Shown one piece after another: positions 1 through 64,000 of a stretch of DNA of 64,000 nt. Made by a program: the position numbers and the translations under genes. The stretch is taken from the NCBI RefSeq assembly GCF_026343185.1, contig NZ_JAPEMA010000002.1:434001-498000 (forward strand), read 5' to 3'. The notes below the pieces were generated by a model. That model worked only from the letters and a program-made list of their open reading frames with translations. It searched no databases and had not been told where the DNA came from. Each line of letters begins with the position of its first letter. The stretch's first letter is position 1. Origin of the DNA: Streptomyces sp. NBC_00091 (GTDB lineage Bacteria; Actinomycetota; Actinomycetes; Streptomycetales; Streptomycetaceae).

Positions 1-14
1 AGGCACGGGCCGCA

Positions 15-1892
15 GTGGCGGACGGGCTCGGGGCGCGGGCCGCCGGGCGGTTCACGGAGCTGCTGGAGCGGGCGCTGGCCGCGCTCGGCGGGCCGCCCGT
101 GGCCGTGACGGCGCTCGGGCTGCGGGACGCCTTCGCCGCGCCGGAGGCGGAGGTCCCGGCGGAGGGGGTCCCGGTGGCCCTGTACGGGCACCAGGCCGTG
201 GTCGGCCCCCTCCCGGCGGACGGGCCGGGGTGCGCGCGGTGCCTGGAGCGGCGCTGGCAGGCCGTGCGGTCGGTCGCGCTGCGGGACGCCCTCGAGCTGG
301 GCGGGGGCACCCGCGCGACGGGTGAGTGGCCGTACGCGCACCCCTTCGCCGCCGACGCGCTGGCCGCGCTGGTGGTGTCGGCGGCCGGCGGCGGGGCGGG
401 CGGGGTGTTCCCCGGCGTGTGGGTGCTGGACCTGCGCAGCGGGGCGGTGCGGGGCTACCCGCTGGTGCCCGATCCGGAGTGTCCGGTGTGCGGGACCCCC
501 GAGGAGGACAGGGCCCGGGCGCTGGATCCGGCGCCCGCGCCCAAGTACCGGCCGGGCGCCTTCCGTACGCGGCCCGTGGAGGCGTACGCCATCGACGTGG
601 CGGCCTTCGCGAACCCGCTGTGCGGGGCCCTGGGGCCCTCGCTGGTCCAGGACGTCTCCTCGACCTCGACCTCCGCGACCATCGGCTGCTTCTCGATGCG
701 CTCGGGCGAGTACCTGCGCGAGACCTTCTGGGGCGGCCACACCGATTCCTTCGACCGCAGCGCCCGCGTCGGCGTGCTGGAGGGGCTGGAGCGGTACGCG
801 GGCATGCGCTCGCGCTCGCGTACGACCAGCGTCACCGGCTCTTTGCGGGCGCTGGGCGCCGACGCCGTCGATCCGCGCGAAGTGGGCCTGTACGGCGAGG
901 GGTTCTACCGGGACAACCCGAGGGTGCGGCCCTTCGACCCGGACCGGGAGATCCCCTGGGTGTGGGGCTGGTCGCTGCGCGACCGCGCACCGCGGCTGGT
1001 CCCGGAGGTGCTGACGTACTATCACGCGCCGGGTCTGGAGAACCGGTTCGTGCAGGAGAGCTCCAACGGCTGTGCCTCGGGCGGGAGTCTGGCCGAGGCC
1101 TGCTACTTCGGGCTGATGGAGGTCGTCGAGCGGGACGCCTTCCTGCTCACCTGGTACGGGCGTCAGCCGCTGCCCGAGATCGATCCGGCCACCAGCTCCC
1201 GGGCCTCGACCCGGGCGATGGTCGACCGGCTCGCCCTGTACGGGTACCGCGCGCGGTTCTTCGACACCCGGATCAGCTTCCCCATCCCGGTGGTGACCGC
1301 CGTCGCCGAGCGGTTCGACGGCGGTACGGGGCGGATGTGCTTCGGGGCGGGGGCCGGGCTGGACCCGGAGTCGGCGCTGGACTCGGCGCTGTGCGAGATC
1401 GCCACGGACGCGGTGAACCTGCCCGGGCGCACCGAGCGGGACGAGGACCGGCTGCGCGCGATGGCGGCCGACTTCGACCTGGTCACCGCCCTGCACGACC
1501 ACCCGCTGGTGTACGGGGTGCCGGAGATGGGCCGGCACGCCGACTTCCTGCTGCGCGGCCCCTCGCGGGGTCCGCTGCGGCCCGTGTCCGCGCTGCGCGG
1601 GCCCGAGGGGGTGTCGCACGACCTGCGCGAGGACCTGGCGCGGTGCGTGGAGGCCGTCGCCGCCGAGGGGTTCGACGTGGTGGTGGTGGACCAGACCCTG
1701 CCCGAGCAGCGGGCGCTGGGCCTGCACACCGTGAGCGTGCTGGTGCCGGGGCTGCTGCCGATCGACTTCGGCTGGTCGCGGCAGCGGGCGCTGGGCATGC
1801 CGCGCCTGCGGACCGCCCTGCGCGCGGCGGGGCTGCGCGAGCGGGACCTGGAGCCCGCCGACCTCAATCCGGCCCCGCACCCCTTCCCCTGA
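15..1892 (+). CDS. YcaO-domain azoline cyclodehydratase (copy 1) of RiPP cluster
   Basis: ATP-dependent YcaO enzyme expected to convert Cys/Ser/Thr of the precursor to azolines. The N-terminal part carries two CxxC pairs (C73/C76 and C156/C159), the zinc-binding remnant of an E1/ocin-ThiF-like partner. The YcaO core shows LEGLERYAG, the ESSNGCASGG stretch near residue 348 and E369-x2-E372-R373. It ends in HPFP, a proline-rich tail typical of TOMM cyclodehydratases. The GTG start has no visible ribosome binding site and the frame stays open to the window edge, so a few N-terminal residues may be missing. Copy 2 (10278-12242) aligns along its whole length, so the two are paralogues. The next gene starts 48 bases downstream in the same direction. 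The family call is firm; the exact substrate is inferred. Confidence 0.9.
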   Translation: MADGLGARAAGRFTELLERALAALGGPPVAVTALGLRDAFAAPEAEVPAEGVPVALYGHQAVVGPLPADGPGCARCLERRWQAVRSVALRDALELGGGTRATGEWPYAHPFAADALAALVVSAAGGGAGGVFPGVWVLDLRSGAVRGYPLVPDPECPVCGTPEEDRARALDPAPAPKYRPGAFRTRPVEAYAIDVAAFANPLCGALGPSLVQDVSSTSTSATIGCFSMRSGEYLRETFWGGHTDSFDRSARVGVLEGLERYAGMRSRSRTTSVTGSLRALGADAVDPREVGLYGEGFYRDNPRVRPFDPDREIPWVWGWSLRDRAPRLVPEVLTYYHAPGLENRFVQESSNGCASGGSLAEACYFGLMEVVERDAFLLTWYGRQPLPEIDPATSSRASTRAMVDRLALYGYRARFFDTRISFPIPVVTAVAERFDGGTGRMCFGAGAGLDPESALDSALCEIATDAVNLPGRTERDEDRLRAMAADFDLVTALHDHPLVYGVPEMGRHADFLLRGPSRGPLRPVSALRGPEGVSHDLREDLARCVEAVAAEGFDVVVVDQTLPEQRALGLHTVSVLVPGLLPIDFGWSRQRALGMPRLRTALRAAGLRERDLEPADLNPAPHPFP

Positions 1893-1940
1893 CCCGGCCG
1901 CCGGCCCGTTCCGGCACGACCGCACACCCGAGGAGGACCC

Positions 1941-3488
1941 GTGGGCTACGCCCATGACTACGCCGGCGCCATCATGTACCGGGGCCGGGTGCCGATGGAG
2001 CCCGTCGACTTCGTACCCGACTGGGCCGACCGTCCCCGCAAGGCGAAGTACTACCCGCAGGCGGAGACCCTGCCGCTGCCCGATCCGGCGCGAGGGCCGC
2101 GGCCCGCCCCCGGATTCACCCTGCCGCTGCTGTCCGGGATGCTCCAGGAGTCGTACGGGCTGACCGGCCGGCGCCTGGGTGTGCAGGCCAACACCGACCT
2201 GGCCGCGCTCCCCCACTACACGCAGGCCAACTGGTCGCGCGGGACCGCCTCCGGCGGCGGGCTCTACCCGGTCGGCGTGTACTGGGCGGCCGGCGCGGGC
2301 GGGCCGCTCACCCCGGGGGTGTACCACTACGCCCCGCACCAGCACGGGCTGCGCAGGCTCCTGGCGGGCGATGTCACCGGTGACGTCCGCGAGGCGCTGG
2401 GCGCCGGCCGCGACAAGGGCTGCTCGCAGTACCTGGTGCTCAGCGTCAAGTACTGGCAGAACTCCTTCAAGTACAACAGCTTCTCCTTCCACGCCGTCAG
2501 CATGGACGTGGGCGCCCTGCTCCAGACCTGGCGGCTGTGGGCCCGGGCGTACGGGCTGCGGATCGCGCCCGCGCTCTGGTTCGACGAGGAGCGGCTCGCC
2601 CGGCTGCTCGGCGTGGCCCCCGAGGAGGAGGGGGTCTTCGCGGTCCTCCCCCTGGAGTGGGAGGGCGACGCCGGGCGCCACCGCGCCGGGGCCCCGGCGG
2701 CGGGCGCCGGCGTCCGCCACCGGGACTCCGAGCGCTCCCGCAGGGTGCTCGCCTTCGAGACCCTGGACCGGATCCACGGGGCCACCCTCGGCCGCGCGGC
2801 CGACCGGCCGGCGCCCGGCGCGCTGGACGCGGCCGCCGCGTACCCGCCGCGGGGCGGGCGGCCCGTCCCCCTGCCCGCCCCGGCGCCGGCCCCGATGGAG
2901 GCGGCGGCCGCGCTGCGGGCCCGGCGCAGCAGCTTCGGCCGGTTCGACGCCACCCGGGCGGTGACGGCGCAGCAGCTGGCGGCGGCGCTGGCGGACTGCG
3001 CCGCGACCCGGCCCGGCAGCGAGGCCGAACGGCCCGACGGGCCGCCGCTGACCTCCCTGTACGCCTTCGTCAACCACGTCGAGGGCGTCGCCCCGGGCAG
3101 CTACGCCTACGACCCGGCGGCGCACACCCTGCGGCTGGTGGTGCCAGGGCCGCCCGGCCCCTTCCTCCAGCGCAACTACTTCCTGTCCAACTACAACCTG
3201 GAGCAGGCGGGCGCCGTACTGGTGCCGACCGTACGGACCACCGCGGTCCTCGACGCGGTCGGCGACCGCGGCTACCGCCTCGTCGGGGCGGCCGTCGGCG
3301 CCGTCGCGCAGACCTTCTACACCACGGCCGCCGCACACGGGCTCGGCGCGGGCGTGGCGCTGGGCTTCGACAACGTCTCGTACGCCGAGCAGCTGGGGCT
3401 GACCGGCACCGACGAGGCACCGCTGCTGATCATGCTGCTCGGCCACGAGCGGCCGCGGCCCGCCGACTTCCGCCACGAGATCGCCTGA
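1941..3488 (+). CDS. SagB/McbC-type FMN-dependent azoline dehydrogenase, tandem domains
   Basis: Flavin enzyme predicted to oxidise thiazolines and oxazolines to thiazoles and oxazoles. Two nitroreductase-like domains lie in tandem (about residues 40-240 and 310-510) in a 515-residue protein. The N-terminal one has the FMN-site motif ASGGGLYPVGVY and Lys-Tyr pairs (VKYWQNSFKYNSFSFHAVSMDVG region split around KYW and KYN), matching the catalytic KY of McbC enzymes. The C-terminal domain keeps the fold signature (RLVGAAVGAVAQTFY) but I see no KY pair, so it may be structural. The GTG start is preceded by GAGGAGGA. It sits between the first YcaO gene and the LanB gene in one operon. The role follows from the family and context. 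Confidence 0.88.
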   Translation: MGYAHDYAGAIMYRGRVPMEPVDFVPDWADRPRKAKYYPQAETLPLPDPARGPRPAPGFTLPLLSGMLQESYGLTGRRLGVQANTDLAALPHYTQANWSRGTASGGGLYPVGVYWAAGAGGPLTPGVYHYAPHQHGLRRLLAGDVTGDVREALGAGRDKGCSQYLVLSVKYWQNSFKYNSFSFHAVSMDVGALLQTWRLWARAYGLRIAPALWFDEERLARLLGVAPEEEGVFAVLPLEWEGDAGRHRAGAPAAGAGVRHRDSERSRRVLAFETLDRIHGATLGRAADRPAPGALDAAAAYPPRGGRPVPLPAPAPAPMEAAAALRARRSSFGRFDATRAVTAQQLAAALADCAATRPGSEAERPDGPPLTSLYAFVNHVEGVAPGSYAYDPAAHTLRLVVPGPPGPFLQRNYFLSNYNLEQAGAVLVPTVRTTAVLDAVGDRGYRLVGAAVGAVAQTFYTTAAAHGLGAGVALGFDNVSYAEQLGLTGTDEAPLLIMLLGHERPRPADFRHEIA

Positions 3489-3518
3489 CCGGGCGACGAG
3501 AGAAGCAGGAAGACCAGG

Positions 3519-6296
3519 ATGAACACCACCACCGAATGGCACACCGGAGAGCGCTTCATGCTGCGCGTCGCCGGCCTGCCCCTGGCCGCGGCCGACGCGC
3601 TGCGCTGCGCCGGCACGGGGCGCTGGGCGGACGACGTGCTCGCGGCCGAGGAGGCGCTGCGGGCGGACGCGCAGTGGCTGAGCGAGGTACTGCACCGGGC
3701 GGTCGGCGCGACCGACCCGGAGCCGGGCGGGCCGGGCGCGGCGCACCGGCGTGAACTGCTGCGGCTGCGCCGGCAGATCCACAACGGGCGGATGCCCGCC
3801 GATCCCGAGGCCGCCCTGCGGGCGGTGGCGGGGCTGGAGGAGAACGCGGGCGACCGGCTGGCCGGCTGGCTCCAGCGGACGCGGGAGCTGGAGAAGCTGC
3901 TGGCCGAGGGGGAGCCGCTGCTGGCCGCCGATCTGGGCCGGGGCCGGGGCGCGCTGCGCGAGCTGCTCGGCGACGACCGGCTGCGGCACGGGCTGCTGCT
4001 GGCCTCGCCGGTCCTGGAGGGACAGCTGGACGCCTACGCGGCGGCCACCGCCGGGGGCGGGGAGCCGGGGGGCCGGGCGCGCAAGGCCGAGCGCTCGGTG
4101 CTCTCGTACCTCTACCGCACCGCTTGCAAGACCAGCCCCTTCAGCACCTTCACCGGGGTGGCGACCGGCCGGTTCGCCCCGGAGGCGGGGACGGACGGGA
4201 TCCGGGTGGAGGACACCTGGAGCAGCCATGTCCGGCTGAACGTGGTGGTGCTGGCGCGGCTCGCCGAGCTGGTCCTCGCCGACCCGGTGCGCCGGCGGGA
4301 CCTGCCGCTGCGGCCGGCCCCGGGCTGGGGGCGGGAGGACGACCGGATCCGCTACGTGCGCCGCTCGGTGACGGCCGGCGACGACACGGCCGCCGTCACC
4401 TTCGACGCGGTCAAGGACCGGCTGTTCTTCCTGCGCCGCAGCGGCACCCTGGACCGGCTGCTGGCCCTGTTCGCGGAGCGGGCGGAGCGGGCGGAGAGCG
4501 GCCCGGGCGGCGGTGAGCCCGAGCTGCGCCACCACGAGCTGGCCGACTGGCTGGCGGCGGAGCACGGGGCCGCCCCCGAGGAGTGCGAGGCGTACATCGG
4601 CGCGCTCCTCCAGCTGGGCATGGTGCGGGTGCCGTGCCTGGACACCGGGGTGCACAGCGGTGATCCGGTCCGCGCCTTCCAGCGGGCCCTGGCCGGGCTG
4701 GAGCGGCCCTGGGCCGGCGAGCTGGCCGCGCTGCTGGAGGAGCCCGCCCGGCTGCTGGAGCGCTACCCGCTCGCGGGGCGCGCCGAGCGCCGCGAACTGC
4801 TGCTGCTCCTGCGGGCCGCGCTGCGCCGGGCGCAGGAGGAGCTGGGCGCGCCGCCGGACGCGCCGCTGCCGCAGACGCTGGTGTACGAGGACACGAGCGC
4901 GGGCCGCGACCTGGCCGCGGCGCGCCCGGCCTGGGCGGAGCCGGGCGCGGACGGCGGCTCGCTGCGGTCGGTCGAGCGGATCCTGCCGGCCTTCGACCTC
5001 ACGCTCGCCCAGCGGATCACCTTCGAGGGGTTCTTCACGGCGCGCTACGGCCGGGGCGGGCGCTGCGAGGACCTGCTGGGCCTGGTGCACGACTTCCACG
5101 AGGACTTCTTCGACCAGTACCTGTCCTTCACCGCGCGGCGTACGCCCTTCGACGCGCGGGGCGAGTACGTGCCCGAGGAGAACTGGCTGGGCCTGCCCGG
5201 GATCCGGGCCCTGGACGCGGCGCGGCGGGCCTTCACGGACCGGATGCGGGCGCACTGGGCCGCGTACGAGGAGCGGGGCGGCAGCGGCGAACTGCGGCTC
5301 GGGGAGGAGGACGTGGAGGCGGTGGCGCGGGAACTGGAGCCGGTGGCGGCCGGGTTCGCCCCGCGCTGCCACCACCTCCAGTTCGCCGGGGACCCGGACA
5401 CGGGAGAGCGGCTGACGGTGCTCAACCGCTCCTACGGCGGGCTGTCCTTCCCGTTCAGCCGGTTCACACACCTCTACCCGGAGCCGTCGGCGCTGGACGG
5501 GCGGCTGCGCGAGAGCGCCGCCGAAGTCACCCCGCCGGGCGCGGTGTTCGCGGAGGTCACCGGCGGCCCGGTCACCACCAACCTGAACCTGCACGGCCGG
5601 CTCACCGAGTACGAGATCGTCTGCCCGGGCGAGACCGGCACCCTGCCGGAGGACCGGCTGCTGCGCCTGGACGACCTGTACGCGGAGCACGTCCCCGACA
5701 CCGGGCGGGTGGTGCTGCGCTCGCGCCGCCTGGGCCTGGAGGTGATCCCGGTCTACCTGGGCTACCTGGTGCCGCTCGCGCTGCCCGCCGTACCGCGCAC
5801 CCTGCTGCTGCTCTCGCCGTCCTCGATGTCCCCGCTGGACGTCTGGGCGGGGGTCGCGGAGGGCGCCCCGCAGGGCGGGGTGAGCGCGCGTCCGCGGGTG
5901 GTGCACGGGGACCTGGTGCTGAGCCGGCGCAGCTGGACGACCACGGCGGGCGAACTGCCGGTGCGCGGGGCGCGGGAGGCCGCGCACTTCCTGGAGTGGC
6001 AGCGGTGGCGGCGGGCGCACGGACTGCCGGAGCGGGTGTTCGCGACCGTGTCGGCGGGTCACTCGGCGCTCGGTGCCAAACCGCAGTACGTGGACTTCGC
6101 GAGCCTGCTCTCGCTGGCGGCCTTCGAGCCGCTGCTGCGCGAGAGCGGCCACCGGGTCGTCTTCCGCGAGATGCTCCCCGACCCCGGCGGCCTGCACACC
6201 CGCTCGGCGCGCGGGGCGCACGTCGCCGAACTCGCCGTCGAGACCTTCACCACGACCACCCGGACCCCGGAGGGCGCAACCCCATGTCAGAGCTGA
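3519..6296 (+). CDS. Split LanB dehydratase, glutamylation (Lant_dehydr_N) protein
   Basis: Large (925 aa) lantibiotic-dehydratase N-terminal protein. Characterised relatives use glutamyl-tRNA to glutamylate Ser/Thr side chains of the precursor, the first step to dehydroalanine or dehydrobutyrine. The family motif RTACKTSPFSTFTG lies near residues 198-211, and ITFEGFFTARYG and LNRSYGGLSFPFSRF follow further on. The elimination domain that ends full-length class I LanB proteins is absent and is encoded by the next gene. Such splitting is typical of thiopeptide and goadsporin pathways. The start ATG follows GAGAAGCAGGAAGACCAGG, a purine-rich ribosome binding region. The 3' end overlaps the next gene by 13 bases, which suggests translational coupling. 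Confidence 0.92.
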   Translation: MNTTTEWHTGERFMLRVAGLPLAAADALRCAGTGRWADDVLAAEEALRADAQWLSEVLHRAVGATDPEPGGPGAAHRRELLRLRRQIHNGRMPADPEAALRAVAGLEENAGDRLAGWLQRTRELEKLLAEGEPLLAADLGRGRGALRELLGDDRLRHGLLLASPVLEGQLDAYAAATAGGGEPGGRARKAERSVLSYLYRTACKTSPFSTFTGVATGRFAPEAGTDGIRVEDTWSSHVRLNVVVLARLAELVLADPVRRRDLPLRPAPGWGREDDRIRYVRRSVTAGDDTAAVTFDAVKDRLFFLRRSGTLDRLLALFAERAERAESGPGGGEPELRHHELADWLAAEHGAAPEECEAYIGALLQLGMVRVPCLDTGVHSGDPVRAFQRALAGLERPWAGELAALLEEPARLLERYPLAGRAERRELLLLLRAALRRAQEELGAPPDAPLPQTLVYEDTSAGRDLAAARPAWAEPGADGGSLRSVERILPAFDLTLAQRITFEGFFTARYGRGGRCEDLLGLVHDFHEDFFDQYLSFTARRTPFDARGEYVPEENWLGLPGIRALDAARRAFTDRMRAHWAAYEERGGSGELRLGEEDVEAVARELEPVAAGFAPRCHHLQFAGDPDTGERLTVLNRSYGGLSFPFSRFTHLYPEPSALDGRLRESAAEVTPPGAVFAEVTGGPVTTNLNLHGRLTEYEIVCPGETGTLPEDRLLRLDDLYAEHVPDTGRVVLRSRRLGLEVIPVYLGYLVPLALPAVPRTLLLLSPSSMSPLDVWAGVAEGAPQGGVSARPRVVHGDLVLSRRSWTTTAGELPVRGAREAAHFLEWQRWRRAHGLPERVFATVSAGHSALGAKPQYVDFASLLSLAAFEPLLRESGHRVVFREMLPDPGGLHTRSARGAHVAELAVETFTTTTRTPEGATPCQS

Positions 6297-7351
6297 CCCC
6301 GACGCCCGGCGCCTGGCAGGCCGTGCACGTCTTCTACGCCGCGAACCCGCAGCCGCTGCTGGTCCAGTGCGTGCGGCCGCTGATCGCCTCCCTCACCGAG
6401 GAGGGGCTGCTGGCGGGGCACTTCTTCATCAACTACTGGCTGGAGGGCCCGCACGTGCGGCTGCGGCTGCGGCCGGTGAGCCCGCAGGCGGAGCCGGAGG
6501 TGCGCCGGCGTACCGAGGAGGCGGTGACGGCGTTCCTGAAGGCCCGGCCCGCGCTGTACGAGGTGGACTCCGGTTTCCTCAACGAGTTCTACAACACCCT
6601 GTTCGACATCGAGTTCCCCGAGGGGGACCGGGCCGCCTTCATGGGCGAGGACGGCCGGATGAACCTGCGGCCGAACAACTCCTGGTCCTACGAGCCGTAC
6701 GAGCCGGAGTACGGGAAGTACGGCGGCCCGGCCGGGGTCGAGCTCGCGGAGTGGCACTTCGCGCACTCCAGCGATCTCGTCATGGACGCCCTGGGCGGGA
6801 TGAACCTGCACCTGCGGACCGTACTGCTGGGCACCTCCGCGCAGCTGATGATGGTGATGGCCGGGGTGTTCCTGCCCGACCGGGAGGACCTGGGCGGCTA
6901 CCTCGACCGCTACTACCAGTTCTGGCACCGGGCCTTCCCCGGCACCGGTTTCATCGGCTCCGCCGAGTACGACAGGACGTACGAGCAGACCGGGCCCGGT
7001 CTCGGGCGGCGGTTCGGCGCGGTGCTGGAGGCGCTCGGCACCGGGGAGACCGGCCGGCTGCCCGGCTTCCTCGCCGGCTGGGCCGAGCACTGCCGGGAGC
7101 TGCGGCGGCGCGCCGAGGCCCTGGCCGTGGGCGGGGAGCTGGTGTTCCGGTCCTGGGACGGGAGCCGGGACGAGCGGGTGACGGATCCGGCGGTGGCGCT
7201 GCCGCTGCTGCTGTCCCCGTACATGCACATGACCAACAACCGGCTGCACGTGACCATCCGGGACGAGGCCTACCTGGCGCACCTGCTGGGCCGGGTGCTG
7301 CGGGAGGGAGCCGCCGGGGGCGCGGAGGCGGCCCCGGCGGTCGGGCCGTGA
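6284..7351 (+). CDS. Split LanB elimination protein (SpaB C-terminal / thiopeptide-type domain)
   Basis: This 355-residue stand-alone SpaB_C domain should remove glutamate from glutamylated Ser/Thr to give dehydroamino acids. Visible family landmarks are the opening WQAVHVFYAANPQPLL, FFINYWLEGPHVRLRLRP, YEPEYGKYGGPAGVELAEWHF and HMTNNRLHVTIRDEAYLAHLL; these match the PHLRLR, YxPExxRYGG and HMxxNRL elements of elimination domains. The same superfamily includes pyridine synthases of thiopeptide pathways. The retained KYGG segment and its place directly after the glutamylation gene favour elimination. It overlaps its upstream neighbour by 13 bases and its stop overlaps the next GTG (GTGA). No second SpaB_C protein is present in the window, so a macrocyclising homologue is not seen. 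Confidence 0.85.
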   Translation: MSELTPTPGAWQAVHVFYAANPQPLLVQCVRPLIASLTEEGLLAGHFFINYWLEGPHVRLRLRPVSPQAEPEVRRRTEEAVTAFLKARPALYEVDSGFLNEFYNTLFDIEFPEGDRAAFMGEDGRMNLRPNNSWSYEPYEPEYGKYGGPAGVELAEWHFAHSSDLVMDALGGMNLHLRTVLLGTSAQLMMVMAGVFLPDREDLGGYLDRYYQFWHRAFPGTGFIGSAEYDRTYEQTGPGLGRRFGAVLEALGTGETGRLPGFLAGWAEHCRELRRRAEALAVGGELVFRSWDGSRDERVTDPAVALPLLLSPYMHMTNNRLHVTIRDEAYLAHLLGRVLREGAAGGAEAAPAVGP

Positions 7352-8454
7352 CCACGCCCTCCGGAATGCTGGACCACCGGCCGGCGCTGCGGCCGGGGAT
7401 CCTGCTGTCGCCGCCGCTGCTGAACGGCCCCGCCGTCGTACACCTGGTCAAGGACCCGGTGTCCGGGGCGGCGTTCGAGATCGGGCCGAAGGAGTACTTC
7501 CTCGTCTCGCGCCTCGACGGCTCGCGCAGCCTGGCGGAGATCGGCGAGGCGTACGGGCAGGCCTTCGGGCGCCGCCTGGGCGAGCGGAACTGGCAGCAGC
7601 TGCTCGGGCTGCTCGGGAGCCGGCGGCTGCTCGCGGGCGGCCCGGCCCCGCAGCCCGGGGCCGGGCCCGGGCCGCAGCGGACCGGGACCCTGCTGCGCGG
7701 CACCCTGCGGCTGGTCGCGGACGCCGATGCCACGACGGCGCGGCTGCACCGGTTGCTGCGGCCGGTCCTGCGGCCGGCGGTGCTGGGCGCGCTGCTGCTC
7801 GTACTCCTGGCCATGGAGGGGTGGCTCGCGGCGTCGGCGGGCCGGCTCCTCGCGGATCTGCGGTGGTTACTGTCGCATCCGGTGCCGCTGCTGGCCGTGG
7901 CCACGCTGCTGTGGCTCAGTACGGCCCTGCACGAGTTCGCGCACGGGATCGCCGCCCGGCACGTGGGCGGCACGGTCGGGGAGATCGGGCTGCGCTGGCG
8001 GCTGCCGATGGTCATCATGTACTGCCGGGTCGACAACTACCGCTACCTGCCCCGCCGCCGGGACCAGCTGGCCGTCGCCGGAGCGGGCGCCTTCGCCAAC
8101 CTCCTCTTCCTGCTGCCGTTCTGCGCCTGGTGGGCGGCGCTGCCGGCGGGCGACGCCACCGGCCGGGTGCTGGGCGCGCTGCTGCTGCTCGGCAGTGCGC
8201 AGGCCCTCGTCAACCTGGTCCCACTGCCGCCGCTCGACGGCTACACCCTGCTCGGGCACGCGCTGCGCGTGACCCGGCTGGCGCCCGCCAGCTCGGCCTA
8301 CCTGCGGCTACGGGCGCGCGACCGTGCCGCGGCGGCCGCCTATCCGGCGCGGGCCCGCCGGCTCTACCTCGGCTACGGGATCGGCTCGGCGGTGCTGGTC
8401 CTGCTCCTGGCCGGGCTCCTGACGGCCGCCGTCCTGCTCACCGCCAGCCCCTGA
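7348..8454 (+). CDS. Membrane M50 metallopeptidase with N-terminal PqqD-like domain
   Basis: Predicted intramembrane zinc peptidase of 368 aa. Residues about 28-95 resemble a PqqD-like winged helix, the fold used as a RiPP leader-recognition element. Several membrane helices follow. The zinc motif HEFAH lies at 195-199 and the second M50 motif NLVPLPPLDG at 289-298. In this cluster it is the only visible candidate to cut the leader from the precursor; that is inference. The GTG start overlaps the preceding stop codon. Leu174 is encoded by TTA (7867-7869), the codon read by bldA tRNA in Streptomyces, so translation may depend on developmental stage. The next gene begins 82 bases downstream after a G-free pyrimidine tract. 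Confidence 0.82.
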   Translation: MTTPSGMLDHRPALRPGILLSPPLLNGPAVVHLVKDPVSGAAFEIGPKEYFLVSRLDGSRSLAEIGEAYGQAFGRRLGERNWQQLLGLLGSRRLLAGGPAPQPGAGPGPQRTGTLLRGTLRLVADADATTARLHRLLRPVLRPAVLGALLLVLLAMEGWLAASAGRLLADLRWLLSHPVPLLAVATLLWLSTALHEFAHGIAARHVGGTVGEIGLRWRLPMVIMYCRVDNYRYLPRRRDQLAVAGAGAFANLLFLLPFCAWWAALPAGDATGRVLGALLLLGSAQALVNLVPLPPLDGYTLLGHALRVTRLAPASSAYLRLRARDRAAAAAYPARARRLYLGYGIGSAVLVLLLAGLLTAAVLLTASP

Positions 8455-8460
8455 ACCGAC

Positions 8461-8507
8461 TTCCCCCCACCCACCCCCCTTTCCTCCCCCATCCACTCCC
8501 CCCACCC
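8461..8507 (+). other. G-free C-rich tract between peptidase and exporter genes
   Basis: Forty-seven consecutive plus-strand bases contain no G and are mostly C, in a genome of about 73 percent GC. A transcript from here would be a C-rich, unstructured stretch like a Rho loading site. It lies after the M50 stop and before the ABC transporter start, so it could tune expression of the exporter. This reading is inference from composition only. Confidence 0.4.
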
Positions 8508-8536
8508 GCTTCCGACACCGAGGGAACCGCACGCCC

Positions 8537-9529
8537 ATGACAACTGACCGCACTCCCCCGCCCGACGCGCCCGTGGCCGTCGCCGTCCGGGAGGTCCGCA
8601 AGCGCTACGGCGACCGACAGGCCGTGGACGGGCTCTCCCTCGACGTGCGCCGCGGCGAGTTCTTCGGCCTGCTCGGCCCCAACGGCGCGGGCAAGACCAC
8701 CTTCATCGAGATCGTCGAGGGCCTGCGCCAGGCCGACTCCGGCACGGTCGAGGTCCTCGGCCAGAGCCCCTGGCCGCGCAACACGGCCCTGCTGCCCCGG
8801 ATCGGCGTCCAGACCCAGGCCTCGGCCTTCTTCGTCCGGCAGACCGCGCGCGAACACCTCGCCACCGTCGCCGGGCTGTACCGCAAGGACGCGGCCGCCG
8901 CGGACCGCACGCTGGAGACGGTCGGGCTGACCGAGCAGCGCGACGTGCTCGTGGAGAACCTCTCGGGCGGCCAGCGCCAGCGGCTCGCCATCGCGTCGGC
9001 CCTGGTCCACGACCCCGAGCTGATCTTCCTCGACGAGCCGACCGCCGCCCTCGACCCGCAGGCCCGCCGGGACCTGTGGCAGGTGCTGCGCACCCTCAAG
9101 AGCGAGGGCCGCACCATCGTCTACACCACCCACCACCTCGACGAGGCCGAGGCCCTGTGCGACCGGGTGGCCATCCTGGTCGGCGGCCGCATCGCCGCAC
9201 TGGACTCCCCGCACCAGCTGATCACCGCCGCCGGGGCCCGGGCCCGGCTGCTGGTACCGGCGGGACGGATCACCCCGGCGCAGGCCGCCGCCCTGGACGG
9301 GGTGGAGCGGGTCGGCGAACAGGGCGGCTCGCTCGTGCTGGAGACCTCGGCCCCCGGCAAGGTGCTCCAGGCCGTCGACGCCCTCACCGGGCTCGACGGG
9401 GTGATGACCCGCACGGCGACCCTGGAGGACGTCTACCTGGAGCTGACCGGCCGCCCCGGGGCCGACGGCCACACCGGCGGCCAGACCGACGGCCACACGC
9501 CCGCACACACCACGGAGTCCCGCGCATGA
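8537..9529 (+). CDS. ABC transporter ATP-binding protein (peptide export/immunity)
   Basis: Nucleotide-binding subunit of a two-gene exporter of the drug/DrrA type. Walker A GPNGAGKTT lies at 47-55, the signature NLSGGQRQRLAIA near residue 145 and Walker B LIFLDEPTAALDPQ just after, followed by the H-loop TTHHLDEAE. A C-terminal extension of about 100 residues ends in a Gly/His/Thr-rich tail. It partners the permease encoded directly downstream, which it overlaps by ATGA. In the middle of a RiPP operon the likely job is export of the mature peptide or self-protection; no substrate can be read from the sequence. Confidence 0.9.
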   Translation: MTTDRTPPPDAPVAVAVREVRKRYGDRQAVDGLSLDVRRGEFFGLLGPNGAGKTTFIEIVEGLRQADSGTVEVLGQSPWPRNTALLPRIGVQTQASAFFVRQTAREHLATVAGLYRKDAAAADRTLETVGLTEQRDVLVENLSGGQRQRLAIASALVHDPELIFLDEPTAALDPQARRDLWQVLRTLKSEGRTIVYTTHHLDEAEALCDRVAILVGGRIAALDSPHQLITAAGARARLLVPAGRITPAQAAALDGVERVGEQGGSLVLETSAPGKVLQAVDALTGLDGVMTRTATLEDVYLELTGRPGADGHTGGQTDGHTPAHTTESRA

Positions 9530-10281
9530 GCGCCTACACGGCACTGACCGCCGCCGGCTACCGGGCCCAGGTCCGGGACAAGGCCACCCTCTTCTTCACC
9601 TTCGCCTTCCCACTCCTGTTCCTCGTGGTCTTCGGCCTGATCTTCAGCGGCCAGGACGTGGAGGAGAGCGGCCGCCCCTACATCTCGTACATCGCGCCCG
9701 GCGTGATGTCCTGGGGCGTCGCCAACGCCGCCGTCTTCGGCATCGCCTTCACCCTGATGCAGTGGCGCCGCGACGACCTGCTGCGGCTGATCCGGCTCAG
9801 CCCGACACCGCTGACCACGGTGCTGGCCTCGCGCTACGTACTGGCCCTCGTGGTCGGTGTGGTGCAGGCCGCCGTGTTCGTGGCCGTCGCCATGCTGCCC
9901 GGCTTCGGGCTCGAGCTGGACGGGCGCTGGCCACTGGTGCTGCCCGCGCTGGTGTTCGGCATCACGGCCTTCATGGCGATCGGGGTGATCGTCGGCAACT
10001 ACGCCAAGACCCCCGAGGCCGTCGCCGCGATCGCCAACTGCCTGATGGTGCCCATGGCGTTCCTGTCGGGATCCTTCCTGCCGCTCGACATGATGCCGTC
10101 CTGGCTGCGGTCGGTCTCCCGGGTGCTGCCGCTGCGCTACCTCAACGACGCCGCCTCCGGGGCCCTGACCGGCTCCGGCTCCCTCGCCACGATCGGCATC
10201 GGCTGCGCCGCGCTGACCGGCTTCGCCCTGCTGTTCGGCGGGATCGGGCTGAAGACCTTCCGCTGGAGCAACCAGTCATGA
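9526..10281 (+). CDS. ABC-2 type transporter permease
   Basis: A 251-residue integral membrane protein of the ABC-2 family with about six hydrophobic segments: an early FFTFAFPLLFLVVFGLIF helix, a central block around residues 60-160 and a C-terminal pair. It carries the family motif PMAFLSGSFLPLDMMPSWL followed by LPLRYLNDA. It forms the membrane channel for the ATPase encoded upstream, whose stop codon its ATG overlaps. Its own stop overlaps the ATG of the second YcaO gene. Thus transport and modification genes are translationally coupled, which supports membership in the RiPP operon. Confidence 0.9.
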   Translation: MSAYTALTAAGYRAQVRDKATLFFTFAFPLLFLVVFGLIFSGQDVEESGRPYISYIAPGVMSWGVANAAVFGIAFTLMQWRRDDLLRLIRLSPTPLTTVLASRYVLALVVGVVQAAVFVAVAMLPGFGLELDGRWPLVLPALVFGITAFMAIGVIVGNYAKTPEAVAAIANCLMVPMAFLSGSFLPLDMMPSWLRSVSRVLPLRYLNDAASGALTGSGSLATIGIGCAALTGFALLFGGIGLKTFRWSNQS

Positions 10282-12242
10282 CACCCGTCGCTTCGAGGAC
10301 CGTACGGGCGGCCGCGGCCCCCGACGGCACCGCGCTGGAGACGGCCCGCCGGCAGCTCGAGCGGGCGCTGGCCGCCGCCGCCCCTGACGCGGCGCGGCCG
10401 TACGTGGTCACGCTGGGGGTGCACGACGCCCTCGGGCCGCGCGCCGCCGACCCCTTCGCCGCGCTGCGCCCGGCCGCCACCGTCCATCTCGGCGCCCAGG
10501 CCGTGCTCCTGGGGCCCTGGGGCGGCGACGGCACCGCCCCCGCATGCGGGCAGTGCCTGGCCATGCGCTGGCAGCGGCTGCGCAGCAGGAGCGAGCGCGA
10601 CGCGCTGGAGACCGGCAGCGGGCCGCGCACCCCCGTCTCGGCCCACTGGCCCCGGCTGTCGCCGTACGTGCTGGACGCGGTCGCCGCCCTGCACGCGGCG
10701 GTCCTGGGCGGCGACGCGAAGGCTCCGGGCCCTCTGGCCGCCGACCGGGCGCTGCCCCAGGTGTCCCGCCTGGACCTGGAGACCCTCCAGGTGCGTACGT
10801 ACCCGCTGGCCGCCGACCCGCTCTGCCCCGACTGCGGGCCGCGCGGCGCCGACGCCCCGCGGCCCTTCGTCCCCGCCTCCCGGCCCAAGCCCGCCCCGCA
10901 GGCGCAGCGGCTGCGCAAGGCCTCCTCGTACCCGGTGCCGCGGGAGGCGCTGGCCAATCCGGTGACCGGGGTGCTCGGCGGAGGCACCTGGATCAACGTG
11001 ACCTCGCCGACCACCGCGCCGGTCGCGGGCAGCGTCTTCATGCGCGGCTACGCGGGGCTCACGGACGTCACCTGGAGCGGTCAGGCCAACAGCTTCTCGG
11101 CCAGCCGCGACCTCGCCTTCCTGGAAGGGCTGGAGCGGTACGCCGGCACGCACCGCCGCACCGGCGCCGAGGCGCTCACCGCCTCCTACGCGGAGCTGGG
11201 CGAGCGGGCCCTGAATCCGGCGGAGTGCGGGTTCTACCCGCCCGCGACCTACCGCGACGACCCCCTGGTGTCGCCCTTCGACCCCGAGCGGCCCATCCCC
11301 TGGGTGTACGGGCACTCGCTGCGCGACGACCGGCCCGTGCTGGTGCCGGCGCGCCTGGCCTACTACAGCGCGGGCCTGGCCGCCGACAACTTCGTCTTCG
11401 AGTGCTCCAACGGCTGCGCGATCGGCGGCTGCCTGGAGGAGGCGGTGCTCGGCGCCCTGCTGGAGCTGATCGAGCGGGACGCCTTCCTGCTCGCCTGGTA
11501 CGGCGGCCAGCGGCTGACGGAGATCGACCTGGACTCCGTACCGGGGCCGGCGGTGCGGATGATGGTGGACCGGGCCGCCCTCCAGGGGTACGACGTGCAC
11601 GCCTTCGACAACCGGATCGACCTCGCGGTGCCCGTGGTGACGGGACTGGCCGTACGGCGCGACGGCGGACCGGGGCTGTACTCCTTCGGCGCGGGCGCGG
11701 CGCTCGATCCGGCGGCGGCGGTGGAGGCCGCGCTGTCGGAGGTGCTCACCTACATCCCGCACCTGCCCCGGCAGGTGGCCGAGCGGCAGGGTGAACTGGA
11801 GGCGATGGCCGGGGACTTCGGGCTGGTCAGACACCTCAAGGACCATGCCCAGCTGTACGGGCTGCCCGCGATGGCCCCGCACGCGCGCACCTACCGGGAG
11901 CCGCTCGCCGTACGGCCCATGGCGGAGCTGTACGAGCGGTGGGAGGCCCACGGCCGGCCGAGGACCGGCGACCTGCGGGACGATCTGCTGCTGTGCGTGG
12001 GCGAGTTGACGGGGGCCGGGCACGATGTGATCGTCGTCGACCAGACCACGCCGGAGCAGCGCCGGATGGGGCTGCACACCGTGTGCGCCATCGTGCCGGG
12101 GCTGCTGCCGATCGACTTCGGCTGGTCGCGCCAGCGGGCCCCGTACATGCCCCGGCTGCGGACGGCCGCCCAACGGGCGGGGCTGCGCGAGAGTGCCCTG
12201 ACGGACGCGGAGATCCGGCTGGTGCCGCACCCGTTCCCCTGA
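10278..12242 (+). CDS. YcaO-domain azoline cyclodehydratase (copy 2) of RiPP cluster
   Basis: Second YcaO protein (654 aa), collinear with copy 1. It shares the tetracysteine N-terminal part (C90/C93 and C183/C186), LEGLERYAG, an SNGCAIGGCLEEAV block, ERDAFLLAWYGGQ, VVDQTTPEQRRMGLHTV and LLPIDFGWSRQRAPYMPRLRTA, and the HPFP C terminus. All YcaO landmarks seen in copy 1 are retained, so there is no sign that this copy is inactive. Two active paralogues in one cluster suggest division by residue type (Cys versus Ser/Thr) or by core region, but this is inference. The ATG overlaps the permease stop. It is the last gene of the operon before a strong hairpin. Confidence 0.9.
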   Translation: MTPVASRTVRAAAAPDGTALETARRQLERALAAAAPDAARPYVVTLGVHDALGPRAADPFAALRPAATVHLGAQAVLLGPWGGDGTAPACGQCLAMRWQRLRSRSERDALETGSGPRTPVSAHWPRLSPYVLDAVAALHAAVLGGDAKAPGPLAADRALPQVSRLDLETLQVRTYPLAADPLCPDCGPRGADAPRPFVPASRPKPAPQAQRLRKASSYPVPREALANPVTGVLGGGTWINVTSPTTAPVAGSVFMRGYAGLTDVTWSGQANSFSASRDLAFLEGLERYAGTHRRTGAEALTASYAELGERALNPAECGFYPPATYRDDPLVSPFDPERPIPWVYGHSLRDDRPVLVPARLAYYSAGLAADNFVFECSNGCAIGGCLEEAVLGALLELIERDAFLLAWYGGQRLTEIDLDSVPGPAVRMMVDRAALQGYDVHAFDNRIDLAVPVVTGLAVRRDGGPGLYSFGAGAALDPAAAVEAALSEVLTYIPHLPRQVAERQGELEAMAGDFGLVRHLKDHAQLYGLPAMAPHARTYREPLAVRPMAELYERWEAHGRPRTGDLRDDLLLCVGELTGAGHDVIVVDQTTPEQRRMGLHTVCAIVPGLLPIDFGWSRQRAPYMPRLRTAAQRAGLRESALTDAEIRLVPHPFP

Positions 12243-12258
12243 TCCCGGGCCCATGCCG

Positions 12259-12296
12259 GATGCCCCGGACCCCCCTCGTGCGGGGTCCGGGGCATC
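12259..12296. terminator. Bidirectional terminator between RiPP operon and precursor gene
   Basis: Perfect 15-bp inverted repeat (GATGCCCCGGACCCC at 12259-12273 and its complement at 12282-12296) with an 8-base loop. It lies between the ends of two converging genes, so it can stop both transcripts. No long T run follows, as is usual for actinobacterial hairpins. Confidence 0.8.
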
Positions 12297-12322
12297 GGTG
12301 CGTTGCGGGTGCGGCGCTGGGG

Positions 12323-12496
12323 TCAGGCGCTGCAGGAGGTGGTGCTGGTGGTGGAGGAACAGGTCGAGGTGGAGCTGCAGCTCGTGGAACCGGCGAGCAC
12401 GACCTCGCTGGCGTCCGAGTAGTCGGAGATCTCGAAGGTCTCCGACTCCAGCTCCAGGATCTCGTCGGCGAGCGAGGCGAGCGGCGACTTCTCCAT
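12323..12496 (-). CDS. RiPP precursor peptide (thiazolylpeptide-type), Ser/Thr/Cys-only core
   Basis: A 57-residue precursor. The acidic leader (MEKSPLASLADEIL to EVVLAG, residues 1-36) includes FEISDYSDASE, in the style of thiazolylpeptide precursors. The predicted 21-residue core (37-57) contains 10 Ser, 7 Thr, 3 Cys (core positions 4, 10, 19) and a final Ala, so 20 of 21 positions can be cyclised or dehydrated. I chose the ATG at 12496 over the one at 12511 because AAGGAG lies inside the first codons of the longer reading and sits six bases before the second ATG, while nothing resembling a ribosome binding site precedes the first. The cleavage point after Gly36 is inferred. The gene faces the enzyme operon and shares its terminator. 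Confidence 0.88.
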   Translation of the reverse strand: MEKSPLASLADEILELESETFEISDYSDASEVVLAGSTSCSSTSTCSSTTSTTSCSA

Positions 12497-12637
12497 GGGA
12501 ATCTCCTTCATCTGGGTCGGCCGGTCCAGGCGGTCCGGCCGGCTCGGGCGGATCGGCCGGCCCGTGCGTTCCGGGGCGGCTTCCTGTGGTGCCCTTCCAG
12601 GAGAACCGGTCCCGCCGTCACTTCACCCGGTCAACTC

Positions 12638-12665
12638 CTGACACTCCTCTGACAGAAAGTGTCAG
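12638..12665. promoter_or_regulatory. CTGACA direct and inverted repeats upstream of precursor and amidohydrolase
   Basis: CTGACA occurs at 12638 and again at 12649, 11 bases apart. The second copy is also the left arm of CTGACA-GAAAG-TGTCAG (12649-12665). An 11-base pitch is what SARP activators use; a palindrome would suit a dimeric repressor. The site lies in the divergent space between the precursor gene and the M20 gene. The regulator is not identified. Confidence 0.45.
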
Positions 12666-12701
12666 CGGTCTGACCGTCCTGGCCGGATCCGGTGTCCGAG
12701 C

Positions 12702-13988
12702 ATGGTCGTCATGACCGTCTCCACCGTGCTCGCCGGACTCCCGCCGCTCCTGCGGCCCCTGACGACGCTCTACCTGGACCTGCACCGCCATCCCGAACTG
12801 TCGGGCGAGGAGCGGCGCACGGCCGGGCGCTTCGCCGACTGGCTGGAGTCCGCCGGGTACGCGACCACGCGCGGGATCGGCGGGCACGGCGTGGCCGGGG
12901 TGCTGCGGCGGGGAGCGGGGCCGACCGTGATGCTGCGCGCCGAGCTGGACGCGCTGCCGGTCCGGGAGACCACGGGGCTGCCGTACGCGAGCGAGGGCCC
13001 GGTGGCGCACGCCTGCGGGCACGACCTCCACCTGGCCGCGGCCGCCGGTACCGCCTCCCTGCTGGCCGGCGCCGGCCCGGAGGCCTGGCAGGGCACGCTC
13101 GTGGTGGTGGGGCAGCCCGCGGAGGAGACCCTGGAGGGGGCGCGGGCGATGCTGGCCGACGGGCTGTACGAGCGCACCGGCCGCCCGGACACCGTCCTCG
13201 CGCAGCACGCCGCCCCGCTGCCGGCCGGGATGGTCGCGCACGGGTACGGGCCGATGACCGCCGGGAGCGTCACCTTCCGGGTCGTCGTGCACGGGCGCGG
13301 CGGGCACGCGGGGGCCCCGCACCTGACGGTGGACCCGGTGGTGACGGCGGCCCACGTGGTGACCCGCCTGCAGACGGTGGTGGCCCGGGAGGCGGCGCCC
13401 TCGGAGCAGGTGGCCGTCACGGTGGGCTCGCTGCGGGCCGGGGAGCGGGCCAACATCGTGCCCGACCGGGCCGAGCTGGGGATCACCGTACGGGCGGCCG
13501 GCGAGGCGGCGCTCGCGCGGGCGGCGGAGGCGGTCGAGCGGATCGTGCGCGCCGAGTGCGCGGCCTCGGGCTGTCCCCGGGAGCCGGAGATCGTCCGCGA
13601 GGGCTCCTCCCCCGTCACCCACCCCGATCCGGCGACGACGGCCGCGGTGCGCGCGGCCCACACGGCGCGGTTCGGGGCGGAGCGGGTGGCGATGTGGCCG
13701 CCGTCCCTCGCCACGGAGGACTTCGGGCTGTTCGGCGACGCAGGGCGGTCCGTGCACGGTGCGCGGGGGGTCCGGCTCGCCTACTGGATGCTGGGGGTGA
13801 TCGGCCCGGCCGCCTGGGCGGCGGCGCCCGGGGAGGGCGCGGCCGGGAAACTGGCGGCCCTCCCCGCCAACCACGCCCCGGACTTCGCCCCGGACGTGCG
13901 TACGGCGCTGCCGGCCGGGGTCGGCGCGCTGACGGCGGCGGCCCTGGCCTGCCTCGCGCCGGCCGGATCGGCCCGGTCGGCTGCTTGA
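12702..13988 (+). CDS. M20D-family amidohydrolase (metallo-dependent carboxypeptidase-like)
   Basis: Zinc- or manganese-dependent amidohydrolase of the hippurate hydrolase/IAA-amino acid hydrolase group, which hydrolyses N-acyl amino acids or small amides in the cytoplasm. Metal-site motifs are RAELDALPV (79-87), HACGHD (103-108) and QPAEE (about 138-142); the dimerisation-domain motif GRGGHAGAPHLTVDP follows. Length (428 aa) is normal. Two in-frame ATGs (12702 and 12711) are possible and neither has a clear ribosome binding site. It is divergent from the RiPP precursor and convergent with the MerR gene, whose stop is 10 bases away. A link to RiPP processing is possible but unsupported. Confidence 0.85.
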   Translation: MVVMTVSTVLAGLPPLLRPLTTLYLDLHRHPELSGEERRTAGRFADWLESAGYATTRGIGGHGVAGVLRRGAGPTVMLRAELDALPVRETTGLPYASEGPVAHACGHDLHLAAAAGTASLLAGAGPEAWQGTLVVVGQPAEETLEGARAMLADGLYERTGRPDTVLAQHAAPLPAGMVAHGYGPMTAGSVTFRVVVHGRGGHAGAPHLTVDPVVTAAHVVTRLQTVVAREAAPSEQVAVTVGSLRAGERANIVPDRAELGITVRAAGEAALARAAEAVERIVRAECAASGCPREPEIVREGSSPVTHPDPATTAAVRAAHTARFGAERVAMWPPSLATEDFGLFGDAGRSVHGARGVRLAYWMLGVIGPAAWAAAPGEGAAGKLAALPANHAPDFAPDVRTALPAGVGALTAAALACLAPAGSARSAA

Positions 13989-13997
13989 GGCCGTACG

Positions 13998-14651
13998 TCA
14001 GGCCAGGCCGTAGCGCCGGACCGACTCCTCTTCCTGTGCCAGGCGGTGCATCGCCCTGAGCACCGGTTCGACGAGGATCGCCCCCGCGACGGCCACCTCC
14101 ACCTTCTCCGCCTCCGAGGGGTGCTTCTCCACGATGTCCAGGTCGTACACGGCCACTTGGTGCATCAGGCGGGCATAGGGAACCATCATCTCCGCGTCCC
14201 ACGGGTATCCCAGCCTGATGAGGGAGGCCACCGCGGCCACCAGCGACCGGTGGTCCGGGGAGATGGCGGCGAGGTCCCTGGCGGTGGACCAGCCCAGGGT
14301 CTCCAGCAACCGGTCCACCTCGCGGCGGGCGGTGGCCACGGCCTCGTCGACTTCGTCGGCGTCGTCCGGCTCCGGTACCTGCGGCAGCGCCCACAGGGCC
14401 GCGCCCAGGCGCATGGCCGTGCCCAGCGAGTCGTCGTCGACGTGCCGGAGCACCTCCTTCGCGGTGGCCACGGAGACCCGGCCGACCTGGATCAGGGCCC
14501 GTACCAGGCGCAGCCGGCGCAGATGGGTCTCGTCGTAGTCGGCCGTGGTCGCGCTGATCCGCCGGCCGGGCGGCAACAGGCCTTCGCGCAGGTAGTACTT
14601 GATGGTCGCGGTGGAAATGCCACTGCGCTCGCTCAACTCCGCCAGCCGCAT
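13998..14651 (-). CDS. MerR-family transcriptional regulator
   Basis: A 217-residue regulator with an N-terminal MerR winged helix (MRLAELSERSGISTATIKYYLREGLLPPG, split here around STATIKYYLREG) and the usual wing and dimer helix to about residue 110. The long C-terminal part is a helical effector domain with no cysteine cluster, so it senses an organic ligand rather than a metal. It is transcribed away from the DUF4188 gene. Two copies of a near-palindrome lie between them, the expected operator. GGAAAGG precedes the ATG by about eight bases. The natural target is most likely the neighbouring DUF4188 gene together with itself. Confidence 0.88.
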   Translation of the reverse strand: MRLAELSERSGISTATIKYYLREGLLPPGRRISATTADYDETHLRRLRLVRALIQVGRVSVATAKEVLRHVDDDSLGTAMRLGAALWALPQVPEPDDADEVDEAVATARREVDRLLETLGWSTARDLAAISPDHRSLVAAVASLIRLGYPWDAEMMVPYARLMHQVAVYDLDIVEKHPSEAEKVEVAVAGAILVEPVLRAMHRLAQEEESVRRYGLA

Positions 14652-14666
14652 CTCTTGTGCCTTTCC

Positions 14667-14719
14667 TTGGATAGCCTCACTATCTAAGCACGCGACGCTT
14701 GGACAGCGGCGCTATCCAA
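14667..14719. promoter_or_regulatory. Duplicated MerR operator
   Basis: Two 21-bp near-palindromes, TTGGATAG-N5-CTATCTAA (14667-14687) and TTGGACAG-N5-CTATCCAA (14699-14719), have the same arms and spacer length. Their centres are 32 bases apart, about three helical turns, on one face of the DNA. They fill the divergent promoter region between the MerR gene and the DUF4188 gene. Confidence 0.75.
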
Positions 14720-14739
14720 CGAGGACATCCGGAGGCCGC

Positions 14740-15264
14740 GTGCCAGGCAAGCCGATCCCGGGCAACACCACCGCCGCACTCGAAGGCGACGCGGTGGTCC
14801 TGCTCATCGGGATGCGCATCAACCACTTCTGGGCCGTGCACCATTGGGTACCCGTGTTCCTGTCCATGCCGCGCATGCTCCGGGACCTGAAGCGCGACAA
14901 GGGCCGGGGCCTGCTCGGCCACGTCCTGCTGACCGGTTCGCCGCGTACGTACTACGTGGTCCAGTACTGGGAGTCCAAGGAGAAGCTCTACGCTTACGCC
15001 GCGGCCGCCGACACCCTGCACCACCGGATGTGGGCGCTCATCAACCGCTTGCAGCGGACGAACAAGCTCCGCCAGCACGTGGGGATCTGGCACGAGGCCT
15101 ACATCTCGCCCGCGGGCTCGTACGAGTCCATCTACGCCGACATGCCGCCCGTCGGCCTGGCCGCGGCCACCGGGGTCCTGCCGCTGGAGAAGCGCGGGCG
15201 CCGGGCGGCCGACCGGTTCGCGCACCGGCCGCCGGCGCCGGACGCACCACACGCACCGCACTGA
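14740..15264 (+). CDS. DUF4188-family (monooxygenase-like) protein
   Basis: A 174-residue protein matching the DUF4188 style, a ferredoxin-like alpha/beta barrel group that includes proteins annotated as monooxygenases of fungal and bacterial pathways. Recognisable parts are VLLIGMRINHFWAVHHW, MLRDLKRDKGRGLLGH and the conserved YVVQYWESKEKLYAYA followed by HEAYI. No signal or membrane segment is present. I place the start at GTG 14740, four bases after GGAGG, rather than at upstream ATGs that would run through the operators. It is probably controlled by the divergent MerR protein, perhaps for removal of a small toxic compound. The biochemical function is not known. Confidence 0.75.
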   Translation: MPGKPIPGNTTAALEGDAVVLLIGMRINHFWAVHHWVPVFLSMPRMLRDLKRDKGRGLLGHVLLTGSPRTYYVVQYWESKEKLYAYAAAADTLHHRMWALINRLQRTNKLRQHVGIWHEAYISPAGSYESIYADMPPVGLAAATGVLPLEKRGRRAADRFAHRPPAPDAPHAPH

Positions 15265-15282
15265 CAAGGAGCAAGGAACACC

Positions 15283-15945
15283 ATGGCTGTTGAGCAGGTC
15301 AGCACCACCCGCCCCCCGGCATCGGGGCCGGGGGGCCGAGCGGCGGGGAGGATCGCCCTCGCCGCGGTCATCGGCCTGTGCGTCGCCCTCACGGCGGCGT
15401 GCGACGCCAAGGGCCCCTCGTCGTCCGGCTCTTCGTCCTCCAAGGACAAGGGCGGATCCTGGCAGGCCGGCGACTGCGGAGGTCCCGACCCCGACGACAA
15501 GCCGGACGGCTACCGGGCGTTCGACTGCGGCGACTCCAAGGCGACCTTCAAGGCGCTGGAGATCGCGGCGGCCGGGATCCTGCCCGGTTCGATCCAGTGT
15601 CCCGCCGGTACCGACCTGATGATCCGCGTGTCCGTGTCCTACGGCTCGGCCGCCAAGGACAAGAACAAGGGTGGCGGCGGGATCCCCACCCAGACCGTCT
15701 GCGGCCGCAACCTGTCCGGGGACCACCCCGGCGACGCGGGCGCGGGCGGCGGCCAGCTGGTGAAGGGCGACTGCATCTCCTCGTCCGCCCAGGAGGTGGC
15801 CTGCGCCTCCGCCGGAGCGGACGCCTTCAAGGTCCTCGACCTGGTCAAGGAGAAGGAGCAGTGCCCGTCGGGAACCACCGAGCCCATGGAACTGACCATG
15901 TCGATCGGGCGCCCGTACGACGTGATCTGCGGCGGCGCTGCCTGA
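15283..15945 (+). CDS. Lipoprotein of unknown function with duplicated Cys-containing domain
   Basis: A 220-residue protein with a Sec signal and lipobox LTAAC (Cys40), followed by a Ser/Lys-rich linker. The mature part is built of two related halves of about 75 residues: GDCGG...FDCGDSKATFKALEI...QCPAGTD...TVCG, then GDCISS...VACASAGADAFKVLDL...QCPSGTT...VICG. Each half has four cysteines in matching places, so two disulfides per half are likely in the extracytoplasmic space. I recognise no family function. The gene begins 18 bases after the DUF4188 stop, with AAGGAGCAAGGA before the ATG, and may be co-transcribed with it. Confidence 0.75.
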   Translation: MAVEQVSTTRPPASGPGGRAAGRIALAAVIGLCVALTAACDAKGPSSSGSSSSKDKGGSWQAGDCGGPDPDDKPDGYRAFDCGDSKATFKALEIAAAGILPGSIQCPAGTDLMIRVSVSYGSAAKDKNKGGGGIPTQTVCGRNLSGDHPGDAGAGGGQLVKGDCISSSAQEVACASAGADAFKVLDLVKEKEQCPSGTTEPMELTMSIGRPYDVICGGAA

Positions 15946-16007
15946 GAACGGCAAAGCGGAGGTAAAGCCGGAGGGCGGGGCGGGTGGGGGCGGCCCACGA
16001 TGGACAC

Positions 16008-16241
16008 ATGAGCGTCCGACGGTACGAGCTGACGTTCCCCGACGCCGACGGGACGGGCGGGGACACCGTGATCGTGGAGCGCACCGAGTCGGCCGGACCG
16101 GGCGGTCACCCGGTCTACGCCGACGCCACCGGCATCGTCCGGGCGGAGATCAGCGACCGGGGCGAGGTCCGCATGCTCCCCTCGGGCGGCCACCAGGCCC
16201 CCGCGCAGCCCACGGGGGCGCGCCGGCTGCCGGAGGGCTGA
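16008..16241 (+). CDS. Small protein of unknown function
   Basis: A 77-residue protein starting at ATG 16008 (MSVRRYELTFPDADG). It has a beta-strand-rich pattern with two matching turns (VIVERTESAG and VRAEISDRGEVR) and a Pro/Ala-rich tail. It has no signal, membrane segment or metal motif. Similar short proteins opening with RYELxFP are frequent in Streptomyces, but I cannot name a function. An upstream in-frame start is less likely because the ATG chosen begins the conserved-looking block. It precedes the carbonic anhydrase gene in the same direction. Confidence 0.6.
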   Translation: MSVRRYELTFPDADGTGGDTVIVERTESAGPGGHPVYADATGIVRAEISDRGEVRMLPSGGHQAPAQPTGARRLPEG

Positions 16242-16384
16242 CCGGGGGCGGGCCCGGTGTGCGCCGACGGGGGGAAGCCGGGCCGCGTCCGCTCGCGCCT
16301 GCGCCCGTACCGCCCGCGCCGCGTCCGATAGTCGCCAGGGTCACGACGTACGAGGACCCGAACGGCGAACCGGAGGAACGGGCG

Positions 16385-17209
16385 ATGGACAGCGCAGGAC
16401 TACCCCGGCGCAAGGCGCTGCTCGCGGGCGGCCTGGCGGCCGTCGCGGGCGCGCTCACGGCGTGCTCGGCGGCGGCCACCTCGCCGGCCGGGGGAACGAA
16501 GGCACGGCCCGAGGCCGCCGCGCCGAATCCTCGGCCGGCCACCCCGGAGGCTGCCTACGCGCGGCTGTTGGAGGGCAACAAGCGCTGGGTCGACGGATCG
16601 CTCCAGCACCCCGACCGGGATCCCACGCGGCGTCAGCTGGTCGCCCAGGCCCAGGATCCGTTCGGGGTGGTCCTCTCCTGCATCGACTCCCGGGTGCCGC
16701 CCGAGCTGCTCTTCGACACGGGGCTCGGCGACCTGTACGTGCTGCGCACCGGCGGCCAGGCGGTCGGCCCGGTGGTCACCGGCTCGGTGGAGTTCGGGCC
16801 GGTGACCGGCGGCACCCCGCTGATCTTCGTGCTCGGGCACCAGCGGTGCGGCGCCATCGACGCCGCGTACAAGGCGGCCCTCGCCGGGAAGTCGCTGCCG
16901 GGCAACCTCGAGGCGATCGCGAAGGCCCTGCGGCCGGCGTACGACCGGACGGTCAAGGAGGGCGGGTCGGGCGACGCGGTCGACCGGATGATCCGCGCCC
17001 AGATCGAGCTGACCGCGGACGAGCTGCGGGCGAACGCGGATCTGGCGCCCCTGGTGAAGAAGGGCGCCGTCGCGGTGGTCGGCGGCTACTACTCGCTCGA
17101 CACGGGCAAGGTGGAGATCCTGACGGGCGCCCTGCCAGCCGGGAAGCCCAGCCCGACGGGCACCCCCGCGCCGGCCGGGACCCCGGCACCGGCCGGCACT
17201 CCGTACTGA
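16385..17209 (+). CDS. Tat-exported beta-carbonic anhydrase lipoprotein
   Basis: Beta-class carbonic anhydrase (274 aa) that interconverts CO2 and bicarbonate outside the membrane. The N terminus has a twin-arginine type signal (PRRKALLAGGLAAVAG) ending in lipobox LTAC with Cys27. Zinc ligands and catalytic pair are visible as C99-x-D101-x-R103 and H152-x2-C155. A Pro/Thr-rich tail of repeated TPAPAG ends the protein. The start is ATG 16385, eight bases after GGAGG. It is convergent with the MFS gene across a strong hairpin. A second exported homologue lies at 32993-33766. Confidence 0.88.
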   Translation: MDSAGLPRRKALLAGGLAAVAGALTACSAAATSPAGGTKARPEAAAPNPRPATPEAAYARLLEGNKRWVDGSLQHPDRDPTRRQLVAQAQDPFGVVLSCIDSRVPPELLFDTGLGDLYVLRTGGQAVGPVVTGSVEFGPVTGGTPLIFVLGHQRCGAIDAAYKAALAGKSLPGNLEAIAKALRPAYDRTVKEGGSGDAVDRMIRAQIELTADELRANADLAPLVKKGAVAVVGGYYSLDTGKVEILTGALPAGKPSPTGTPAPAGTPAPAGTPY

Positions 17210-17220
17210 GGACACGGCAG

Positions 17221-17266
17221 ACAGACCCCTTCCGGGCCGCGGGGGCGCGGCCCGGAAGGGGTCTGT
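17221..17266. terminator. Strong bidirectional terminator
   Basis: A perfect 21-bp inverted repeat (arms 17221-17241 and 17246-17266, starting ACAGACCCCTTCCGGG) with loop GGGG. It sits between the ends of convergent genes 17209 and 17282 and is the strongest hairpin seen in the window. Confidence 0.88.
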
Positions 17267-17281
17267 CGGGAGCGGCGGCGG

Positions 17282-18535
17282 TCAGGCCGTCGCGGGCTCC
17301 GCGGGCGTGTTCTGCGCCGGCCGCGGACGCGGGTAGACCGCTTCCTCCGGCAGCTTCGGCTCCAGGCGCAGGACGCCCAGGGCCGAGACCGTCGCGCCCG
17401 CCGCGAGGACCACCCACATCGCCGTCGGCGAGAGGGTGAGCAGGGCCGTCAGGACGGCCGGGGCCAGAGCGCTGGGCACCGCCCAGGAGAGCTGGTACAC
17501 CGCGAGGTGGCGGCCCCGCGTCTCCTCCGGCGCGGCCTGCGCGCACAGGGCCGAGGCCGTGGCGCCGTGCATCAGCTCGCCCGCCGTGAACAGCGCGGTA
17601 GCGGCGAAGATGCCGACCAGGATGACGGTCTTGTCCCCCACCGCGGCGAGTACGGCGAACACCACGAACGACGCCGCGAACACCGCCGCGCCCAGGGCCA
17701 CCGCACGGGAGCGGCGGTAGGCGACGAGCGCCCGGGTGACCGGGATCTGCAGGAGCGCGATCCCGACCGTGTTGACCGCGTACAGGACGCCCACCAGCGA
17801 GGTGGACGCACCCAGGTCCTGGGTGACGTACGCCGGGATGCCGATCGCGAGCACCGTGTAGCCGAACGCGGTGGGCACGTTGAGCAGGGTCAGGGCGAGG
17901 AACGGCCGGTTGCGCGCCACCAGCCGGTAGCCGCCCTTGCGGGAGGTCCGGGCGAGCGGGGTGGCCGACTTCGGGATCGGGATCGAGCCGAAGCAGGTGG
18001 CCGCCAGCAGGTATCCGGCGGCGGTGCCGAACACGATCACGTAGTAGAACGCGTCGCTGCCCAGGGCCAGGACCCCGCCCGCGACCAGACCGCCCACGCC
18101 CAGGCCGGCGTTGCGCAGGCTGCGCTGCGCGGCGAGCAGCTTGTCCCGCTCGGTGCCCTTGACGAACTCGGCGATGAAGGACTGGATCGCGGGCGGGTAC
18201 GAGGTGTCGCCGAGCGCGACCAGCAGGATCACGGCGAACATCGTGTAGCCGTTGTCCACCAGCGGGTACGTGCAGAAGCCCGCGGCCCGCAGCAGGTACC
18301 CGCCGGTGACGACGGCCTTGGCCCCGAACCGGTCGATGAGGACGCCCGCCGCCGGATTGCTGACCAGACCGATCACGGCGGCGGCCGTCATCAGGGTGCC
18401 CACCTGGGTGAGCGGCAGCCCTGTCACGTGGTGGAAGTACAGCAGTGACAGCGGCAGGTACATGCCCGCGCCGGTGGCGTCGACCACCATGCCCAGCATG
18501 TAGCGCGTCTTCGCCGACAGGCGGGCCCCCGTCAT
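17282..18535 (-). CDS. MFS transporter, probable product exporter of PLP/ATP-grasp operon
   Basis: A 417-residue major facilitator protein with twelve hydrophobic segments. The loop 2-3 motif reads GVLIDRFGAKAVVTGGYLLRAAG (shown only in part as DRFGAK), and the sequence opens with MVVDATGAGMYLPLSLLYF. Its ATG at 18535 overlaps the stop of the ATP-grasp gene (ATGA), so the two are coupled. Together with the PLP enzyme upstream this looks like synthesis plus export of a small amino-acid-derived compound, as DcsJ serves D-cycloserine. The substrate is inferred from context only. The gene ends at a bidirectional terminator. Confidence 0.85.
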   Translation of the reverse strand: MTGARLSAKTRYMLGMVVDATGAGMYLPLSLLYFHHVTGLPLTQVGTLMTAAAVIGLVSNPAAGVLIDRFGAKAVVTGGYLLRAAGFCTYPLVDNGYTMFAVILLVALGDTSYPPAIQSFIAEFVKGTERDKLLAAQRSLRNAGLGVGGLVAGGVLALGSDAFYYVIVFGTAAGYLLAATCFGSIPIPKSATPLARTSRKGGYRLVARNRPFLALTLLNVPTAFGYTVLAIGIPAYVTQDLGASTSLVGVLYAVNTVGIALLQIPVTRALVAYRRSRAVALGAAVFAASFVVFAVLAAVGDKTVILVGIFAATALFTAGELMHGATASALCAQAAPEETRGRHLAVYQLSWAVPSALAPAVLTALLTLSPTAMWVVLAAGATVSALGVLRLEPKLPEEAVYPRPRPAQNTPAEPATA

Positions 18536-21090
18536 GACGCGTCGCCGATCACGCTCTGTTCGCGCACCCACTCACCGAGCTCGCGCAGCCGGCGCTCGCA
18601 CTCCGTGCGGGTGGGCGCGGTGCCCACCGCGGCGGCGAGGAAGTCGGAGGAGCCCGAGGCCGGCGCGATGACCTGGCCCTCCTCGGCGTAGAGCCAGAAC
18701 CCGGCGAGCCAGTCCTGCTCGGGCACCTGCGGCAGCCGGCGCACCAGGCCGGGCCGCTTCATCATGAGCAGCTGGCCCGCCATGTGCCGCGGCTTCGGCA
18801 GCCCGGCCGAGTCGCCGCCCCGCCGTACGGCGGCGTGGAGTTCGTGGCCGGCGTCGGCGCGGACGGCGTACCCGCCGAGGTGCACGCCGAAGAGGCTGTT
18901 GAAGACCTCGCGGATCTTCGCGCCGCCGGGGCGGCAGGCGATCTCGCAGAGCACCAGCCGGTCGTCCGGGGTGTGGAAGACCTCCATGTGGAAGGCGTGG
19001 TCGCGCAGCCGGGAGCCCTCGGGGGCCAGCGAGGCGACGACCCGCTCGGCGAGGTCGAGCAGGCGCGGCGTGATCGGGTCGTCCTCGTCGAGGGTGAGGT
19101 CGATGCGCGGGCCGGGGTCGGAGGCGAAGGAGGACAGGTCGTACTGGTACTGCGAGGGCCAGGCCATCGCCACCCGGCCGTCGCGCACCACTCCGTCGAC
19201 GTGGCACATCCGGCCCGGGACGAAGTCCTCCAGCAGGACGTCGTCGCGCTCGCCCGCGCCGTACACCTCGGTCAGGCACTCCTCGAAGGAGGCCTGGTCC
19301 TCGAGGATGCGCAGGCCGACCGCGTTGAAGCCGCTGCGCTCCTTGAACACCACCGGGAAGCCCTCGGCGGCCGCGAACTCGCGGGCCTCGTCGGCGGTGC
19401 GGGCCTGGATCCAGGCCGCGACGTCGATGCCCGACGCCTGGGCGCGGGTCTTCATCAGCGCCTTGTCGCGGAAGGGGATCACGTCGTCGTGCCAGGCGCC
19501 GCGCAGCCCGAACCGCTCGCGCAGCCGCGCGGCCCGCAGCATGTCCGCCTCGTGCAGCGCGGTCACGCCCGTGATGTTGTGCTCGGCGATGAGCTCGAGG
19601 GCGCGGGCGTCGACCTCTTCCGCGTCGAAGTCGTCGAAGATCTCCAGGCGGGTGTAGCCGAGGGTGCCGTCCGGCACCTTCTCGCCCGCGAGTTCGATCT
19701 TGTCGCGGGCGGCGAGCACGACGATGTCGCCGGTGTGGTCCGGCAGCCAGGAGCGGTACGGGAAGGGCTCCAGCGGGTTGCGGTGCAGGATCAGCAGGTT
19801 CTCGCGGGGGGCGATCTCGGAGGGCTGCGCGAGGACGGTCTGCCCGTCCGGGTGGGCGAGGGTGATCCGGATGTGCTCGCGGATCACCTCGGCCCCGCGG
19901 CGTATCGCCGCCGTGGTGTCCTCGGCGGCGACGGCGATCAGGCCGAGCCGGTCCCAGTTGTCCTGGAGGACCCGTACGTCGTCGCCGGGCTTGGCACCGA
20001 CGGTGACGGAGATGACGCCCTCGGCGGCGCGCGCCGCGTCGAGCCCGTCGACGGACTCGACGCGGGTGCCGGGCGTGCCGATCAGGGCGCGCACGCTGGC
20101 GCCGCCGTGCGCCTGCGGCCGGTCGGGCAGCTCCTCGACCAGGCCGAAGGGGGCACCGACGGCGAGCGTGATCAGGTCGACGCCGAAGGCGCTGCGCACC
20201 AGCTCCGGGATGGAGTCGCCGCCGATCCGGTTGTGGCCCTCGATCACGCGCGGGCCCTTGGCGGTGAGGCGGACCTCGGTGTGGCAGACGCCGTCGCGCA
20301 TGCCCATCACGTCGAGGAAGCCGCGTATGCCCTCGCGTATCACTTCTTCGTCGGCGTCGGAGAGCCGGGCCGGGACCGCGTGGCCCAGCTCGGCGAAGTG
20401 GCCGTCATTGGTGAACTTCTCGGTGATGGTGACGATGACGTGGCGACCGGCGAAGCTGAAGGACTCGACGCTGAACTCGGGTCCGTCCAGGAACTCCTCC
20501 ATCAGGAAGTCCTTCAGGACGAACAGCGAGGAGACCCGGTCGGTCCGGGTGCCGGAGAGCCGGGTGACCTCGGCCCAGACCCGGTCGGCGTCCTGCGGCC
20601 CCTCGACCCGCATGACGCCGATGCTCGCGGTGGCGTCGACGGGCTTGACGATGAAGGGGAAGCCGTAGGAGGCGCCGAAGGCGTCCAGGTCCTCACGGGC
20701 CTTCAGGGACCGGGCGCCCACGGCGTGCTCCGGGTCGTGCTCGGCGACGTACCGCCGCATGGCGGCCTTGTCCCGGATCCGGGCGGTGACCTCGTAGCCC
20801 GTTCCCCCGAGCTCGTACAGATCGTTGATCCGGCCCGCGTTCTCGAGCCCCGGCTCGGTCAGGGAGACGGCCGCGGCGAAGCCGGGGCTCTCGTGCCAGG
20901 CCCGCACCAGGGGCTCGATCAGCTCCCACTGCGTGAAGTCCACGACCTCGACGGCCGCGGCGAGCCGGTTCTGCTCCTCGCTGACCTTGGTGGGGTGCTG
21001 GAGCAGCAGCACGCTCAGTCCCAGGTCGTGGGCCTTCCGCACGGTCTCGTCGGTCGCACCGACGAGCAGCAGGGTGCGCTCGGGGTTCAT
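18532..21090 (-). CDS. Double ATP-grasp ligase (two tandem ATP-grasp domains)
   Basis: An 852-residue protein made of two complete ATP-grasp units, about 1-420 and 430-852. Such enzymes activate a carboxylate as acyl phosphate and join it to an amine. Unit 1 shows RDKAAMRRY (106-114), the ATP lysine in PFIVKP (K149), MEEFLDG (198-204) and metal-site residues TEVRL (271-275) and EGHNRIGG (284-291). Unit 2 shows RDKALMK (541-547), FKERSG (K583), LLEDFVPG (619-626), HMEVF (701-705) and EIACRPGG (716-723), the last in the style of L-amino acid ligases. I prefer ATG 21090; a GTG at 21192 would add a proline-rich extension and overlap the preceding gene. Two units suggest two amide bonds. Substrates are unknown. 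Confidence 0.85.
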   Translation of the reverse strand: MNPERTLLLVGATDETVRKAHDLGLSVLLLQHPTKVSEEQNRLAAAVEVVDFTQWELIEPLVRAWHESPGFAAAVSLTEPGLENAGRINDLYELGGTGYEVTARIRDKAAMRRYVAEHDPEHAVGARSLKAREDLDAFGASYGFPFIVKPVDATASIGVMRVEGPQDADRVWAEVTRLSGTRTDRVSSLFVLKDFLMEEFLDGPEFSVESFSFAGRHVIVTITEKFTNDGHFAELGHAVPARLSDADEEVIREGIRGFLDVMGMRDGVCHTEVRLTAKGPRVIEGHNRIGGDSIPELVRSAFGVDLITLAVGAPFGLVEELPDRPQAHGGASVRALIGTPGTRVESVDGLDAARAAEGVISVTVGAKPGDDVRVLQDNWDRLGLIAVAAEDTTAAIRRGAEVIREHIRITLAHPDGQTVLAQPSEIAPRENLLILHRNPLEPFPYRSWLPDHTGDIVVLAARDKIELAGEKVPDGTLGYTRLEIFDDFDAEEVDARALELIAEHNITGVTALHEADMLRAARLRERFGLRGAWHDDVIPFRDKALMKTRAQASGIDVAAWIQARTADEAREFAAAEGFPVVFKERSGFNAVGLRILEDQASFEECLTEVYGAGERDDVLLEDFVPGRMCHVDGVVRDGRVAMAWPSQYQYDLSSFASDPGPRIDLTLDEDDPITPRLLDLAERVVASLAPEGSRLRDHAFHMEVFHTPDDRLVLCEIACRPGGAKIREVFNSLFGVHLGGYAVRADAGHELHAAVRRGGDSAGLPKPRHMAGQLLMMKRPGLVRRLPQVPEQDWLAGFWLYAEEGQVIAPASGSSDFLAAAVGTAPTRTECERRLRELGEWVREQSVIGDAS

Positions 21091-21181
21091 TCGCTCTCTT
21101 CTCCCCCTGCGGCGGCAGGGAATTTCAGGCTCGTACTCGGGTGGGGACGGGGGGTGGGAAGGCGTGGGGGCGAGCTCCGGC

Positions 21182-22141
21182 TCACCGCTCACCGGCGGGG
21201 TCGGCCTCCGGCCACCAGCTGAGGTAGCGCTCGCCGCTGTCGGGGAACACGGTCGCGACGACCGCGTCCGACAGGTCGTGCCGGCGGGCCAGTTCGAGGC
21301 AGGCGTACGCGGCCGCGCCCCCGGAGATCCCGACGAGGAGCCCGGAGCGGGCGGCGATGGCGCGCGTGGTGGCGGCTGCGTCCGCGTCCTCGACGGCGAT
21401 CACCTCGTCGATGAGGTGCACGTCGGTGACGGGGCTGATGAAGCCGCCGTTGAGGCCGGGGATGCGGTGCGGGCCGGGCTCGCCGCCGGAGAGCAGCGCG
21501 GAGCCGGCCGGTTCGACGGCGATCACCTTCAGGTCCGGGTTGCGCTCGCGCAGGTAGCGGGCGCAGCCGGTCAGGGTGCCGCCGGTGCCGATGCCGGCCA
21601 CCAGGTAGTCGACGCGCCCGCCGGCGTCGCGCCAGATCTCGGGGCCGGTCGTCTCGTAGTGGGCGCGTACGTTGTCGGGGTTCTCGTGCTGGCCCGCGTA
21701 CCAGGAGCCCGGGATCTCGGCGTGCAGCTTCTCGGCGCGCTCGACGCAGCCGATGAAGCCGAGCGCGTGGTCGGTGAACTCGACCTCGGCGCCCAGCATG
21801 CGCAGGGTCAGCACGCGTTCGCGGGAGGAGTTGGAGGGCAGCACGATCAGACAGCGGTAGCCGCGGGAGGCGGCGAGTGCGGCCAGGGCGATGCCGGTGT
21901 TGCCGGAGGTGGACTCGATGACGGTGGCGCCGGGCTGGAGCGCGCCGGACTCCTCGGCGGCCCGGAGCATGAACAGGGCGGCCCGGTCCTTGATGCTGGA
22001 CAGCGGATTTGCCGCCTCCAGCTTGGCGAGGACCTGGACGGTGGCGGGCAGGCCGTCGAGGTCGAGCCGGAACATCGGGGTGTTGCCCACGAGGTCCTCG
22101 AATGACGCCGCGATGCGGCAGGTGGCGCGCGCGTTGTTCAC
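21182..22141 (-). CDS. PLP-dependent cysteine synthase-like beta-substituted alanine synthase
   Basis: A 319-residue fold-type II PLP enzyme of the CysK/SbnA/DcsD group, which replace the beta-substituent of an activated serine. The Schiff-base lysine is K51 in PLSSIKDRA, the substrate loop is ESTSGNTG (76-83) and the phosphate-binding loop is GIGTGGTLTG. The SSIKDR context and position at the head of an operon with an ATP-grasp ligase and an exporter point to a nonproteinogenic amino acid precursor rather than housekeeping cysteine; that is inference. The GTG start follows GGGGGAGG. A cysteine synthase proper cannot be excluded from sequence alone. Confidence 0.82.
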   Translation of the reverse strand: MNNARATCRIAASFEDLVGNTPMFRLDLDGLPATVQVLAKLEAANPLSSIKDRAALFMLRAAEESGALQPGATVIESTSGNTGIALAALAASRGYRCLIVLPSNSSRERVLTLRMLGAEVEFTDHALGFIGCVERAEKLHAEIPGSWYAGQHENPDNVRAHYETTGPEIWRDAGGRVDYLVAGIGTGGTLTGCARYLRERNPDLKVIAVEPAGSALLSGGEPGPHRIPGLNGGFISPVTDVHLIDEVIAVEDADAAATTRAIAARSGLLVGISGGAAAYACLELARRHDLSDAVVATVFPDSGERYLSWWPEADPAGER

Positions 22142-22282
22142 GAGCCTCCCCCTTTGGTGCTGGACGTGCGGTCGGTCTCCGAAAGGTAACCAGGCGGGGT
22201 CGCGCGCGATTGGTGCCGGACTCGGGCGGACCTCGGGGGCGGCTCGAGTCCGGCTCGCGGCCGCCCCCGCCGGGCTGGCTGG

Positions 22283-23554
22283 CTACAGGGCGTTCAGGTC
22301 GACGGCGTCGGCCATCGCGCGGTAGCCGGCGTCGTTCAGGTGGAGGCGGTCGGCGAAGGCGAGTTCGGCCTTCAGCTGCTGCGGGTGCCGCGGGTCGGCG
22401 ACGGCGCGGTCGAAGTCCACGACGCCGTCGTAGGACCCGCTGGTGCGGATCCACTCGTTGACCTCGTTGCGTACGCCCTCCGCGGGCGCGTTCCAGTACG
22501 TGGCCCCGCCGTAGGGCGGGATGGTGCCGCCGAGGATCCTGACCCCGCGGGCGTGGGCCTCGCGGATCAGTTCCCTGTGACCGGCGATGATCTCCTGCGC
22601 GGTCACCCGGGGGCCCGCCGTGCAGCGGTCCTGGGGCATGTCGGGCTGGATGATGTCGTTGGTGCCCTGGAGGACGATCACCGTGCCCGTGTCGGGGCGG
22701 CCCAGCGCGTCGCGCCGGAAGCGGTGCAGGGCGCTCTCGCCGAAGCAGGGCGAGTCGCTGAGGACCTTGCTGCCGGCGAGCCCCGCGTTGAGCACGGCCT
22801 CCGGGCGGCCCCGGCCGGCGAGGCGGGCGGCGAGGGCATCGGGGTAGCGGCGGTCGGCGCCGGGGGTCGCGCCGAAGCCGTCGGTGAGGGAGTCGCCGAA
22901 GGTGACGACGCCTCGGCGCGCACCGTCCCGGCTGCCGTTCTTCACGTCGACCCCGGCCAGGTAGTACCAGGAGTAACTCTGGTTCCCCGGGCCGGAGAAG
23001 GCGTCGGCGGCCGTGTCGCGCAGGTGGTTGCCGTCGGCCCGGTAGGACGTGCCCATGGCGACGTTGTGGAAGGTGGCCGGGCCGGTGGGGCCCTGGAACC
23101 AGAGGGTGACGGTGAGCTGTTCGAAGGCCTTGACGGGCAGGGCGACCGCGTCGCTCGACAGCTCGCCGCCGGCCGGAACGCTCACCGCGCCCGCTCCCCC
23201 GAACCGCAGCGGGCGTACGGATTCCGGCTGGACGGCGGCCCCGCCGGCGCTGCGGGCGACGGTCGCGCCGGTGATCCGCAACGGGGTCTTCCCGTAGGCG
23301 TTGGTGAGCCGCACGCGCAGCTCGGAGCCCTCCGCTCCGGCCCGGACCACCTGGCGTACCGACTGGTTCCGGAAGCCCTCCTCGGACCAGTTGGGGAACC
23401 AGTCGGTGTGGGTGGGGGCCTGCGCCGAGGCGCCCCAGGAGCTGCGCCAAGGGGTGTGGTGCGCGGCGGCGGGCGTGGCGGCGACGGTGCCGGCGGCGAC
23501 GGCCAGGAGGGCGGCGGCCAGCGGGGCGGCGAGGGCGGTCTTCTTCGTGTTCAT
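22283..23554 (-). CDS. Secreted SGNH/GDSL hydrolase
   Basis: Extracellular esterase/lipase-type hydrolase of 423 aa with a Sec signal peptide cleaved after about residue 31 (TPAAAHH). An N-terminal beta-rich domain (about 35-205) precedes the catalytic domain. The catalytic serine is S222 in VTFGDSLTDG, with the block GTNDI (297-301) and the Asp-His pair in DRLHLND (D402, H405). Proteins of this architecture are common in Streptomyces and act on acetylated polysaccharides or lipids; the substrate here is not known. Transcription starts in the 3' flank of the Dpp operon on the same strand, with a gap of 60 bases, so it may be a separate unit. Confidence 0.88.
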   Translation of the reverse strand: MNTKKTALAAPLAAALLAVAAGTVAATPAAAHHTPWRSSWGASAQAPTHTDWFPNWSEEGFRNQSVRQVVRAGAEGSELRVRLTNAYGKTPLRITGATVARSAGGAAVQPESVRPLRFGGAGAVSVPAGGELSSDAVALPVKAFEQLTVTLWFQGPTGPATFHNVAMGTSYRADGNHLRDTAADAFSGPGNQSYSWYYLAGVDVKNGSRDGARRGVVTFGDSLTDGFGATPGADRRYPDALAARLAGRGRPEAVLNAGLAGSKVLSDSPCFGESALHRFRRDALGRPDTGTVIVLQGTNDIIQPDMPQDRCTAGPRVTAQEIIAGHRELIREAHARGVRILGGTIPPYGGATYWNAPAEGVRNEVNEWIRTSGSYDGVVDFDRAVADPRHPQQLKAELAFADRLHLNDAGYRAMADAVDLNAL

Positions 23555-23614
23555 ACCCCCCTGACCCGCGCCGCCCCGGAAATGTGACAGGCGGGACGGA
23601 ATTCTTTCGCCGGG

Positions 23615-24475
23615 TCACACGGGGCTCGTACCTCCCCTGGGGTCGAGGGCGCGGCGCCGGCGGCTGATGGAGTCGGGGTCCCAGCCCGGGCGGGGGACGG
23701 AGGCCAGCAGCAGTTCGGTGTACGGGTGCTGGGGGGAGGTCAGCAGTTCGGCGACGGGCCGGTGTTCCATGGTCCGGCCCCGGTACATGACGAGGGCCTC
23801 GTCGCAGACGTAGCGGACGACCGCCAGGTCGTGGCTGACGAAGACCAGGCCGATGCCGGTGTCGCGGCGGATGTCGGCGAGCAGGTTGAGCACCTGGGCC
23901 TGCACCGACACGTCCAGGGCGGAGACCGCCTCGTCGAGGACGAGGACGGCCGGCTCCACCGCCAGCGCCAGGGCGATCGCGGCGCGCTGGCGCTGGCCGC
24001 CGGAGAGCCCGCGGGGCAGGGCGGCCGCCTCCCGGTCGCCCAGGCCGACCTGGGCGAGCAGCTCCCGTACGCGGGCGGCGCGCGCCGCGGGGTCGCGCGA
24101 GCCGTGCAGCCGGAGCACCCCGTCGAGGGCCGCGCCGATGCCGATCCGGGCGTCGAGGGAGAGGTAGGGGTCCTGGAAGACGATCTGGACGGCCTTGGCG
24201 CGGGCCAGCCGGGCCGTCCTTCCCCGGACGGACTCGGCCAGGGGCCTGCCCTGTACGAGGATCCGTCCGGCGTCGGGGCGTTCGAGGCCGACCAGCATCC
24301 GGGCGGTGGTGGTCTTGCCGGAACCGGACTCGCCGACGATGCCGAGCGCGCCGCCCGGCTCCAGCGAGAAGGACAGGCCGTCGACGGCGACGACCTCCGC
24401 CCCGCCGCTCCGGTACGTCTTGCGCAGCCCGGTGACCTCGAGGAGCGGGGGCGGGGACGGGGACGGGGTGGTCAC
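23615..24475 (-). CDS. Oligopeptide/dipeptide ABC transporter ATPase (DppF/OppF-like)
   Basis: A 286-residue ATPase driving peptide uptake. Walker A GESGSGKTT, signature LSGGQRQRAAIALAL and Walker B VLVLDEAVSALD are intact, followed by HDLAVVRYVCDEALVMYRG. The GTG start overlaps the stop of the DppD-like gene (GTGA). It is the last gene of a six-gene operon. The C terminus is shorter than in many OppF proteins and lacks an obvious [4Fe-4S] cysteine cluster, which its partner does carry. Confidence 0.88.
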   Translation of the reverse strand: MTTPSPSPPPLLEVTGLRKTYRSGGAEVVAVDGLSFSLEPGGALGIVGESGSGKTTTARMLVGLERPDAGRILVQGRPLAESVRGRTARLARAKAVQIVFQDPYLSLDARIGIGAALDGVLRLHGSRDPAARAARVRELLAQVGLGDREAAALPRGLSGGQRQRAAIALALAVEPAVLVLDEAVSALDVSVQAQVLNLLADIRRDTGIGLVFVSHDLAVVRYVCDEALVMYRGRTMEHRPVAELLTSPQHPYTELLLASVPRPGWDPDSISRRRRALDPRGGTSPV

Positions 24476-25455
24476 CTGGGCTCCACGGGGTCGAGGGTGA
24501 GTTCGCCGAGCCGGTGGCACGCGGCCCCGGCGGAGCCTTCCACCGCCAGGGGCGGCGGCGACTGTTCGCAGCGGCCCGGCTCGGCGAAGCGGCAGCGGGG
24601 TGCGAAGGCGCAGCCGGGGGCCGGCTCGAGCAGGCCCAGGGGGGCTCCGGGGATGGGGACGAGGCGGTCGGGCGGGCTGCCGTCCAGGGGCGGGGAGGAG
24701 CCGATCAGGCCGGCCGTGTAGGGGTGCCGGGGTGCGGCGAGGAGTTCGGCGGCGGGCCCGGTCTCCACGATGCGGCCCGCGTACATCACGTAGACGCGGT
24801 CGCCGACCGAGGCGGCGAGTTCGATGTCGTGGGTGATCAGGAGCAGGCCCAGGCCGCGTTCGCGCCGCAGCCGGCCCAGGAGGGCGAGGATCTCGGCCTG
24901 GGTGCTGACGTCGAGGGCGGTGGTCGGTTCGTCGCACAGCAGCAGGCGGGGTTCGGCGGTGAGCGCGGCGGCGATCACCACGCGCTGGAGCATGCCGCCG
25001 GAGAGTTCGTGCGGGTACTGGTCCAGGTGCCGCCCGGGGTCCGGGAGGCCGACGGCGTCGAGGAGTTCGGCCGCCCGGGCGCGGGCGCGGGCCTTGGGCC
25101 AGGAGTGCACCAGGCGCAGGGACTCGGTGAGGAAGTCCCCGACGCGGCGTACGGGGTTGATGGCCGCCCGGGGGTCCTGGTAGATCATCGCGGCCTTGGC
25201 GGTGCGTACCTCGCGCAGGCTCTCCCGGCCGGCGCCGACGAGGTCGGTGCCGTCGACGCTGACGCGGCCCCGGACCTCGGCGCCCTCGGGGAACAGGCCG
25301 AGTGCGGCGCGGGCGGTGACGGACTTGCCGGAGCCGGATTCGCCGACGAGGGCCACCACTTCGCCGGGGCCGACCTCGAGGCTGACCCCGTCGAGGAGGG
25401 GCCGGGCCATGGCCGGCAGGGTGATGTGCAGGTCTTCGTACCGCAGCAGTGTCAT
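24472..25455 (-). CDS. Oligopeptide/dipeptide ABC transporter ATPase (DppD/OppD-like)
   Basis: A 327-residue ATPase, partner of the downstream gene. Walker A GESGSGKS, signature LSGGMLQRVVIAAAL, Walker B LLLCDEPTTALD and the C-terminal oligopeptide-transporter extension with CAFAPRCRFAEPGRCEQ, the cysteine motif that binds an iron-sulfur cluster in this subfamily. The ATG overlaps the end of the permease gene by ATGA. Together with two permeases and a lipoprotein it forms a complete importer. Confidence 0.9.
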   Translation of the reverse strand: MTLLRYEDLHITLPAMARPLLDGVSLEVGPGEVVALVGESGSGKSVTARAALGLFPEGAEVRGRVSVDGTDLVGAGRESLREVRTAKAAMIYQDPRAAINPVRRVGDFLTESLRLVHSWPKARARARAAELLDAVGLPDPGRHLDQYPHELSGGMLQRVVIAAALTAEPRLLLCDEPTTALDVSTQAEILALLGRLRRERGLGLLLITHDIELAASVGDRVYVMYAGRIVETGPAAELLAAPRHPYTAGLIGSSPPLDGSPPDRLVPIPGAPLGLLEPAPGCAFAPRCRFAEPGRCEQSPPPLAVEGSAGAACHRLGELTLDPVEPR

Positions 25456-26267
25456 CGGGAGTCCCTTCCCGCGAGCCGGTCCCCGAGGTTCTCCCCGACG
25501 ACGGTGAAGGCGACGACCACGACGACGACCGCCACGGCCGGGACGACCGCGGACAGCGGCTCTCCCTGGAGGACGGCGGCCTGGCCCTGGTTGATCATCG
25601 CGCCCCAGTCGGGTGTCGGCGGCTGGACGCCGAGGCCGAGGAAGGAGAGCGCGGCGAGGTCGAGCAGCGCGTACCCGAAGTTGACCGTGGACTGGGCGAG
25701 CAGGGTCGGGGCGATGTTGGGCAGCATGGCCCGTACGGTGACGAACAGGGCGGAGTGGCCCTGGACGCGGTAGGCGGCGATGTAGGGCCGGGCCTTCTCC
25801 TGGAGGGCGAGGCCGCGGACGAGGCGCGCCGTGTACGGCATGTAGGCCAGCGCCATGGCGAGCACGGGGGCGGTCATCCCCTTGCCGAAGAGCGCGACGG
25901 CGAGGATCGCCAGCAGCAGGGCGGGGAAGGCGAACAGGATGTCGAGCACCCGGCCCACGAGGGCGTCGGTCCGTCCGCCGCTCCAGGCGGTGAACAGGCC
26001 CACGGCCACGCCCAGGACGGTGGAGGAGACGACCACGGCGAGCGGTCCGGCGAGGCTGGTGCGGGTACCGGCGATCAGTGCGGACAGGGTGTCGTGGCCG
26101 CCCTGGCCGGTGCCCAGCCAGTGGTCGGGGCCGGGCCCCAGCAGGGTGTCGCCGAGCCGGCCGAAGGTGGGGTCGTACGGGGTGAGCCAGGGTGCGAGCA
26201 GGCCGACGAGGACGAACAGGCACAGGAGCAGCGGGCAGATCCCCCGCAGGTACCACTTCTTGTTCAC
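25452..26267 (-). CDS. Peptide ABC transporter permease (DppC-like)
   Basis: Inner-membrane permease of 271 aa with an N-terminal helix (GICPLLLCLFVLVGLLAPWL) and a BPD_transp_1 block of about five helices. The coupling EAA-like loop reads YRVQGHSALFVTVRAMLPNI. The short N terminus starts at GTG 26267, overlapping the stop of the other permease gene. Family assignment is clear from the order of the operon and the PDWGAMI motif. Confidence 0.87.
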   Translation of the reverse strand: MNKKWYLRGICPLLLCLFVLVGLLAPWLTPYDPTFGRLGDTLLGPGPDHWLGTGQGGHDTLSALIAGTRTSLAGPLAVVVSSTVLGVAVGLFTAWSGGRTDALVGRVLDILFAFPALLLAILAVALFGKGMTAPVLAMALAYMPYTARLVRGLALQEKARPYIAAYRVQGHSALFVTVRAMLPNIAPTLLAQSTVNFGYALLDLAALSFLGLGVQPPTPDWGAMINQGQAAVLQGEPLSAVVPAVAVVVVVVAFTVVGENLGDRLAGRDSR

Positions 26268-27250
26268 CGGGCGCTCCCCGCCGCGGCGGTCCGCGGGTCG
26301 ATCAGCGGCTGTACCAGGTCGACGAGGGCGTTGACCACGACGAACGCGGCCACCACCAGCAGCACGATCGCCTGGACCACCTGGAAGTCCAGCTGGTCCA
26401 CGCACTGGACCAGCAGGGATCCGATGCCGGACATCCCGAAGGCGGTCTCGACGATGGCGGTGCTGACCAGCATGCCGGAGACGAGGAGCGCGGACACGGT
26501 GACGACGGGGCCCAGCGCGTTGCGCAGGACGTGGCGGCGTATGACGGTCCGCCGGGGCGTGCCCCGGCTGAGCGCGACCTCGACGTGTTCGCGGCGCAGT
26601 TCGTCCAGCATGGCCGAGCGGGTCACCCGGGTCACCAGGGCCGTGAAGGTCACGGACAGGGCGATGGCCGGCAGCAGGACGTGGTGCATCCGGTCGAGTA
26701 CGCCGCTGCCGTTGCCGATGGTCGGGAACCAGCCCAGGCGCACCCCGAGCACGGAGCGCAGGAGCAGGGCGACGACGAAGGCGGGTGCGGCCGCCCCCAC
26801 CGTGACCAGCAGCATCAGGGTCCGGTCGGTGCGCGTTCCGCGCCGCAGCGCTCCGACGACGCCGGCGGCGACGCCGACGGCCGCGATCAGCAGCGCGGAG
26901 GTGGTGACGAGGAGGAGGGAGGCGGGCAGCCGGGACCACAGGAGGTCGCCGACGTCCTGGTGGAAGAGGTGGGAGCGGCCGAAGTCGCCGTGCAGGACGC
27001 CTTCGAGCCAGTTCCCGTACCGGACGAGGAAGGGCTCGTCGAAGCCGTACTGACTGCGGATCTCGGCGAGCTGCTCGGGGCTGGGGCTGCGGCCGCGCAC
27101 CAGGAAGCTCGCCGGGTCGCCGGGGGCCAGGTAGAGGGAGGAGAACACCAGGAAGGAGGTGACCAGGAGGGTCGTGACCATCCCGGCGAGCCGGCGCAGG
27201 ACCCGGCCGGCCCGGGCGAGTGCCGCCGCCCCGGCGGCCCGGCCCGTCAT
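26264..27250 (-). CDS. Peptide ABC transporter permease (DppB-like)
   Basis: Permease of 328 aa with the first helix near residues 20-42, then YLAPGDPASFLVRG and YGFDEPFLVRYGNWLEGVLHGDFG, which are family landmarks of DppB/OppB. The coupling loop reads ALSRGTPRRTVIRRHVLRNALGP. Its ATG overlaps the stop of the substrate-binding protein gene (ATGA). It pairs with the DppC-like protein to form the channel. Confidence 0.88.
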   Translation of the reverse strand: MTGRAAGAAALARAGRVLRRLAGMVTTLLVTSFLVFSSLYLAPGDPASFLVRGRSPSPEQLAEIRSQYGFDEPFLVRYGNWLEGVLHGDFGRSHLFHQDVGDLLWSRLPASLLLVTTSALLIAAVGVAAGVVGALRRGTRTDRTLMLLVTVGAAAPAFVVALLLRSVLGVRLGWFPTIGNGSGVLDRMHHVLLPAIALSVTFTALVTRVTRSAMLDELRREHVEVALSRGTPRRTVIRRHVLRNALGPVVTVSALLVSGMLVSTAIVETAFGMSGIGSLLVQCVDQLDFQVVQAIVLLVVAAFVVVNALVDLVQPLIDPRTAAAGSAR

Positions 27251-28917
27251 CCCCTGGCTCCGATCTCGGCGGCCCACGGGTAGTAGAGGTAGGCGATGGA
27301 CGGCTGGACGCCGGTGATCCGCTTGCCGAGGAAGACGCTCACGGGCTGGGTGTAGAGGGGCAGCCAGGGCAGCTCCCGCAGGGCGATGCGCTGGGCCTCG
27401 GCATTGGCGGCGGCGTGTTCGGCGGGGTCCTGGGCCGCGCCGGCCCGTTCGACGGCGGCGTCGAAGGCGGGGTCCGACCAGCCTCCGTAGTTGCTGAAGT
27501 TGCCGGTCTGGAGGGCGCCGTACATGTCGAGCGGGTCGGTGATGGAGGTGTACCAGAAGGCGAGGAAGAGGTCGATGCCCTCGCGGGCGGCGGGGTCGGT
27601 GAAGAGCGTCGAGTACTTCTCGGCGGAGACGGTCTCGATCCTCGGCTTGAGCCCGATGGCGGTGGCGGCCTGGGCGACGGCCTGGGTGATGATCGTCGTC
27701 TGGGAGTCCACGGGGCTGGTCGCGATGACGACCTCCTGCCCGGACACTCCCGCCTCGGCGGCGAGCGCCTTGGCCTTGGCCGGGTCGTAGGGGACCTTGG
27801 GCAGGTCCTTGAGGAGGGCCTCGCGGGTGGCGGCGGGTGCCCCGCTCCAGAGGTTGTCGGTGACCAGCGAGTGGGCGACCTCGCCGGCCCCGCCGGCTCC
27901 GGCCTTGACGATGCCCTCGCGGTCGGTGGCCATCAGCAGGGCGCGGCGGACGCGGGCGTCGCCCAGGGGGCCCTTGAGGTTGGCGACCACCTCGTCGGCG
28001 ACGGTGGTGTTGCGGCCGAAGTAGAGCGTTCCGGCCTTGCTGGAGCGCAGTTGGCCGTAGGCGCCGGCCGGGACCATCCAGCCGCCGTCGACCTCGCCGC
28101 TCTGGAAGGCGTTGACCCGGGTGGTCGCGTCGGCGAGGAAGACGAACTTCACCTCGCCCGACCTGGCCTTCAGTTCGGGGTTCCAGTAGTCGTCGAACCG
28201 CTTGAGGGTGAGGGACTGGCCCGAGGTCCAGGAGCCGAAGGAGAAGGGGCCGGTGCAGTTCACTCCGGTCTGCGGGTTCCCGTAGTCCTTGCCGGACTTG
28301 GCGAGGGTGGCGGCGGACTCCACCGTGCCGGGGCTCGCGGCGAGGTACTGGTTGAAGGTGGAGTCGGGCTTGGTGAGGGTGACGGTGACCTCCATCTCCC
28401 CCGTGCGGTCGATCGACTTGACGTTGCGGAAGGCGGAGGCCCAGACGCTGGCCGTCTCCGGGTCGAGGTTGCGGCGCAGGGAGGCGACGACGTCGTCGGC
28501 GGTCAGCGGCGTCCCGTCGTGGAAGCGCACGCCGGGACGGATCCGGTAGACCCAGGTGGTCGGGGTGGGGTTGGTGTACGAGGACGCGAGGTTCGGGGAG
28601 GTGGTGAGGTCGGGGTTCCAGCGCAGCAGGCTCTCGCAGACGTTGGCGAGGATCTGGTTGGGCGGGTAGTCGAAGGAGTAGGCGTAGTCGATGCTGGTCG
28701 GCTCGGCGTACGTCGACCAGGTGAAGGAGTCCAGGTTCCCGGCGGCGGCGGGGGTCCGGTCGGTGAGCCGCGGGGAGGACGGCTCGTCCGGGCCGGGGTG
28801 GGCACTGCCGCTGCACGAGCCGGTCAGGAGCACCGCGGCGGCCGCGAGGCCGGCCACGGCGGCGCGCCGGACGCGCCCGCCTGCCGTGCTGCCGGTTCTC
28901 GGTCGGGGTGATGGCAT
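27247..28917 (-). CDS. Peptide ABC transporter substrate-binding lipoprotein (DppA-like)
   Basis: A family 5 extracellular solute-binding protein of 556 aa. The N terminus is a Sec signal with lipobox LLTGSC, so it is anchored outside the membrane. Family motifs seen are ANVCESLLRWNPD, GVRFHDGTPLTADDVV and the closing LYYPWAAEIGARG. It captures peptides or related molecules for the two permeases and two ATPases that follow. It begins 56 bases after the YtcJ-type amidohydrolase gene, with a GGAGGCAGACG-like region before the ATG. Confidence 0.9.
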   Translation of the reverse strand: MPSPRPRTGSTAGGRVRRAAVAGLAAAAVLLTGSCSGSAHPGPDEPSSPRLTDRTPAAAGNLDSFTWSTYAEPTSIDYAYSFDYPPNQILANVCESLLRWNPDLTTSPNLASSYTNPTPTTWVYRIRPGVRFHDGTPLTADDVVASLRRNLDPETASVWASAFRNVKSIDRTGEMEVTVTLTKPDSTFNQYLAASPGTVESAATLAKSGKDYGNPQTGVNCTGPFSFGSWTSGQSLTLKRFDDYWNPELKARSGEVKFVFLADATTRVNAFQSGEVDGGWMVPAGAYGQLRSSKAGTLYFGRNTTVADEVVANLKGPLGDARVRRALLMATDREGIVKAGAGGAGEVAHSLVTDNLWSGAPAATREALLKDLPKVPYDPAKAKALAAEAGVSGQEVVIATSPVDSQTTIITQAVAQAATAIGLKPRIETVSAEKYSTLFTDPAAREGIDLFLAFWYTSITDPLDMYGALQTGNFSNYGGWSDPAFDAAVERAGAAQDPAEHAAANAEAQRIALRELPWLPLYTQPVSVFLGKRITGVQPSIAYLYYPWAAEIGARG

Positions 28918-28973
28918 CGTCTGCCTCCGTGAGGGGTGGGCTGGATCGGTACGGGGTGGCGGGAGCGCGGTCT

Positions 28974-30656
28974 TCAGCCGGCCGCGATGTGGACGGCTTC
29001 GCCGTCGATGTAGGTGCGGCGCACCCGGACGTCGCCGATCTCCTCGGCGGGGAGTTCGAAGGGGTCGCGGTCGAGGACGACGAGGTCGGCGTACTTGCCC
29101 GCCTCGACGGTGCCGGTGACCTCGTCCAGGTGGTTCACCCAGGCGCTGCCCGCGGTGTAGGCGGTCAGGGCCTGGGAGAGGGTCAGGGCCTGTTCGGGGA
29201 AGAAGGGCTCGCGGACCTCGCCGGGGCCGGGTGCGTCGATCTCCCCTGCGGGGACGGTCCGGTTGACCGCGACGTGGATGCCCCACATCGGGTTGGGGCT
29301 GCTGACCGACCAGTCGCTGCCGGCCACCAGGCGGGTCCCGGCGCGCTGGAGGTCCCCGAAGGGGTACTGCAGGGCTGCTCGCCGCGGTCCGAGGAAGGGG
29401 ATGGTCAGCTCGTCCATCTGCGGCTCGTGGGCGGCCCACAGCGCCTGGATGTTCGCGGCCGCGCCCAGGCGGGCGAAGCGCCCGATGTCGTCCGGGTGGA
29501 CGACCTGGAGGTGGGCCAGGTGGTGGCGGTTGTCGTTGGCGCCGTTGGCCGTGCGGGCCGCCTCCAGGGCGTCGAGCACCTCGCGGACGGCGCGGTCCCC
29601 CAGGGCGTGGAAGTGCAGCTGGAAGCCCGACCGGTCGAGGATCCGTACCGCTTCGGTGAGCACCTGCGGGTCGATGAAGCTGAGTCCGGAGTTCGAGGTG
29701 GCGCAGCCGCAGCCGTCGAGGTAGGGCTCCAGCATGCCGGCCGTGAAGTTCTCGGCGATGCCGTCCTGCATGATCTTCACGCTCGTGGCGTTGAAGCGGC
29801 CGGCCCGGCCGGTGCGGCGGCGTTCCTCCAGTTCGGGGATCTGATCCAGGCCGCGTTCGCGGTCCCACCACAGGGCTCCGACGACGCGGGCCCGCAGGGA
29901 GCCCTCGCGGGCGGCGCGCAGGTAGACGCCGAAGTTGTCGGGCTGCGCGGGGAAGGCGCCGATCATGGCGTCCTGCCAGGCGGTCACGCCGAGGGAGAAG
30001 AGGTGCTGCTGCGCGGCGAGCAGGCCGGCGTGCGCCTCGTCGGGGGTGGCGTTCGGCACGTGCCGGGCGACCAGTTCCATGGCGCCCTCCTGGAGGGTGC
30101 CGGCGGGGGTGCCGTCGGCCTCCCGCTCGATCCGGCCGTCCGCCGGGTCGGGGGTGGTGCGGTCGACGCCCGCGTGTTCCAGTGCGCGGGTGTTGGCCCA
30201 GGCGCCGTGGCCGTCGCGGTTGGTGAGCAGCACGGGCCGGTCCGGTACCACCGCGTCGAGCATGGCCCGGGTGGGGGTGCCGCCGGGGAAGGCGTCCATC
30301 GACCAGCCGCCGCCGCGGATCCAGGGCGCGTCCGGGTGCTCGCCGGCGTACGCGGCCACCACGGCCAGGTACTCGTCGGCGGAGCGCGCCTCGCTCAGGT
30401 CGCAGCCGAGCATCTGGACGCCGGCCACGACGGGGTGGACGTGGGCGTCCTGGAATCCGGGGACCAGCAGGCCTCCCGCGAGGTCGACGACCTCGGTGCC
30501 CCGGTCGGCGAGGGGGCGTACCTCGCTCTCGTCGGCGACGGCGAGGATCCGCCCTCCCCCGACGGCGACGGCCGCCCGGACGGGGGCCCGGGAGGTCCCG
30601 GTGAACACCTTTCCTCCCACGAAGACGGTGTCGGCCCGCTGACTGGTGCTGCCCAT
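28974..30656 (-). CDS. YtcJ-type metal-dependent amidohydrolase
   Basis: Amidohydrolase superfamily protein of 560 aa. The metal-site motif DAHVHP lies near residue 69, LHFHALGDRAVREVLDAL and HHLAHLQVVHPDD follow, and the late aspartate is in VAGSDWSVSSPNP. These enzymes hydrolyse N-acyl or formamide bonds of small molecules in the cytoplasm. As first gene of an operon that encodes a peptide importer it probably degrades what the importer brings in; that is inference. ATG 30656 follows GGAGG by seven bases. A TetR gene is divergent, with a palindrome in the shared promoter region. Confidence 0.87.
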   Translation of the reverse strand: MGSTSQRADTVFVGGKVFTGTSRAPVRAAVAVGGGRILAVADESEVRPLADRGTEVVDLAGGLLVPGFQDAHVHPVVAGVQMLGCDLSEARSADEYLAVVAAYAGEHPDAPWIRGGGWSMDAFPGGTPTRAMLDAVVPDRPVLLTNRDGHGAWANTRALEHAGVDRTTPDPADGRIEREADGTPAGTLQEGAMELVARHVPNATPDEAHAGLLAAQQHLFSLGVTAWQDAMIGAFPAQPDNFGVYLRAAREGSLRARVVGALWWDRERGLDQIPELEERRRTGRAGRFNATSVKIMQDGIAENFTAGMLEPYLDGCGCATSNSGLSFIDPQVLTEAVRILDRSGFQLHFHALGDRAVREVLDALEAARTANGANDNRHHLAHLQVVHPDDIGRFARLGAAANIQALWAAHEPQMDELTIPFLGPRRAALQYPFGDLQRAGTRLVAGSDWSVSSPNPMWGIHVAVNRTVPAGEIDAPGPGEVREPFFPEQALTLSQALTAYTAGSAWVNHLDEVTGTVEAGKYADLVVLDRDPFELPAEEIGDVRVRRTYIDGEAVHIAAG

Positions 30657-30721
30657 CGCGCATCCTCCGGCTCGGCGGGCGGGGCCCGCACGGCTTGTTG
30701 GTTGAGGAGGAGTGAACGGGA

Positions 30722-30750
30722 GCGCAACAATGTTGTCAACGGTGTTGCGC
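30722..30750. promoter_or_regulatory. TetR operator overlapping divergent promoter
   Basis: Inverted repeat GCGCAACA-N13-TGTTGCGC (30722-30750), with a nested CAACAATGTTG at 30725-30735. The right arm includes TTGCGC (30745-30750), which with TACACT at 30770-30775 can form a promoter for the TetR gene, spacer 19 bases. Binding here would block both the TetR gene and the amidohydrolase operon. Confidence 0.65.
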
Positions 30751-30784
30751 TGTCTCTGTGCCAGATCGATACACTGGCCCCACC

Positions 30785-31477
30785 ATGCCGAAGTCACCCG
30801 ACACCCCCGCCCGTTCCAGGCGCGCCGGAAGCCAGCTCACCCCCGAGGCGATCATCGACGCGAGCCTGCGCATCGCGGCGCGCGGCAGCGAGGACGCCTT
30901 CACCGTCCGCCGCCTCGGCGAGGAACTCGGCGCCGACCCGACGGCGGTCTACCGCCACTTCCGCGACAAGGACGAGCTGCTGCTGTCCGTCGCCGACCGC
31001 ACCCTCGGAGAGGTCCTCGACAGCATCCCGGAGGGCCTCGGCTGGCAGGACCGGCTGCGGGCGCTCGCCGCCGGCTCACTGGAGGTCGCCCTCAAGTACC
31101 CGGTGGTCGGCTCGACCATGGCCAGCCGGACCACGCGCCGGACCAATGAGTTCCGGGTCGTCGAACTCATCCTCGGGGCGGTGCGCGAGGCCGGGCTCGA
31201 AGGGGCCGAGGCGGCCGCGCACTACCGGATGGTCGGCGACTCGATCCTGGCCTGGGTCGGCCAGCGCGCCGCGTACCTGCTGTTTCCCCCGGAGGTGCGG
31301 GAGGCCGACGAGTCCTCCTGGAGCCGCGAGTACCGGCTGGTCGACCCCGGCGGGTTCCCGAACATCACCCGGCTGAGCGGCGAGCTCGCCGAGGTGACGG
31401 AGGAGGAGATCTTCCGCCTCCGGGTCGAGGCGCTGATCACCGCGATCGAGACCCGGGCCCGGGCGCACGGGGCATAG
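30785..31477 (+). CDS. TetR-family repressor of the amidohydrolase/Dpp operon
   Basis: A 230-residue regulator. The N-terminal TetR helix-turn-helix is seen in RRLGEELGADPTAVYRHFRDKDELL, given here in part as GADPTAVYRHF; the C-terminal ligand domain follows. The ATG lies ten bases after a TACACT -10 element and has no ribosome binding site, so its mRNA is probably leaderless. It faces the peptide uptake operon and very likely represses it in the absence of the imported ligand. Ligand identity is unknown. Confidence 0.85.
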   Translation: MPKSPDTPARSRRAGSQLTPEAIIDASLRIAARGSEDAFTVRRLGEELGADPTAVYRHFRDKDELLLSVADRTLGEVLDSIPEGLGWQDRLRALAAGSLEVALKYPVVGSTMASRTTRRTNEFRVVELILGAVREAGLEGAEAAAHYRMVGDSILAWVGQRAAYLLFPPEVREADESSWSREYRLVDPGGFPNITRLSGELAEVTEEEIFRLRVEALITAIETRARAHGA

Positions 31478-31510
31478 GCTCCGCGGGGGCGCCGCGGTTA
31501 GCCTGCCCGC

Positions 31511-32089
31511 ATGAACGAGATCAACGGCGTGGAGGTCATCGCCTTCGCGGATGCCGAGACCTTCGAGAGCTGGCTGGCGCGGCACCACGCGCGCGCCGAG
31601 GGCCTGTGGGTCAAAGTGGCCAAGAAGAAGTCCGGCATCCCGACGGTCACCGACGACGAGCTGGTGGACATCGGGCTGTGCTACGGCTGGATCTCCGGCC
31701 AGCGGCGGTCATGCGACGAGCGGTACTACCTCCAGAAGTACGTGCCGCGCCGCGCCCGGAGCCTGTGGTCGCAGGTGAACGTCGAGAAGGTCGCGGCGCT
31801 CACGGCCGCCGGGCGGATGCGCGAACCGGGGCTGGCGGAGGTCCGCCGGGCGCGGGCCGACGGGCGGTGGGCGGCGGCGTACGAGTCCCAGCGCACGGCG
31901 ACGGTCCCGCCCGACCTGGCGGCGGCCCTGGAGGCGGACCCCCGCGCCCGGACGGCGTTCGAGGCCCTCGACCGGACCGGGCGCTACCAGCTGGTGCTGC
32001 CACTGCTCCAGGCGCTCACCCCCGAGACCCGGCGGGCCCGCCTCGGCAGGGCCCTCGAGGCGCTGTCGCGCGTCGAGGGCCCTGCCTAG
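31511..32089 (+). CDS. YdeI/OmpD-associated family protein
   Basis: A 192-residue cytoplasmic protein of the YdeI-like family. Recognisable blocks are SWLARHHARAEGLWVKVAKK, DIGLCYGWISGQRR and the basic QKYVPRRARSLWSQVN. The C-terminal helical part (ALEADPRARTAFEAL) is the typical second domain. The family has been connected with stress tolerance but a molecular function is not established. It is 33 bases after the TetR stop and may be transcribed with it. Confidence 0.82.
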   Translation: MNEINGVEVIAFADAETFESWLARHHARAEGLWVKVAKKKSGIPTVTDDELVDIGLCYGWISGQRRSCDERYYLQKYVPRRARSLWSQVNVEKVAALTAAGRMREPGLAEVRRARADGRWAAAYESQRTATVPPDLAAALEADPRARTAFEALDRTGRYQLVLPLLQALTPETRRARLGRALEALSRVEGPA

Positions 32090-32102
32090 TGCTGTGGCCG
32101 GG

Positions 32103-32978
32103 TCAGCGGCGCAGGCCCGCCAGTTTGTCGGGGTTGACCTGGATGCGGATGTTGCGCATCAGCCCGTCCTCCAGGTCGTAGGTGAGCGAACCGATCGGCT
32201 CCCCGTCCACCAGGGCGAGGACGCCCAGCTCCCCGTTGATGACCGCCGCGGTGACGGCGATCCCGGCCATGCTGGGCTTGGACATCACGCCGATCAGGAA
32301 GCGGCCCACGTGGTCCGCGCCGTACAGCGGCCGGCGGCCGGCGGTGACCTTGCCGCCGCCGTCGGACCAGGCGGTGACGTCGGGGGCGAGCAGCTCCAGG
32401 ACGGTGTTCAGGTCGCCCCCGGCGCAGGCGCTCAGGAACCGCTGCGTGATCCGCTCGCGCTCCGTGGTGTCGGAGTCGTAGCGGTGGCGCCGCTCGGCCA
32501 CGTGCTTGCGGGCCCGGTGCGAGATCTGCCGGACGGCCGGCTCCGGGCGGTCCAGGAAGCCGGCGATCTCGGCGTGGGAGTAGCCGAAGACCTCGCGCAG
32601 GACGAACACGGCCCGTTCCACGGGGCTGAGGCTCTCCAGGACGACCAGCATGGCCGTGGAGACGCTCTCGGCCAGCTCCCGCTCCTGCGCCACGTCGGGT
32701 TCGGTGAGCAGCGGCTCCGGCAGCCAGGGGCCGACGTACTCCTCCCGGGTGGCCTGGGCGGAGGTGAGCCGGTTCAGGGACAGGTTGGTGACCGTGCGGA
32801 CGAGGTACGCCTTGGGGTGGCGGACCTCCGACCGGTCGGCCTTGTTCCAGGCCAGCCAGGCGTCCTGGACGATGTCCTCGGCGTCGCTGACGGTCCCCAG
32901 CATGCGGTAGGCGGTGGCGAAGAGGAGCCCTCGGTGTTCGTCGAAGGGATCCGTTGTCTCGGGTTCGGTCGTGATCAC
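32103..32978 (-). CDS. sigJ: SigJ-type ECF sigma factor with C-terminal SnoaL-like domain
   Basis: ECF sigma factor (291 aa) of the SigJ/ECF41 type. Region 2 covers about residues 12-75 (YRMLGTVSDAEDIVQDAWLAW, region 2 core), region 4 about 110-165 (SPVERAVFVLREVFGYSHAEIAGFL), and an NTF2/SnoaL-like domain about 170-285 follows with the NPDKL element near the end. In ECF41 proteins that C-terminal domain controls sigma activity in place of a separate anti-sigma factor. It converges with the YdeI gene; the stops are 13 bases apart. The target promoter is not evident in the window. Confidence 0.85.
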   Translation of the reverse strand: MITTEPETTDPFDEHRGLLFATAYRMLGTVSDAEDIVQDAWLAWNKADRSEVRHPKAYLVRTVTNLSLNRLTSAQATREEYVGPWLPEPLLTEPDVAQERELAESVSTAMLVVLESLSPVERAVFVLREVFGYSHAEIAGFLDRPEPAVRQISHRARKHVAERRHRYDSDTTERERITQRFLSACAGGDLNTVLELLAPDVTAWSDGGGKVTAGRRPLYGADHVGRFLIGVMSKPSMAGIAVTAAVINGELGVLALVDGEPIGSLTYDLEDGLMRNIRIQVNPDKLAGLRR

Positions 32979-32992
32979 CGTTCGATTCTGCC

Positions 32993-33766
32993 CTAGTTGA
33001 ACGTACGTACCCGCTGGTCGTGAAGTTCGTAGCGGGCAGCCGCCACGGCCAGCTTCCCGGCGGAGATGGCCCGGGCCAGGTCGGGTTCGGCGGCGAGCCG
33101 GTCGCGGGTGCGCCGGGCGTGGGCGTCGATGGTGGCGTTGATCCGGGCCTCGCCGTGCTGGCTCCGGTCGATCGCCGGGCGTATCTGGTCGGCCAGGTAC
33201 TGGATGTGCGCGGGGAGCCGCTCGCCGGTCTCGTCGGCGTGGACGGCCGCGCCGACCGCTCCGCAGGCCTGGTGGCCGAGGACCAGCACCAGCGGGATCG
33301 CGAGTTCCAGGACCCCGTAGGCGACGCTGCCGAGCACCGCCTCGTCCAGCACCTCGCCCGCCGAGCGGACCGTCAGCAGGTCGCCGAGGCCCTGGTCGAA
33401 GACGAGCTCCGGCGGGACCCGGGAGTCCACGCAGCCGAGGACGATCGCGAAGGGGCTCTGCCCCTTCGCGAGGCGCAGCCTGGTCGACGGGGACTCGTGG
33501 GGGTGCTCCTGGCGGTAGGTGCGCCAGCGGCGGTTGCCGGCCGCCAGCTCGCGCAGGGCCTGCTCGGGGGTCTGGGGGCGGGAGCCGGTCGCGGGCCCGG
33601 GCGGGGCGGCGGAGGCGGGGAAGGCGGAGCCGAGGGCGAGGACGGATCCGGCGGCCGCCGTACCGGCCACGGCGGTGCGCAGCAGGGTGCGCCGGCTGGG
33701 GGAACTCACCTCTTCCACAAGGGTGTTCTGGGGAGAAATGTTCGACGTGCGCATGTTCGAAAGCAT
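32993..33766 (-). CDS. Tat-exported beta-carbonic anhydrase (second copy)
   Basis: Second exported beta-carbonic anhydrase (257 aa). The signal region has S24-R-R-T-L-L followed by a long hydrophobic stretch and an ASA-like cleavage site near residue 53, so it is secreted rather than lipidated. Zinc ligands and catalytic pair are C112-x-D114-x-R116 and H165-x2-C168. ATG 33766 and ATG 33754 are both possible; neither has a clear ribosome binding site. An AT-rich stretch (33770-33830) upstream has the look of a promoter. The other copy in the window keeps a lipobox instead. Confidence 0.85.
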   Translation of the reverse strand: MLSNMRTSNISPQNTLVEEVSSPSRRTLLRTAVAGTAAAGSVLALGSAFPASAAPPGPATGSRPQTPEQALRELAAGNRRWRTYRQEHPHESPSTRLRLAKGQSPFAIVLGCVDSRVPPELVFDQGLGDLLTVRSAGEVLDEAVLGSVAYGVLELAIPLVLVLGHQACGAVGAAVHADETGERLPAHIQYLADQIRPAIDRSQHGEARINATIDAHARRTRDRLAAEPDLARAISAGKLAVAAARYELHDQRVRTFN

Positions 33767-33843
33767 GCGCGACGATATTCAGCTTTACCTTTTCTTGACC
33801 AATGAATCTATCGGCTATTGGCCGGAATTCGCCCGTGGGCGGC

Positions 33844-34446
33844 TCAATCCAGCCCTCCGATGGTGTGCATTCCCACGACGGCCAGCCGTCCCTCGGTACA
33901 GATCACACAGGTCAGGAGCTCCGGCAGCAAAGCGGCGTCGTACGGGCCGAGTTCGACGGGGGCGCCCGGGGCTCCGGGGAGGTGGAGGGTCGCCGGTCCG
34001 TCCAGGGCGACGACCAGCAGGGTCTCCTCCGGCAGGGCGGCGAGGGCGAGTTCGCCCCGTACGACGGCGGTCCGGGCCCGGACCCGCTCCCTGCGGTACA
34101 TCACGTTGAAGTTCACGACGGGGCCGCCCAGCAGCCGGCAGTCGGTCGCCCGGTCCCCGGGGAAGTGCTGGGGCGCGTAGCGCTCGTCGACGAGCCGGTG
34201 TGCGCCCGCGACCGTGAGGTCCATGCCCGCGCCCTCGGCCAGGGTGAGGATCCGGTCGACACCGGGGAACCGGGAGAAGGGCCCGTCGGCGTCCACCTCG
34301 GCGAGGCTGACCCGCCAGGCGAAGTCGGCGGTGCCCGCGTCCGGCGGGTGGGCCGCGATCTCGCGGGTGACCCCGCCGCCGTTCTTCCAGGGCTCCGCCG
34401 TACGGTCGGCGGCGCGCAGGATCCCGATCTCGGCGGGGCCGGGCAT
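33844..34446 (-). CDS. HutD/Ves family protein
   Basis: A 200-residue cupin-fold protein of the HutD/Ves family. Landmarks are EPWKNGGGVTREIA near the N terminus, FAWRVSLAEVDADGPFSRFPGVDR and the short NFNVMYRR block. Family members accompany histidine-use genes in other bacteria, but no hut genes are near here, so the physiological role is open. The gene is transcribed toward the carbonic anhydrase gene and follows the hairpin at 34464-34496. Confidence 0.82.
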   Translation of the reverse strand: MPGPAEIGILRAADRTAEPWKNGGGVTREIAAHPPDAGTADFAWRVSLAEVDADGPFSRFPGVDRILTLAEGAGMDLTVAGAHRLVDERYAPQHFPGDRATDCRLLGGPVVNFNVMYRRERVRARTAVVRGELALAALPEETLLVVALDGPATLHLPGAPGAPVELGPYDAALLPELLTCVICTEGRLAVVGMHTIGGLD

Positions 34447-34463
34447 GGGGGCTTCCTTCCCTC

Positions 34464-34496
34464 GGGTCCATACCGCCCCGTGGGCGGTACGGACCC
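34464..34496. terminator. Terminator after the secreted I36-type gene
   Basis: Inverted repeat GGGTCC-A-TACCGCCC / GGGCGGTA-C-GGACCC, arms of 15 bases with one mismatch and a CGT loop, located 33 bases past the stop of the gene at 34529-34900. Confidence 0.7.
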
Positions 34497-34528
34497 GGGC
34501 GGCAGGGGCCGAGCCTATCGGGGCGCTC

Positions 34529-34900
34529 TCAGCAGCCGGAGGTCCAGGTGTGGGAGCCGCCCTGGTCGTTCGCGCCCCCGTTGAAGCCGACCTCCTGGCC
34601 GGGGGCCAGGCAGAGGGTGACCCGGCCCATCAGCTGGCGGCCCTCGTACACCTTGACGTGGTCCTTCACGCCGGGGCCGGAGACGCCGTGGTTGGCCCAG
34701 GAGGAGTCCTCCTTGAACATGTCCCCCTCCCACCAGTGGTCGTCGCCGCTGTGCTCGATCTTCATGCCGTCGAAGTTGGCGTGCGTCCAGACGCAGAAGT
34801 AGCCGCTGCGGCAGTCCGCCGCCTCGGCGGCGGCCGAAGTGGCCAGGATGGCGCCGGTGGAGATCAGGGCGGCCGCGAGGAGGGTGGTGAAGCGCTTCAT
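34529..34900 (-). CDS. Secreted peptidase inhibitor family I36-like protein
   Basis: A 123-residue exported protein. A Sec signal (MKRFTTLLAAALISTGAILA) ends near residue 28, and the mature part begins ADCRSGYFCVWTHANFDG, matching the beta/gamma-crystallin-like I36 inhibitor style (CPxGxFCxWxxxxFxG). Cysteines at DCRSGYFC and later LCLAPG and TSGC can make two disulfides. Some relatives inhibit secreted metalloproteases; activity here is inferred. Its ATG overlaps the stop of the lipoprotein gene (ATGA), so the two are coupled. Confidence 0.78.
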   Translation of the reverse strand: MKRFTTLLAAALISTGAILATSAAAEAADCRSGYFCVWTHANFDGMKIEHSGDDHWWEGDMFKEDSSWANHGVSGPGVKDHVKVYEGRQLMGRVTLCLAPGQEVGFNGGANDQGGSHTWTSGC

Positions 34901-35634
34901 GCGGGTGGGTTTCCCTTCGGTGGTGGAGTGTCGAGCACGGTGGTGGCTTCGGTGAGGGCGTGGGCGCGCAGCCGCTGCCAGTCGGCGATCTCGGCCCGGT
35001 GGCGGGCCCGGACCTCGGCGATGTCGCGGCGGGTGTGCGCGGCTTCGGGCCGGAGGTTGTTGACGACGACGGAGGCGCGGAACCAGCGGGGCTGGTCCCC
35101 GTAGAGCCGGTGCTGGGCAGCGGCCAGGCAGCCGTCGGTGTGGGCGCGTACGACGTAGCCGGTGGGCAGGGTGAGCGACAGTTCGGCGGGACCCGCGCCG
35201 AAGAGCGCGGCGCTGACCCGCCGGTCGTCGATGACCTGCGGCCGGTCCGGCCCGCCGCGGGGAGGGACGAGGCCCTGGCGGGTCAGGCAGGCGTCGGTGA
35301 GCCGCTGCGTGGCGGCCTTGATCAGCTCGTCGGGGGCGGGAGCGGGCCCCCGGGCTCCGGCGCAGGCCGTCAGGACCGAGCAGGCCAGGGCGCAGCCCGC
35401 GAGCAGCCGCCCGTATCGGCCTAGGCCGTCTCTTTCGGATCTTGCCTGACCCGCGCCGCCCGGCACCGCACCTCGCCGCACTGCCGCGGCACCCGAGTAC
35501 GTCCAGTACACGGGCGCCCCGGCAGCACGGCGATGCACGGCACCGGACGACGCGGGCTTAACCGGCAAGATCCGAAAGAGACGACCTAAGCGCCGGCGCG
35601 TCCGGGCCCCGGCCAGTTCCTTGATCACAACCAT
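34897..35634 (-). CDS. Lipoprotein with MITE-encoded 55-residue insertion before its signal helix
   Basis: A 245-residue reading frame. Residues 1-17 (MVVIKELAGARTRRRLG) and residues from about 73 on (GRYGRLLAGCALACSVLTAC) would join into one ordinary signal peptide with lipobox LTAC if the 163-bp element at 35424-35586 plus one TA were removed. The insertion (165 bp) is a multiple of three and brings no stop, so the frame is kept but the basic region before the membrane helix is 55 residues longer. The lipobox cysteine is Cys91 here, Cys36 before insertion. Leu16 is a TTA codon. A start inside the element (GTG) could restore a short signal. The mature part has no family I recognise. Confidence 0.7.
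   Translation of the reverse strand: MVVIKELAGARTRRRLGRLFRILPVKPASSGAVHRRAAGAPVYWTYSGAAAVRRGAVPGGAGQARSERDGLGRYGRLLAGCALACSVLTACAGARGPAPAPDELIKAATQRLTDACLTRQGLVPPRGGPDRPQVIDDRRVSAALFGAGPAELSLTLPTGYVVRAHTDGCLAAAQHRLYGDQPRWFRASVVVNNLRPEAAHTRRDIAEVRARHRAEIADWQRLRAHALTEATTVLDTPPPKGNPPA
35424..35586. mobile_element. 163-bp MITE with 23-bp terminal inverted repeats and TA target duplication
   Basis: Terminal repeats beginning GGCCGTCTCTTTCGGATC (35424-35446) and their complement (35564-35586) match at 22 of 23 positions. TA flanks both ends (35422-35423 and 35587-35588). The two inner halves also pair imperfectly along nearly their whole length, so the element can fold as one long hairpin. It encodes no transposase and must be mobilised by an IS elsewhere. 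TA duplication fits IS630- or some IS5-type elements. Confidence 0.85.
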
Positions 35635-35760
35635 GGTGTCTAGCCGCCGGAGCCCCCGGCCCGACAGGGAAGGGGGCTCCGACTCACCCGACTGGGTGCG
35701 GGTTTCACCCGGTGAAACGTTGCCGCACGCCCGGCCCGTACCGGCCGGGCGGCGGGTGGT

Positions 35761-37200
35761 TCAGCGCAGGATCCCGGCCTGCCGGGCCGCCCGCAGCCAG
35801 GAGGGGAACTCCGACAGGAGCCGGTCGTACAGGTCGGGGTCCGAGACCTGGTCGATGTCGTCGACGGCGAAGAAGCCGACGTTGTCGACCCGGCGCCCGG
35901 GCATGATGTCGAAGCGCTCCAGCACACCGAAGCCGGCCCGGCCGAGGCCGACGAACTGCCAGAACACCGGCTCCTCGACGGCCTCCCGCAGCTCCCGCTC
36001 GATCTCGTCGTTGCGGTACACCCCGCCGTCGGAGAAGAACAGCACCAGGGTCGGGGCGGGCACCGGGTGGGAGCGTACGAAGGCCCGCACCTCGGCGATG
36101 ACCTTCTGCTCCTCGTTCTGGAAGCCGACCTGCCGCATGTCGACCTGGCCGGGGAGCAGGCCCCTGGGGGCCTTCTTGCGGCCGAAGAGGCTCATCTGGC
36201 CGATGCGCACGTGCAGCCGCAGCCACTCGGGGAGGTCGCCTATGGCGAGGTCCGGCAGCCGGGCGGGGTTGGTGGCGAAGGTCCAGGCCTGCATCTCGCC
36301 GTCGTCGTCGAGCTGCGCGGCGACGGCCGCCATCCGCTCCACCACGTTCGCCACCGTCCCGCGCGCGTAGAGCGTGCTCATCGACCCGGAGGCGTCGAGG
36401 ACGAGGACCACGCGGGCGGTGACCCCCTGGGCGCCGGCCTTGCTCAGGCTGACGGCGACCTGTTTCTTACGCAGCGACAGGCGCCCCCGCATGTCCTCGG
36501 GAAGCCACTCCTCACCCTTGACCAGCCGCACGACGGCCTCACCGGAGGCGGCGGCCGGCGCGGGCGCGGGCGTGAGGACGGGCGGCGGCGCGGGCGCCGG
36601 CTCCCGGCGGGGAGCGGGGGCAGAGGTCCGGACGGGTGCGGGGGCAGGGGCGGGAAGGGGCGCCGGGGCGGGCGCGGGCGGCGGGGCGTCGTCGACGGTG
36701 ATGCCGTAGTCCGTCGCCAGTCCGGCGAGCCCGCTCGCGTACCCCTGGCCGACGGCCCGGAACTTCCACGCGCCGCCCCGCCGGTAGAGCTCGCCGCTCA
36801 CGAAGGCGGTCTCCGGCCCGGCCTCCATGTCGAAGCGGACCAGTTCGGCCCCGGACACCGCGTCGAGCAGCCGCAGGTGCAGACCGGGGACCCGGCCGAA
36901 GGTGCCGCCGTCGGCGGAGGCGCAGAGCACGACCCGCTCGACGTCCCCTTCCAGGGCGGCCAGGTCGACGTCGAGGGTGTCCGTGCCGGGCTGCTTGCCG
37001 AGGTGGCGTACCGCGCCCGAGGCGTGGCGCGGCTGGTTGTAGAAGACGAAGTCCCCGTCGGAGCGGACCCGTCCGCTGCCGGCCAGGAGCAGTGCGGACG
37101 CGTCCACGTCCGGCACTCCCGGCCCGGCGGACCAGCCGAGCACGGCTCGGACGGAGGCGGCCGCGACCGCCAGGTTGGCGCCTTTGCTCAAAGTCGTCAC
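35761..37200 (-). CDS. TerD-domain protein fused to vWA domain
   Basis: A 479-residue cytoplasmic protein with three parts: an N-terminal TerD domain (about 1-168, opening [23 protein letters not shown]), a Pro/Ala-rich linker (171-218) and a C-terminal von Willebrand A domain with the metal-ion site DASGSMS (269-275). TerD domains bind calcium and belong to tellurite/stress systems. In Streptomyces they are linked to development and stress. The vWA part may bind a partner in a metal-dependent way. The start is GTG 37200; no clear ribosome binding site precedes it. No other ter genes are adjacent. Confidence 0.87.
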
Positions 37201-37309
37201 GACCGACAGTCTGCCCGGCGGAGCCGCTCCACGCGGGCGAACGGGATCACGGGGTCCGACGGGGCGCCGTGCGGCGGCGGGAAGTGCCCGGCGCGCTGCC
37301 GGACACACG

Positions 37310-37343
37310 CCCGGGGCCCGCACCTTTCGGTGCGGGCCCCGGG
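37310..37343. terminator. Terminator of cold-shock gene
   Basis: Perfect 15-bp inverted repeat CCCGGGGCCCGCACC / GGTGCGGGCCCCGGG with loop TTTC. It lies 13 bases beyond the stop of the cold-shock gene on the minus strand. Confidence 0.85.
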
Positions 37344-37356
37344 GTCGCTCAGTGGT

Positions 37357-37560
37357 TCAGGCGGGCACGATGTTCTCCGCCTGCGGGCCCTTCTGGCCCT
37401 GGGTGACGTCGAAGTTCACCTTCTGGCCCTCCTGGAGCTCGCGGTAGCCCTGGGTGGCGATGTTCGAGTAGTGGGCGAACACGTCCGCGCCGCCGCCATC
37501 CTGCTCGATGAAGCCGAAGCCCTTTTCCGCGTTGAACCACTTCACGGTGCCGGACGCCAT
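37357..37560 (-). CDS. Cold-shock protein (CspA family)
   Basis: A 67-residue single-stranded nucleic acid binding protein. Both RNA-binding motifs are seen: KGFGFI (RNP1) and VFAHYS (RNP2 position), in the frame [18 protein letters not shown]. The length is standard for actinobacterial Csp. GAAGGAG lies seven bases before ATG 37560. The transcript has its own terminator and probably its own promoter in the AT-richer stretch near 37630-37680. It acts as an RNA chaperone. Confidence 0.93.
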
Positions 37561-37701
37561 ATGGATTCTCCTTCGGGGCTGTACCCGGGGCCGCACTGTG
37601 CGGACCCCGGCGTCGCCGTGATGCCACACCTGCAACTGATCAGCACCGTAGCACAGTGCCACGGGGGTGATGCGGAGTGTTACGTCGATCGGCCGTACGG
37701 A

Positions 37702-38364
37702 TCAGCCGCGGAACTCCTCGGGGCGGACGGGAGAGGCCTCCGCCAGGGCCCCGGTGACGGCATCGATGCCGCCGCGCAGCCCGTAGACGGGGGTGGCGGG
37801 CTGCTGGCGCCAGGATTCGTCGAGGCCGCCCGCGTCGACGGTGTCGAAGCCGAGCTCGTCGATGAGGGCACGGACGGTCTTCTTGGCCGCCTCGTGGTCG
37901 CCGGCGACGGGCAGGGCGATGCGGTCGGGGTGCCCGGCCGGGCGGGGGCGGTCGACGATGTCGGCCGCGTAGGTGCCGTTGAAGGCCTTGACCACGGGGC
38001 GCCCCAGGTGGCGTTCGGTCCAGCGGCTCTCGGTCAGGCCCTCGTCCTCGACCGCGGGGATCCGGCCGTCGCGCTCGCGGGGGTAGTAGTTGCCGGTGTC
38101 GATGACGACGAAGCCCTCGGCGGCCCCGTCGAAGAGTCCGGCGGGCAGGTCGGGGATGTTCTTGAAGGGGATGGTGACCACGACGATCTCGGCGCCGCGG
38201 GCGGCCTCGGCGACGGTGACGGCGGTGGCGCCGGTCTCCTCGGCGAGGGCGGTGAGGGTCTGGGGGCCGCGGGAGTTCGCGACGCGGACCTGGTGCCCCA
38301 GCGAGGTGAGCCGGCGGGTGAGGTTGCCGCCGATGTTGCCGGCGCCGATGATGCCGATCTTCAT
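37702..38364 (-). CDS. NAD(P)-binding F420-dependent oxidoreductase-like protein
   Basis: A 220-residue protein with an N-terminal Rossmann fold, MKIGIIGAGNIGGNLTRRL, and the family blocks NSRGPQTL, VVTIPFKNI and DTGNYYPRERDG. It resembles the NADPH:F420 oxidoreductase/NADP-dependent reductase group (coenzyme F420-dependent NADP oxidoreductase domain). It could supply or use F420H2, common in Streptomyces; substrate is not certain. ATG 38364 is preceded by GGGAGAG. It is divergent from the secreted protein gene at 38586. Confidence 0.8.
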   Translation of the reverse strand: MKIGIIGAGNIGGNLTRRLTSLGHQVRVANSRGPQTLTALAEETGATAVTVAEAARGAEIVVVTIPFKNIPDLPAGLFDGAAEGFVVIDTGNYYPRERDGRIPAVEDEGLTESRWTERHLGRPVVKAFNGTYAADIVDRPRPAGHPDRIALPVAGDHEAAKKTVRALIDELGFDTVDAGGLDESWRQQPATPVYGLRGGIDAVTGALAEASPVRPEEFRG

Positions 38365-38455
38365 GAGCTCTCCCGTGCGTACGGAGTCGGATGTGCCTCT
38401 GGCGCAACCGCCGGGCGGGCCGCCGCATTCCGATCCGGCGCACGGCATTTCCGCG

Positions 38456-38475
38456 TTTCGCCCGTACGGGCGAAA
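38456..38475. promoter_or_regulatory. Perfect 20-bp palindrome in divergent promoter region
   Basis: TTTCGCCCGTACGGGCGAAA is a perfect palindrome between two divergent genes. It has no loop, so it is more likely a dimeric-regulator site than a terminator. No regulator gene is adjacent. Confidence 0.5.
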
Positions 38476-38585
38476 TCAGGCCAATTACCCCAAGGGGAGA
38501 ACCCGTTGGTGCGCGGTACCCGTCATCGGGGGCAGGGCCGGGGACCGTACCGGCTCACACACAGCACGGCGAAAGGTACCGATCG

Positions 38586-39044
38586 ATGCTCAAGCTCCCG
38601 ACCAAGCGCGCCGGATCCATCGCCCTCGCGGCCACCGCCGGGGCGGCCGCCCTCTCCTTCGCCCTCGCCGGCGCCTCCGCGACCGCCGCGGCGCCGGAGT
38701 CCGTCTCCGGCAGCCCGGAGGGGGCCTTCACCCGGATCGCCGACTTCTACGGCTCGTACATCGACGCCGTGTACGACGGTGACGGGGCGACGGCCGACCG
38801 GCTGCGCTCCTTCTACCTCTCCGAGACCCTCCAGCAGGAGCTGGAGCGGTGGGAGGAGACCAACCACGCCAACGGGGTGCTGCGCGCCCAGAACGTGCCG
38901 CTCCAGTGGAAGGTGACCTCCACCGGCAGCGGGACGGGCAAGACCAACGCCACGGTCACCCTGACCTGGGGCGGCAACGAAACGACCCAGGTCCGCGTGC
39001 AGGCCGATCTGCGGACGAAGAAGATCACTTCCATCACGGACTGA
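38586..39044 (+). CDS. Secreted protein of unknown function
   Basis: A 152-residue exported protein. The signal peptide has a basic start (MLKLPTKR), a long hydrophobic stretch and ATAAA cleavage near residue 35. The mature part starts with a helical region (FTRIADFYGSYIDAVYDGD) followed by beta strands with alternating T and V residues (NATVTLTWGG, TQVRVQADLRTKKITSITD). This looks like a small NTF2-like or beta-rich fold, without cysteines. I do not recognise the family. ATG 38586 follows GAAAGG by about seven bases. Transcription ends at a strong hairpin. Confidence 0.7.
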   Translation: MLKLPTKRAGSIALAATAGAAALSFALAGASATAAAPESVSGSPEGAFTRIADFYGSYIDAVYDGDGATADRLRSFYLSETLQQELERWEETNHANGVLRAQNVPLQWKVTSTGSGTGKTNATVTLTWGGNETTQVRVQADLRTKKITSITD

Positions 39045-39079
39045 TCCGGCCGGTCCGGGCCGGCTCCGGCCCGGACGCG

Positions 39080-39112
39080 CGAGTGGGGCCCGCCGCCGGC
39101 GGGCCCCACTCG
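39080..39112. terminator. Bidirectional terminator
   Basis: Perfect 15-bp inverted repeat (CGAGTGGGGCCCGCC at 39080-39094 and its complement at 39098-39112) with a three-base loop, placed between the ends of convergent genes. Confidence 0.87.
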
Positions 39113-39122
39113 CCCTCGTCGC

Positions 39123-40484
39123 TTACGCGCCGCTCGCGTCGAGCATCCCCTCGCGCTCCACGATCTTCACGCGCTCGCGGCCCTGCGGCTCGCCGAGCGC
39201 CTTCTCGGCGGCGTCCAGCTTGTACCAGCCTTCCCAGGTGGTGTAGCGGACCTGCCGCTCGGCGAGGAAGGCCTCGACCGCCTCCGGCTCGGGGGTGGCG
39301 GGGGTGAGCAGACGCCCTTCGGCGTGGTCGGCGAGCAGGTTGGCGACCGTCTCGTTCGCGTCGCCCTTGGTGTGGCCGATCAGGCCGATCGGGCCGCGCC
39401 GGATCCAGCCGGTCACGTACGTGGACGCCAGGTGCTCGCCGGACTCCATGACGCGGCCGCCCTCGTCGGGCACCGTGCCGGACTCCACGTCCCAGGGGAG
39501 CTTGGGCAGTTCGTCGGAGAGGTAGCCGACGGCCCGGTAGACGGACTGGACGTCCCAGTCGGTGAACTGGCCGGTGCCCTTGACGTTGCCCGTGCCGTCG
39601 AGCTCGGTGCGCTCGGTGCGCAGGCCGACGACCTTGCCGTCCTCGCCGAGCACCTCGGTCGGGGACTCGAAGAAGTGCAGGAACAGCTTGTGCGGGCGGT
39701 CGCCGATGTCGCGGATCGCCCAGTTCTCCAGGGTCTTGGCGACCATGTCCGCCTGCTTGTTGGAGCGGCGGGTCGTGATCGAGCCCTCGTCGTAGTCGAT
39801 GTCCTCGGGGTTGACGATGACCTCGATGTTGGGCGAGTGGTCGAGCTCGCGCAGCTCCATCGGGCTGAACTTGGCCTGGGCCGGACCGCGGCGGCCGAAG
39901 ACGTGCACCTCGAGGGCCTTGTTCGCCTTGAGGCCGTCGTAGACGTTCGCCGGGATCTCGGTCGGCAGCAGCTCGTCGGCCGTCTTGGCGAGGATGCGGG
40001 CGACGTCGAGGGCGACGTTGCCGACGCCGAGGACGGCGACCTTCTCGGCCTCCAGCGGCCAGGTGCGCGGTACGTCGGGGTGGCCGTCGTACCAGGAGAC
40101 GAAGTCGGCGGCGCCGTAGGAGCCGTCGAGCTCGACGCCCGGGACGCCGAGCGCCCGGTCCGCGGTGGCGCCCGTGGAGAAGATGACGGCGTCGTAGAAG
40201 GCGTGCAGCTCGTCGAGCGCGATGTCGTTCGGGTAGTCGACGTTGCCGAAGAGGCGGACCTGCGGCTTGTCGAGCACCTGGTGCAGGGCGGTGATGATGC
40301 CCTTGATGCGGGGGTGGTCGGGGGCGACCCCGTAGCGGATCAGGCCGAAGGGCGCCGGCATCCGCTCGAAGATGTCGATGGACACGCCGGGGGCGGCCGC
40401 TGCCTCGGACTTCAGCAGCGCGTCGGCCGCGTAGATACCGGCGGGGCCGGCACCGACGATTGCTACCCGCAGAGAGCGAGGCAT
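39123..40484 (-). CDS. Ferredoxin/flavodoxin-NADP reductase (FprA-like)
   Basis: A 453-residue FAD- and NADPH-binding reductase of the adrenodoxin reductase/FprA type that passes electrons between NADPH and ferredoxin, supporting P450 and other systems. The FAD motif is AIVGAGPAGIYAADAL near residue 8; the NADPH motif is VLGVGNVALDVARIL; FGLIRYGVAPDH and GWIRRGPIGLIGHTKGDA are family signatures. I chose ATG 40484, nine bases after AAGGGA, over a TTG 24 bases upstream. An iron-box-like sequence lies in its upstream region. It appears monocistronic. Confidence 0.9.
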   Translation of the reverse strand: MPRSLRVAIVGAGPAGIYAADALLKSEAAAAPGVSIDIFERMPAPFGLIRYGVAPDHPRIKGIITALHQVLDKPQVRLFGNVDYPNDIALDELHAFYDAVIFSTGATADRALGVPGVELDGSYGAADFVSWYDGHPDVPRTWPLEAEKVAVLGVGNVALDVARILAKTADELLPTEIPANVYDGLKANKALEVHVFGRRGPAQAKFSPMELRELDHSPNIEVIVNPEDIDYDEGSITTRRSNKQADMVAKTLENWAIRDIGDRPHKLFLHFFESPTEVLGEDGKVVGLRTERTELDGTGNVKGTGQFTDWDVQSVYRAVGYLSDELPKLPWDVESGTVPDEGGRVMESGEHLASTYVTGWIRRGPIGLIGHTKGDANETVANLLADHAEGRLLTPATPEPEAVEAFLAERQVRYTTWEGWYKLDAAEKALGEPQGRERVKIVEREGMLDASGA

Positions 40485-40529
40485 GAATGGGTTCCCTTCG
40501 ACCGACAATCTGACTGATCAAGGAAACCC

Positions 40530-40548
40530 TAAACTAAGGCCACCCTAA
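40530..40548 (-). promoter_or_regulatory. Iron-box-like sequence upstream of ferredoxin reductase gene
   Basis: On the minus strand this 19-mer reads TTAGGGTGGCCTTAGTTTA. It agrees with the remembered DmdR/IdeR consensus (TTAGGTTAGGCTAACCTAA) at 12 of 19 positions. It lies 46-64 bases before ATG 40484. The match is partial and may be chance in this AT-richer promoter. Confidence 0.35.
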
Positions 40549-40629
40549 CCCGGCACCCGCCCCCGGGTTATGACCCCATAATCGGATCTTATGGCTTACC
40601 AAAGCCTGACTTTGGGCTGACGGGGCCGC

Positions 40630-41163
40630 TCAGGCCTCGTACTCGGTGAGGTCGATGCTGTGGAGGGTGAGGCGGGCTCCGCTCTCCGGGTCACTGGTGT
40701 TCGCGTACTCCTCCATGCCGAGCTTGCGGATCACGTTCTCGGACTCCTCGTTGCCCGCCCGGTTGACGGCGACGACCCGGTCCAGGCCCCGGTCCTGGAG
40801 GGCGAACTCCAAGGTGGCCTGGGCCGCTTCGGAGGCGTAGCCCTGTCCCCAGAAGGACCGGCCCAGGCGCCAGCTGATCTGTACGTCGTGACGGGTCTCG
40901 GGCAGGTCCTCGTCCACGGTCAGCCCCACGGCGCCGATCAGCTCGCCGGAGGCGAGCAGTTCGACGGCGAACACGCCGAAGCCCTCGTCGTCCCACTCCT
41001 CCTCCCAGTGCTCGATGGCCTCGGCGGTCCGGTCCAGGTCGAGTACGGAACCGTCGCCGATCCAGCGCATCACGTCCGGGTCTGCGTTGATCTCCGAGAG
41101 GGGGACGAGGTCGTCGTCGGTCCAGCGGCGGAGGAGGAGGCGGGGGGTGCGGATCTCGGTCAT
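40630..41163 (-). CDS. GNAT-family N-acetyltransferase (RimJ/RimL type)
   Basis: A 177-residue acetyltransferase of the RimJ/RimL-like GNAT group. The opening TPRLLLRRWTDDDL, the acetyl-CoA loop region GRSFWGQGYASEAAQA and the later VNRAGNEESENVIRKLGM are diagnostic. It acetylates a protein N terminus or a small molecule; the acceptor is unknown. It starts at ATG 41163, 56 bases after the 2-oxoglutarate-type oxygenase stop on the same strand. Confidence 0.88.
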   Translation of the reverse strand: MTEIRTPRLLLRRWTDDDLVPLSEINADPDVMRWIGDGSVLDLDRTAEAIEHWEEEWDDEGFGVFAVELLASGELIGAVGLTVDEDLPETRHDVQISWRLGRSFWGQGYASEAAQATLEFALQDRGLDRVVAVNRAGNEESENVIRKLGMEEYANTSDPESGARLTLHSIDLTEYEA

Positions 41164-41219
41164 GCGCACATCCTGCCGAACGCGGCCGACCAGGGGTAAT
41201 CGGGGCCGCCCGGCTCCCG

Positions 41220-42185
41220 TCAGGGGACCGTGATCGCGTCGAGCTTCGCCCTCAGGTACACGTGCGAGTCCACCGGCTCGTGCGCCACCCGGCCGACCGG
41301 GGCGGGCAGGGACTCGACGCGGGTGTGCGCGTCGCACTCGTAGAAGTAGACCAGCGAGATCAGTTCCTCGGCCGGGGCGTGGGCGGGCGGCGGCAGCACC
41401 CGGTGGCGGCCCGCCCGCCAGCGGTCCCCGGTCCAGCGGGCCAGCAGGTCGCCGATGTTGACGGTGAGCGCGGCCGGGTCCCAGAGGGCGTCCTGCCAGC
41501 CCTCGGCGTCGGTGTGGATCTGGAGACCGCCCGCGCCCCGCTCCCGGTCCAGGACGGTCACCGTCCCGAAGTCGGTGTGCGCTCCGATGCGGAACTGACC
41601 GGGCAGGGGCTCTCCGACCACCTCGGTGCCCGGGTACCAGTTGACGTTGAACCCCCAGGTGGGGTGGCCGGTGTGCCGGGTGAAGTGGTCCTGGGGCAGG
41701 GCCAGCGCCACCGCCAGCAGCTCGAGCAGTTCGTCGGAGAGGGCCCGCATCGCGGTCAGGTACTCGGCCACCAGCGGGCGCAGCCGGGGCACCTCGGCGG
41801 GCCAGGCGTTCGGCCGGAACCACTCGGCGTCCACCGAGGGCACTCCCGTCGGGTCCTCGGCCGCGCAGGACCAGGACTCCTTCAGGTCGGGTGGCGAGGC
41901 CGTCCCCTCCGCGTAGCTGTTGGCCTCCGCACCGGGGCCGAGCCAGCCGCGTCCGCCGACGCTGACGGCGTACAGCTCCTTCGCCCCGGGCGGCAGCCTG
42001 AAGAAGGCGCGCGCGGCCTCCCGGATCCGGGCGGGCAGGGCGGGGTCCACCCCGTGCCCGGTGACCAGCAGGAAGCCGGCCGCCTGGAGGGCCTCGTCGA
42101 CCTGGGCGGCGATCCGGGAGCGCGCGGCGGGCTCGCCCGAGCGCCACGGCCCGAGGTCGATGACGGGGACCTGGGAACTGACCAT
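41220..42185 (-). CDS. Isopenicillin N synthase-family 2-oxoglutarate/Fe(II) dioxygenase
   Basis: A 321-residue non-heme iron oxygenase. The N-terminal DIOX_N part opens VPVIDLGPW, with GFLLVTGHGVDP next. The iron ligands are H and D in GAHTDFGT and the distal H in RAGRHRVLPP. The residue that is normally Arg in the RxS cosubstrate motif appears to be Leu (LISLVYF), so anchoring of 2-oxoglutarate may differ or the enzyme may not use it. Upstream is the cupin gene on the same strand, 96 bases away. The substrate is unknown; many Streptomyces carry such proteins outside beta-lactam clusters. Confidence 0.85.
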   Translation of the reverse strand: MVSSQVPVIDLGPWRSGEPAARSRIAAQVDEALQAAGFLLVTGHGVDPALPARIREAARAFFRLPPGAKELYAVSVGGRGWLGPGAEANSYAEGTASPPDLKESWSCAAEDPTGVPSVDAEWFRPNAWPAEVPRLRPLVAEYLTAMRALSDELLELLAVALALPQDHFTRHTGHPTWGFNVNWYPGTEVVGEPLPGQFRIGAHTDFGTVTVLDRERGAGGLQIHTDAEGWQDALWDPAALTVNIGDLLARWTGDRWRAGRHRVLPPPAHAPAEELISLVYFYECDAHTRVESLPAPVGRVAHEPVDSHVYLRAKLDAITVP

Positions 42186-42281
42186 GGGGACCTGCCTTCC
42201 GGGGTGACCTGGCTTCCGGTACCGGGCGTGCGGGGCCGGACGGGCGGGGCTGGGCGGGGCTGGACGGCTGGGGCGGGGGGC

Positions 42282-42797
42282 TCAGGGGCCTTCGAGGCCG
42301 GTGCCGCAGCGGGAGCAGTAGCGGGCGCCGGGATCGGTGGCGAGCCGGCCGCAGTCGGGGCAGACCCGGTGCAGCAGGCAGGCCGTCTCGCCGCCCTCGG
42401 CTGAGCCGGACGGCTGCCCGACGCCGGCGCCGGCGCCGGCGATGCCGAGGCCGGGGCGCCGGGTGTGGACGGTCAGGTACGTCAGCCCCTGCGGGCCGGC
42501 GGTCAGCGAGCGCCGGGCGCCTCGCGCGAGCCAGCAGGCCGTGTGCGGGCGCAGCCGGTGCGGGCCGTCCTCGGTGTCGATCCGCCCGCCGCCCTCCACC
42601 ACCACGAGCAGCACGTCGAGGGCGGGCTCGGCGTGCTCCGCGATGGCCGCGCCGGGGCGCAGCCGGATCAGGTTGGAGTCCAGGCCGCGCCCGGGCCCGG
42701 TCAGCCGCCACAGGGCCCCGGTCGCGTCGGCGGGGGCTTCGGCGATCACCGCGTCGAGGTCCGTGTGGAGCCCGGCGAGGTGGGGGTGCGTCGTCAT
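42282..42797 (-). CDS. Cupin-domain protein with C-terminal zinc ribbon
   Basis: A 171-residue protein. The cupin fold (about 15-115) has the metal-site style IRLRPGAAIAEHAEPALDVLLVVVEG but only part of the usual His/Glu set. After a Gly-rich linker comes VCPDCGRLATDPGARYCSRCG, four cysteines in a zinc-ribbon arrangement. ATG 42797 follows AAGGA by six bases. It precedes the oxygenase gene on the same strand and might act with it. A regulatory or sensing role is possible; no catalytic role can be assigned. Confidence 0.78.
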   Translation of the reverse strand: MTTHPHLAGLHTDLDAVIAEAPADATGALWRLTGPGRGLDSNLIRLRPGAAIAEHAEPALDVLLVVVEGGGRIDTEDGPHRLRPHTACWLARGARRSLTAGPQGLTYLTVHTRRPGLGIAGAGAGVGQPSGSAEGGETACLLHRVCPDCGRLATDPGARYCSRCGTGLEGP

Positions 42798-42872
42798 GCT
42801 GGTCCTTCCCTGCCTTGAGCGCGTGCCCTCGCAGTCATACACGATCGCGGCGGGCCCTTCGGGGCCGATCCG

Positions 42873-42896
42873 CTCTTTGCACCCCCCTCTTTGCAC
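42873..42896. repeat. Direct repeat of CTCTTTGCAC
   Basis: CTCTTTGCAC occurs at 42873-42882 and 42887-42896, a 14-base period, in the divergent region between the cupin gene and the HPP gene (42798-43069). Otherwise I see no gene in this 272-base gap; promoters for both genes must lie here. Confidence 0.5.
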
Positions 42897-43069
42897 TCCC
42901 TCCGGCCGTACCCCCGCGAGTCTCCTCGTACGTGCGAGCGATAGGATCGTCCGGATTGCACCGGTCCCACCCGGATCGGGCGCGAGGCCCCCGGCGGTCG
43001 ACCACCGTCCCGGCGCGGCCGCTCCTGCCCACCCGGCGCTGCCCCGCCCGTACCGGAAACCTGCCCCGT

Positions 43070-43621
43070 ATGCACCCCAGCACCACCACCGCTCCCGCCG
43101 CCCCCGCCCCTGTCCCCTCCCCGCGCCGGCGCCTGATCACGCCCCGGGCCCCGGCCCGGCCCAGCGCGGCCGCCGCCCTCCACAGCGTCAGCGCCGCGAC
43201 CACCGTGCTGCTGGGCCTCGTCGCGATCGGCGCGATGATCCACGAGCCGGTGCTGATCCCCCCGCTGGCCGCGAGCGCGGCGCTGGTGCACAGCGCGCCC
43301 ACCCTGCCCCTGGCCCAGCCGCGCGGGGTCGTCATCGGTCACCTGCTGGGCGCGGCGGCCGGCTACGCGGTCCTGGCCGTGGCGGGCAGCAGTGCCTGGG
43401 CGGCGGCCCTGGCGGCCGGGCTGACCCTGGCCCTGCTGACCCTCGCCCGCACCCCGCACTCCCCGGCCGTGGCCACCGCCGTGGTGACCGTGCTCCAGAC
43501 CCCGGCGCCCGCCCGGTTCGTCCCGCTGCTGTTCGGCTCGACCGTGCTCCTCGTCCTCACCGGGTACGCCGGGTCGCGCATCCGCCGCACCGCGCCGAGG
43601 TACCCCGCCTACTGGTGGTGA
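43070..43621 (+). CDS. HPP-family integral membrane protein
   Basis: A 183-residue membrane protein. After a Pro-rich cytosolic N terminus, four hydrophobic segments follow. The HPP family motif appears as VLIPPLAASAALVHSAP with PLAQPRGVVIGHLLGA. HPP proteins of cyanobacteria transport nitrite into chloroplast-like compartments; in actinobacteria the substrate is not known. The start is ATG 43070; an upstream in-frame reading lacks family similarity. No ribosome binding site is obvious. Confidence 0.8.
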   Translation: MHPSTTTAPAAPAPVPSPRRRLITPRAPARPSAAAALHSVSAATTVLLGLVAIGAMIHEPVLIPPLAASAALVHSAPTLPLAQPRGVVIGHLLGAAAGYAVLAVAGSSAWAAALAAGLTLALLTLARTPHSPAVATAVVTVLQTPAPARFVPLLFGSTVLLVLTGYAGSRIRRTAPRYPAYWW

Positions 43622-43675
43622 CCTGCGGGCGCGCCTGCACGGCGGCGAGGGGGCCCGGGCGCTACTCCTTGTGCT

Positions 43676-44488
43676 GTGGAAATTTCGACGAAGGACGTCT
43701 TCGGGGCCCCCTGCTGGGTGAGTCTGATGGCCCGTGACCTGGAGGCGTCCCAGCGCTTCTACGGGGCGGTCGTGGGCTGGACCTTCCGCCGCGCCCGGCT
43801 CGGCTCGGCCTTCTCCATGGCCGTGCTGGACGGGGTACCGGTGGCCGGCATCGGGGCGCTGGCCACCGACCTGGCCGTGGCGGTGGCCTGGACCCCGTAC
43901 TTCGCCGTCGACGACGTCGACGTCGCGGCGGCCCGGATCCGCGAGCGCAGCGGCACGGTGGCGGTGGGCCCGGTCTCCTTCCCCGGGGGCGGGCGGGCGG
44001 CGCTGGTCGCCGACGTGGACGGCGCGGTCTTCGGGATCTGGCAGGGGCCCGTCTCCTCGGGCTGGCGCGTGGGCGTGGGACCGGCGCCGGCCTGGCTGGA
44101 GCTGCGGACCAGGAACGCCTTCGACGCCGCGCTCTTCTACGGCGAGGTGCTGGAGTGGGCCACGGGCCGGGCGGGCTGCTGCGAGGTCTCGTACGAGGAG
44201 GAGCAGGTCGTGCTGCGCCAGGGCGGGGAGCCGGTGGCCCGGCTGGACAGCGGCCCCGTGGAGCAGGGCGCCTACACCCCGCACACCCGGCCCCGCTGGC
44301 ACGTGCACTTCCGCGTCCCGGAACTGGAGCCGGCCGTCGAGGCGGCCGTCGACCTCGGCGGGCGCACCGTCTCGGTGATCACCTCGGACGGCACCGAGCG
44401 CTCGATCATGCTCCGCGACCCGGACGGCGCGCTGTTCACCCTCACGGAGCGGGTCACCCCGCCCGGCCCGGGGGCCGACGCGGGCTGA
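43676..44488 (+). CDS. VOC-family protein with two glyoxalase-like domains
   Basis: A 270-residue protein made of two VOC (vicinal oxygen chelate) domains, about 5-125 and 133-262. Domain 1 opens APCWVSLMARDLEASQRFY and domain 2 opens APAWLELRTRNAFDAALFY. DPDGALFTL closes the second, as in glyoxalase/bleomycin-resistance proteins. Such proteins bind or transform hydrophobic small molecules; the ligand is unknown. GTG 43676 is the best start, just before the first domain, although no strong ribosome binding site is seen. Confidence 0.85.
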   Translation: MEISTKDVFGAPCWVSLMARDLEASQRFYGAVVGWTFRRARLGSAFSMAVLDGVPVAGIGALATDLAVAVAWTPYFAVDDVDVAAARIRERSGTVAVGPVSFPGGGRAALVADVDGAVFGIWQGPVSSGWRVGVGPAPAWLELRTRNAFDAALFYGEVLEWATGRAGCCEVSYEEEQVVLRQGGEPVARLDSGPVEQGAYTPHTRPRWHVHFRVPELEPAVEAAVDLGGRTVSVITSDGTERSIMLRDPDGALFTLTERVTPPGPGADAG

Positions 44489-44534
44489 GGTGTGCCGAGG
44501 TGCGGTCGCCGGTCTCCTGGCGCGTGGGGAGACT

Positions 44535-44581
44535 TAGGGGGTGTCCGGCCTATCCGACCCTGATCCGCCGGACACCCCCTA
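44535..44581. repeat. 47-bp palindromic element before the PHP gene
   Basis: Perfect 15-bp arms TAGGGGGTGTCCGGC / GCCGGACACCCCCTA with a 17-base loop. It lies after the VOC gene and just before the GGAGGAGG of the next gene. It can act as terminator, and it also looks like a small dispersed Streptomyces palindrome. Confidence 0.65.
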
Positions 44582-44600
44582 GTCCTGGAGGAGGTGCGCC

Positions 44601-45629
44601 ATGGACCCGGTGGCCGCGCTGGACCGGATCGCCTTCCTGCTGGAGCGCGCGCAGGCCCCGACGTACCGGGTGCGGGCCTTCCGTACGGCGGCGGCGGCCG
44701 TGACGCGCCTGGGCGGGCGGGAGACCGCCGAGCGGGCCGCGGCCGGCTCCCTGGAGGCGGTGAAGGGCCTCGGGCCCAAGACCGCCCAGGTGGTGCGCGA
44801 GGCGCTGGGCGGCGAGATCCCCGCCTACCTGAGCGCCCTGGAGGACGAGGCCGCGGCCCTGCCCGAGGGCCCGCCGCCCACGCCCGCCGCCACCGCGCTG
44901 CGCGCCGCCCTGCGCGGGGACTGCCACCTGCACTCGGACTGGTCGGACGGCGGGAGCCCGATCGAGGCCATGGGACGGGCGGCCGCCGCCCTGGGGCACG
45001 AGTGGGCGGTGCTGACGGACCATTCGCCGAGCCTGAAGGTCGCCCGGGGCCTGTCGCCGGAGCGGCTGCGCGAACAGCTGCTGGTGGTGGCGGAGCTGAA
45101 CGAGCGCTGGGCCCCCTTCCGGCTGCTCACCGGCATCGAGTGCGACATCCTCGCCGACGGCTCCCTCGACCAGGAACCGGAGCTGCTGGAGCGGCTCGAC
45201 CTGGTGGTGGGCTCCGTGCACTCGAAGCTGCGGATGGAGTCCCCCGCCATGACGCGGCGCCTGCTCACGGCCGTGCGCAACCCCCTGATGGACGTCCTCG
45301 GGCACTGCACGGGGCGGCTGGTGACCGGCCGGACCCGCCCCGAGTCGGCCTTCGACGCCGGGGCCGTCTTCGCGGCGTGCGCGGAGTCCGGCACCGCCGT
45401 GGAGATCAACAGCCGCCCCGAGCGGCTGGACCCGCCCCGGCGGCTGCTGCGCCTCGCCGTCGCGGCGGGGACCTTCTTCGCCGTCGACACCGACGCGCAC
45501 GCGCCGGGCCAGCTGGACTGGCAGGTCCTGGGCTGCGCTCGGGCCGCGGAGTGCGGGGTTCCGGCCGGGCGGGTGGTCAACACCTGGCCGGCGGACCGGC
45601 TCCTCGCCTGGACCCGTGACCGGGCATGA
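44601..45629 (+). CDS. PHP-domain phosphoesterase with N-terminal helix-hairpin-helix (PolX-like without polymerase)
   Basis: A 342-residue protein. Residues about 1-85 are a DNA-binding helix-hairpin-helix region like the N terminus of DNA polymerase X (KGLGPKTAQVVREAL). Residues about 105-330 are a PHP phosphoesterase domain with metal motifs GDCHLHSDWSDG, LTDHSP, GIECDIL, HSKL, NSRPERLD and DTDAHA. The nucleotidyltransferase core of PolX is absent, so it is a PHP nuclease/phosphatase candidate in DNA repair. GGAGGAGG lies shortly before the ATG. It ends at a strong hairpin. Confidence 0.85.
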   Translation: MDPVAALDRIAFLLERAQAPTYRVRAFRTAAAAVTRLGGRETAERAAAGSLEAVKGLGPKTAQVVREALGGEIPAYLSALEDEAAALPEGPPPTPAATALRAALRGDCHLHSDWSDGGSPIEAMGRAAAALGHEWAVLTDHSPSLKVARGLSPERLREQLLVVAELNERWAPFRLLTGIECDILADGSLDQEPELLERLDLVVGSVHSKLRMESPAMTRRLLTAVRNPLMDVLGHCTGRLVTGRTRPESAFDAGAVFAACAESGTAVEINSRPERLDPPRRLLRLAVAAGTFFAVDTDAHAPGQLDWQVLGCARAAECGVPAGRVVNTWPADRLLAWTRDRA

Positions 45630-45666
45630 GGGGGCCCCGGCCGCGCAGTGAGCGGCCGGGGCCCCC
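45630..45666. terminator. Bidirectional terminator
   Basis: Perfect 15-bp inverted repeat GGGGGCCCCGGCCGC / GCGGCCGGGGCCCCC with a 7-base loop between the convergent ends of the PHP gene and the membrane protein gene. Confidence 0.87.
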
Positions 45667-45680
45667 GTCCGGGGCGGGGG

Positions 45681-46745
45681 TCAGGCCCCGCCTCCCGTAG
45701 GGGCGCTGGGCAGGCGGTACTTCAGGGCCAGGCCGGCCAGTACCGCGCCGGCTCCGGCGCAGAGCACCACCGTGACCCCGGACCAGGCGTACGGGCCGCC
45801 GAGCGTGCCGTCGAGCGGGTCGAACAGCACCACCCCGCCCACGATGTGCAGGGTGACCACGGCGAGCGCGGCCACCGCCGCCGACCGCCAGACCGCCGGG
45901 GTGTCCCGTACCGCGAGCAGGGCGCCGAGGGCCAGGCAGAGCAGGGACACGGCGAGCGGCGCGAGCCCGTCGGGAGCCGGGGGCTGCGCCAGGTCGCCGG
46001 GCAGGTGCAGGACTCCGCAGAGCAGCAGCGCGGCGGCGGTGGGCCAGCGCAGTACGTGGCGCAGCGCGCCCCCGGGGTGGGCCCGGGCGCGCGCGGGGGC
46101 GGCCGGGGCCGGCAGCGGGGCGGCCACCACCGGCGCGGCCGCCGCGGCGGCGACGGGCGCCGGAGCGGCGGCGGGCCAGGGGGCGAAGGGCGCGACACCG
46201 ACGGGCGCGAGGCCCTCGGGCGCGGCGTGCTCGGGCCCGGCTTCCTCGGGCGTGGCGGCGGGCGCGTCCTGCGGCGGCGGCAGGGCGGTCCGCGCGGGGG
46301 GCCGGTCGGTCCGGGGGGCGCCGTCGGGGCCCAGGATGCTGGCCAGCAGGGCCACGTCCTCGATGGGCCGACCGACGGCCGCCGCCCGCAGGGTGATGTC
46401 GGCCTCGGCCTCCTCGTGCGGGTGCTCGCCCAGCAGGGCGACCATGTGGCGGACGTCGTCGACGGGCCGGGTGACGGCCGCCGCCCGGAGCGCGTCGTGG
46501 CCCGTGCCGGCGAGCCCGCCCGTCTCCTTGAGCAGGCTCACCAGTGCGGTGACCTCTTCGACGGGGCGGCAGGTGGCCGCCGTCTCCAGCAGGGTGCGGA
46601 GCGGTTCGGGGTGCGGCTCGCGGTCCGGCGGGGCCGGGGCGGCGGGGGGCGTGGGTCGAAGGGGTCCGTCGGTGGGGTCCGGGGCGGCGGGGAGCCCGTC
46701 GCGGTCGCCGTGTTCCGTCGCCGCGAGGGTGCTGGGGTCATTCAT
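45681..46745 (-). CDS. Membrane protein with three short helical repeats
   Basis: A 354-residue protein. The cytosolic half (about 50-150) holds three related helical repeats of about 35 residues: LLETAATCRPVEEVTALVSLL, LRAAAVTRPVDDVRHMVALL and LRAAAVGRPIEDVALLASIL (each shown in part). A long Pro/Ala-rich linker and four to five hydrophobic segments follow. The pattern RPxxDVxxLxxxL suggests a protein-interaction scaffold at the membrane. I do not recognise a catalytic function. ATG 46745 opens MNDPSTLAATEHGDRDG. It is divergent from the esterase gene, across 242 bases that hold AT-richer promoter-like DNA (46780-46850). Confidence 0.72.
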   Translation of the reverse strand: MNDPSTLAATEHGDRDGLPAAPDPTDGPLRPTPPAAPAPPDREPHPEPLRTLLETAATCRPVEEVTALVSLLKETGGLAGTGHDALRAAAVTRPVDDVRHMVALLGEHPHEEAEADITLRAAAVGRPIEDVALLASILGPDGAPRTDRPPARTALPPPQDAPAATPEEAGPEHAAPEGLAPVGVAPFAPWPAAAPAPVAAAAAAPVVAAPLPAPAAPARARAHPGGALRHVLRWPTAAALLLCGVLHLPGDLAQPPAPDGLAPLAVSLLCLALGALLAVRDTPAVWRSAAVAALAVVTLHIVGGVVLFDPLDGTLGGPYAWSGVTVVLCAGAGAVLAGLALKYRLPSAPTGGGA

Positions 46746-46987
46746 GGAAAGCTCCGTTCGCCGACGCGCGGGTCTACACATCGCGCGCCGGTCATCGTGC
46801 GTCATGGGAATCGCACGCTTTGTTACATTCAGCGGCACGGGCCCGCACTGCGCCATTCGGGGCGGGCAAACGGGGGCTCCCCCGGCGTGTCCGGGACGCC
46901 GCACCGGACACGCCGCCGCCAAGGCGGGCCGGTGTGGACCGGGCCCGGCACAGTGACCGGGTCGACCCGTCCAGGAAGGCGTCAGCC

Positions 46988-48676
46988 GTGCCGGACCCCA
47001 GGAGATCCCCAGGCCCCGCCCGCGGCGGGCGCCTCCACCGCAGGGTGCTGGGCGCGCTGCTGCCCGTACTGGTGCTGCTCTGCACCGCCGGGTCGGGCCC
47101 GCGCGCCGCGGTGGCGTCGGCCGGGAGCCCGGAGCGGCCCGTCGTCGGGACCGCCGAGGGGCCCGTACGGGGCCGCGCGCACGGTACGTACGACACGTTC
47201 GAGGGAATCCCGTACGCCGCCGCGCCGACCGGTCCGCTGCGCTGGCGGCTGCCGCGCGCCGCGCCCCGCCGCGCGGGCGTGCTCGACGCCGGGGCGCCGG
47301 GGGCCCGGTGCGCGCAGCTGCCGGCGATCGGGCCGGGCGGGCGGGAGGGCTCGGAGGACTGCCTGTTCCTGAACGTCACCGCCCCGGCGGGCCCGGGGCG
47401 GGCGCGGCCGGTGATGGTGTGGTTCCACGGCGGCGGCTTCCGCTTCGGCTCGGGTGACACCTACCGGCCGGAGCCGATGGCGGTGCGGGGCGACGCGGTG
47501 GTCGTCACGGTCAACTACCGGCTCGGCGTCTTCGGTTTCTTCGGCCACCCGGAGCTGGGCGGCGCCCCCGACTTCGGGCTCGCCGACCAGCAGGCGGCGC
47601 TGCGCTGGGTGCGGGCGAACGCGGCCGGCTTCGGCGGTGATCCGGGGCGGGTCACCGTCTTCGGGGCGTCGGCGGGCGGGCTCAGCGTCTGCGCGCACCT
47701 GGTGTCCCCCGGCTCGGCGGGCCTCTTCGCGCGGGCGATCGTGCAGAGCGGCTCCTGCTCGACCACGATGCCGCCGTACTCCCTGCTGCCGACGCTCGGG
47801 ACCTACGAGCCCTTCGTGCCGCAGGAGCGCACGGTGTCGGCCGGCGTGGCGGCGGCGGCCGCCCTCGGCTGCGGCGGCCGGCCGGCGGGCACGGTGCTCG
47901 GCTGTCTGCGCGGCCTGGACGCGGGCCGGCTGGTGACGGCCGAGCTGATGGAGCGCTTCTCAGGGGTCGCGTACGGCAACGCCCTGCTGCCCGTCGAGCC
48001 GCGCCGGGCGCTGGAGTCCGGGCGCTTCCACCGGGTGCCGGTGATGCAGGGCAGCACCCTCGACGAGATGCGGCTGTTCCTCTCGCAGACCCTGGCGGCG
48101 TATCCGGTGGGCACCGCGGAGGGCTACCGCGAGCGGCTGCGGGCCTCCTTCGGCGCGGCGGCGCCCACCGTGGAGGCGGCGTATCCGGTGTCCGCGTTCG
48201 CGACGCCCGCGCTGGCCTGGGCCGCGCTGCTCTCCGATGCCTCGTTCACCTGTCCCACGCTGCGGGACAGCCGTGCGCTGGCCCGGCACGTGCCGACGTA
48301 CGGCTATCTGTTCAGCGACACCGGGGCGCCGAACTTCACCGGGCTGCCGGAGCCGGCCGGCTTCCCGTTCGGGGCGGCGCACGGATTCGACCTGTCGTAT
48401 CTGTTCACGACGGTCCCGCTGACGGCGCCCCAGCGCGCGCTGTCCGAGCGGATGACCGGCTACTGGACGCGTTTCGCCCGCAGCGGTTCGCCGAACGGGC
48501 CGGGGGCTCCCGACTGGCCCGCCTTCGGGCCGCCGCCCGCCCCCTCGGTGCTCAGCCTGGCGCCGGGGGCCGGGGGGATCGCGCCGCTCGACGCGGCGGC
48601 CGCGCACCACTGCGCGCTGTGGGACGCCCTGCCGGCGGCCGGCGCGGGCACGGCGCGGTACGCCGCCCCGGTGTGA
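46988..48676 (+). CDS. Secreted type-B carboxylesterase
   Basis: A 562-residue alpha/beta hydrolase of the carboxylesterase/cholinesterase (type B) family. A signal peptide with a basic start (RLHRRVLGALLPVLVLL) precedes the enzyme. Landmarks are EGIPYAAAPTGPLRW, EDCLFLNV, VMVWFHGGGF (oxyanion loop) and the nucleophile elbow FGASAGG with Ser228; the His is in GAAHGFDLSYLF. It hydrolyses ester bonds outside the cell; the substrate is unknown. GTG 46988 follows AGGAAGG. The gene is convergent with the M64 peptidase gene. Confidence 0.88.
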   Translation: MPDPRRSPGPARGGRLHRRVLGALLPVLVLLCTAGSGPRAAVASAGSPERPVVGTAEGPVRGRAHGTYDTFEGIPYAAAPTGPLRWRLPRAAPRRAGVLDAGAPGARCAQLPAIGPGGREGSEDCLFLNVTAPAGPGRARPVMVWFHGGGFRFGSGDTYRPEPMAVRGDAVVVTVNYRLGVFGFFGHPELGGAPDFGLADQQAALRWVRANAAGFGGDPGRVTVFGASAGGLSVCAHLVSPGSAGLFARAIVQSGSCSTTMPPYSLLPTLGTYEPFVPQERTVSAGVAAAAALGCGGRPAGTVLGCLRGLDAGRLVTAELMERFSGVAYGNALLPVEPRRALESGRFHRVPVMQGSTLDEMRLFLSQTLAAYPVGTAEGYRERLRASFGAAAPTVEAAYPVSAFATPALAWAALLSDASFTCPTLRDSRALARHVPTYGYLFSDTGAPNFTGLPEPAGFPFGAAHGFDLSYLFTTVPLTAPQRALSERMTGYWTRFARSGSPNGPGAPDWPAFGPPPAPSVLSLAPGAGGIAPLDAAAAHHCALWDALPAAGAGTARYAAPV

Positions 48677-48704
48677 GCGGGGCGGCGGGGAAGGGGCCCG
48701 CTCA
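48674..48704. terminator. Weak hairpin between convergent genes
   Basis: TGAGCGGG / CCCGCTCA (8-bp arms, 15-base loop) spans the stop codons of both converging genes. Confidence 0.4.
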
Positions 48705-50048
48705 GAGGCGGACGTCCCAGGTGGCGGTGGAGGTCAGGGCGCGGGCGATCGCGGGGTCTCGGACCGAGGCGGTGCGGTCCTGGGCGGTCACCGACAGCTT
48801 GTGGGTGCGCAGGTCGAGCAGCCACAGTTCGGCCACGGCGACCTCGGTGCGGCCCGCGAACCGCTTGAGCTCGCGGCCGTCGAGGTACCAGCGGACCTCC
48901 GGCCGGCGCCCGTCCGGCGCGTACAGGCTGGGGACGGCCACCTTGGCGGTGTGCCGCAGCCGCAGGGTGCGGTCGGCCGGGGTGAGCGGGGTGACCAGGC
49001 GGGCGTGCCGGTGGAAGCCGGCGATCATCGCCTCGACGCCGGGGAGGTTGAAGGGTTTGCCGAGGACGCGCATGAGGGAGTTGTCGGTGGGCCGGTAGAG
49101 GCCGGTGACGTAGTAGCCGCCGCCCTCGTACGCGCCGACGGTCCCGCCGTCGGGTGAGGTCTCGCCGAGCCAGCGGTACCACTTGGCCTGCTGTCCGGCC
49201 ATCCGGCCGGCGTCCAGGGTGGAGGTGTTGGGGTCCGCGGGCTCGGGGCCGGTGTACTTCTCGTAGTCGGGGACGCCCGGGTAGAAGTACTCGTCGGCGA
49301 GCTTGCCGAGGGAGTGGCCGGTCTCGTGGATGGCGACCTGCCCGGACTTGGGGTGGCCCGCGGAGGCGGTGGAGATGCCCTCGTAACCGAGGGTGGCGCT
49401 GGGCTCGTTGTAGCCGGCGCCGCCGTACTTGTCGCTGTTGGCCAGGACGAGGACCAGGTCCGCGGCGGGCGCCTTGGCCACGTAGGAGTCCACCTTGGGC
49501 TGGTCCACGCATAGCAGCCGCTCGATGGACTCGCACCAGAAGTACGAGCCGAGCGCGGTGTCGCGGACGGTGTCCGGGCCCGGGTCGCCGGAGACCCCGG
49601 ACTGGGCGGAGACGGCGTCCACGGTCCAGACGTTGAAGAGGTCGCGGTAGGTGGTGTACGGCTCGACGGCCGTGACCTCGTCCCATTTGGCCCGGGCGTC
49701 GGCGTGGAAGCGCTCCAGCTGGTCGGCGGTGTAGCCGTCGCCGACGACGACCACGTCCAGCCGGTCCGCGGTGGGGCCGTTGTCGACCATCTTGGTGACC
49801 TGGCCGTCGGCGGCGCGCGCGGCCTCGGAGAGGCGGGGCGCGGCCTTCGCCCGTCCGGCGGCGGGTACCCGGATGTGGCCGGATCCGGCGTCGCCGCCGT
49901 GTTCCGGCCCGGGTATCTCGACCTCCACGCCGGACCGCCGGGGCGGGTCGGCGGCTGCCACGGGCGCGGTGGCGGCGGCCAGCAGCGCGGCGCTCGCGCA
50001 GACTGCCGCGAGCGCCGTGCGCAGGGCCGGACGGACGGTTCGCCTCAT
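48702..50048 (-). CDS. Secreted M64-family (IgA peptidase M64-like) metallopeptidase
   Basis: A 448-residue secreted zinc peptidase. The signal peptide ends near residue 33 (PVAAADPP). The catalytic motif is HETGHSLGKLADEY (241-254), with zinc ligands H241 and H245, E242 as base and an Asp/Glu pair after the usual glycine, as in M64 peptidases. VVVVGDGYTADQLERF is the typical opening of the catalytic domain. A C-terminal beta-rich domain (about 345-448) may bind substrate. The gene is divergent from an XRE-TPR regulator, with tandem repeats between. Confidence 0.88.
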   Translation of the reverse strand: MRRTVRPALRTALAAVCASAALLAAATAPVAAADPPRRSGVEVEIPGPEHGGDAGSGHIRVPAAGRAKAAPRLSEAARAADGQVTKMVDNGPTADRLDVVVVGDGYTADQLERFHADARAKWDEVTAVEPYTTYRDLFNVWTVDAVSAQSGVSGDPGPDTVRDTALGSYFWCESIERLLCVDQPKVDSYVAKAPAADLVLVLANSDKYGGAGYNEPSATLGYEGISTASAGHPKSGQVAIHETGHSLGKLADEYFYPGVPDYEKYTGPEPADPNTSTLDAGRMAGQQAKWYRWLGETSPDGGTVGAYEGGGYYVTGLYRPTDNSLMRVLGKPFNLPGVEAMIAGFHRHARLVTPLTPADRTLRLRHTAKVAVPSLYAPDGRRPEVRWYLDGRELKRFAGRTEVAVAELWLLDLRTHKLSVTAQDRTASVRDPAIARALTSTATWDVRL

Positions 50049-50066
50049 GAAGTCCTCCGTGGGGGA

Positions 50067-50114
50067 AGGGAGTTGAGCGGGGAGTTGAGCGGGGAGTTAA
50101 GCAAGGAATTAAGT
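50067..50114. repeat. Four tandem 12-bp repeats upstream of M64 peptidase
   Basis: Units AGGGAGTTGAGC, GGGGAGTTGAGC, GGGGAGTTAAGC and AAGGAATTAAGT lie head to tail with no gap, beginning 19 bases before the peptidase ATG. A related AGTTGAG occurs at 50188. The repeats could bind the neighbouring XRE-TPR protein, or could be a simple slippage repeat. Confidence 0.8.
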
Positions 50115-50222
50115 CCGCTGAACCAGCTGCTTAAACTAGGCGGCGCTCGGGGCGTGCGCAATGGCCGACTCCCCCTCGATACTGGGCAGTTGAGACGGGC
50201 ACGCGTACAACAGGGGGAGTTC

Positions 50223-51602
50223 ATGGACGAACCGGCCGAAATCGGCCGCCGGGTTCAGCGGCTGCGCGCCGAACGCGGCATGACCCAGCGCCAGTTGGCT
50301 GAGCCCGCGTACACACCGGCGTACGTTTCCACGCTGGAGGCGGGCAAGGTGCGGCCCTCGGAGACGGCCCTGCGCTTCCTCGCGGAGCGGCTCGGCACCT
50401 CCTACGAGGAGCTGGCCACGGGGCGTCCGGCCCGCCTCGCCACCGAACTGCGGCTCGCCCTGACCGACGCCCAGCGCACCCTGGCCACCGGCTGCGCGCA
50501 GGAGGCCGCGGTCCACTTCCGCCGGCTGCTGGCCGAGGCCGGGCGGCTGGGCCTGGCCGACGAGCGGGCCGAGGCGCTGCTCGGGCTCGGCGACTGCGCG
50601 CTGGAGGCCGGGGAACTGACCGAGGCCGCCGCCCACTTCGAGGCGGCGGAGGTCCTGCTGGCCGACGAACCGCTGCCCCGCCGGGCCCGGCCGATCCGGG
50701 GCCGCGCCGTCGCGCACCTGCTGGCCGGGGAGCTGCGGTACGCCTGCTACCTGCTGGAGTCGGCGATCGACGCCCTCAACTCGGGCGGGCTCGGGGACCC
50801 GGAGGCGCTGGTGCTGCTCTACTCGGCGGTCATCGGCCCGTACATCGACATGGGCGCCCACGCCCGCGCGGCCCACGCGGCGGAGCTGGCGCTGGCGCTG
50901 GCTCCGCAGGTCGGGGACCCGGCGCTGGTGGCGGGGATGCACCGGCAGGTCGCGCGGACCTTCCTCACCGAGGGCCGGGTGGCCGATGCCGACGCCTCGC
51001 TGGCCAAGGCCCAGGCGGTCTACCGGCAGCTGCGGCTGCGCACCGACCTGGCGCACTGCCACTGGATGCGCGGCTACGTCCAGGCGCAGCACGGGGATCT
51101 GGCGGCGGCGGAGCGGGAGCTGCGGATCGCCCGGGAGATGCTGGCGGCGCGGCGGGCCGCGCTGTACACCGCGCAGGTGGAGGTGGAGCTGGCCGATGTG
51201 CTGCGCCGCCTGGGCCGGTACGAGGAGGCCGCCGAGCTGGTCTCGGGGCTGCTGGAGGAGGGCGCCGGCCCGGGGGCCGTGCACGCGGGCGGCGCGCACC
51301 GGCTGCTGGGGCTGATCGCGCAGGAGCGCGGGGAGACGGAGGCGGCCGAGGAGCACTACGTACGGGCGCTGGCCCTGCTGGAGCGCAGCGGTGCGGGCGG
51401 GGACCTCGCGGACCTGTGCCGGCTGCTGGGCGACCTGCTGCGCCGGTCGGGGCGTACGGAGGCGGCGATGGACGCCTACCGCACCGGACTCGGGCACCGC
51501 GCGGCGCCGGGTACCACCACCCTGGGCCCGGCTCCGGCCGCTCCGGCGCAGATGGCGGGGCGGATGGCGGCGTACACGACACCGCTCCCGGCGCCGCGCT
51601 GA
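50223..51602 (+). CDS. XRE-family helix-turn-helix regulator with TPR domain
   Basis: A 459-residue regulator. Residues 6-65 are an XRE helix-turn-helix (IGRRVQRLRAERGMTQRQLA...). Residues about 90-430 are a series of helical TPR-like repeats (for example ALLGLGDCALEAGELTEAAAHFEAAE and HRLLGLIAQERGETEAAEEHY, given in part). This layout equals RRNPP-type peptide-responsive regulators and many Streptomyces homologues of unknown ligand. ATG 50223 follows GGGGGAG. The divergent M64 peptidase is its probable target. Confidence 0.85.
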   Translation: MDEPAEIGRRVQRLRAERGMTQRQLAEPAYTPAYVSTLEAGKVRPSETALRFLAERLGTSYEELATGRPARLATELRLALTDAQRTLATGCAQEAAVHFRRLLAEAGRLGLADERAEALLGLGDCALEAGELTEAAAHFEAAEVLLADEPLPRRARPIRGRAVAHLLAGELRYACYLLESAIDALNSGGLGDPEALVLLYSAVIGPYIDMGAHARAAHAAELALALAPQVGDPALVAGMHRQVARTFLTEGRVADADASLAKAQAVYRQLRLRTDLAHCHWMRGYVQAQHGDLAAAERELRIAREMLAARRAALYTAQVEVELADVLRRLGRYEEAAELVSGLLEEGAGPGAVHAGGAHRLLGLIAQERGETEAAEEHYVRALALLERSGAGGDLADLCRLLGDLLRRSGRTEAAMDAYRTGLGHRAAPGTTTLGPAPAAPAQMAGRMAAYTTPLPAPR

Positions 51603-51632
51603 GGGGGCGGGGCCGGGAGCGGTGCGGGCGGG

Positions 51633-53156
51633 TCAGTGGTTCTCGGTGGGCTGGAGGTCGCGCGGGATCAGTGCCCAGGTCGTGGCCGCGGCGGCGACGG
51701 CCAGGGCTCCGGCCATCAGGAAGGCCGGGGTGATCGCCAGGGTGAAGGCCTGCGAGGCCGTGTCCAGGAGGGCCTGTCCGACGGTGCCGCCGAGCCGCTC
51801 GGCGGTGTGCGCCGCCTCGCCCACGGAGTCCCGTACGGCGCTCGCGGCCGGGCCGTCCAGGTCGAGCACCGGCAGGTTGCCCCGGTAGAGGGCGGCGGCG
51901 GTGCTGCCGAGGATGGCGACGCCCATGGCGGAGCCCAGTTCGTAGCAGGTCTCCTCGATGGCGGCCGCGCTGGAGACCTGGTCGGCCGGCGCGGCGGAGA
52001 CCAGGGTGACGGAGGCCACCGTGGTGGCGATGCCGGCGCCCAGTCCCATGACGGTCAGCCCCGCCGCGAAGGCCGGGTAGCCGAGTTCGGTGAACTGCTG
52101 GACGGTCCAGGGCATCGCCATGCCGGCGGCCAGGACCACGAGCCCGGCGCCCAGCACGTGCCGGATCGGGTAGCGGTGCATCAGCGTCGGCGCCACCATC
52201 GAGGCGCAGATCAGCGCCAGCGGGGCGGGCAGCAGGCGCAGCCCGGCCTCGAGCGGGGTGTAGCCCTGGCCGTACTGGAACCACTGGGTGACGAGGAAGA
52301 GGATCGCGCCCATGCCCACCATCGGCAGGAAGATCGCGGTGGCCGCGACGCTGAAGGCGGGCTTGGCGAACAGCCGTACCTGGAGCAGCGGGTTGTCCAG
52401 GCGCAGCTGGCGGCGGACGAAGACGGTGAGCGCGAGGGCGGCGACGGCGAGCAGGGCCCAGGGCAGCGGGTCGGTGATGCCGCTCTTGCCGAGCTGCTTG
52501 ATGCCGCCGGCGAGGGCGAGCATGCCGACGATGGACTGGCCGACGCCCCACCAGTCCCAGCGGCCGGTGCTGCGCGGGGCCCGCGATTCGGGCAGGTAGC
52601 GCAGGCCCGCGGCGACGATCAGGGCGGCGACGGGGAGGTTGAGGAGGAAGGCGGAGTGCCAGCCGTGGTCCTGGACGAGGAGGCCGCCGACGACCGGGCC
52701 GAAGGCCATGCCGCCGCCGAACACCGCGGCCCAGACGGCGAGGGCGAAGGCGCGCTCCTTCGCGTCGGTGAAGACGCTGCGCAGGATCGACAGGGTGGAC
52801 GGCATGATGGCCGCGCCGCCGACGCCGAGGAGGGCGCGGGCCGCGATGACGTGCCAGGCCTCTGTGGAGAGCACGGCGATCAGCGAGGCGGCGGAGAAGA
52901 TGCCGAAGCCCGCCATGAGCAGCCGCTTGCGGCCCCAGCGGTCGCCGAGGGCGCCGGCGGTGACCAGCAGCCCGGACAGGGCGAGGGCGTAGACGTCGAT
53001 GATCCACAGCTGCTGTACGGCGCCGGGCTGGAGGTCGGCGACGAGCGAGGGGAAGGCCACGTTGAGGATCGTGGTGTCCATCGAGATGAGCAGGAGGCTG
53101 CCGGAGAGGATCGCCAGGACGGTCCAGCGACGCGGGTCCAGCGTGGGGGTGTGCAT
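51633..53156 (-). CDS. MFS drug exporter, DHA2 (14-helix EmrB/QacA) family
   Basis: A 507-residue proton-driven multidrug exporter. Fourteen hydrophobic segments, motif A GALGDRWGRKRLLMAGFGIF (in part) and the DHA2 features LDTTILNV-like SMDTTILNVAFPSL and WIIDVYALALSG are visible. The gene follows the TetR gene at 53204 by 47 bases on the same strand, so the two are an operon. Substrates are probably hydrophobic cations or antibiotics. The end converges with the XRE-TPR gene. Confidence 0.9.
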   Translation of the reverse strand: MHTPTLDPRRWTVLAILSGSLLLISMDTTILNVAFPSLVADLQPGAVQQLWIIDVYALALSGLLVTAGALGDRWGRKRLLMAGFGIFSAASLIAVLSTEAWHVIAARALLGVGGAAIMPSTLSILRSVFTDAKERAFALAVWAAVFGGGMAFGPVVGGLLVQDHGWHSAFLLNLPVAALIVAAGLRYLPESRAPRSTGRWDWWGVGQSIVGMLALAGGIKQLGKSGITDPLPWALLAVAALALTVFVRRQLRLDNPLLQVRLFAKPAFSVAATAIFLPMVGMGAILFLVTQWFQYGQGYTPLEAGLRLLPAPLALICASMVAPTLMHRYPIRHVLGAGLVVLAAGMAMPWTVQQFTELGYPAFAAGLTVMGLGAGIATTVASVTLVSAAPADQVSSAAAIEETCYELGSAMGVAILGSTAAALYRGNLPVLDLDGPAASAVRDSVGEAAHTAERLGGTVGQALLDTASQAFTLAITPAFLMAGALAVAAAATTWALIPRDLQPTENH

Positions 53157-53203
53157 GGGGTTCCGTTCGGGGTGGGGCGCGGGGGGCCGCCCGGGGCGGC
53201 GGG

Positions 53204-53779
53204 TCAGGCTTCGGGTTCCGGGGCGGGCCAGGGGGGCCGCGCTCCCCCGAGGAAGGACGTCAGGACGAGGTGTCCGATGTGGCGGGGGGCCAGGTGGCCG
53301 TCGCGTACGCCCTCGGCGGCGGCGTCGAGCAGGCCCCAGAGCGAGTACCAGATCCAGTACGGCGGCAGGTCGGCGCGCAGCCGTCCCAGCCGCTGGCCGA
53401 GGGCGAGGAAGCGCAGGGCCCGGCGGTCCTGGCGCTCGAGCCCGGCCTTGAAGTCGGGGTCGGCGAGGACGGTGGCGTCGCGCGAGGTGAACCCGTACAG
53501 GTGGGCGGCGGGGAGCAGGGCGACGACCAGCTGCTCCAGCGCGGCGTCGAAGGCCGCGGCGTCGGCGGTGGCCTCGGGGAGGTCGGCGGGGGCCAGGCAG
53601 CCGTCGACCACGTGGATGGCCCGGACGGCCACCGCCTTGAGCAGTGCCTCGCGGGTGGCGTAGCGGCGGCTCAGGGTGGCCCGGCTGGTGCCGATGCCCG
53701 CGGCGATCTGCACCATCGAGGCGCTGTGGTCGCCCGCGAGGACGCGTGCCGCGGCGTCGAGCAGTTCTTCTTCGTGCAC
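53204..53779 (-). CDS. TetR-family repressor of the MFS exporter
   Basis: A 191-residue TetR protein. The helix-turn-helix is GIGTSRATLSRRYATREALL, and the remainder is the ligand/dimer domain. GTG 53779 follows GGAGG by nine bases. A 20-bp palindrome lies 25-44 bases upstream, covering the promoter of the TetR-MFS operon, so autorepression with release by drug is likely. Confidence 0.87.
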   Translation of the reverse strand: MHEEELLDAAARVLAGDHSASMVQIAAGIGTSRATLSRRYATREALLKAVAVRAIHVVDGCLAPADLPEATADAAAFDAALEQLVVALLPAAHLYGFTSRDATVLADPDFKAGLERQDRRALRFLALGQRLGRLRADLPPYWIWYSLWGLLDAAAEGVRDGHLAPRHIGHLVLTSFLGGARPPWPAPEPEA

Positions 53780-53803
53780 GATGATGAGCCTCCTTCGCCT
53801 CGC

Positions 53804-53823
53804 ATGATACAGATCTGTCTCAT
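53804..53823. promoter_or_regulatory. TetR operator
   Basis: ATGATACAGATCTGTCTCAT, a 20-bp palindrome with nine of ten matching positions per half, between the TetR gene and rpsN. Confidence 0.7.
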
Positions 53824-53889
53824 TCGAAGCAAAGATGACTCACCTTCCGGCGCCCCGCACCCCGCCGGAGGTGCGGGACGCCGGGGCCG

Positions 53890-54195
53890 TCACCAGGAGG
53901 ACTTGACCACCCCGGGCAGCAGGCCGGCGTGCGCCTGCTCCCGCATCCGGATGCGGGAGAGTCCGAACTTGCGCAGGTGCCCGCGCGGGCGGCCGTCCAC
54001 GCCGTCCCGGTTGCGCACCCGGGTCGCGCTGGCGTCACGCGGCTGACGCCGCAGCTCCGCGAGGGCGAGGGCGCGCTCCTCCGGCGTGGAGGAGGGCCTG
54101 CGGACGACCTCCTTCAGCTCCGCGCGCCGGGCCGCGTACCGGGCGACGACCTCGCGGCGCCGGTCGTTGCGCACGATCTTGCTGCGCTTCGCCAT
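53890..54195 (-). CDS. rpsN: 30S ribosomal protein S14, zinc-free paralogue
   Basis: A 101-residue S14. The sequence [28 protein letters not shown] and the C-terminal [24 protein letters not shown] are typical. It lacks the CxxC...CxxC zinc-binding cysteines of the primary S14 type, so it is the zinc-independent (C-minus) form. In Streptomyces such genes are expressed when zinc is scarce to replace the zinc-containing protein. ATG overlaps the stop of rpmB (ATGA), so the pair is an operon under the upstream Zur-type box. Confidence 0.92.
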
Positions 54196-54431
54196 CAGAC
54201 CCGACCTCCCCGCGCCCGGATGCGGGCGACGGCGGCTTCGACGCCGATGGTGTCCACCGTCTTCACGGCCTTCACGCTCAGCGTGAGGCGGATGTGGCGC
54301 CCTTCGCTCGGCAGCCAGTAGCGCCTGCGCTGGATGTTGGGGTCGAAGCGGCGGGGCGTGCGCCTGTGCGAGTGGGAGATGCGGTTGCCGAATCCCGGCT
54401 TGGCGCCGGTCAGTTGGCAGTGTGCGGACAA
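54195..54431 (-). CDS. rpmB: 50S ribosomal protein L28, zinc-free paralogue
   Basis: A 78-residue L28. Family sequence: [29 protein letters not shown] and [21 protein letters not shown] are recognisable. It keeps only one cysteine (Cys5) and not the four needed to hold zinc, so it is the C-minus form. It is first of a two-gene operon with rpsN. The 5' region carries a palindrome like the Zur binding site. The physiological role is to release zinc from ribosomes during depletion. Confidence 0.92.
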
Positions 54432-54496
54432 GGGGCTGCCTGCCTCTCTCGGAAGGAACCGCCCGGAAGGACTCCCGGACGGACTCGTTATCGGTA

Positions 54497-54513
54497 ATGG
54501 AAACCGTTGTCAT
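54497..54513 (-). promoter_or_regulatory. Zur-type operator before rpmB-rpsN
   Basis: ATGGAAACCGTTGTCAT on the plus strand is a 17-bp imperfect palindrome (6 of 8 positions per half). On the minus strand a TAGTAT -10-like element precedes it directly, so a bound regulator would block transcription. Matching genes (zinc-free ribosomal proteins) make Zur the likely regulator. Confidence 0.7.
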
Positions 54514-54669
54514 ATACTAGCCACATCGCTCGCACCGAAGTACGCCACCGCTCGTCAAGGACTGCGCCTGCTGCGGGCTGCGCGAGGAGCTCACCTGTGC
54601 CCTGTTGCCCTACGCCTCCCGGTGGACCGGCCGGGTTTCGGGGCCCCGGCCGGGGGCACAAGCCCACTG

Positions 54670-54693
54670 CCGCCCCGCGCATGCGCGGGGCGG
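54670..54693. terminator. 24-bp perfect palindrome downstream of the DUF6158-like gene
   Basis: CCGCCCCGCGCA followed by its exact complement forms a perfect 24-bp palindrome with no loop bases, 26 bases past the stop of the gene at 54719-54964. It probably terminates that transcript. Between it and the Zur site (54514-54669) I see no gene I can support. Confidence 0.6.
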
Positions 54694-54718
54694 ACCAGTC
54701 TTCCCGGGGTACCCGGCG

Positions 54719-54964
54719 TCAGTCCTCGCCCGGGGTGCGGGCGCGGGCCCCGGAGCGGGTACGGGCCGAGGTGGGCGCCCGGTCCGGGTGCCGGCGCAGG
54801 TACTCGTCCTCCAGCTCCTTGAGCCGCTGGGTGTGCGTGGCCAGCGCGTCGTCCGAACCGTGCAGGAGGGTCTCGTGGCGCGTGCGGTGGATGGTCTCCA
54901 GTTCCCTGAGCAACCGGCCGTCCTCCAGCTCCCGCGCCGCCGCTCCGGCGGCGTGCTCTGCCAT
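54719..54964 (-). CDS. Small charged helical protein (DUF6158-like)
   Basis: An 81-residue cytoplasmic protein, almost entirely helical and rich in Glu, Arg and Leu (RELEDGRLLRELETIHRTRHETLLHG). It resembles the DUF6158 family of Streptomyces; function unknown. I place the start at ATG 54964, eight bases after GGAGG, rather than at the ATG five codons upstream that contains this ribosome binding site. Its C terminus is Arg/Ser-rich. Confidence 0.65.
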   Translation of the reverse strand: MAEHAAGAAARELEDGRLLRELETIHRTRHETLLHGSDDALATHTQRLKELEDEYLRRHPDRAPTSARTRSGARARTPGED

Positions 54965-55006
54965 GGCAACCACCTCCACGTCCTACGGTAGACGGGCGGA
55001 CGGCGA

Positions 55007-56074
55007 TCAGCCGTCCGGGCCGGATCCCGGGCCGGGCCGCGAGGTGTGGGAGCGCAGGGCGCAGCGTACGGACCAGGTCACCGAGACCAGGGGGACCGCG
55101 ACCACCGCGCCGACCACTCCGGCCGCGATGGCCCCGGCGATCACCGAGACCGCCACCACGAGCGGGTGCAGCCGCACCGCCCAGCTCATCACCATCGGGT
55201 GCAGCAGGTGCCCCTCGATCTGGCCGATCACCACGATCAGGGCGATCACCACGCCGGCGATGACCGGCCCCTTCGCCGCCAGCGCGACCACGGCGGCGAC
55301 GGCCAGCGCCACGGGCGATCCGACGAGGGGGACGAAGGCCGCGAAGAACTCCAGCAGCGCGAGCGGGAGGGCCAGCGGGACCCCGAGGAAGTAGAGCGCC
55401 ACCCCGACGAGCACCGCGTTCGTCGCCGCGACCAGCACGATCCCGTGCGTGTAGCCGGTGAAGGTACGCCAGGCCGCGCGCCCTGCGACCGCCACGCGCC
55501 CGCGCGCCCCCTCGGGCAGCTGGGCGCAGAACCACGCCCACTGCCGGTCTCCGCCGTGCAGGAAGAAGACCGAGGCGAAGACCGCGAGCGCCAGGACGGT
55601 GAGCACCTGCACCAGGTGCCCGGCGCCGCTCAGGGCCGTACTGAGCAGGGTCGAGCGGTGGGTCGAGAGGTACTCGCCGAGCCGGGCCTGGAGGTCGCCG
55701 AGTGCTCCCGGGTCCATCCGGAACGGCGGGCGCTCCAGCCACTTCTCGATGCTGGTCAGGCCCTCGCGGAACTCCCGGACCAAGCTGGCGCTCTCCCCCG
55801 CCACGGCCTCCCCGACCAGGGCGAGGACGCCGAGCAGCAGGAGCACGCTGCCGGTCAGGCTGACGGCGACCGCGAGGGAGCGGGGCACGTGGCGGGCGAG
55901 GACCCGGGCGAGGGGCGACAGCAGCGCGGTGACGACCAGGGCGAGGAAGAGCGCCACGCCGATCTCGTGGAAGCGGCCCAGCACGGAGAAGACGGCGTAG
56001 ACGGCCACGCCGACGACCAGCAGGCGCCAGGCGTAGGACGCGGCCGTACGCAGGAACGGGGACACCGGCGGCAT
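55007..56074 (-). CDS. AI-2E family transporter (PerM-like)
   Basis: A 355-residue membrane protein of the AI-2 exporter/PerM family with about eight hydrophobic segments. Landmarks are ALFLALVVTALLSPLARVLARHVPRSLAVAVSL and the C-terminal VGQIEGHLLHPMVMSWAVRLHPLVV, the latter a conserved signature of the family. Homologues export autoinducer-2 or act as Na+/H+ antiporters; for Streptomyces the substrate is not established. It is in the same direction as the small DUF6158-like gene, 42 bases apart. Confidence 0.87.
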   Translation of the reverse strand: MPPVSPFLRTAASYAWRLLVVGVAVYAVFSVLGRFHEIGVALFLALVVTALLSPLARVLARHVPRSLAVAVSLTGSVLLLLGVLALVGEAVAGESASLVREFREGLTSIEKWLERPPFRMDPGALGDLQARLGEYLSTHRSTLLSTALSGAGHLVQVLTVLALAVFASVFFLHGGDRQWAWFCAQLPEGARGRVAVAGRAAWRTFTGYTHGIVLVAATNAVLVGVALYFLGVPLALPLALLEFFAAFVPLVGSPVALAVAAVVALAAKGPVIAGVVIALIVVIGQIEGHLLHPMVMSWAVRLHPLVVAVSVIAGAIAAGVVGAVVAVPLVSVTWSVRCALRSHTSRPGPGSGPDG

Positions 56075-56187
56075 GATCCATGGCTGCCACCGCAGGCGGG
56101 CCCTGCCACGCGCCGGGTGCGGTTTTGAGCCGTCCGGGGCGAAAATGCGTTGCCGGGGCTCGCGGGGGCCGCGCAGGATGGCCCGCC

Positions 56188-57498
56188 GTGAGCAGATCCC
56201 GTTTGGCCTCCGTACTGCCCGACCTCTCCCCCTGGCGTTCCAGCCGTGACTTCCGGCTGCTGTTCTTCCAGGGGACGGTCACCTTCTTCGGCTCGTTCAT
56301 GGCGATGATCGCCCTGCCGCTCCAGATCAAGCACCTGACGGACTCGCCGCTGGCGGTCGGTGCCATGGGCGCGGTGGAGCTGGTTCCGCTGGTGGTCTGC
56401 GGGCTGTACGGCGGCGCCCTGGCCGACGCGGTCGACCGGCGGCGGCTGATCCTGCTGACCGAGGCCGGGCTCGGGGTGCTCGCGCTGGTGCTCCTGGTGA
56501 ACTCGCTGCTGCCGGATCCGCTGCTGTGGCCGCTGTACGTGGTGGCGGCCGGGGTGTCGGCACTGACGGGGCTCCAGCGTCCGGCGCTGGATTCGCTGAT
56601 GGCGCGGATCGTGCCGCACGACCAGCTGAGCGCCGCCGCCGCGCTCAACGCGCTGCGCTACCAGTTCGGGGCGATCGCCGGTCCGGCGCTGGCCGGGGTG
56701 GTCGTCGCGTACGCCGGTTACGCGTCGGCGTACGGGGTGACCGTCGTGGGTTTCGCCGTCTCGGTGGTCCTGTGCGCGCGGCTCAGCCCGGCGCCGCCGG
56801 TGAAGGGCGGGGAGCGGCCCTCGTTGCGGGGGATCGCCGAGGGCGCGCGGTACGCGTGGAGCCGGCCGGTGCTGCTGGGTACGTACGCCGTCGACCTGGC
56901 GGCGATGTTCTTCGCGTTCCCGAACGCCATCCTCCCCTTCCTGGCCGACGAGCTGGACGCCGTGTGGGCGCTGGGCCTGATGTACGCGGCGGGGGCGGTG
57001 GGTTCGCTGGTGCTGGGGCTGACCAGCGGTTGGGTGTCGGGGGTACGCCGGCACGGGCTGCTGGTGGTCTTCGGCGCCGCCGTCTGGGGGCTGGCGATCG
57101 CGGCGGCGGGCTGGTTCTCCGGTATCTGGCCGGTGCTGCTGTGCCTGGCGGTGGCGGGCGCCGGCGACATGCTGAGCGCGCTGGGCCGGTCCACGATCTG
57201 GAACCAGACGATCCCGGAGGAGCTGCGGGGGCGGCTCGCGGGGATCGAGGTGCTCTCGTACAGCCTCGGACCGCAGCTCGGTCAGGTCCGGGCGGGCACC
57301 ATGGCCGGGTGGACCGGTACCCGGCCGGCCTTCTGGAGCGGCGGGCTGGCCTGCGTGGCGTCGGTGGCGCTGCTGGCCGCGGTGCTGCCGAAGCTGATCT
57401 CCTACGACGCGGACACCGACGAGGACGCGCTGCGCCGCCGGGCCGCCCGGGAGGCCGGGCCGACGCCGCTGGCGGACCCGGCGGGGGCTGCGGTCTGA
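56188..57498 (+). CDS. MFS transporter (EntS-like, MFS_3 group)
   Basis: A 436-residue transporter with twelve hydrophobic segments. FRLLFFQGTVTFFGSFMAMIALPLQI, ALADAVDRRRLILLTEAGLGVLALV (in part) and ALRYQFGAIAGPALAG mark the EntS-like MFS_3 group, known for siderophore and other metabolite export. The GTG 56188 start is used. It is divergent from the AI-2E gene and followed 78 bases later by the membrane protein gene on the same strand. The substrate is unknown; no siderophore cluster is nearby. Confidence 0.87.
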   Translation: MSRSRLASVLPDLSPWRSSRDFRLLFFQGTVTFFGSFMAMIALPLQIKHLTDSPLAVGAMGAVELVPLVVCGLYGGALADAVDRRRLILLTEAGLGVLALVLLVNSLLPDPLLWPLYVVAAGVSALTGLQRPALDSLMARIVPHDQLSAAAALNALRYQFGAIAGPALAGVVVAYAGYASAYGVTVVGFAVSVVLCARLSPAPPVKGGERPSLRGIAEGARYAWSRPVLLGTYAVDLAAMFFAFPNAILPFLADELDAVWALGLMYAAGAVGSLVLGLTSGWVSGVRRHGLLVVFGAAVWGLAIAAAGWFSGIWPVLLCLAVAGAGDMLSALGRSTIWNQTIPEELRGRLAGIEVLSYSLGPQLGQVRAGTMAGWTGTRPAFWSGGLACVASVALLAAVLPKLISYDADTDEDALRRRAAREAGPTPLADPAGAAV

Positions 57499-57576
57499 GC
57501 CCGACGGGCTTCGCCCCGGCGCCCGAACGGCGGTCTTCGCGGTGCGCGCGGCGGCCGGGGCCGGGAGGGTGACGGC

Positions 57577-58314
57577 ATGGGCGACTGGTGGTACCGCAAC
57601 ATCCTGGAGCCGGGGAAACTGCCGCTGCTCCTGGCTCTGATGGCGTTCGTCGTGACCTTCGCGGTGACCCGGATCATCACCCGGATGATCCGCGCGGGGA
57701 AGGGCCCCTTCCGCAATGTCACACCGGGTGGTCTGCACGTGCACCACTGCGTCCCCGGGGTGATCCTGATGACCGTCGGCGGCTTCACCGCGATCGCCGG
57801 CGGCCGGACGGGGTGGGGCTCCTGGGTGGCGGCCGTGCTGTTCGGGATGGGCACGGGGCTGGTCCTGGACGAGTTCGCGCTGATCCTGCACCTGAGCGAC
57901 GTCTACTGGAGCAAGGAGGGCACGCTCAGCATCGAGGTCGTGATCATGACCTCCGCCCTGACGGGGCTGCTGCTGTTGGGGTTCCTGCCGCTGGGTGTGG
58001 ACGGCCTGACCGAGGATCAGCAGGAGAACCGGCTGGTCCTCGTGGCCACTCTGCTGGTCAACCTGCTGCTGGCCGCGGTGGCGCTCCTCAAGGGCAAACC
58101 CCGCCTCGCGATGATCGGGGCGATCGTGCCGCTGATCGCCCTGATCGCCGCGGTACGGCTGGCCCGGCCGGTGTCACCCTGGGCGCGCCGCTACTACGTG
58201 CGCCGCCCCCGGACCCGGGCCCGGACCATCAAGCGGGCGTACCGGCACGACCGGCGCTGGAGCGGTTTCCAGCGCCGGATCGACTACCTGATCGGCGGCG
58301 CGCCCAGCCGCTAG
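57577..58314 (+). CDS. Integral membrane protein of unknown function
   Basis: A 245-residue protein with about six hydrophobic segments. The conserved-looking core is GGLHVHHCVPGVILMTVGGF (in part) with clustered histidines and MGTGLVLDEFALILHL containing acidic residues, which together may bind a metal. The last 45 residues are strongly basic and cytosolic. I recognise the type as common in actinobacteria but know no function. ATG 57577 follows GGGAGGGTGACGGC, with GGGAGG at nine bases. Confidence 0.75.
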   Translation: MGDWWYRNILEPGKLPLLLALMAFVVTFAVTRIITRMIRAGKGPFRNVTPGGLHVHHCVPGVILMTVGGFTAIAGGRTGWGSWVAAVLFGMGTGLVLDEFALILHLSDVYWSKEGTLSIEVVIMTSALTGLLLLGFLPLGVDGLTEDQQENRLVLVATLLVNLLLAAVALLKGKPRLAMIGAIVPLIALIAAVRLARPVSPWARRYYVRRPRTRARTIKRAYRHDRRWSGFQRRIDYLIGGAPSR

Positions 58315-58331
58315 GTTGTCCCTTGCGGTGC

Positions 58332-58673
58332 TCAGGCGGAGGCGGGGGTCTCGTCCAGCTCCCACGCGTGGCGCTTGAACTCCCGGCGGAAGTCGGCGTG
58401 GTCCTCCCACTGGCGGGCGATCCCGCGCAGCACGTCCCAGTGGTGTTCCACCGACTGGTCGATGACGTTGCGGACGCGCGGCTCGGCCGTCTCCCGCTTC
58501 TCGATGAGCCCCTTGACGGCGGAGGCCTCCAGCACGCTGTTGCGCAGCGCGCGCAGGGCCCGGGAGGTGTCGTCCATCGCGAAGCCGCGCTCACTTCCGG
58601 TCTCCGCCTCGAACAGCGGGGTGAGCCGCGCCTCGATGAACGCGGTGATCCGCTCGAAGTGCTGCACGTCCAT
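58332..58673 (-). CDS. Conserved hypothetical protein
   Basis: A 113-residue helical, acidic cytoplasmic protein (MDVQHFERITAFIEARLTPLF). No signal, membrane segment, cysteine or catalytic motif is seen. Trp residues lie in DVLRGIARQWEDHADF and HAWELDE. I do not recognise the family. It converges with the membrane protein gene and is transcribed in the same direction as the enolase gene behind it, 109 bases downstream. Confidence 0.65.
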   Translation of the reverse strand: MDVQHFERITAFIEARLTPLFEAETGSERGFAMDDTSRALRALRNSVLEASAVKGLIEKRETAEPRVRNVIDQSVEHHWDVLRGIARQWEDHADFRREFKRHAWELDETPASA

Positions 58674-58782
58674 CAGGGTTCTCCCGTTCCCGCCGGGTCG
58701 GCGCGCGGCGCGACCCGGCTCATCGATACTGCTCGGGGGTGAGCTCAGTGCAGGATACGAGGTCGCGGCCGCTGCCCGCCGT

Positions 58783-60090
58783 TCACGCCCGGCGCAGTGC
58801 GGAGCGGCCCGCGTAGCGCGCCGAGTCGCCCAGCTCCTCTTCGATCCGGATCAGTTGGTTGTACTTGGCGGTGCGGTCGGAGCGGGAGAGTGAGCCGGTC
58901 TTGATCTGACCGCAGCCGGTGGCCACCGCCAGATCCGCGATGGTGGTGTCCTCCGTCTCGCCCGAGCGGTGCGACATGACGGCCGTCCAGCCCGCCTGGT
59001 GGGCCGTGGCCACGGCCGCCAGCGCCTCGGTCAGGGTGCCGATCTGGTTGACCTTGATCAGGATCGAGTTGCCGGCGCCGGTGCGGATGCCCTCGCGCAG
59101 CAGGGTCTCGCTGGTGCAGAACAGGTCGTCGCCGGTGAGCTGGCAGCGGTCGCCGACGCGGGCGGTCAGCTCGCGCCAGCCGTCCCAGTCGTTCTCCGCC
59201 ATGGGGTCCTCGATGGAGAGGACCGGGTAGGCGTCGATGAGCTTGGCCAGGTAGTCGGCGTTCTCGGAGGGGGTGCGGCGCACGCCTTCACCGGCGTAGT
59301 CGTAGACCCCGTCGCGGAAGAACTCCGAGGACGCGGGGTCCATGATCAGGCCGATGTCGGTGCCGGGGCGGTAGCCGCTGCGCTCGATGGCGGCCATCAC
59401 GAAGTCGAGCGCCTCCTCGGCGGTACGCAGCGCGGGCGCGAAGCCGCCCTCGTCGCCGACGCCCGTGGAGTGCCCGGCGGCCAGCAGGTCGCGGCGCAGG
59501 GTGTGGAAGACCTCGCTGCCCATGCGGACGGCTTCGGCGAAGGTGTCCGCGCCCACGGGCGCGATCATGAACTCCTGGAAGTCCAGCGGATTGTCGGCGT
59601 GGGCGCCGCCGTTGACGATGTTCATCATCGGCAGCGGCAGGAGGCGGGCGTCGGCGCCGCCGAGGTAGCGGTAGAGGGGCTGGCGGTGGGCCGCCGCGGC
59701 GGCCTTGGCGGTGGCGAGGGAGACGCCGAGGATCGCGTTGGCGCCGAGCCGGGACTTCGTGGCGGTGCCGTCGAGGGCGACCAGCGCGGCGTCGAGACCC
59801 GCCTGGTCCGCCGCGTCCCGGCCGCGCACGGACGCCGCGATCTCCCCGTTGACGTGGGCCACCGCGCGGTCGACGCCCTTGCCGTGCCAGCGCGCGGAGT
59901 CCCCGTCGCGCAGTTCCACGGCCTCCCGGGCGCCGGTGGAGGCGCCGGAGGGGACGGCCGCGCGCCCCAGGGATCCGTCCGCCAGGACGACGTCGACCTC
60001 GACCGTGGGGTTGCCCCGGCTGTCGATGATCCGGCGGGCGGTGACGGTCTCGATGGCGGCGTTGACGGTGGTGGCTGCCTTTGCGGACAT
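58783..60090 (-). CDS. eno: Enolase, probable second copy under MarR control
   Basis: A 435-residue phosphopyruvate hydratase (2-phosphoglycerate to phosphoenolpyruvate). Landmarks: [55 protein letters not shown] and the catalytic loop [15 protein letters not shown] with [17 protein letters not shown]. All usual metal and catalytic residues seem kept. Primary Streptomyces enolases lie with glycolytic or septum genes; this one faces a MarR regulator with three shared operators, so I infer an accessory, inducible copy. ATG 60090 follows GGAAGGA by six bases. Confidence 0.9.
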
Positions 60091-60169
60091 GGGAGGTCCT
60101 TCCCGTTGTCGTGTGCCGTGGCCCCGGCTGCGACGACGCTGGCGCTGAGCCCGACAAGACCAAACCCTA

Positions 60170-60232
60170 CAGCAATGCTGCTCAGTTTCGCTGTACAGCA
60201 TTGCTGCGCAGGTCAGGTGCACAGCTTTGCTG
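60170..60232. promoter_or_regulatory. Three MarR operators at 26-bp spacing between eno and marR
   Basis: CAGCAATGCTG (60170-60180), CAGCATTGCTG (60196-60206) and CAGCTTTGCTG (60222-60232) are 11-bp palindromic sites with starts exactly 26 bases apart, so they recur at two and a half helical turns. The third overlaps the -35 region of the MarR gene. Confidence 0.8.
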
Positions 60233-60253
60233 GTCAACGGGCTAAAATGCGCT

Positions 60254-60676
60254 ATGCCCACCTCGGAAGCCGCCGCCATCGCCGCAGAACTGCGCACCGC
60301 GATGGGCAAGCTCACCCGGCGCGTCAAACACGAGGACAGCATCCCGCTGGGGCAGGTCGCCGTGCTCGGCGCACTCGACCGCGACGGCGCCATGACCACC
60401 AGCGACCTCGCCGCCGATCAGCGCGTACGCCCCCAGTCGATGGCCCGGGCGGTGGGGCTGCTCATGGAACAGAACCTGATCACGCGCCGGGCGCACCCCA
60501 CGGACGGCCGCAAGTCGCTGGTCGAGCTGTCGGACGCGGGCCGGGCCGCGCTCGAAGCGGAGCGCGGCCGCAGGGTCGGCTGGCTCGCGCAGGCCATCGA
60601 GGCCGAACTCACCGATGAGGAGCGGGCGCTGCTGGCACGGAGCGCCGCCCTGCTGGAGCGGCTCGCCACACGCTAG
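60254..60676 (+). CDS. MarR-family transcriptional regulator
   Basis: A 140-residue MarR protein. The winged helix is seen in [63 protein letters not shown] (shown by parts [14 protein letters not shown] and [14 protein letters not shown]). A TAAAAT -10 element at 60243-60248 is only six bases from the ATG, so the mRNA is probably leaderless. It is divergent from the enolase gene, and the shared region has three operators, so it likely represses itself and eno. It has no cysteine suited to redox sensing. Confidence 0.88.
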
Positions 60677-60900
60677 GTGACGGCCAGGACGGGCGGGGCC
60701 GGGGAGAGCCAGCGGTGGCCGCAGGGTTCGAAGACCAGGACCACGGGCTCGCCGGGGCGCTGGCGCCAGGAGATCCGCTCCGGCGCGCCGGTGCACCGCG
60801 GGCAGACCGGCAGCGGGGACGACGCCTGCGGCGCGCCCGGCTCGGTCCGGCACTCGGGCGCTGCCGCGAGCACCGGCGGCATGGGGTGCGGATCACGCAT
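60673..60900 (-). CDS. Small zinc-ribbon-like protein
   Basis: A 75-residue protein (MRDPHPMPPVLAAAPECRTE). The motif VCPRCTGAPERISW with later EPCGHRW gives a plausible zinc ribbon. GGGAG precedes ATG 60900. The stop overlaps that of the MarR gene on the opposite strand. Function unknown. Confidence 0.6.
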   Translation of the reverse strand: MRDPHPMPPVLAAAPECRTEPGAPQASSPLPVCPRCTGAPERISWRQRPGEPVVLVFEPCGHRWLSPAPPVLAVT

Positions 60901-61042
60901 GGGGGCTCCCTGGTCCGGCGGCTGTACTCCTGGCACTGTGCCATGTACGGCGCCCCGGACACACGGGCAGATCGTCCAGTGTTCCGGCTGGTCAGGAGTG
61001 CGGGGGCCAGGGGGATTCCGGGCCTCTGCGGGCACTTGGTGA

Positions 61043-61711
61043 TCAAGCACCCCTCCGTTCGGCCTCCACCAGCCCCGTCTCGTACGCGGCGATCACCGCC
61101 TGCGCGCGGTCGCGTACGCCCAGCTTCCCGAAGATCGCGGTGATGTGGTTCTTGACCGTGGAGACGCTGATGTCCAGGTCCGCGGCGATCCCGGCGTTGT
61201 CGAGGCCGCCGGCGAGCAGCCGCCAGATCTCCACCTCGCGCGGGGTGAGCCCGGCGGGGTCCGCCGGCGCGGGCCGGGGCTCGCGCGGGGCGGACCGTAC
61301 GTAGGTGGAGATCAGCCGGGTCAGCAGCCTCGGCGCGACGGCGGCCTCCCCGGTGTGGACGGTGCGGACGGCCGCGATCAGCTCCTCGGGGGAGATGTCC
61401 TTGGGCAGGAAGCCGTAGGCGCCGGCGCGCAGGGCGGCGACCACGTACTCGTCCATGTCGAAGGTGCTCAGCGCGAGCACCCGGGACTGCGGCCGGGCCG
61501 CAGCCAGTTGCGCGGTGGCGGCCACTCCGTCGAGCACCGGCATCCGGATGTCCATGACCACCACGTCGGGGTGCAGCCGCTCGGCGAGGGCCACGGCCTC
61601 GGCCCCGTCCCCGGCCTCGCCGACGACCTCGATGTCCGGGTCGGGCGCCAGGATCAGGGCCAGGCCGCGCCGCACCAGCGGCTGGTCGTCTGCGATGAGC
61701 ACGCGGATCAT
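61043..61711 (-). CDS. NarL/LuxR-type response regulator
   Basis: A 222-residue response regulator. The receiver domain (1-120) has MIRVLIADDQPLVRRGL, phosphoacceptor Asp in VVVMDIRMPVLDG (about residue 54) and the late Lys in GFLPKDIS. The LuxR DNA-binding domain (about 150-212) has LTPREVEIWRLLAGGLDNAGIAADL and VSTVKNHITAIFGKLGV. ATG overlaps the stop of the kinase gene (ATGA), so they form a two-component pair. It may control the divergent MMPL gene. Confidence 0.9.
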   Translation of the reverse strand: MIRVLIADDQPLVRRGLALILAPDPDIEVVGEAGDGAEAVALAERLHPDVVVMDIRMPVLDGVAATAQLAAARPQSRVLALSTFDMDEYVVAALRAGAYGFLPKDISPEELIAAVRTVHTGEAAVAPRLLTRLISTYVRSAPREPRPAPADPAGLTPREVEIWRLLAGGLDNAGIAADLDISVSTVKNHITAIFGKLGVRDRAQAVIAAYETGLVEAERRGA

Positions 61712-62934
61712 CGGCGGGGTTCCTCTCGTCGCGGGCGTTCCGGGTGTTCCGGGTGTTCTGAGCGTTCTGGGTGTTCTGCGTGTTCCGGGTGCTCGGCCGG
61801 GGCCGGGAGGCGGGCCGCGACACGGAAGCCGCCGGCCTGCCGGGGTGCGGCCTCCAGGGTGCCGCCGTGCAGGGCGACGCGTTCCCGCATGCCGATCAGC
61901 CCGTACCCGCCGCGCCGGGGCGGCCGTGGGGGCGTGCGGCGACCGGCTCCTTCGCCGGGGCCCTCGTCGCAGACCTCGACGGTGACCTCGTCCGGACGGT
62001 ACGTCAGCCGCACCCGGGCCGGGGCGTTCCCGGCGTGCTTGCGGGCATTGGTCAGGGCCTCCTGTACGACCCGGAACACCGTCAGGCCGACGGTGGGCGG
62101 CAGCGGGCGGGCCGGGCCGCTCACGGTGAACTCGGTGTCCATCCCGGCGAGCCGGGACTCGGTGACGATCCGCTCCAGGTCCCCGGCTCCGGGCTGCGGG
62201 GCCGGCGGGGCGGACTCCGGTTCCTCCCCGGCCCGCAGGACGTCGAGCAGTTGCCGCATCTCCCCGAGGGCCATCCGGCCGGAGGCCTCCAGGGTCACCA
62301 GGGCCTCGCGGGCCGCGTCGGGGTCGTGGGCGAGGTTGGCGCGGGCCCCGCCGGCCATCAGCTGCATGGTGGTGATGTGGTGGGCGACGATGTCGTGCAG
62401 CTCCCGGGCGATCCGGCGGCGTTCCTCGGCCACCGCGCGGTCGGCGAGCAGGATCCGGTTGGCCTCGGTCTCCCGCTGCCAGCGCTTGACCAGCAGGCCG
62501 GTGGCGACGACGAGGAGGGTGGCGCCGGTGTTGGCGAGGACGGCCGGGCCGGAGTCGAAGGGCAGGCCGCCCTGGCCCAGGCTGACGACGGGCGCCGTCG
62601 CGAGGGCCGCGAAGAGCAGCACGGCGGGCCGGCAGGCCACGGCGACCGAGTACAGGCCGACGGCCGGGGTGAGGCCGAAGTGCGGGGACACCGGGGCGGT
62701 CAGGTTCGCCACCGCGCCCAGCAGCAGTACCGCCGCGAGCGTGAGCACCGGGTGGCGGCGCCGGGCGAGCAGGGCCAGCGCCGAGGCCACCACGAAGAAC
62801 GCCGCGGTGACCCCCAGGGGAGCGTCCTCGAACTGCGTGTCGAAGGCGAAGCCCGTGAGGTCCACGGCCGCCGCGCCGACCGCCACCAGTGCGTCATTGC
62901 GCGTCCACGTCAGCTTCTCGGCGCGCGTGCCCAT
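61708..62934 (-). CDS. Sensor histidine kinase (HisKA_3 type)
   Basis: A 408-residue membrane sensor kinase. About five hydrophobic segments in residues 12-170 anchor it. The dimerisation/phosphorylation helix is ERRRIARELHDIVAHHITTMQLMAGG with the phospho-His in RELHD. The ATPase domain has QEALTNARKHAG and GGYGLIGMRERVALHGG. The last 30 residues are a low-complexity string of His, Pro and Glu (EHPEHAEHPERSEHPEHPER, part), likely from DNA repeat slippage. It phosphorylates the response regulator encoded next. Confidence 0.88.
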   Translation of the reverse strand: MGTRAEKLTWTRNDALVAVGAAAVDLTGFAFDTQFEDAPLGVTAAFFVVASALALLARRRHPVLTLAAVLLLGAVANLTAPVSPHFGLTPAVGLYSVAVACRPAVLLFAALATAPVVSLGQGGLPFDSGPAVLANTGATLLVVATGLLVKRWQRETEANRILLADRAVAEERRRIARELHDIVAHHITTMQLMAGGARANLAHDPDAAREALVTLEASGRMALGEMRQLLDVLRAGEEPESAPPAPQPGAGDLERIVTESRLAGMDTEFTVSGPARPLPPTVGLTVFRVVQEALTNARKHAGNAPARVRLTYRPDEVTVEVCDEGPGEGAGRRTPPRPPRRGGYGLIGMRERVALHGGTLEAAPRQAGGFRVAARLPAPAEHPEHAEHPERSEHPEHPERPRREEPRR

Positions 62935-63034
62935 CGCCTCGGCCCCTCCCCCACGGACCGCCGCGCGGCTGCCCTCGTAGATCCATTCTCACACCGCCCG
63001 CGGCCCCGGACACCGGCCCCGGGGGCCGGTCCGT

Positions 63035-63054
63035 ACCAGGACCAGGGTCCTGGT
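63035..63054. promoter_or_regulatory. 20-bp palindrome in kinase/MMPL divergent region
   Basis: ACCAGGACC-AG-GGTCCTGGT lies between the divergent kinase and MMPL genes. It could be a response-regulator site or a hairpin. The surrounding 254-base gap (62935-63188) holds no gene I can support; ACCGGCCCCGGGGGCCGGT at 63012-63030 is a second palindrome. Confidence 0.5.
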
Positions 63055-63188
63055 CCGGGGCGGTTCCCGGACCGTGGTCCCGGCCGCGAACTCCTTCTTC
63101 ACCAGGACGTTTTCCCGCCCGGCCGCTGATGGTCTGGATACCGGCCGGACACCGGCCGGCATCGGCACAGACAGACCGGAGGAGAACA

Positions 63189-64000
63189 GTGATCCGCGCC
63201 CTGACGGGATGCTCGACGAGGAACCCATGGAAAGTGATCGCTCTCTGGGCGCTGCTGGGCATCGGGCTGGCGATCCTGGGCCAGGTGTTCGTCTTCCGTG
63301 CCACCCAGCCCGGCAACGACGGTTTCCTGCCCGCCTCCTACGATTCGGCGGCCGCGCTGCGCATCTCCGAGGAGAGCTTCGGCGCCCGGCCGGACAGCGA
63401 TCCGGTGACGGTGCTGGTGGCCCGTACGGACGGCGGCGCGCTCGGCGGGTCCGACGAGCGGAGGATCGAGGAGGTGTCGGCGCAACTGGCCGGGCGGAAG
63501 GTCGTCATGCCGCGGAACGAGGACGATCCGCCCTTCGGGCAGGACCACTCCCAGGTCCCGCGGATCGGCGCGGGGATGACGGCCCCGGACCGGTCCTTCC
63601 GGCTGTTGTCCGTCGAGCTGAAGGGGAATCCCGAGGACCCGGGGGTGCAGGGCACCTACCGGGAGTTCCGGGAGCAGGCCAGGACCGCCTTCGCGGAGGC
63701 GGGCATGCGTACGGGGTTCACGGGCGGGCTGGCCAGCACGGTGGACACCGCCGATGCCGAGAAGACCCGGTCGGCGGTGGTCGGCGCGGTGGTCATGGGC
63801 CTGATCGTGCTGCTCCACGTCCTGGTGTTCCGCAGTGTGGCGGCCGCGCTGCTGCCGCTGCTCGCGGTGGCGGTCATCGGGGGCGCGGCGGCCGGGGCGG
63901 TGATCCTGGCGTCGATGGCGACCGGCATCCGGCTGGCCCCCTCCACCCCCGGGCTGATCAACGTGGTGCTGATGGGCATCGGGATCGACTACTTCCTCTT
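63189..64000 (+). CDS. MMPL-family transporter, cut by the window end
   Basis: The first 270 residues of an RND-type MMPL (mycobacterial membrane protein large) transporter; these reach 700 or more residues and export lipids or other metabolites using proton force. The sequence reads VIRALTGCSTRNPWKVIALW, a transmembrane helix, a periplasmic loop (about 38-190) and then further helices around LIVLLHVLVFRSVAAALLPLLAVAVIGG (in part). GTG 63189 follows GGAGGAGAACA. The frame is open to position 64000. It is divergent from the kinase gene, whose system probably controls it. Confidence 0.88.
   Translation, partial: MIRALTGCSTRNPWKVIALWALLGIGLAILGQVFVFRATQPGNDGFLPASYDSAAALRISEESFGARPDSDPVTVLVARTDGGALGGSDERRIEEVSAQLAGRKVVMPRNEDDPPFGQDHSQVPRIGAGMTAPDRSFRLLSVELKGNPEDPGVQGTYREFREQARTAFAEAGMRTGFTGGLASTVDTADAEKTRSAVVGAVVMGLIVLLHVLVFRSVAAALLPLLAVAVIGGAAAGAVILASMATGIRLAPSTPGLINVVLMGIGIDYFL

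What the first reader, a model, noticed from the sequence alone, without database searches (positions are those of the whole stretch)
15..12496. RiPP cluster with a core of almost only Ser, Thr and Cys and a paired-YcaO enzyme set
The 21-residue predicted core has 20 modifiable residues. The operon supplies two YcaO cyclodehydratases, a tandem-domain dehydrogenase and a split LanB pair, so nearly every position could become an azole, azoline or dehydroamino acid. Each enzyme family is known from goadsporin and thiopeptide pathways, but I know no characterised product with this core and two YcaO proteins.
Basis: partly seen in the sequence, partly recalled or inferred. Interest (0 to 1): 0.85.

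Follow-up and report, generated by a model that had tools for sequence, protein, structure and literature searches.

The report
Widespread Streptomyces azole-peptide gene cluster
This is a bacterial gene cluster for a small peptide made almost only of serine, threonine and cysteine that a set of enzymes probably turns into a chain of ring-shaped and unsaturated residues; much the same peptide occurs in many Streptomyces, yet no product was tied to it in the papers we could search.

Summary
Window 1-12.5 kb holds two fused YcaO cyclodehydratases, a SagB dehydrogenase, a split LanB pair, an M50 protease, an ABC exporter and, on the opposite strand, a precursor whose 21-residue core has 20 Ser/Thr/Cys. 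The window cuts the cluster: in relatives a third YcaO-family protein, an Ocin-ThiF-like partner with a degenerate YcaO domain, lies just upstream. The family is widespread: all 80 fetched relatives keep gene order; 64 of 392 Streptomyces-genus genomes hold the precursor. Databases call it "thiazolylpeptide-type bacteriocin", but no dedicated pyridine synthase was found and the single LanB-C resembles the eliminases of real thiopeptide clusters. Best reading: a linear, goadsporin-like azole/dehydroamino-acid peptide. Most core positions keep Ser or Thr although codons change, even between Ser codon boxes, and precursor promoters carry 11-bp-spaced TGNCAG repeats (42 of 65; shuffles at most 2), a SARP-like operator. 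No product was found in our searches. New variant of a known kind; chemistry and role untested.

The parts
3..1892 (+). YcaO1: fused leader-binding/E1-like (C) and YcaO (D) cyclodehydratase; true start probably left of the window
   Evidence: TIGR03604 315.6 bits, TIGR03882 103.7 bits; PF02624 285 bits; YcaO motifs conserved
1941..3488 (+). tandem-domain SagB/nitroreductase FMN dehydrogenase (azoline to azole)
   Evidence: TIGR03605 145.7 bits, 2 stretches; PF00881, 2 stretches
3519..6296 (+). split LanB, glutamylation part (Lant_dehydr_N)
   Evidence: PF04738 143 bits; sequence match to a lantibiotic dehydratase domain protein, 6ec7, E 8.6e-40
6284..7351 (+). split LanB, probable glutamate-elimination part (Lant_dehydr_C), not a typical pyridine synthase
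   Evidence: PF14028 138.4 bits, TIGR03891 78.1 bits over cut-off 48.45, NF045556 100.1 bits against cut-off 325; control and motifs; model
7348..8454 (+). membrane M50-type metalloprotease with HExxH, candidate leader protease
   Evidence: PF02163 37 bits, NF041824 daptide HExxH 91.1 bits, below its cut-off 300; HExxH in 81 of 81 sequences incl. window
8537..9529 (+). ABC exporter ATPase (DrrA-like)
   Evidence: TIGR01188 218.4 bits, below its cut-off 312.45; PF00005 106.6 bits
9526..10281 (+). ABC-2 permease (DrrB-like)
   Evidence: PF01061 94 bits
10278..12242 (+). YcaO2: second fused C-D cyclodehydratase, 46.6% identical to YcaO1 over 618 aligned positions
   Evidence: TIGR03604 328.4 bits, TIGR03882 82 bits; identity; motifs
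12259..12296 (.). strong hairpin between the converging YcaO2 and precursor genes, likely bidirectional terminator
   Evidence: RNA fold of 12240-12310: -49.1 kcal/mol, z -3.10
12323..12496 (-). precursor peptide, 57 aa from the likelier ATG (62 aa from ATG 12511); core GSTSCSSTSTCSSTTSTTSCSA
   Evidence: (TIGR03892)
12638..12665 (-). SARP-like operator upstream of the precursor at 11-bp spacing: CTGACACTTTC / TGTCAGAGGAG / TGTCAG
   Evidence: 42 of 65 precursor upstreams have TGNCAG pairs spaced 11 bp; 100 dinucleotide shuffles mean 0.06, max 2
12702..13988 (+). M20 peptidase/amidohydrolase, divergent neighbour of the precursor, conserved beside the cluster
   Evidence: PF01546 81.4 bits; match in 69 of 80 relatives plus window

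Best explanation
A biosynthetic cluster for a linear, exported peptide in which the Ser/Thr/Cys core becomes a mixed chain of azoles and dehydroamino acids, working like goadsporin. Proposed steps: (1) a SARP-type activator turns on the precursor promoter; (2) an Ocin-ThiF-like (F) protein encoded, in relatives, just upstream binds the leader (ELESETFEISDYSD); (3) two YcaO cyclodehydratases convert chosen Cys/Ser/Thr to azolines, perhaps dividing Cys from Ser/Thr or N-terminal from C-terminal positions; (4) SagB oxidises them to azoles; (5) LanB-N glutamylates and LanB-C eliminates at remaining Ser/Thr to give Dha/Dhb; (6) the M50 protease removes the leader near EVVLA/G and the ABC pair exports the product. 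No pyridine macrocycle is made. Shown here by sequence: gene content and order, conserved YcaO motifs, eliminase-like LanB-C, no dedicated pyridine synthase in the window cluster or in the one relative genome (CWH03) searched for all PF14028 genes, operator repeats, conserved core. Inferred: all chemistry, division of labour between the YcaOs, cleavage site, role of M20 and biological role.
For: Families of every enzyme. Gene order kept in 80 of 80 relatives; F through YcaO2 complete in 65 of 80; of the other 15, 14 are loci under 15 kb and one (L032) is a 21-kb locus with a run of N. Both YcaOs keep SNGCA, ERDxFL, DQTxPEQ and the PHPFP end in nearly all sequences; the F protein's YcaO domain lacks these motifs in 68 of 69 loci, the 69th (L058) apparently a mis-assigned YcaO1. 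10 of 392 genomes have a pyridine synthase over the NF045556 cut-off (396-482 bits, profile 1-353); a second related protein beside each of these 10 scores 43-103 bits over about the first 170-270 positions, and the matches of this family score about 77-103 bits over about 1-276. RPNN/PND.., E.HF..SS.L and H..xNR motifs are shared with those partners, and the synthases' C-terminal L(C/S)HL..(N/R)(T/A)VE stretch is missing (HMxxNRL in 81 of 81). CWH03's genome has two PF14028 genes, one in each of two clusters. BTAD (SARP) proteins lie directly upstream of F in L006 and CWH03. Goadsporin enzymes work azoles first, then Dha (passages of PMC5303826).
Confidence: 0.72

Rival explanations
1. It is a true thiopeptide: the single LanB-C protein is bifunctional (elimination and [4+2] cycloaddition), or an unrecognised or trans-acting enzyme closes the pyridine macrocycle.
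For: Precursor matches TIGR03892 and the upstream partner resembles the thiopeptide F protein; AF2 model of LanB-C is closest to TbtD; antiSMASH labels 'LAP, thiopeptide' for regions in two species that carry this cluster (tables seen; same loci not verified).
Against: LanB-C scores and motifs resemble those of the partners sitting beside real synthases; 0 of the 64 precursor-positive genomes is among the 10 with an over-cut-off synthase (with 10 in 392 only about 1.6 would be expected by chance, so this is weak); CWH03 has no further PF14028 gene for this cluster.
Confidence: 0.13
2. The product family is already known as spongiicolazolicin, because the producer Streptomyces sp. CWH03 (S. pacificus) carries this very cluster (L035).
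For: L035 is strain CWH03 and has the identical 22-residue core; spongiicolazolicins are 28 and 29 residues with azoles (review passage PMC8838263), a length that this core could reach only with six or seven leader residues; the CWH03 search for Lant_dehydr_N rings on this cluster and on C16, not on the second azole cluster on C1.
Against: CWH03 has a second YcaO/SagB/Lant_dehydr_C locus on contig C1 with four precursor ORFs, all four matching the thiocillin-family model (54.6-64 bits, cut-off 25), whose cores read partly as X-(S/T/C)-X triplets, e.g. NCA GSA STA GSF SCP; this fits the reported tripeptide pattern with an unmodified third residue (PMC11583998 passage). The original paper is not held.
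Confidence: 0.05
3. Lanthionine-type product: Cys thiols add to dehydrated Ser/Thr.
For: Three Cys and many Ser/Thr plus a LanB pair.
Against: No LanC cyclase among the proteins scanned; in the fetched loci Cys exchanges with Ser/Thr at positions 2, 3, 5, 11, 15 and 21, as azole sites can and thioether donors cannot.
Confidence: 0.05
4. Relic or inactive cluster.
For: No product known in the searches made; one precursor-positive genome (G378) has a LanB-C match with an inner stop, and one (G202) gave no NF045556 match.
Against: All cluster frames in the window are open and motifs intact; core residues unchanged while codons turn over across 68 clusters.
Confidence: 0.03

Closest known systems
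Goadsporin (god cluster, Streptomyces sp. TP-A0584)
   Same: Fused cyclodehydratase GodD, dehydrogenase GodE, split LanB GodF/GodG; azoles first, then Dha (passages of PMC5303826; PMC4603692)
   Different: Here two YcaOs plus an F-like protein, M50 protease instead of the peptidase-ABC GodB, no GodH-like acetyltransferase found, and a core without spacer residues
Coryneazolisins (PMC4603692, section 26 read)
   Same: Two cyclodehydratase D proteins, LanB-like dehydratases, no [4+2] enzyme, core almost only Cys/Ser/Thr; uncharacterised
   Different: There one D protein is discrete and one fused and the core has an inner Ile; here both are fused and the core has no such break. Corynebacterium sequences were not fetched
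Thiopeptides with fused cyclodehydratase and F protein (thiostrepton/thiocillin group of PMC4603692, section 12 read)
   Same: Precursor family TIGR03892, Ocin-ThiF-like partner, fused YcaO, SagB, split LanB
   Different: No dedicated pyridine synthase; second YcaO
Spongiicolazolicins A/B (strain CWH03)
   Same: Producer genome also carries this cluster (L035)
   Different: Reported length and triplet pattern fit a second cluster of that genome better
Dehydrazoles (carnazolamide, PMC10676384, passages)
   Same: Azoles plus dehydroamino acids on an STC-rich core
   Different: LanM-type hybrid dehydratase and long NH-like leader there

Membership tests
Thiopeptide | [4+2] pyridine/aza-cyclase (TbtD type) | tested here: not met
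   NF045556 100.1 bits, cut-off 325; genome control; motif comparison; one PF14028 gene in the cluster. The fold comparison alone is inconclusive and a bifunctional enzyme is not excluded
Thiopeptide | thiazolylpeptide precursor | tested here: met
   TIGR03892 49.2 bits, cut-off 25
Thiopeptide | YcaO, SagB and split LanB | tested here: met
Thiopeptide | F (Ocin-ThiF) protein | tested here: inconclusive
   in relatives only, left of the window: TIGR03693 63.5-87.2 bits against cut-off 561.9, leader-binding domain TIGR03882 53.9-62.8 bits over cut-off 36.9
Goadsporin-type LAP | fused YcaO + SagB + split LanB, no [4+2] enzyme | tested here: met
Goadsporin-type LAP | GNAT N-acetyltransferase and peptidase-ABC transporter | tested here: not met
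   none among the cluster proteins scanned; DNA left of the window not available
Goadsporin-type LAP | core of X-(S/T/C)-X units with non-modifiable spacers | tested here: not met
   core sequence; rule from PMC5303826 passages
Goadsporin-type LAP | linear product with azoles and Dha | not testable with these tools
   needs mass spectrometry
Coryneazolisin | two D proteins, one discrete and one fused | tested here: not met
   both carry TIGR03882 and TIGR03604
Coryneazolisin | LanB-like dehydratases without [4+2] enzyme | tested here: met
TfuA-dependent thioamidated RiPP | tfuA gene beside a YcaO | tested here: not met
   no TfuA model among the hits of the cluster proteins scanned; DNA left of the window not available

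The most novel reading that the evidence does not exclude
A near-invariant, SARP-controlled polyazole/dehydro peptide kept across many Streptomyces and some other actinomycetes is a conserved signal or self-acting factor (as goadsporin acts on streptomycete development) rather than an arms-race antibiotic, and the two YcaOs divide the core between them (for instance Cys to thiazole and Ser/Thr to oxazole), giving an almost fully modified, linear 21-22-mer of a type not yet isolated.
Probability: 0.3. Interest if true: 0.78.

Novelty: new variant of a known kind. Interest (0 to 1): 0.55.

Why it matters
The family is common (64 of 392 Streptomyces-genus genomes) and annotated as thiopeptide, yet its gene content says otherwise and no product was found in our searches. 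A core that holds Ser apart from Thr at most positions across relatives whose LanB-N proteins can be only 54% identical points to a precise structure and a conserved target. It offers a clean test of why some pathways carry two cyclodehydratases, and of how YcaO and LanB share Ser/Thr residues, the basis of which PMC10676384 (passage) says is not yet known.

Tried and rejected
Whole genome of the window: none held, so the F protein and SARP gene of this strain are inferred from relatives only. Viral contigs: no match. Nei-Gojobori dN/dS of the core (0.63; leader 0.15) was rejected as a measure, because AGY/TCN serine switches are scored there as amino-acid changes; it would by itself read as a less constrained core. 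Parsimony on a LanB-N tree was used instead: 20 of 27 leader positions also show no change (counted), but the rows were gathered with a pattern that fixed most leader letters and limited core letters to G, S, T, C, A, N, so leader conservation is partly by construction; the choice among S, T and C in the core was left free. One search's 72 rows include one gene twice (L082 lies inside L035's locus), so 71 distinct; one search used 68 clusters without that duplicate. One search kept 78 of 120 precursors by a regular expression that also dropped same-register variants, so it is not used for counts; it and one search show Cys now and then also at positions 4, 7, 8, 10 and 18 in wider relatives, which blurs the azole-site reading. 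Fold search could not separate eliminase from synthase. The phylum sample gave 4 of 396 genomes, all four also in the genus sample, so spread outside Streptomyces rests on protein names and one locus, Sphaerimonospora L050 (its fetched stretch ends with YcaO2). Six loci without the downstream precursor were checked: 6 of 6 hold it on the same contig (contig lengths compared), in five 1.3-2.0 kb beyond the fetched upstream edge, in one (L016/G003) about 14 kb beyond the other edge. Other loci without a precursor are cut or shorter. I considered that S. lavendulae CCM 3239 region 21 ('Thiopeptide, LAP' with a GAPDH) is this cluster; not verified.

Papers that would have helped are not held. An order-level search of YcaO2 gave no usable answer twice.
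Full report
WHAT IS THERE. The left 12.5 kb of the window carries, on the plus strand, YcaO1, SagB, LanB-N, LanB-C, an M50 membrane protease, an ABC ATPase, an ABC permease and YcaO2, and on the minus strand, convergent with YcaO2, the precursor gene. Models support each assignment: SagD-type YcaO 315.6 and 328.4 bits (cut-off 219.25) with leader-binding domain 103.7 and 82 bits for the two YcaOs; SagB 145.7 bits; thiopeptide-type LanB-C 78.1 bits (cut-off 48.45); precursor TIGR03892 49.2 bits (cut-off 25); Lant_dehydr_N 143 bits, Lant_dehydr_C 138.4 bits and Peptidase_M50 37 bits. The predicted core is (G)STSCSSTSTCSSTTSTTSCSA: 20 of 21 residues are Ser, Thr or Cys.

WHAT THE WINDOW CUTS OFF. 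No genome is held for this window. I fetched 80 loci from named actinomycete genomes by LanB-C (151 confirmed, best 80 kept). All 80 keep the same gene order as far as they reach; F-YcaO1-SagB-LanBN-LanBC-M50-ABC-ABC-YcaO2 is complete in 65 of 80, and 56 of 80 also show precursor and M20 downstream. Of the 15 incomplete ones, 14 are under 15 kb and L032 is a 21-kb locus with a run of N and no YcaO2 match. The extra upstream gene (731-827 aa in three examples) matches part of the Ocin-ThiF model, far below its cut-off (63.5-87.2 bits against 561.9), and the leader-binding domain above its cut-off, and has a degenerate YcaO domain (TIGR03604 21.8-45.6 bits against 219.25; PF02624 57.5 bits for L006). 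So the cluster has three YcaO-family proteins: two that keep the conserved motifs and one partner. Directly upstream of F, a BTAD (SARP) protein is found in L006 (fragment within the locus) and in CWH03 (L085, 121.3 bits); in L003 the fetched stretch shows only an NB-ARC part and in L035 no family. An M20 hydrolase sits divergently beside the precursor (window 12702-13988) and matches in 69 of the 80 relatives.

ARE THE YCAOS INTACT? YcaO1 and YcaO2 are 46.6% identical. Across pooled sets of 79 sequences each, ERDxFL is present in 79 and 79, SNGCA-type in 78 and 79, DQTxPEQ in 77 and 76, and the terminal P(H/Q)PFP or PHPFP in 78 and 78; LEG(L/A)ERYAG in 63 of the YcaO1 set and LEGLERYAG in 79 of the YcaO2 set. 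These sets contain some paralogues where a contig lacks one YcaO, so they are not exact orthologue counts. F proteins lack the motifs in 68 of 69 loci; the exception, L058, is apparently a mis-assigned YcaO1 hit. Both YcaOs match LynD, TruD and MusD by sequence. That the motifs mean catalysis rests on established knowledge of the family, not on an assay.

HOW CONSERVED IS THE CORE. 156 precursors were found at E <= 0.01 (120 listed; 28 read, all 120 tails). In the fetched loci 72 precursor rows (71 distinct genes) give ten core versions; 34 rows have exactly the window's core. Ser is unchanged in every row at positions 4, 6, 7, 9, 12, 16 and 19 and Thr at 8, 10, 14, 17 and 18, although Ser codons switch between AGY and TCN boxes; in these rows Cys exchanges with Ser or Thr only at 2, 3, 5, 11, 15 and 21. 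On a LanB-N tree of 68 clusters, parsimony needs 0 amino-acid changes at 16 of 22 positions while 15 of these 16 need 1-11 codon changes; codon-box switches occur at 4, 6, 7, 9, 12, 13, 16 and 19. Identical cores occur in pairs whose LanB-N proteins are only 53.8% identical. The leader motif is also conserved (20 of 27 positions unchanged), partly because the rows were gathered by a leader pattern; so the statement is not that the core outdoes the leader, but that each position's residue type is held. Wider relatives vary more in the N-terminal part, show Cys at a few further positions and mostly keep ...STCSSTTSTTSC. I read positions where Cys swaps with Ser/Thr as likely azole sites, since all three can form azoles but Cys cannot become Dha by LanB; this is inference.

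SPREAD. Precursor in 64 of 392 Streptomyces-genus genomes (in one, G043, only 59-60% identical) and 4 of 396 drawn across the phylum, all four also in the genus set. Protein names add Kitasatospora, Micromonospora, Actinokineospora, Catenulispora, Solwaraspora, Dactylosporangium, Nonomuraea, Yimella and Nocardiopsis. LanB-C has at least 769 homologues at E <= 1e-5 (only the 7991 nearest candidates were scored).

REGULATION. 42 of 65 precursor upstream regions contain TGNCAG twice at exactly 11-bp spacing, in 35 of the 42 beginning 107-129 bp before the ATG; the other spacings tested from 7 to 23 bp gave 0-5, except 25 at 23 bp; 100 dinucleotide shuffles of the same regions gave mean 0.06, maximum 2 at 11 bp. 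In the window two TGTCAG units and a related CTGACAC unit follow each other at 11-bp steps at 12638-12665 (minus strand). Eleven-base heptamer repeats are the known mark of SARP binding (recalled, not from a call). The convergent genes are separated by a strong hairpin at 12259-12296.

WHAT IS KNOWN. Core strings occur in 0 papers of the library. Searches for coryneazolisin (1 paper), thiazolylpeptide-type bacteriocin, spongiicolazolicin (7 papers), berninamycin/cyclodehydratase, two cyclodehydratases and others showed in their listings, and in the passages read, no product tied to this core; most subscription papers are not held. Cox et al. 2015 (PMC4603692; passages, sections 26 and 12 read) describe coryneazolisins with two D proteins and LanB-like dehydratases without a [4+2] enzyme. 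antiSMASH tables in PMC11678301 and PMC8510958 (passages) list 'LAP, thiopeptide' regions in S. albidoflavus (best known cluster 4%) and S. lavendulae CCM 3239 ('not reported'), a species and a strain that appear here as L015 and L003; that these are the same loci is likely but unverified. Strain CWH03 (L035) makes spongiicolazolicins (28-29 residues, PMC8838263 passage), but its second cluster, with four thiocillin-family precursors of partly triplet pattern, fits them better, although no Lant_dehydr_N match was found at that second cluster.

VERDICT. An intact, widespread and annotated but apparently uncharacterised RiPP family, best read as a goadsporin-like linear azole/dehydro peptide with doubled YcaO. 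New variant of a known kind. The unusual points are the Ser/Thr/Cys-only core held position by position, the doubled YcaO with an F-like partner, and the operator; all chemistry remains to be tested.

Noticed in passing
window 17282-22141 (-): MFS transporter, an 886-aa tandem ATP-grasp protein with an L-amino-acid-ligase C domain, and a PALP (cysteine-synthase-like) enzyme in a row: looks like a small dipeptide or amino-acid-ligase natural product cluster.
   Followed up: no
L086 (strain CWH03, G001:C1:35500-55000): A second YcaO/SagB/Lant_dehydr_C cluster with four precursor ORFs, all matching the thiocillin-family model NF033482 (54.6-64 bits, cut-off 25); cores partly X-(S/T/C)-X triplets; probable spongiicolazolicin source, but no Lant_dehydr_N match there.
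   Followed up: partly
L028 16066-16680, L056 16093-16808: Two tandem precursor genes with slightly different cores in one cluster.
   Followed up: no
L060, L066, L069, L073, L076 (precursors L097, L095, L094, L096, L098): In five relatives the precursor lies 1.3-2.0 kb beyond the fetched upstream edge on the same contig instead of downstream; five rows with core GCTSTSSTSTSSSTCSTTSCSA (Cys at 2, 15 and 20) were counted.
   Followed up: partly
window 13998-14651 (-): MerR-family regulator next to the M20 gene; matched beside the cluster in only two of 80 relatives (L001, L003), so probably not part of it.
   Followed up: partly
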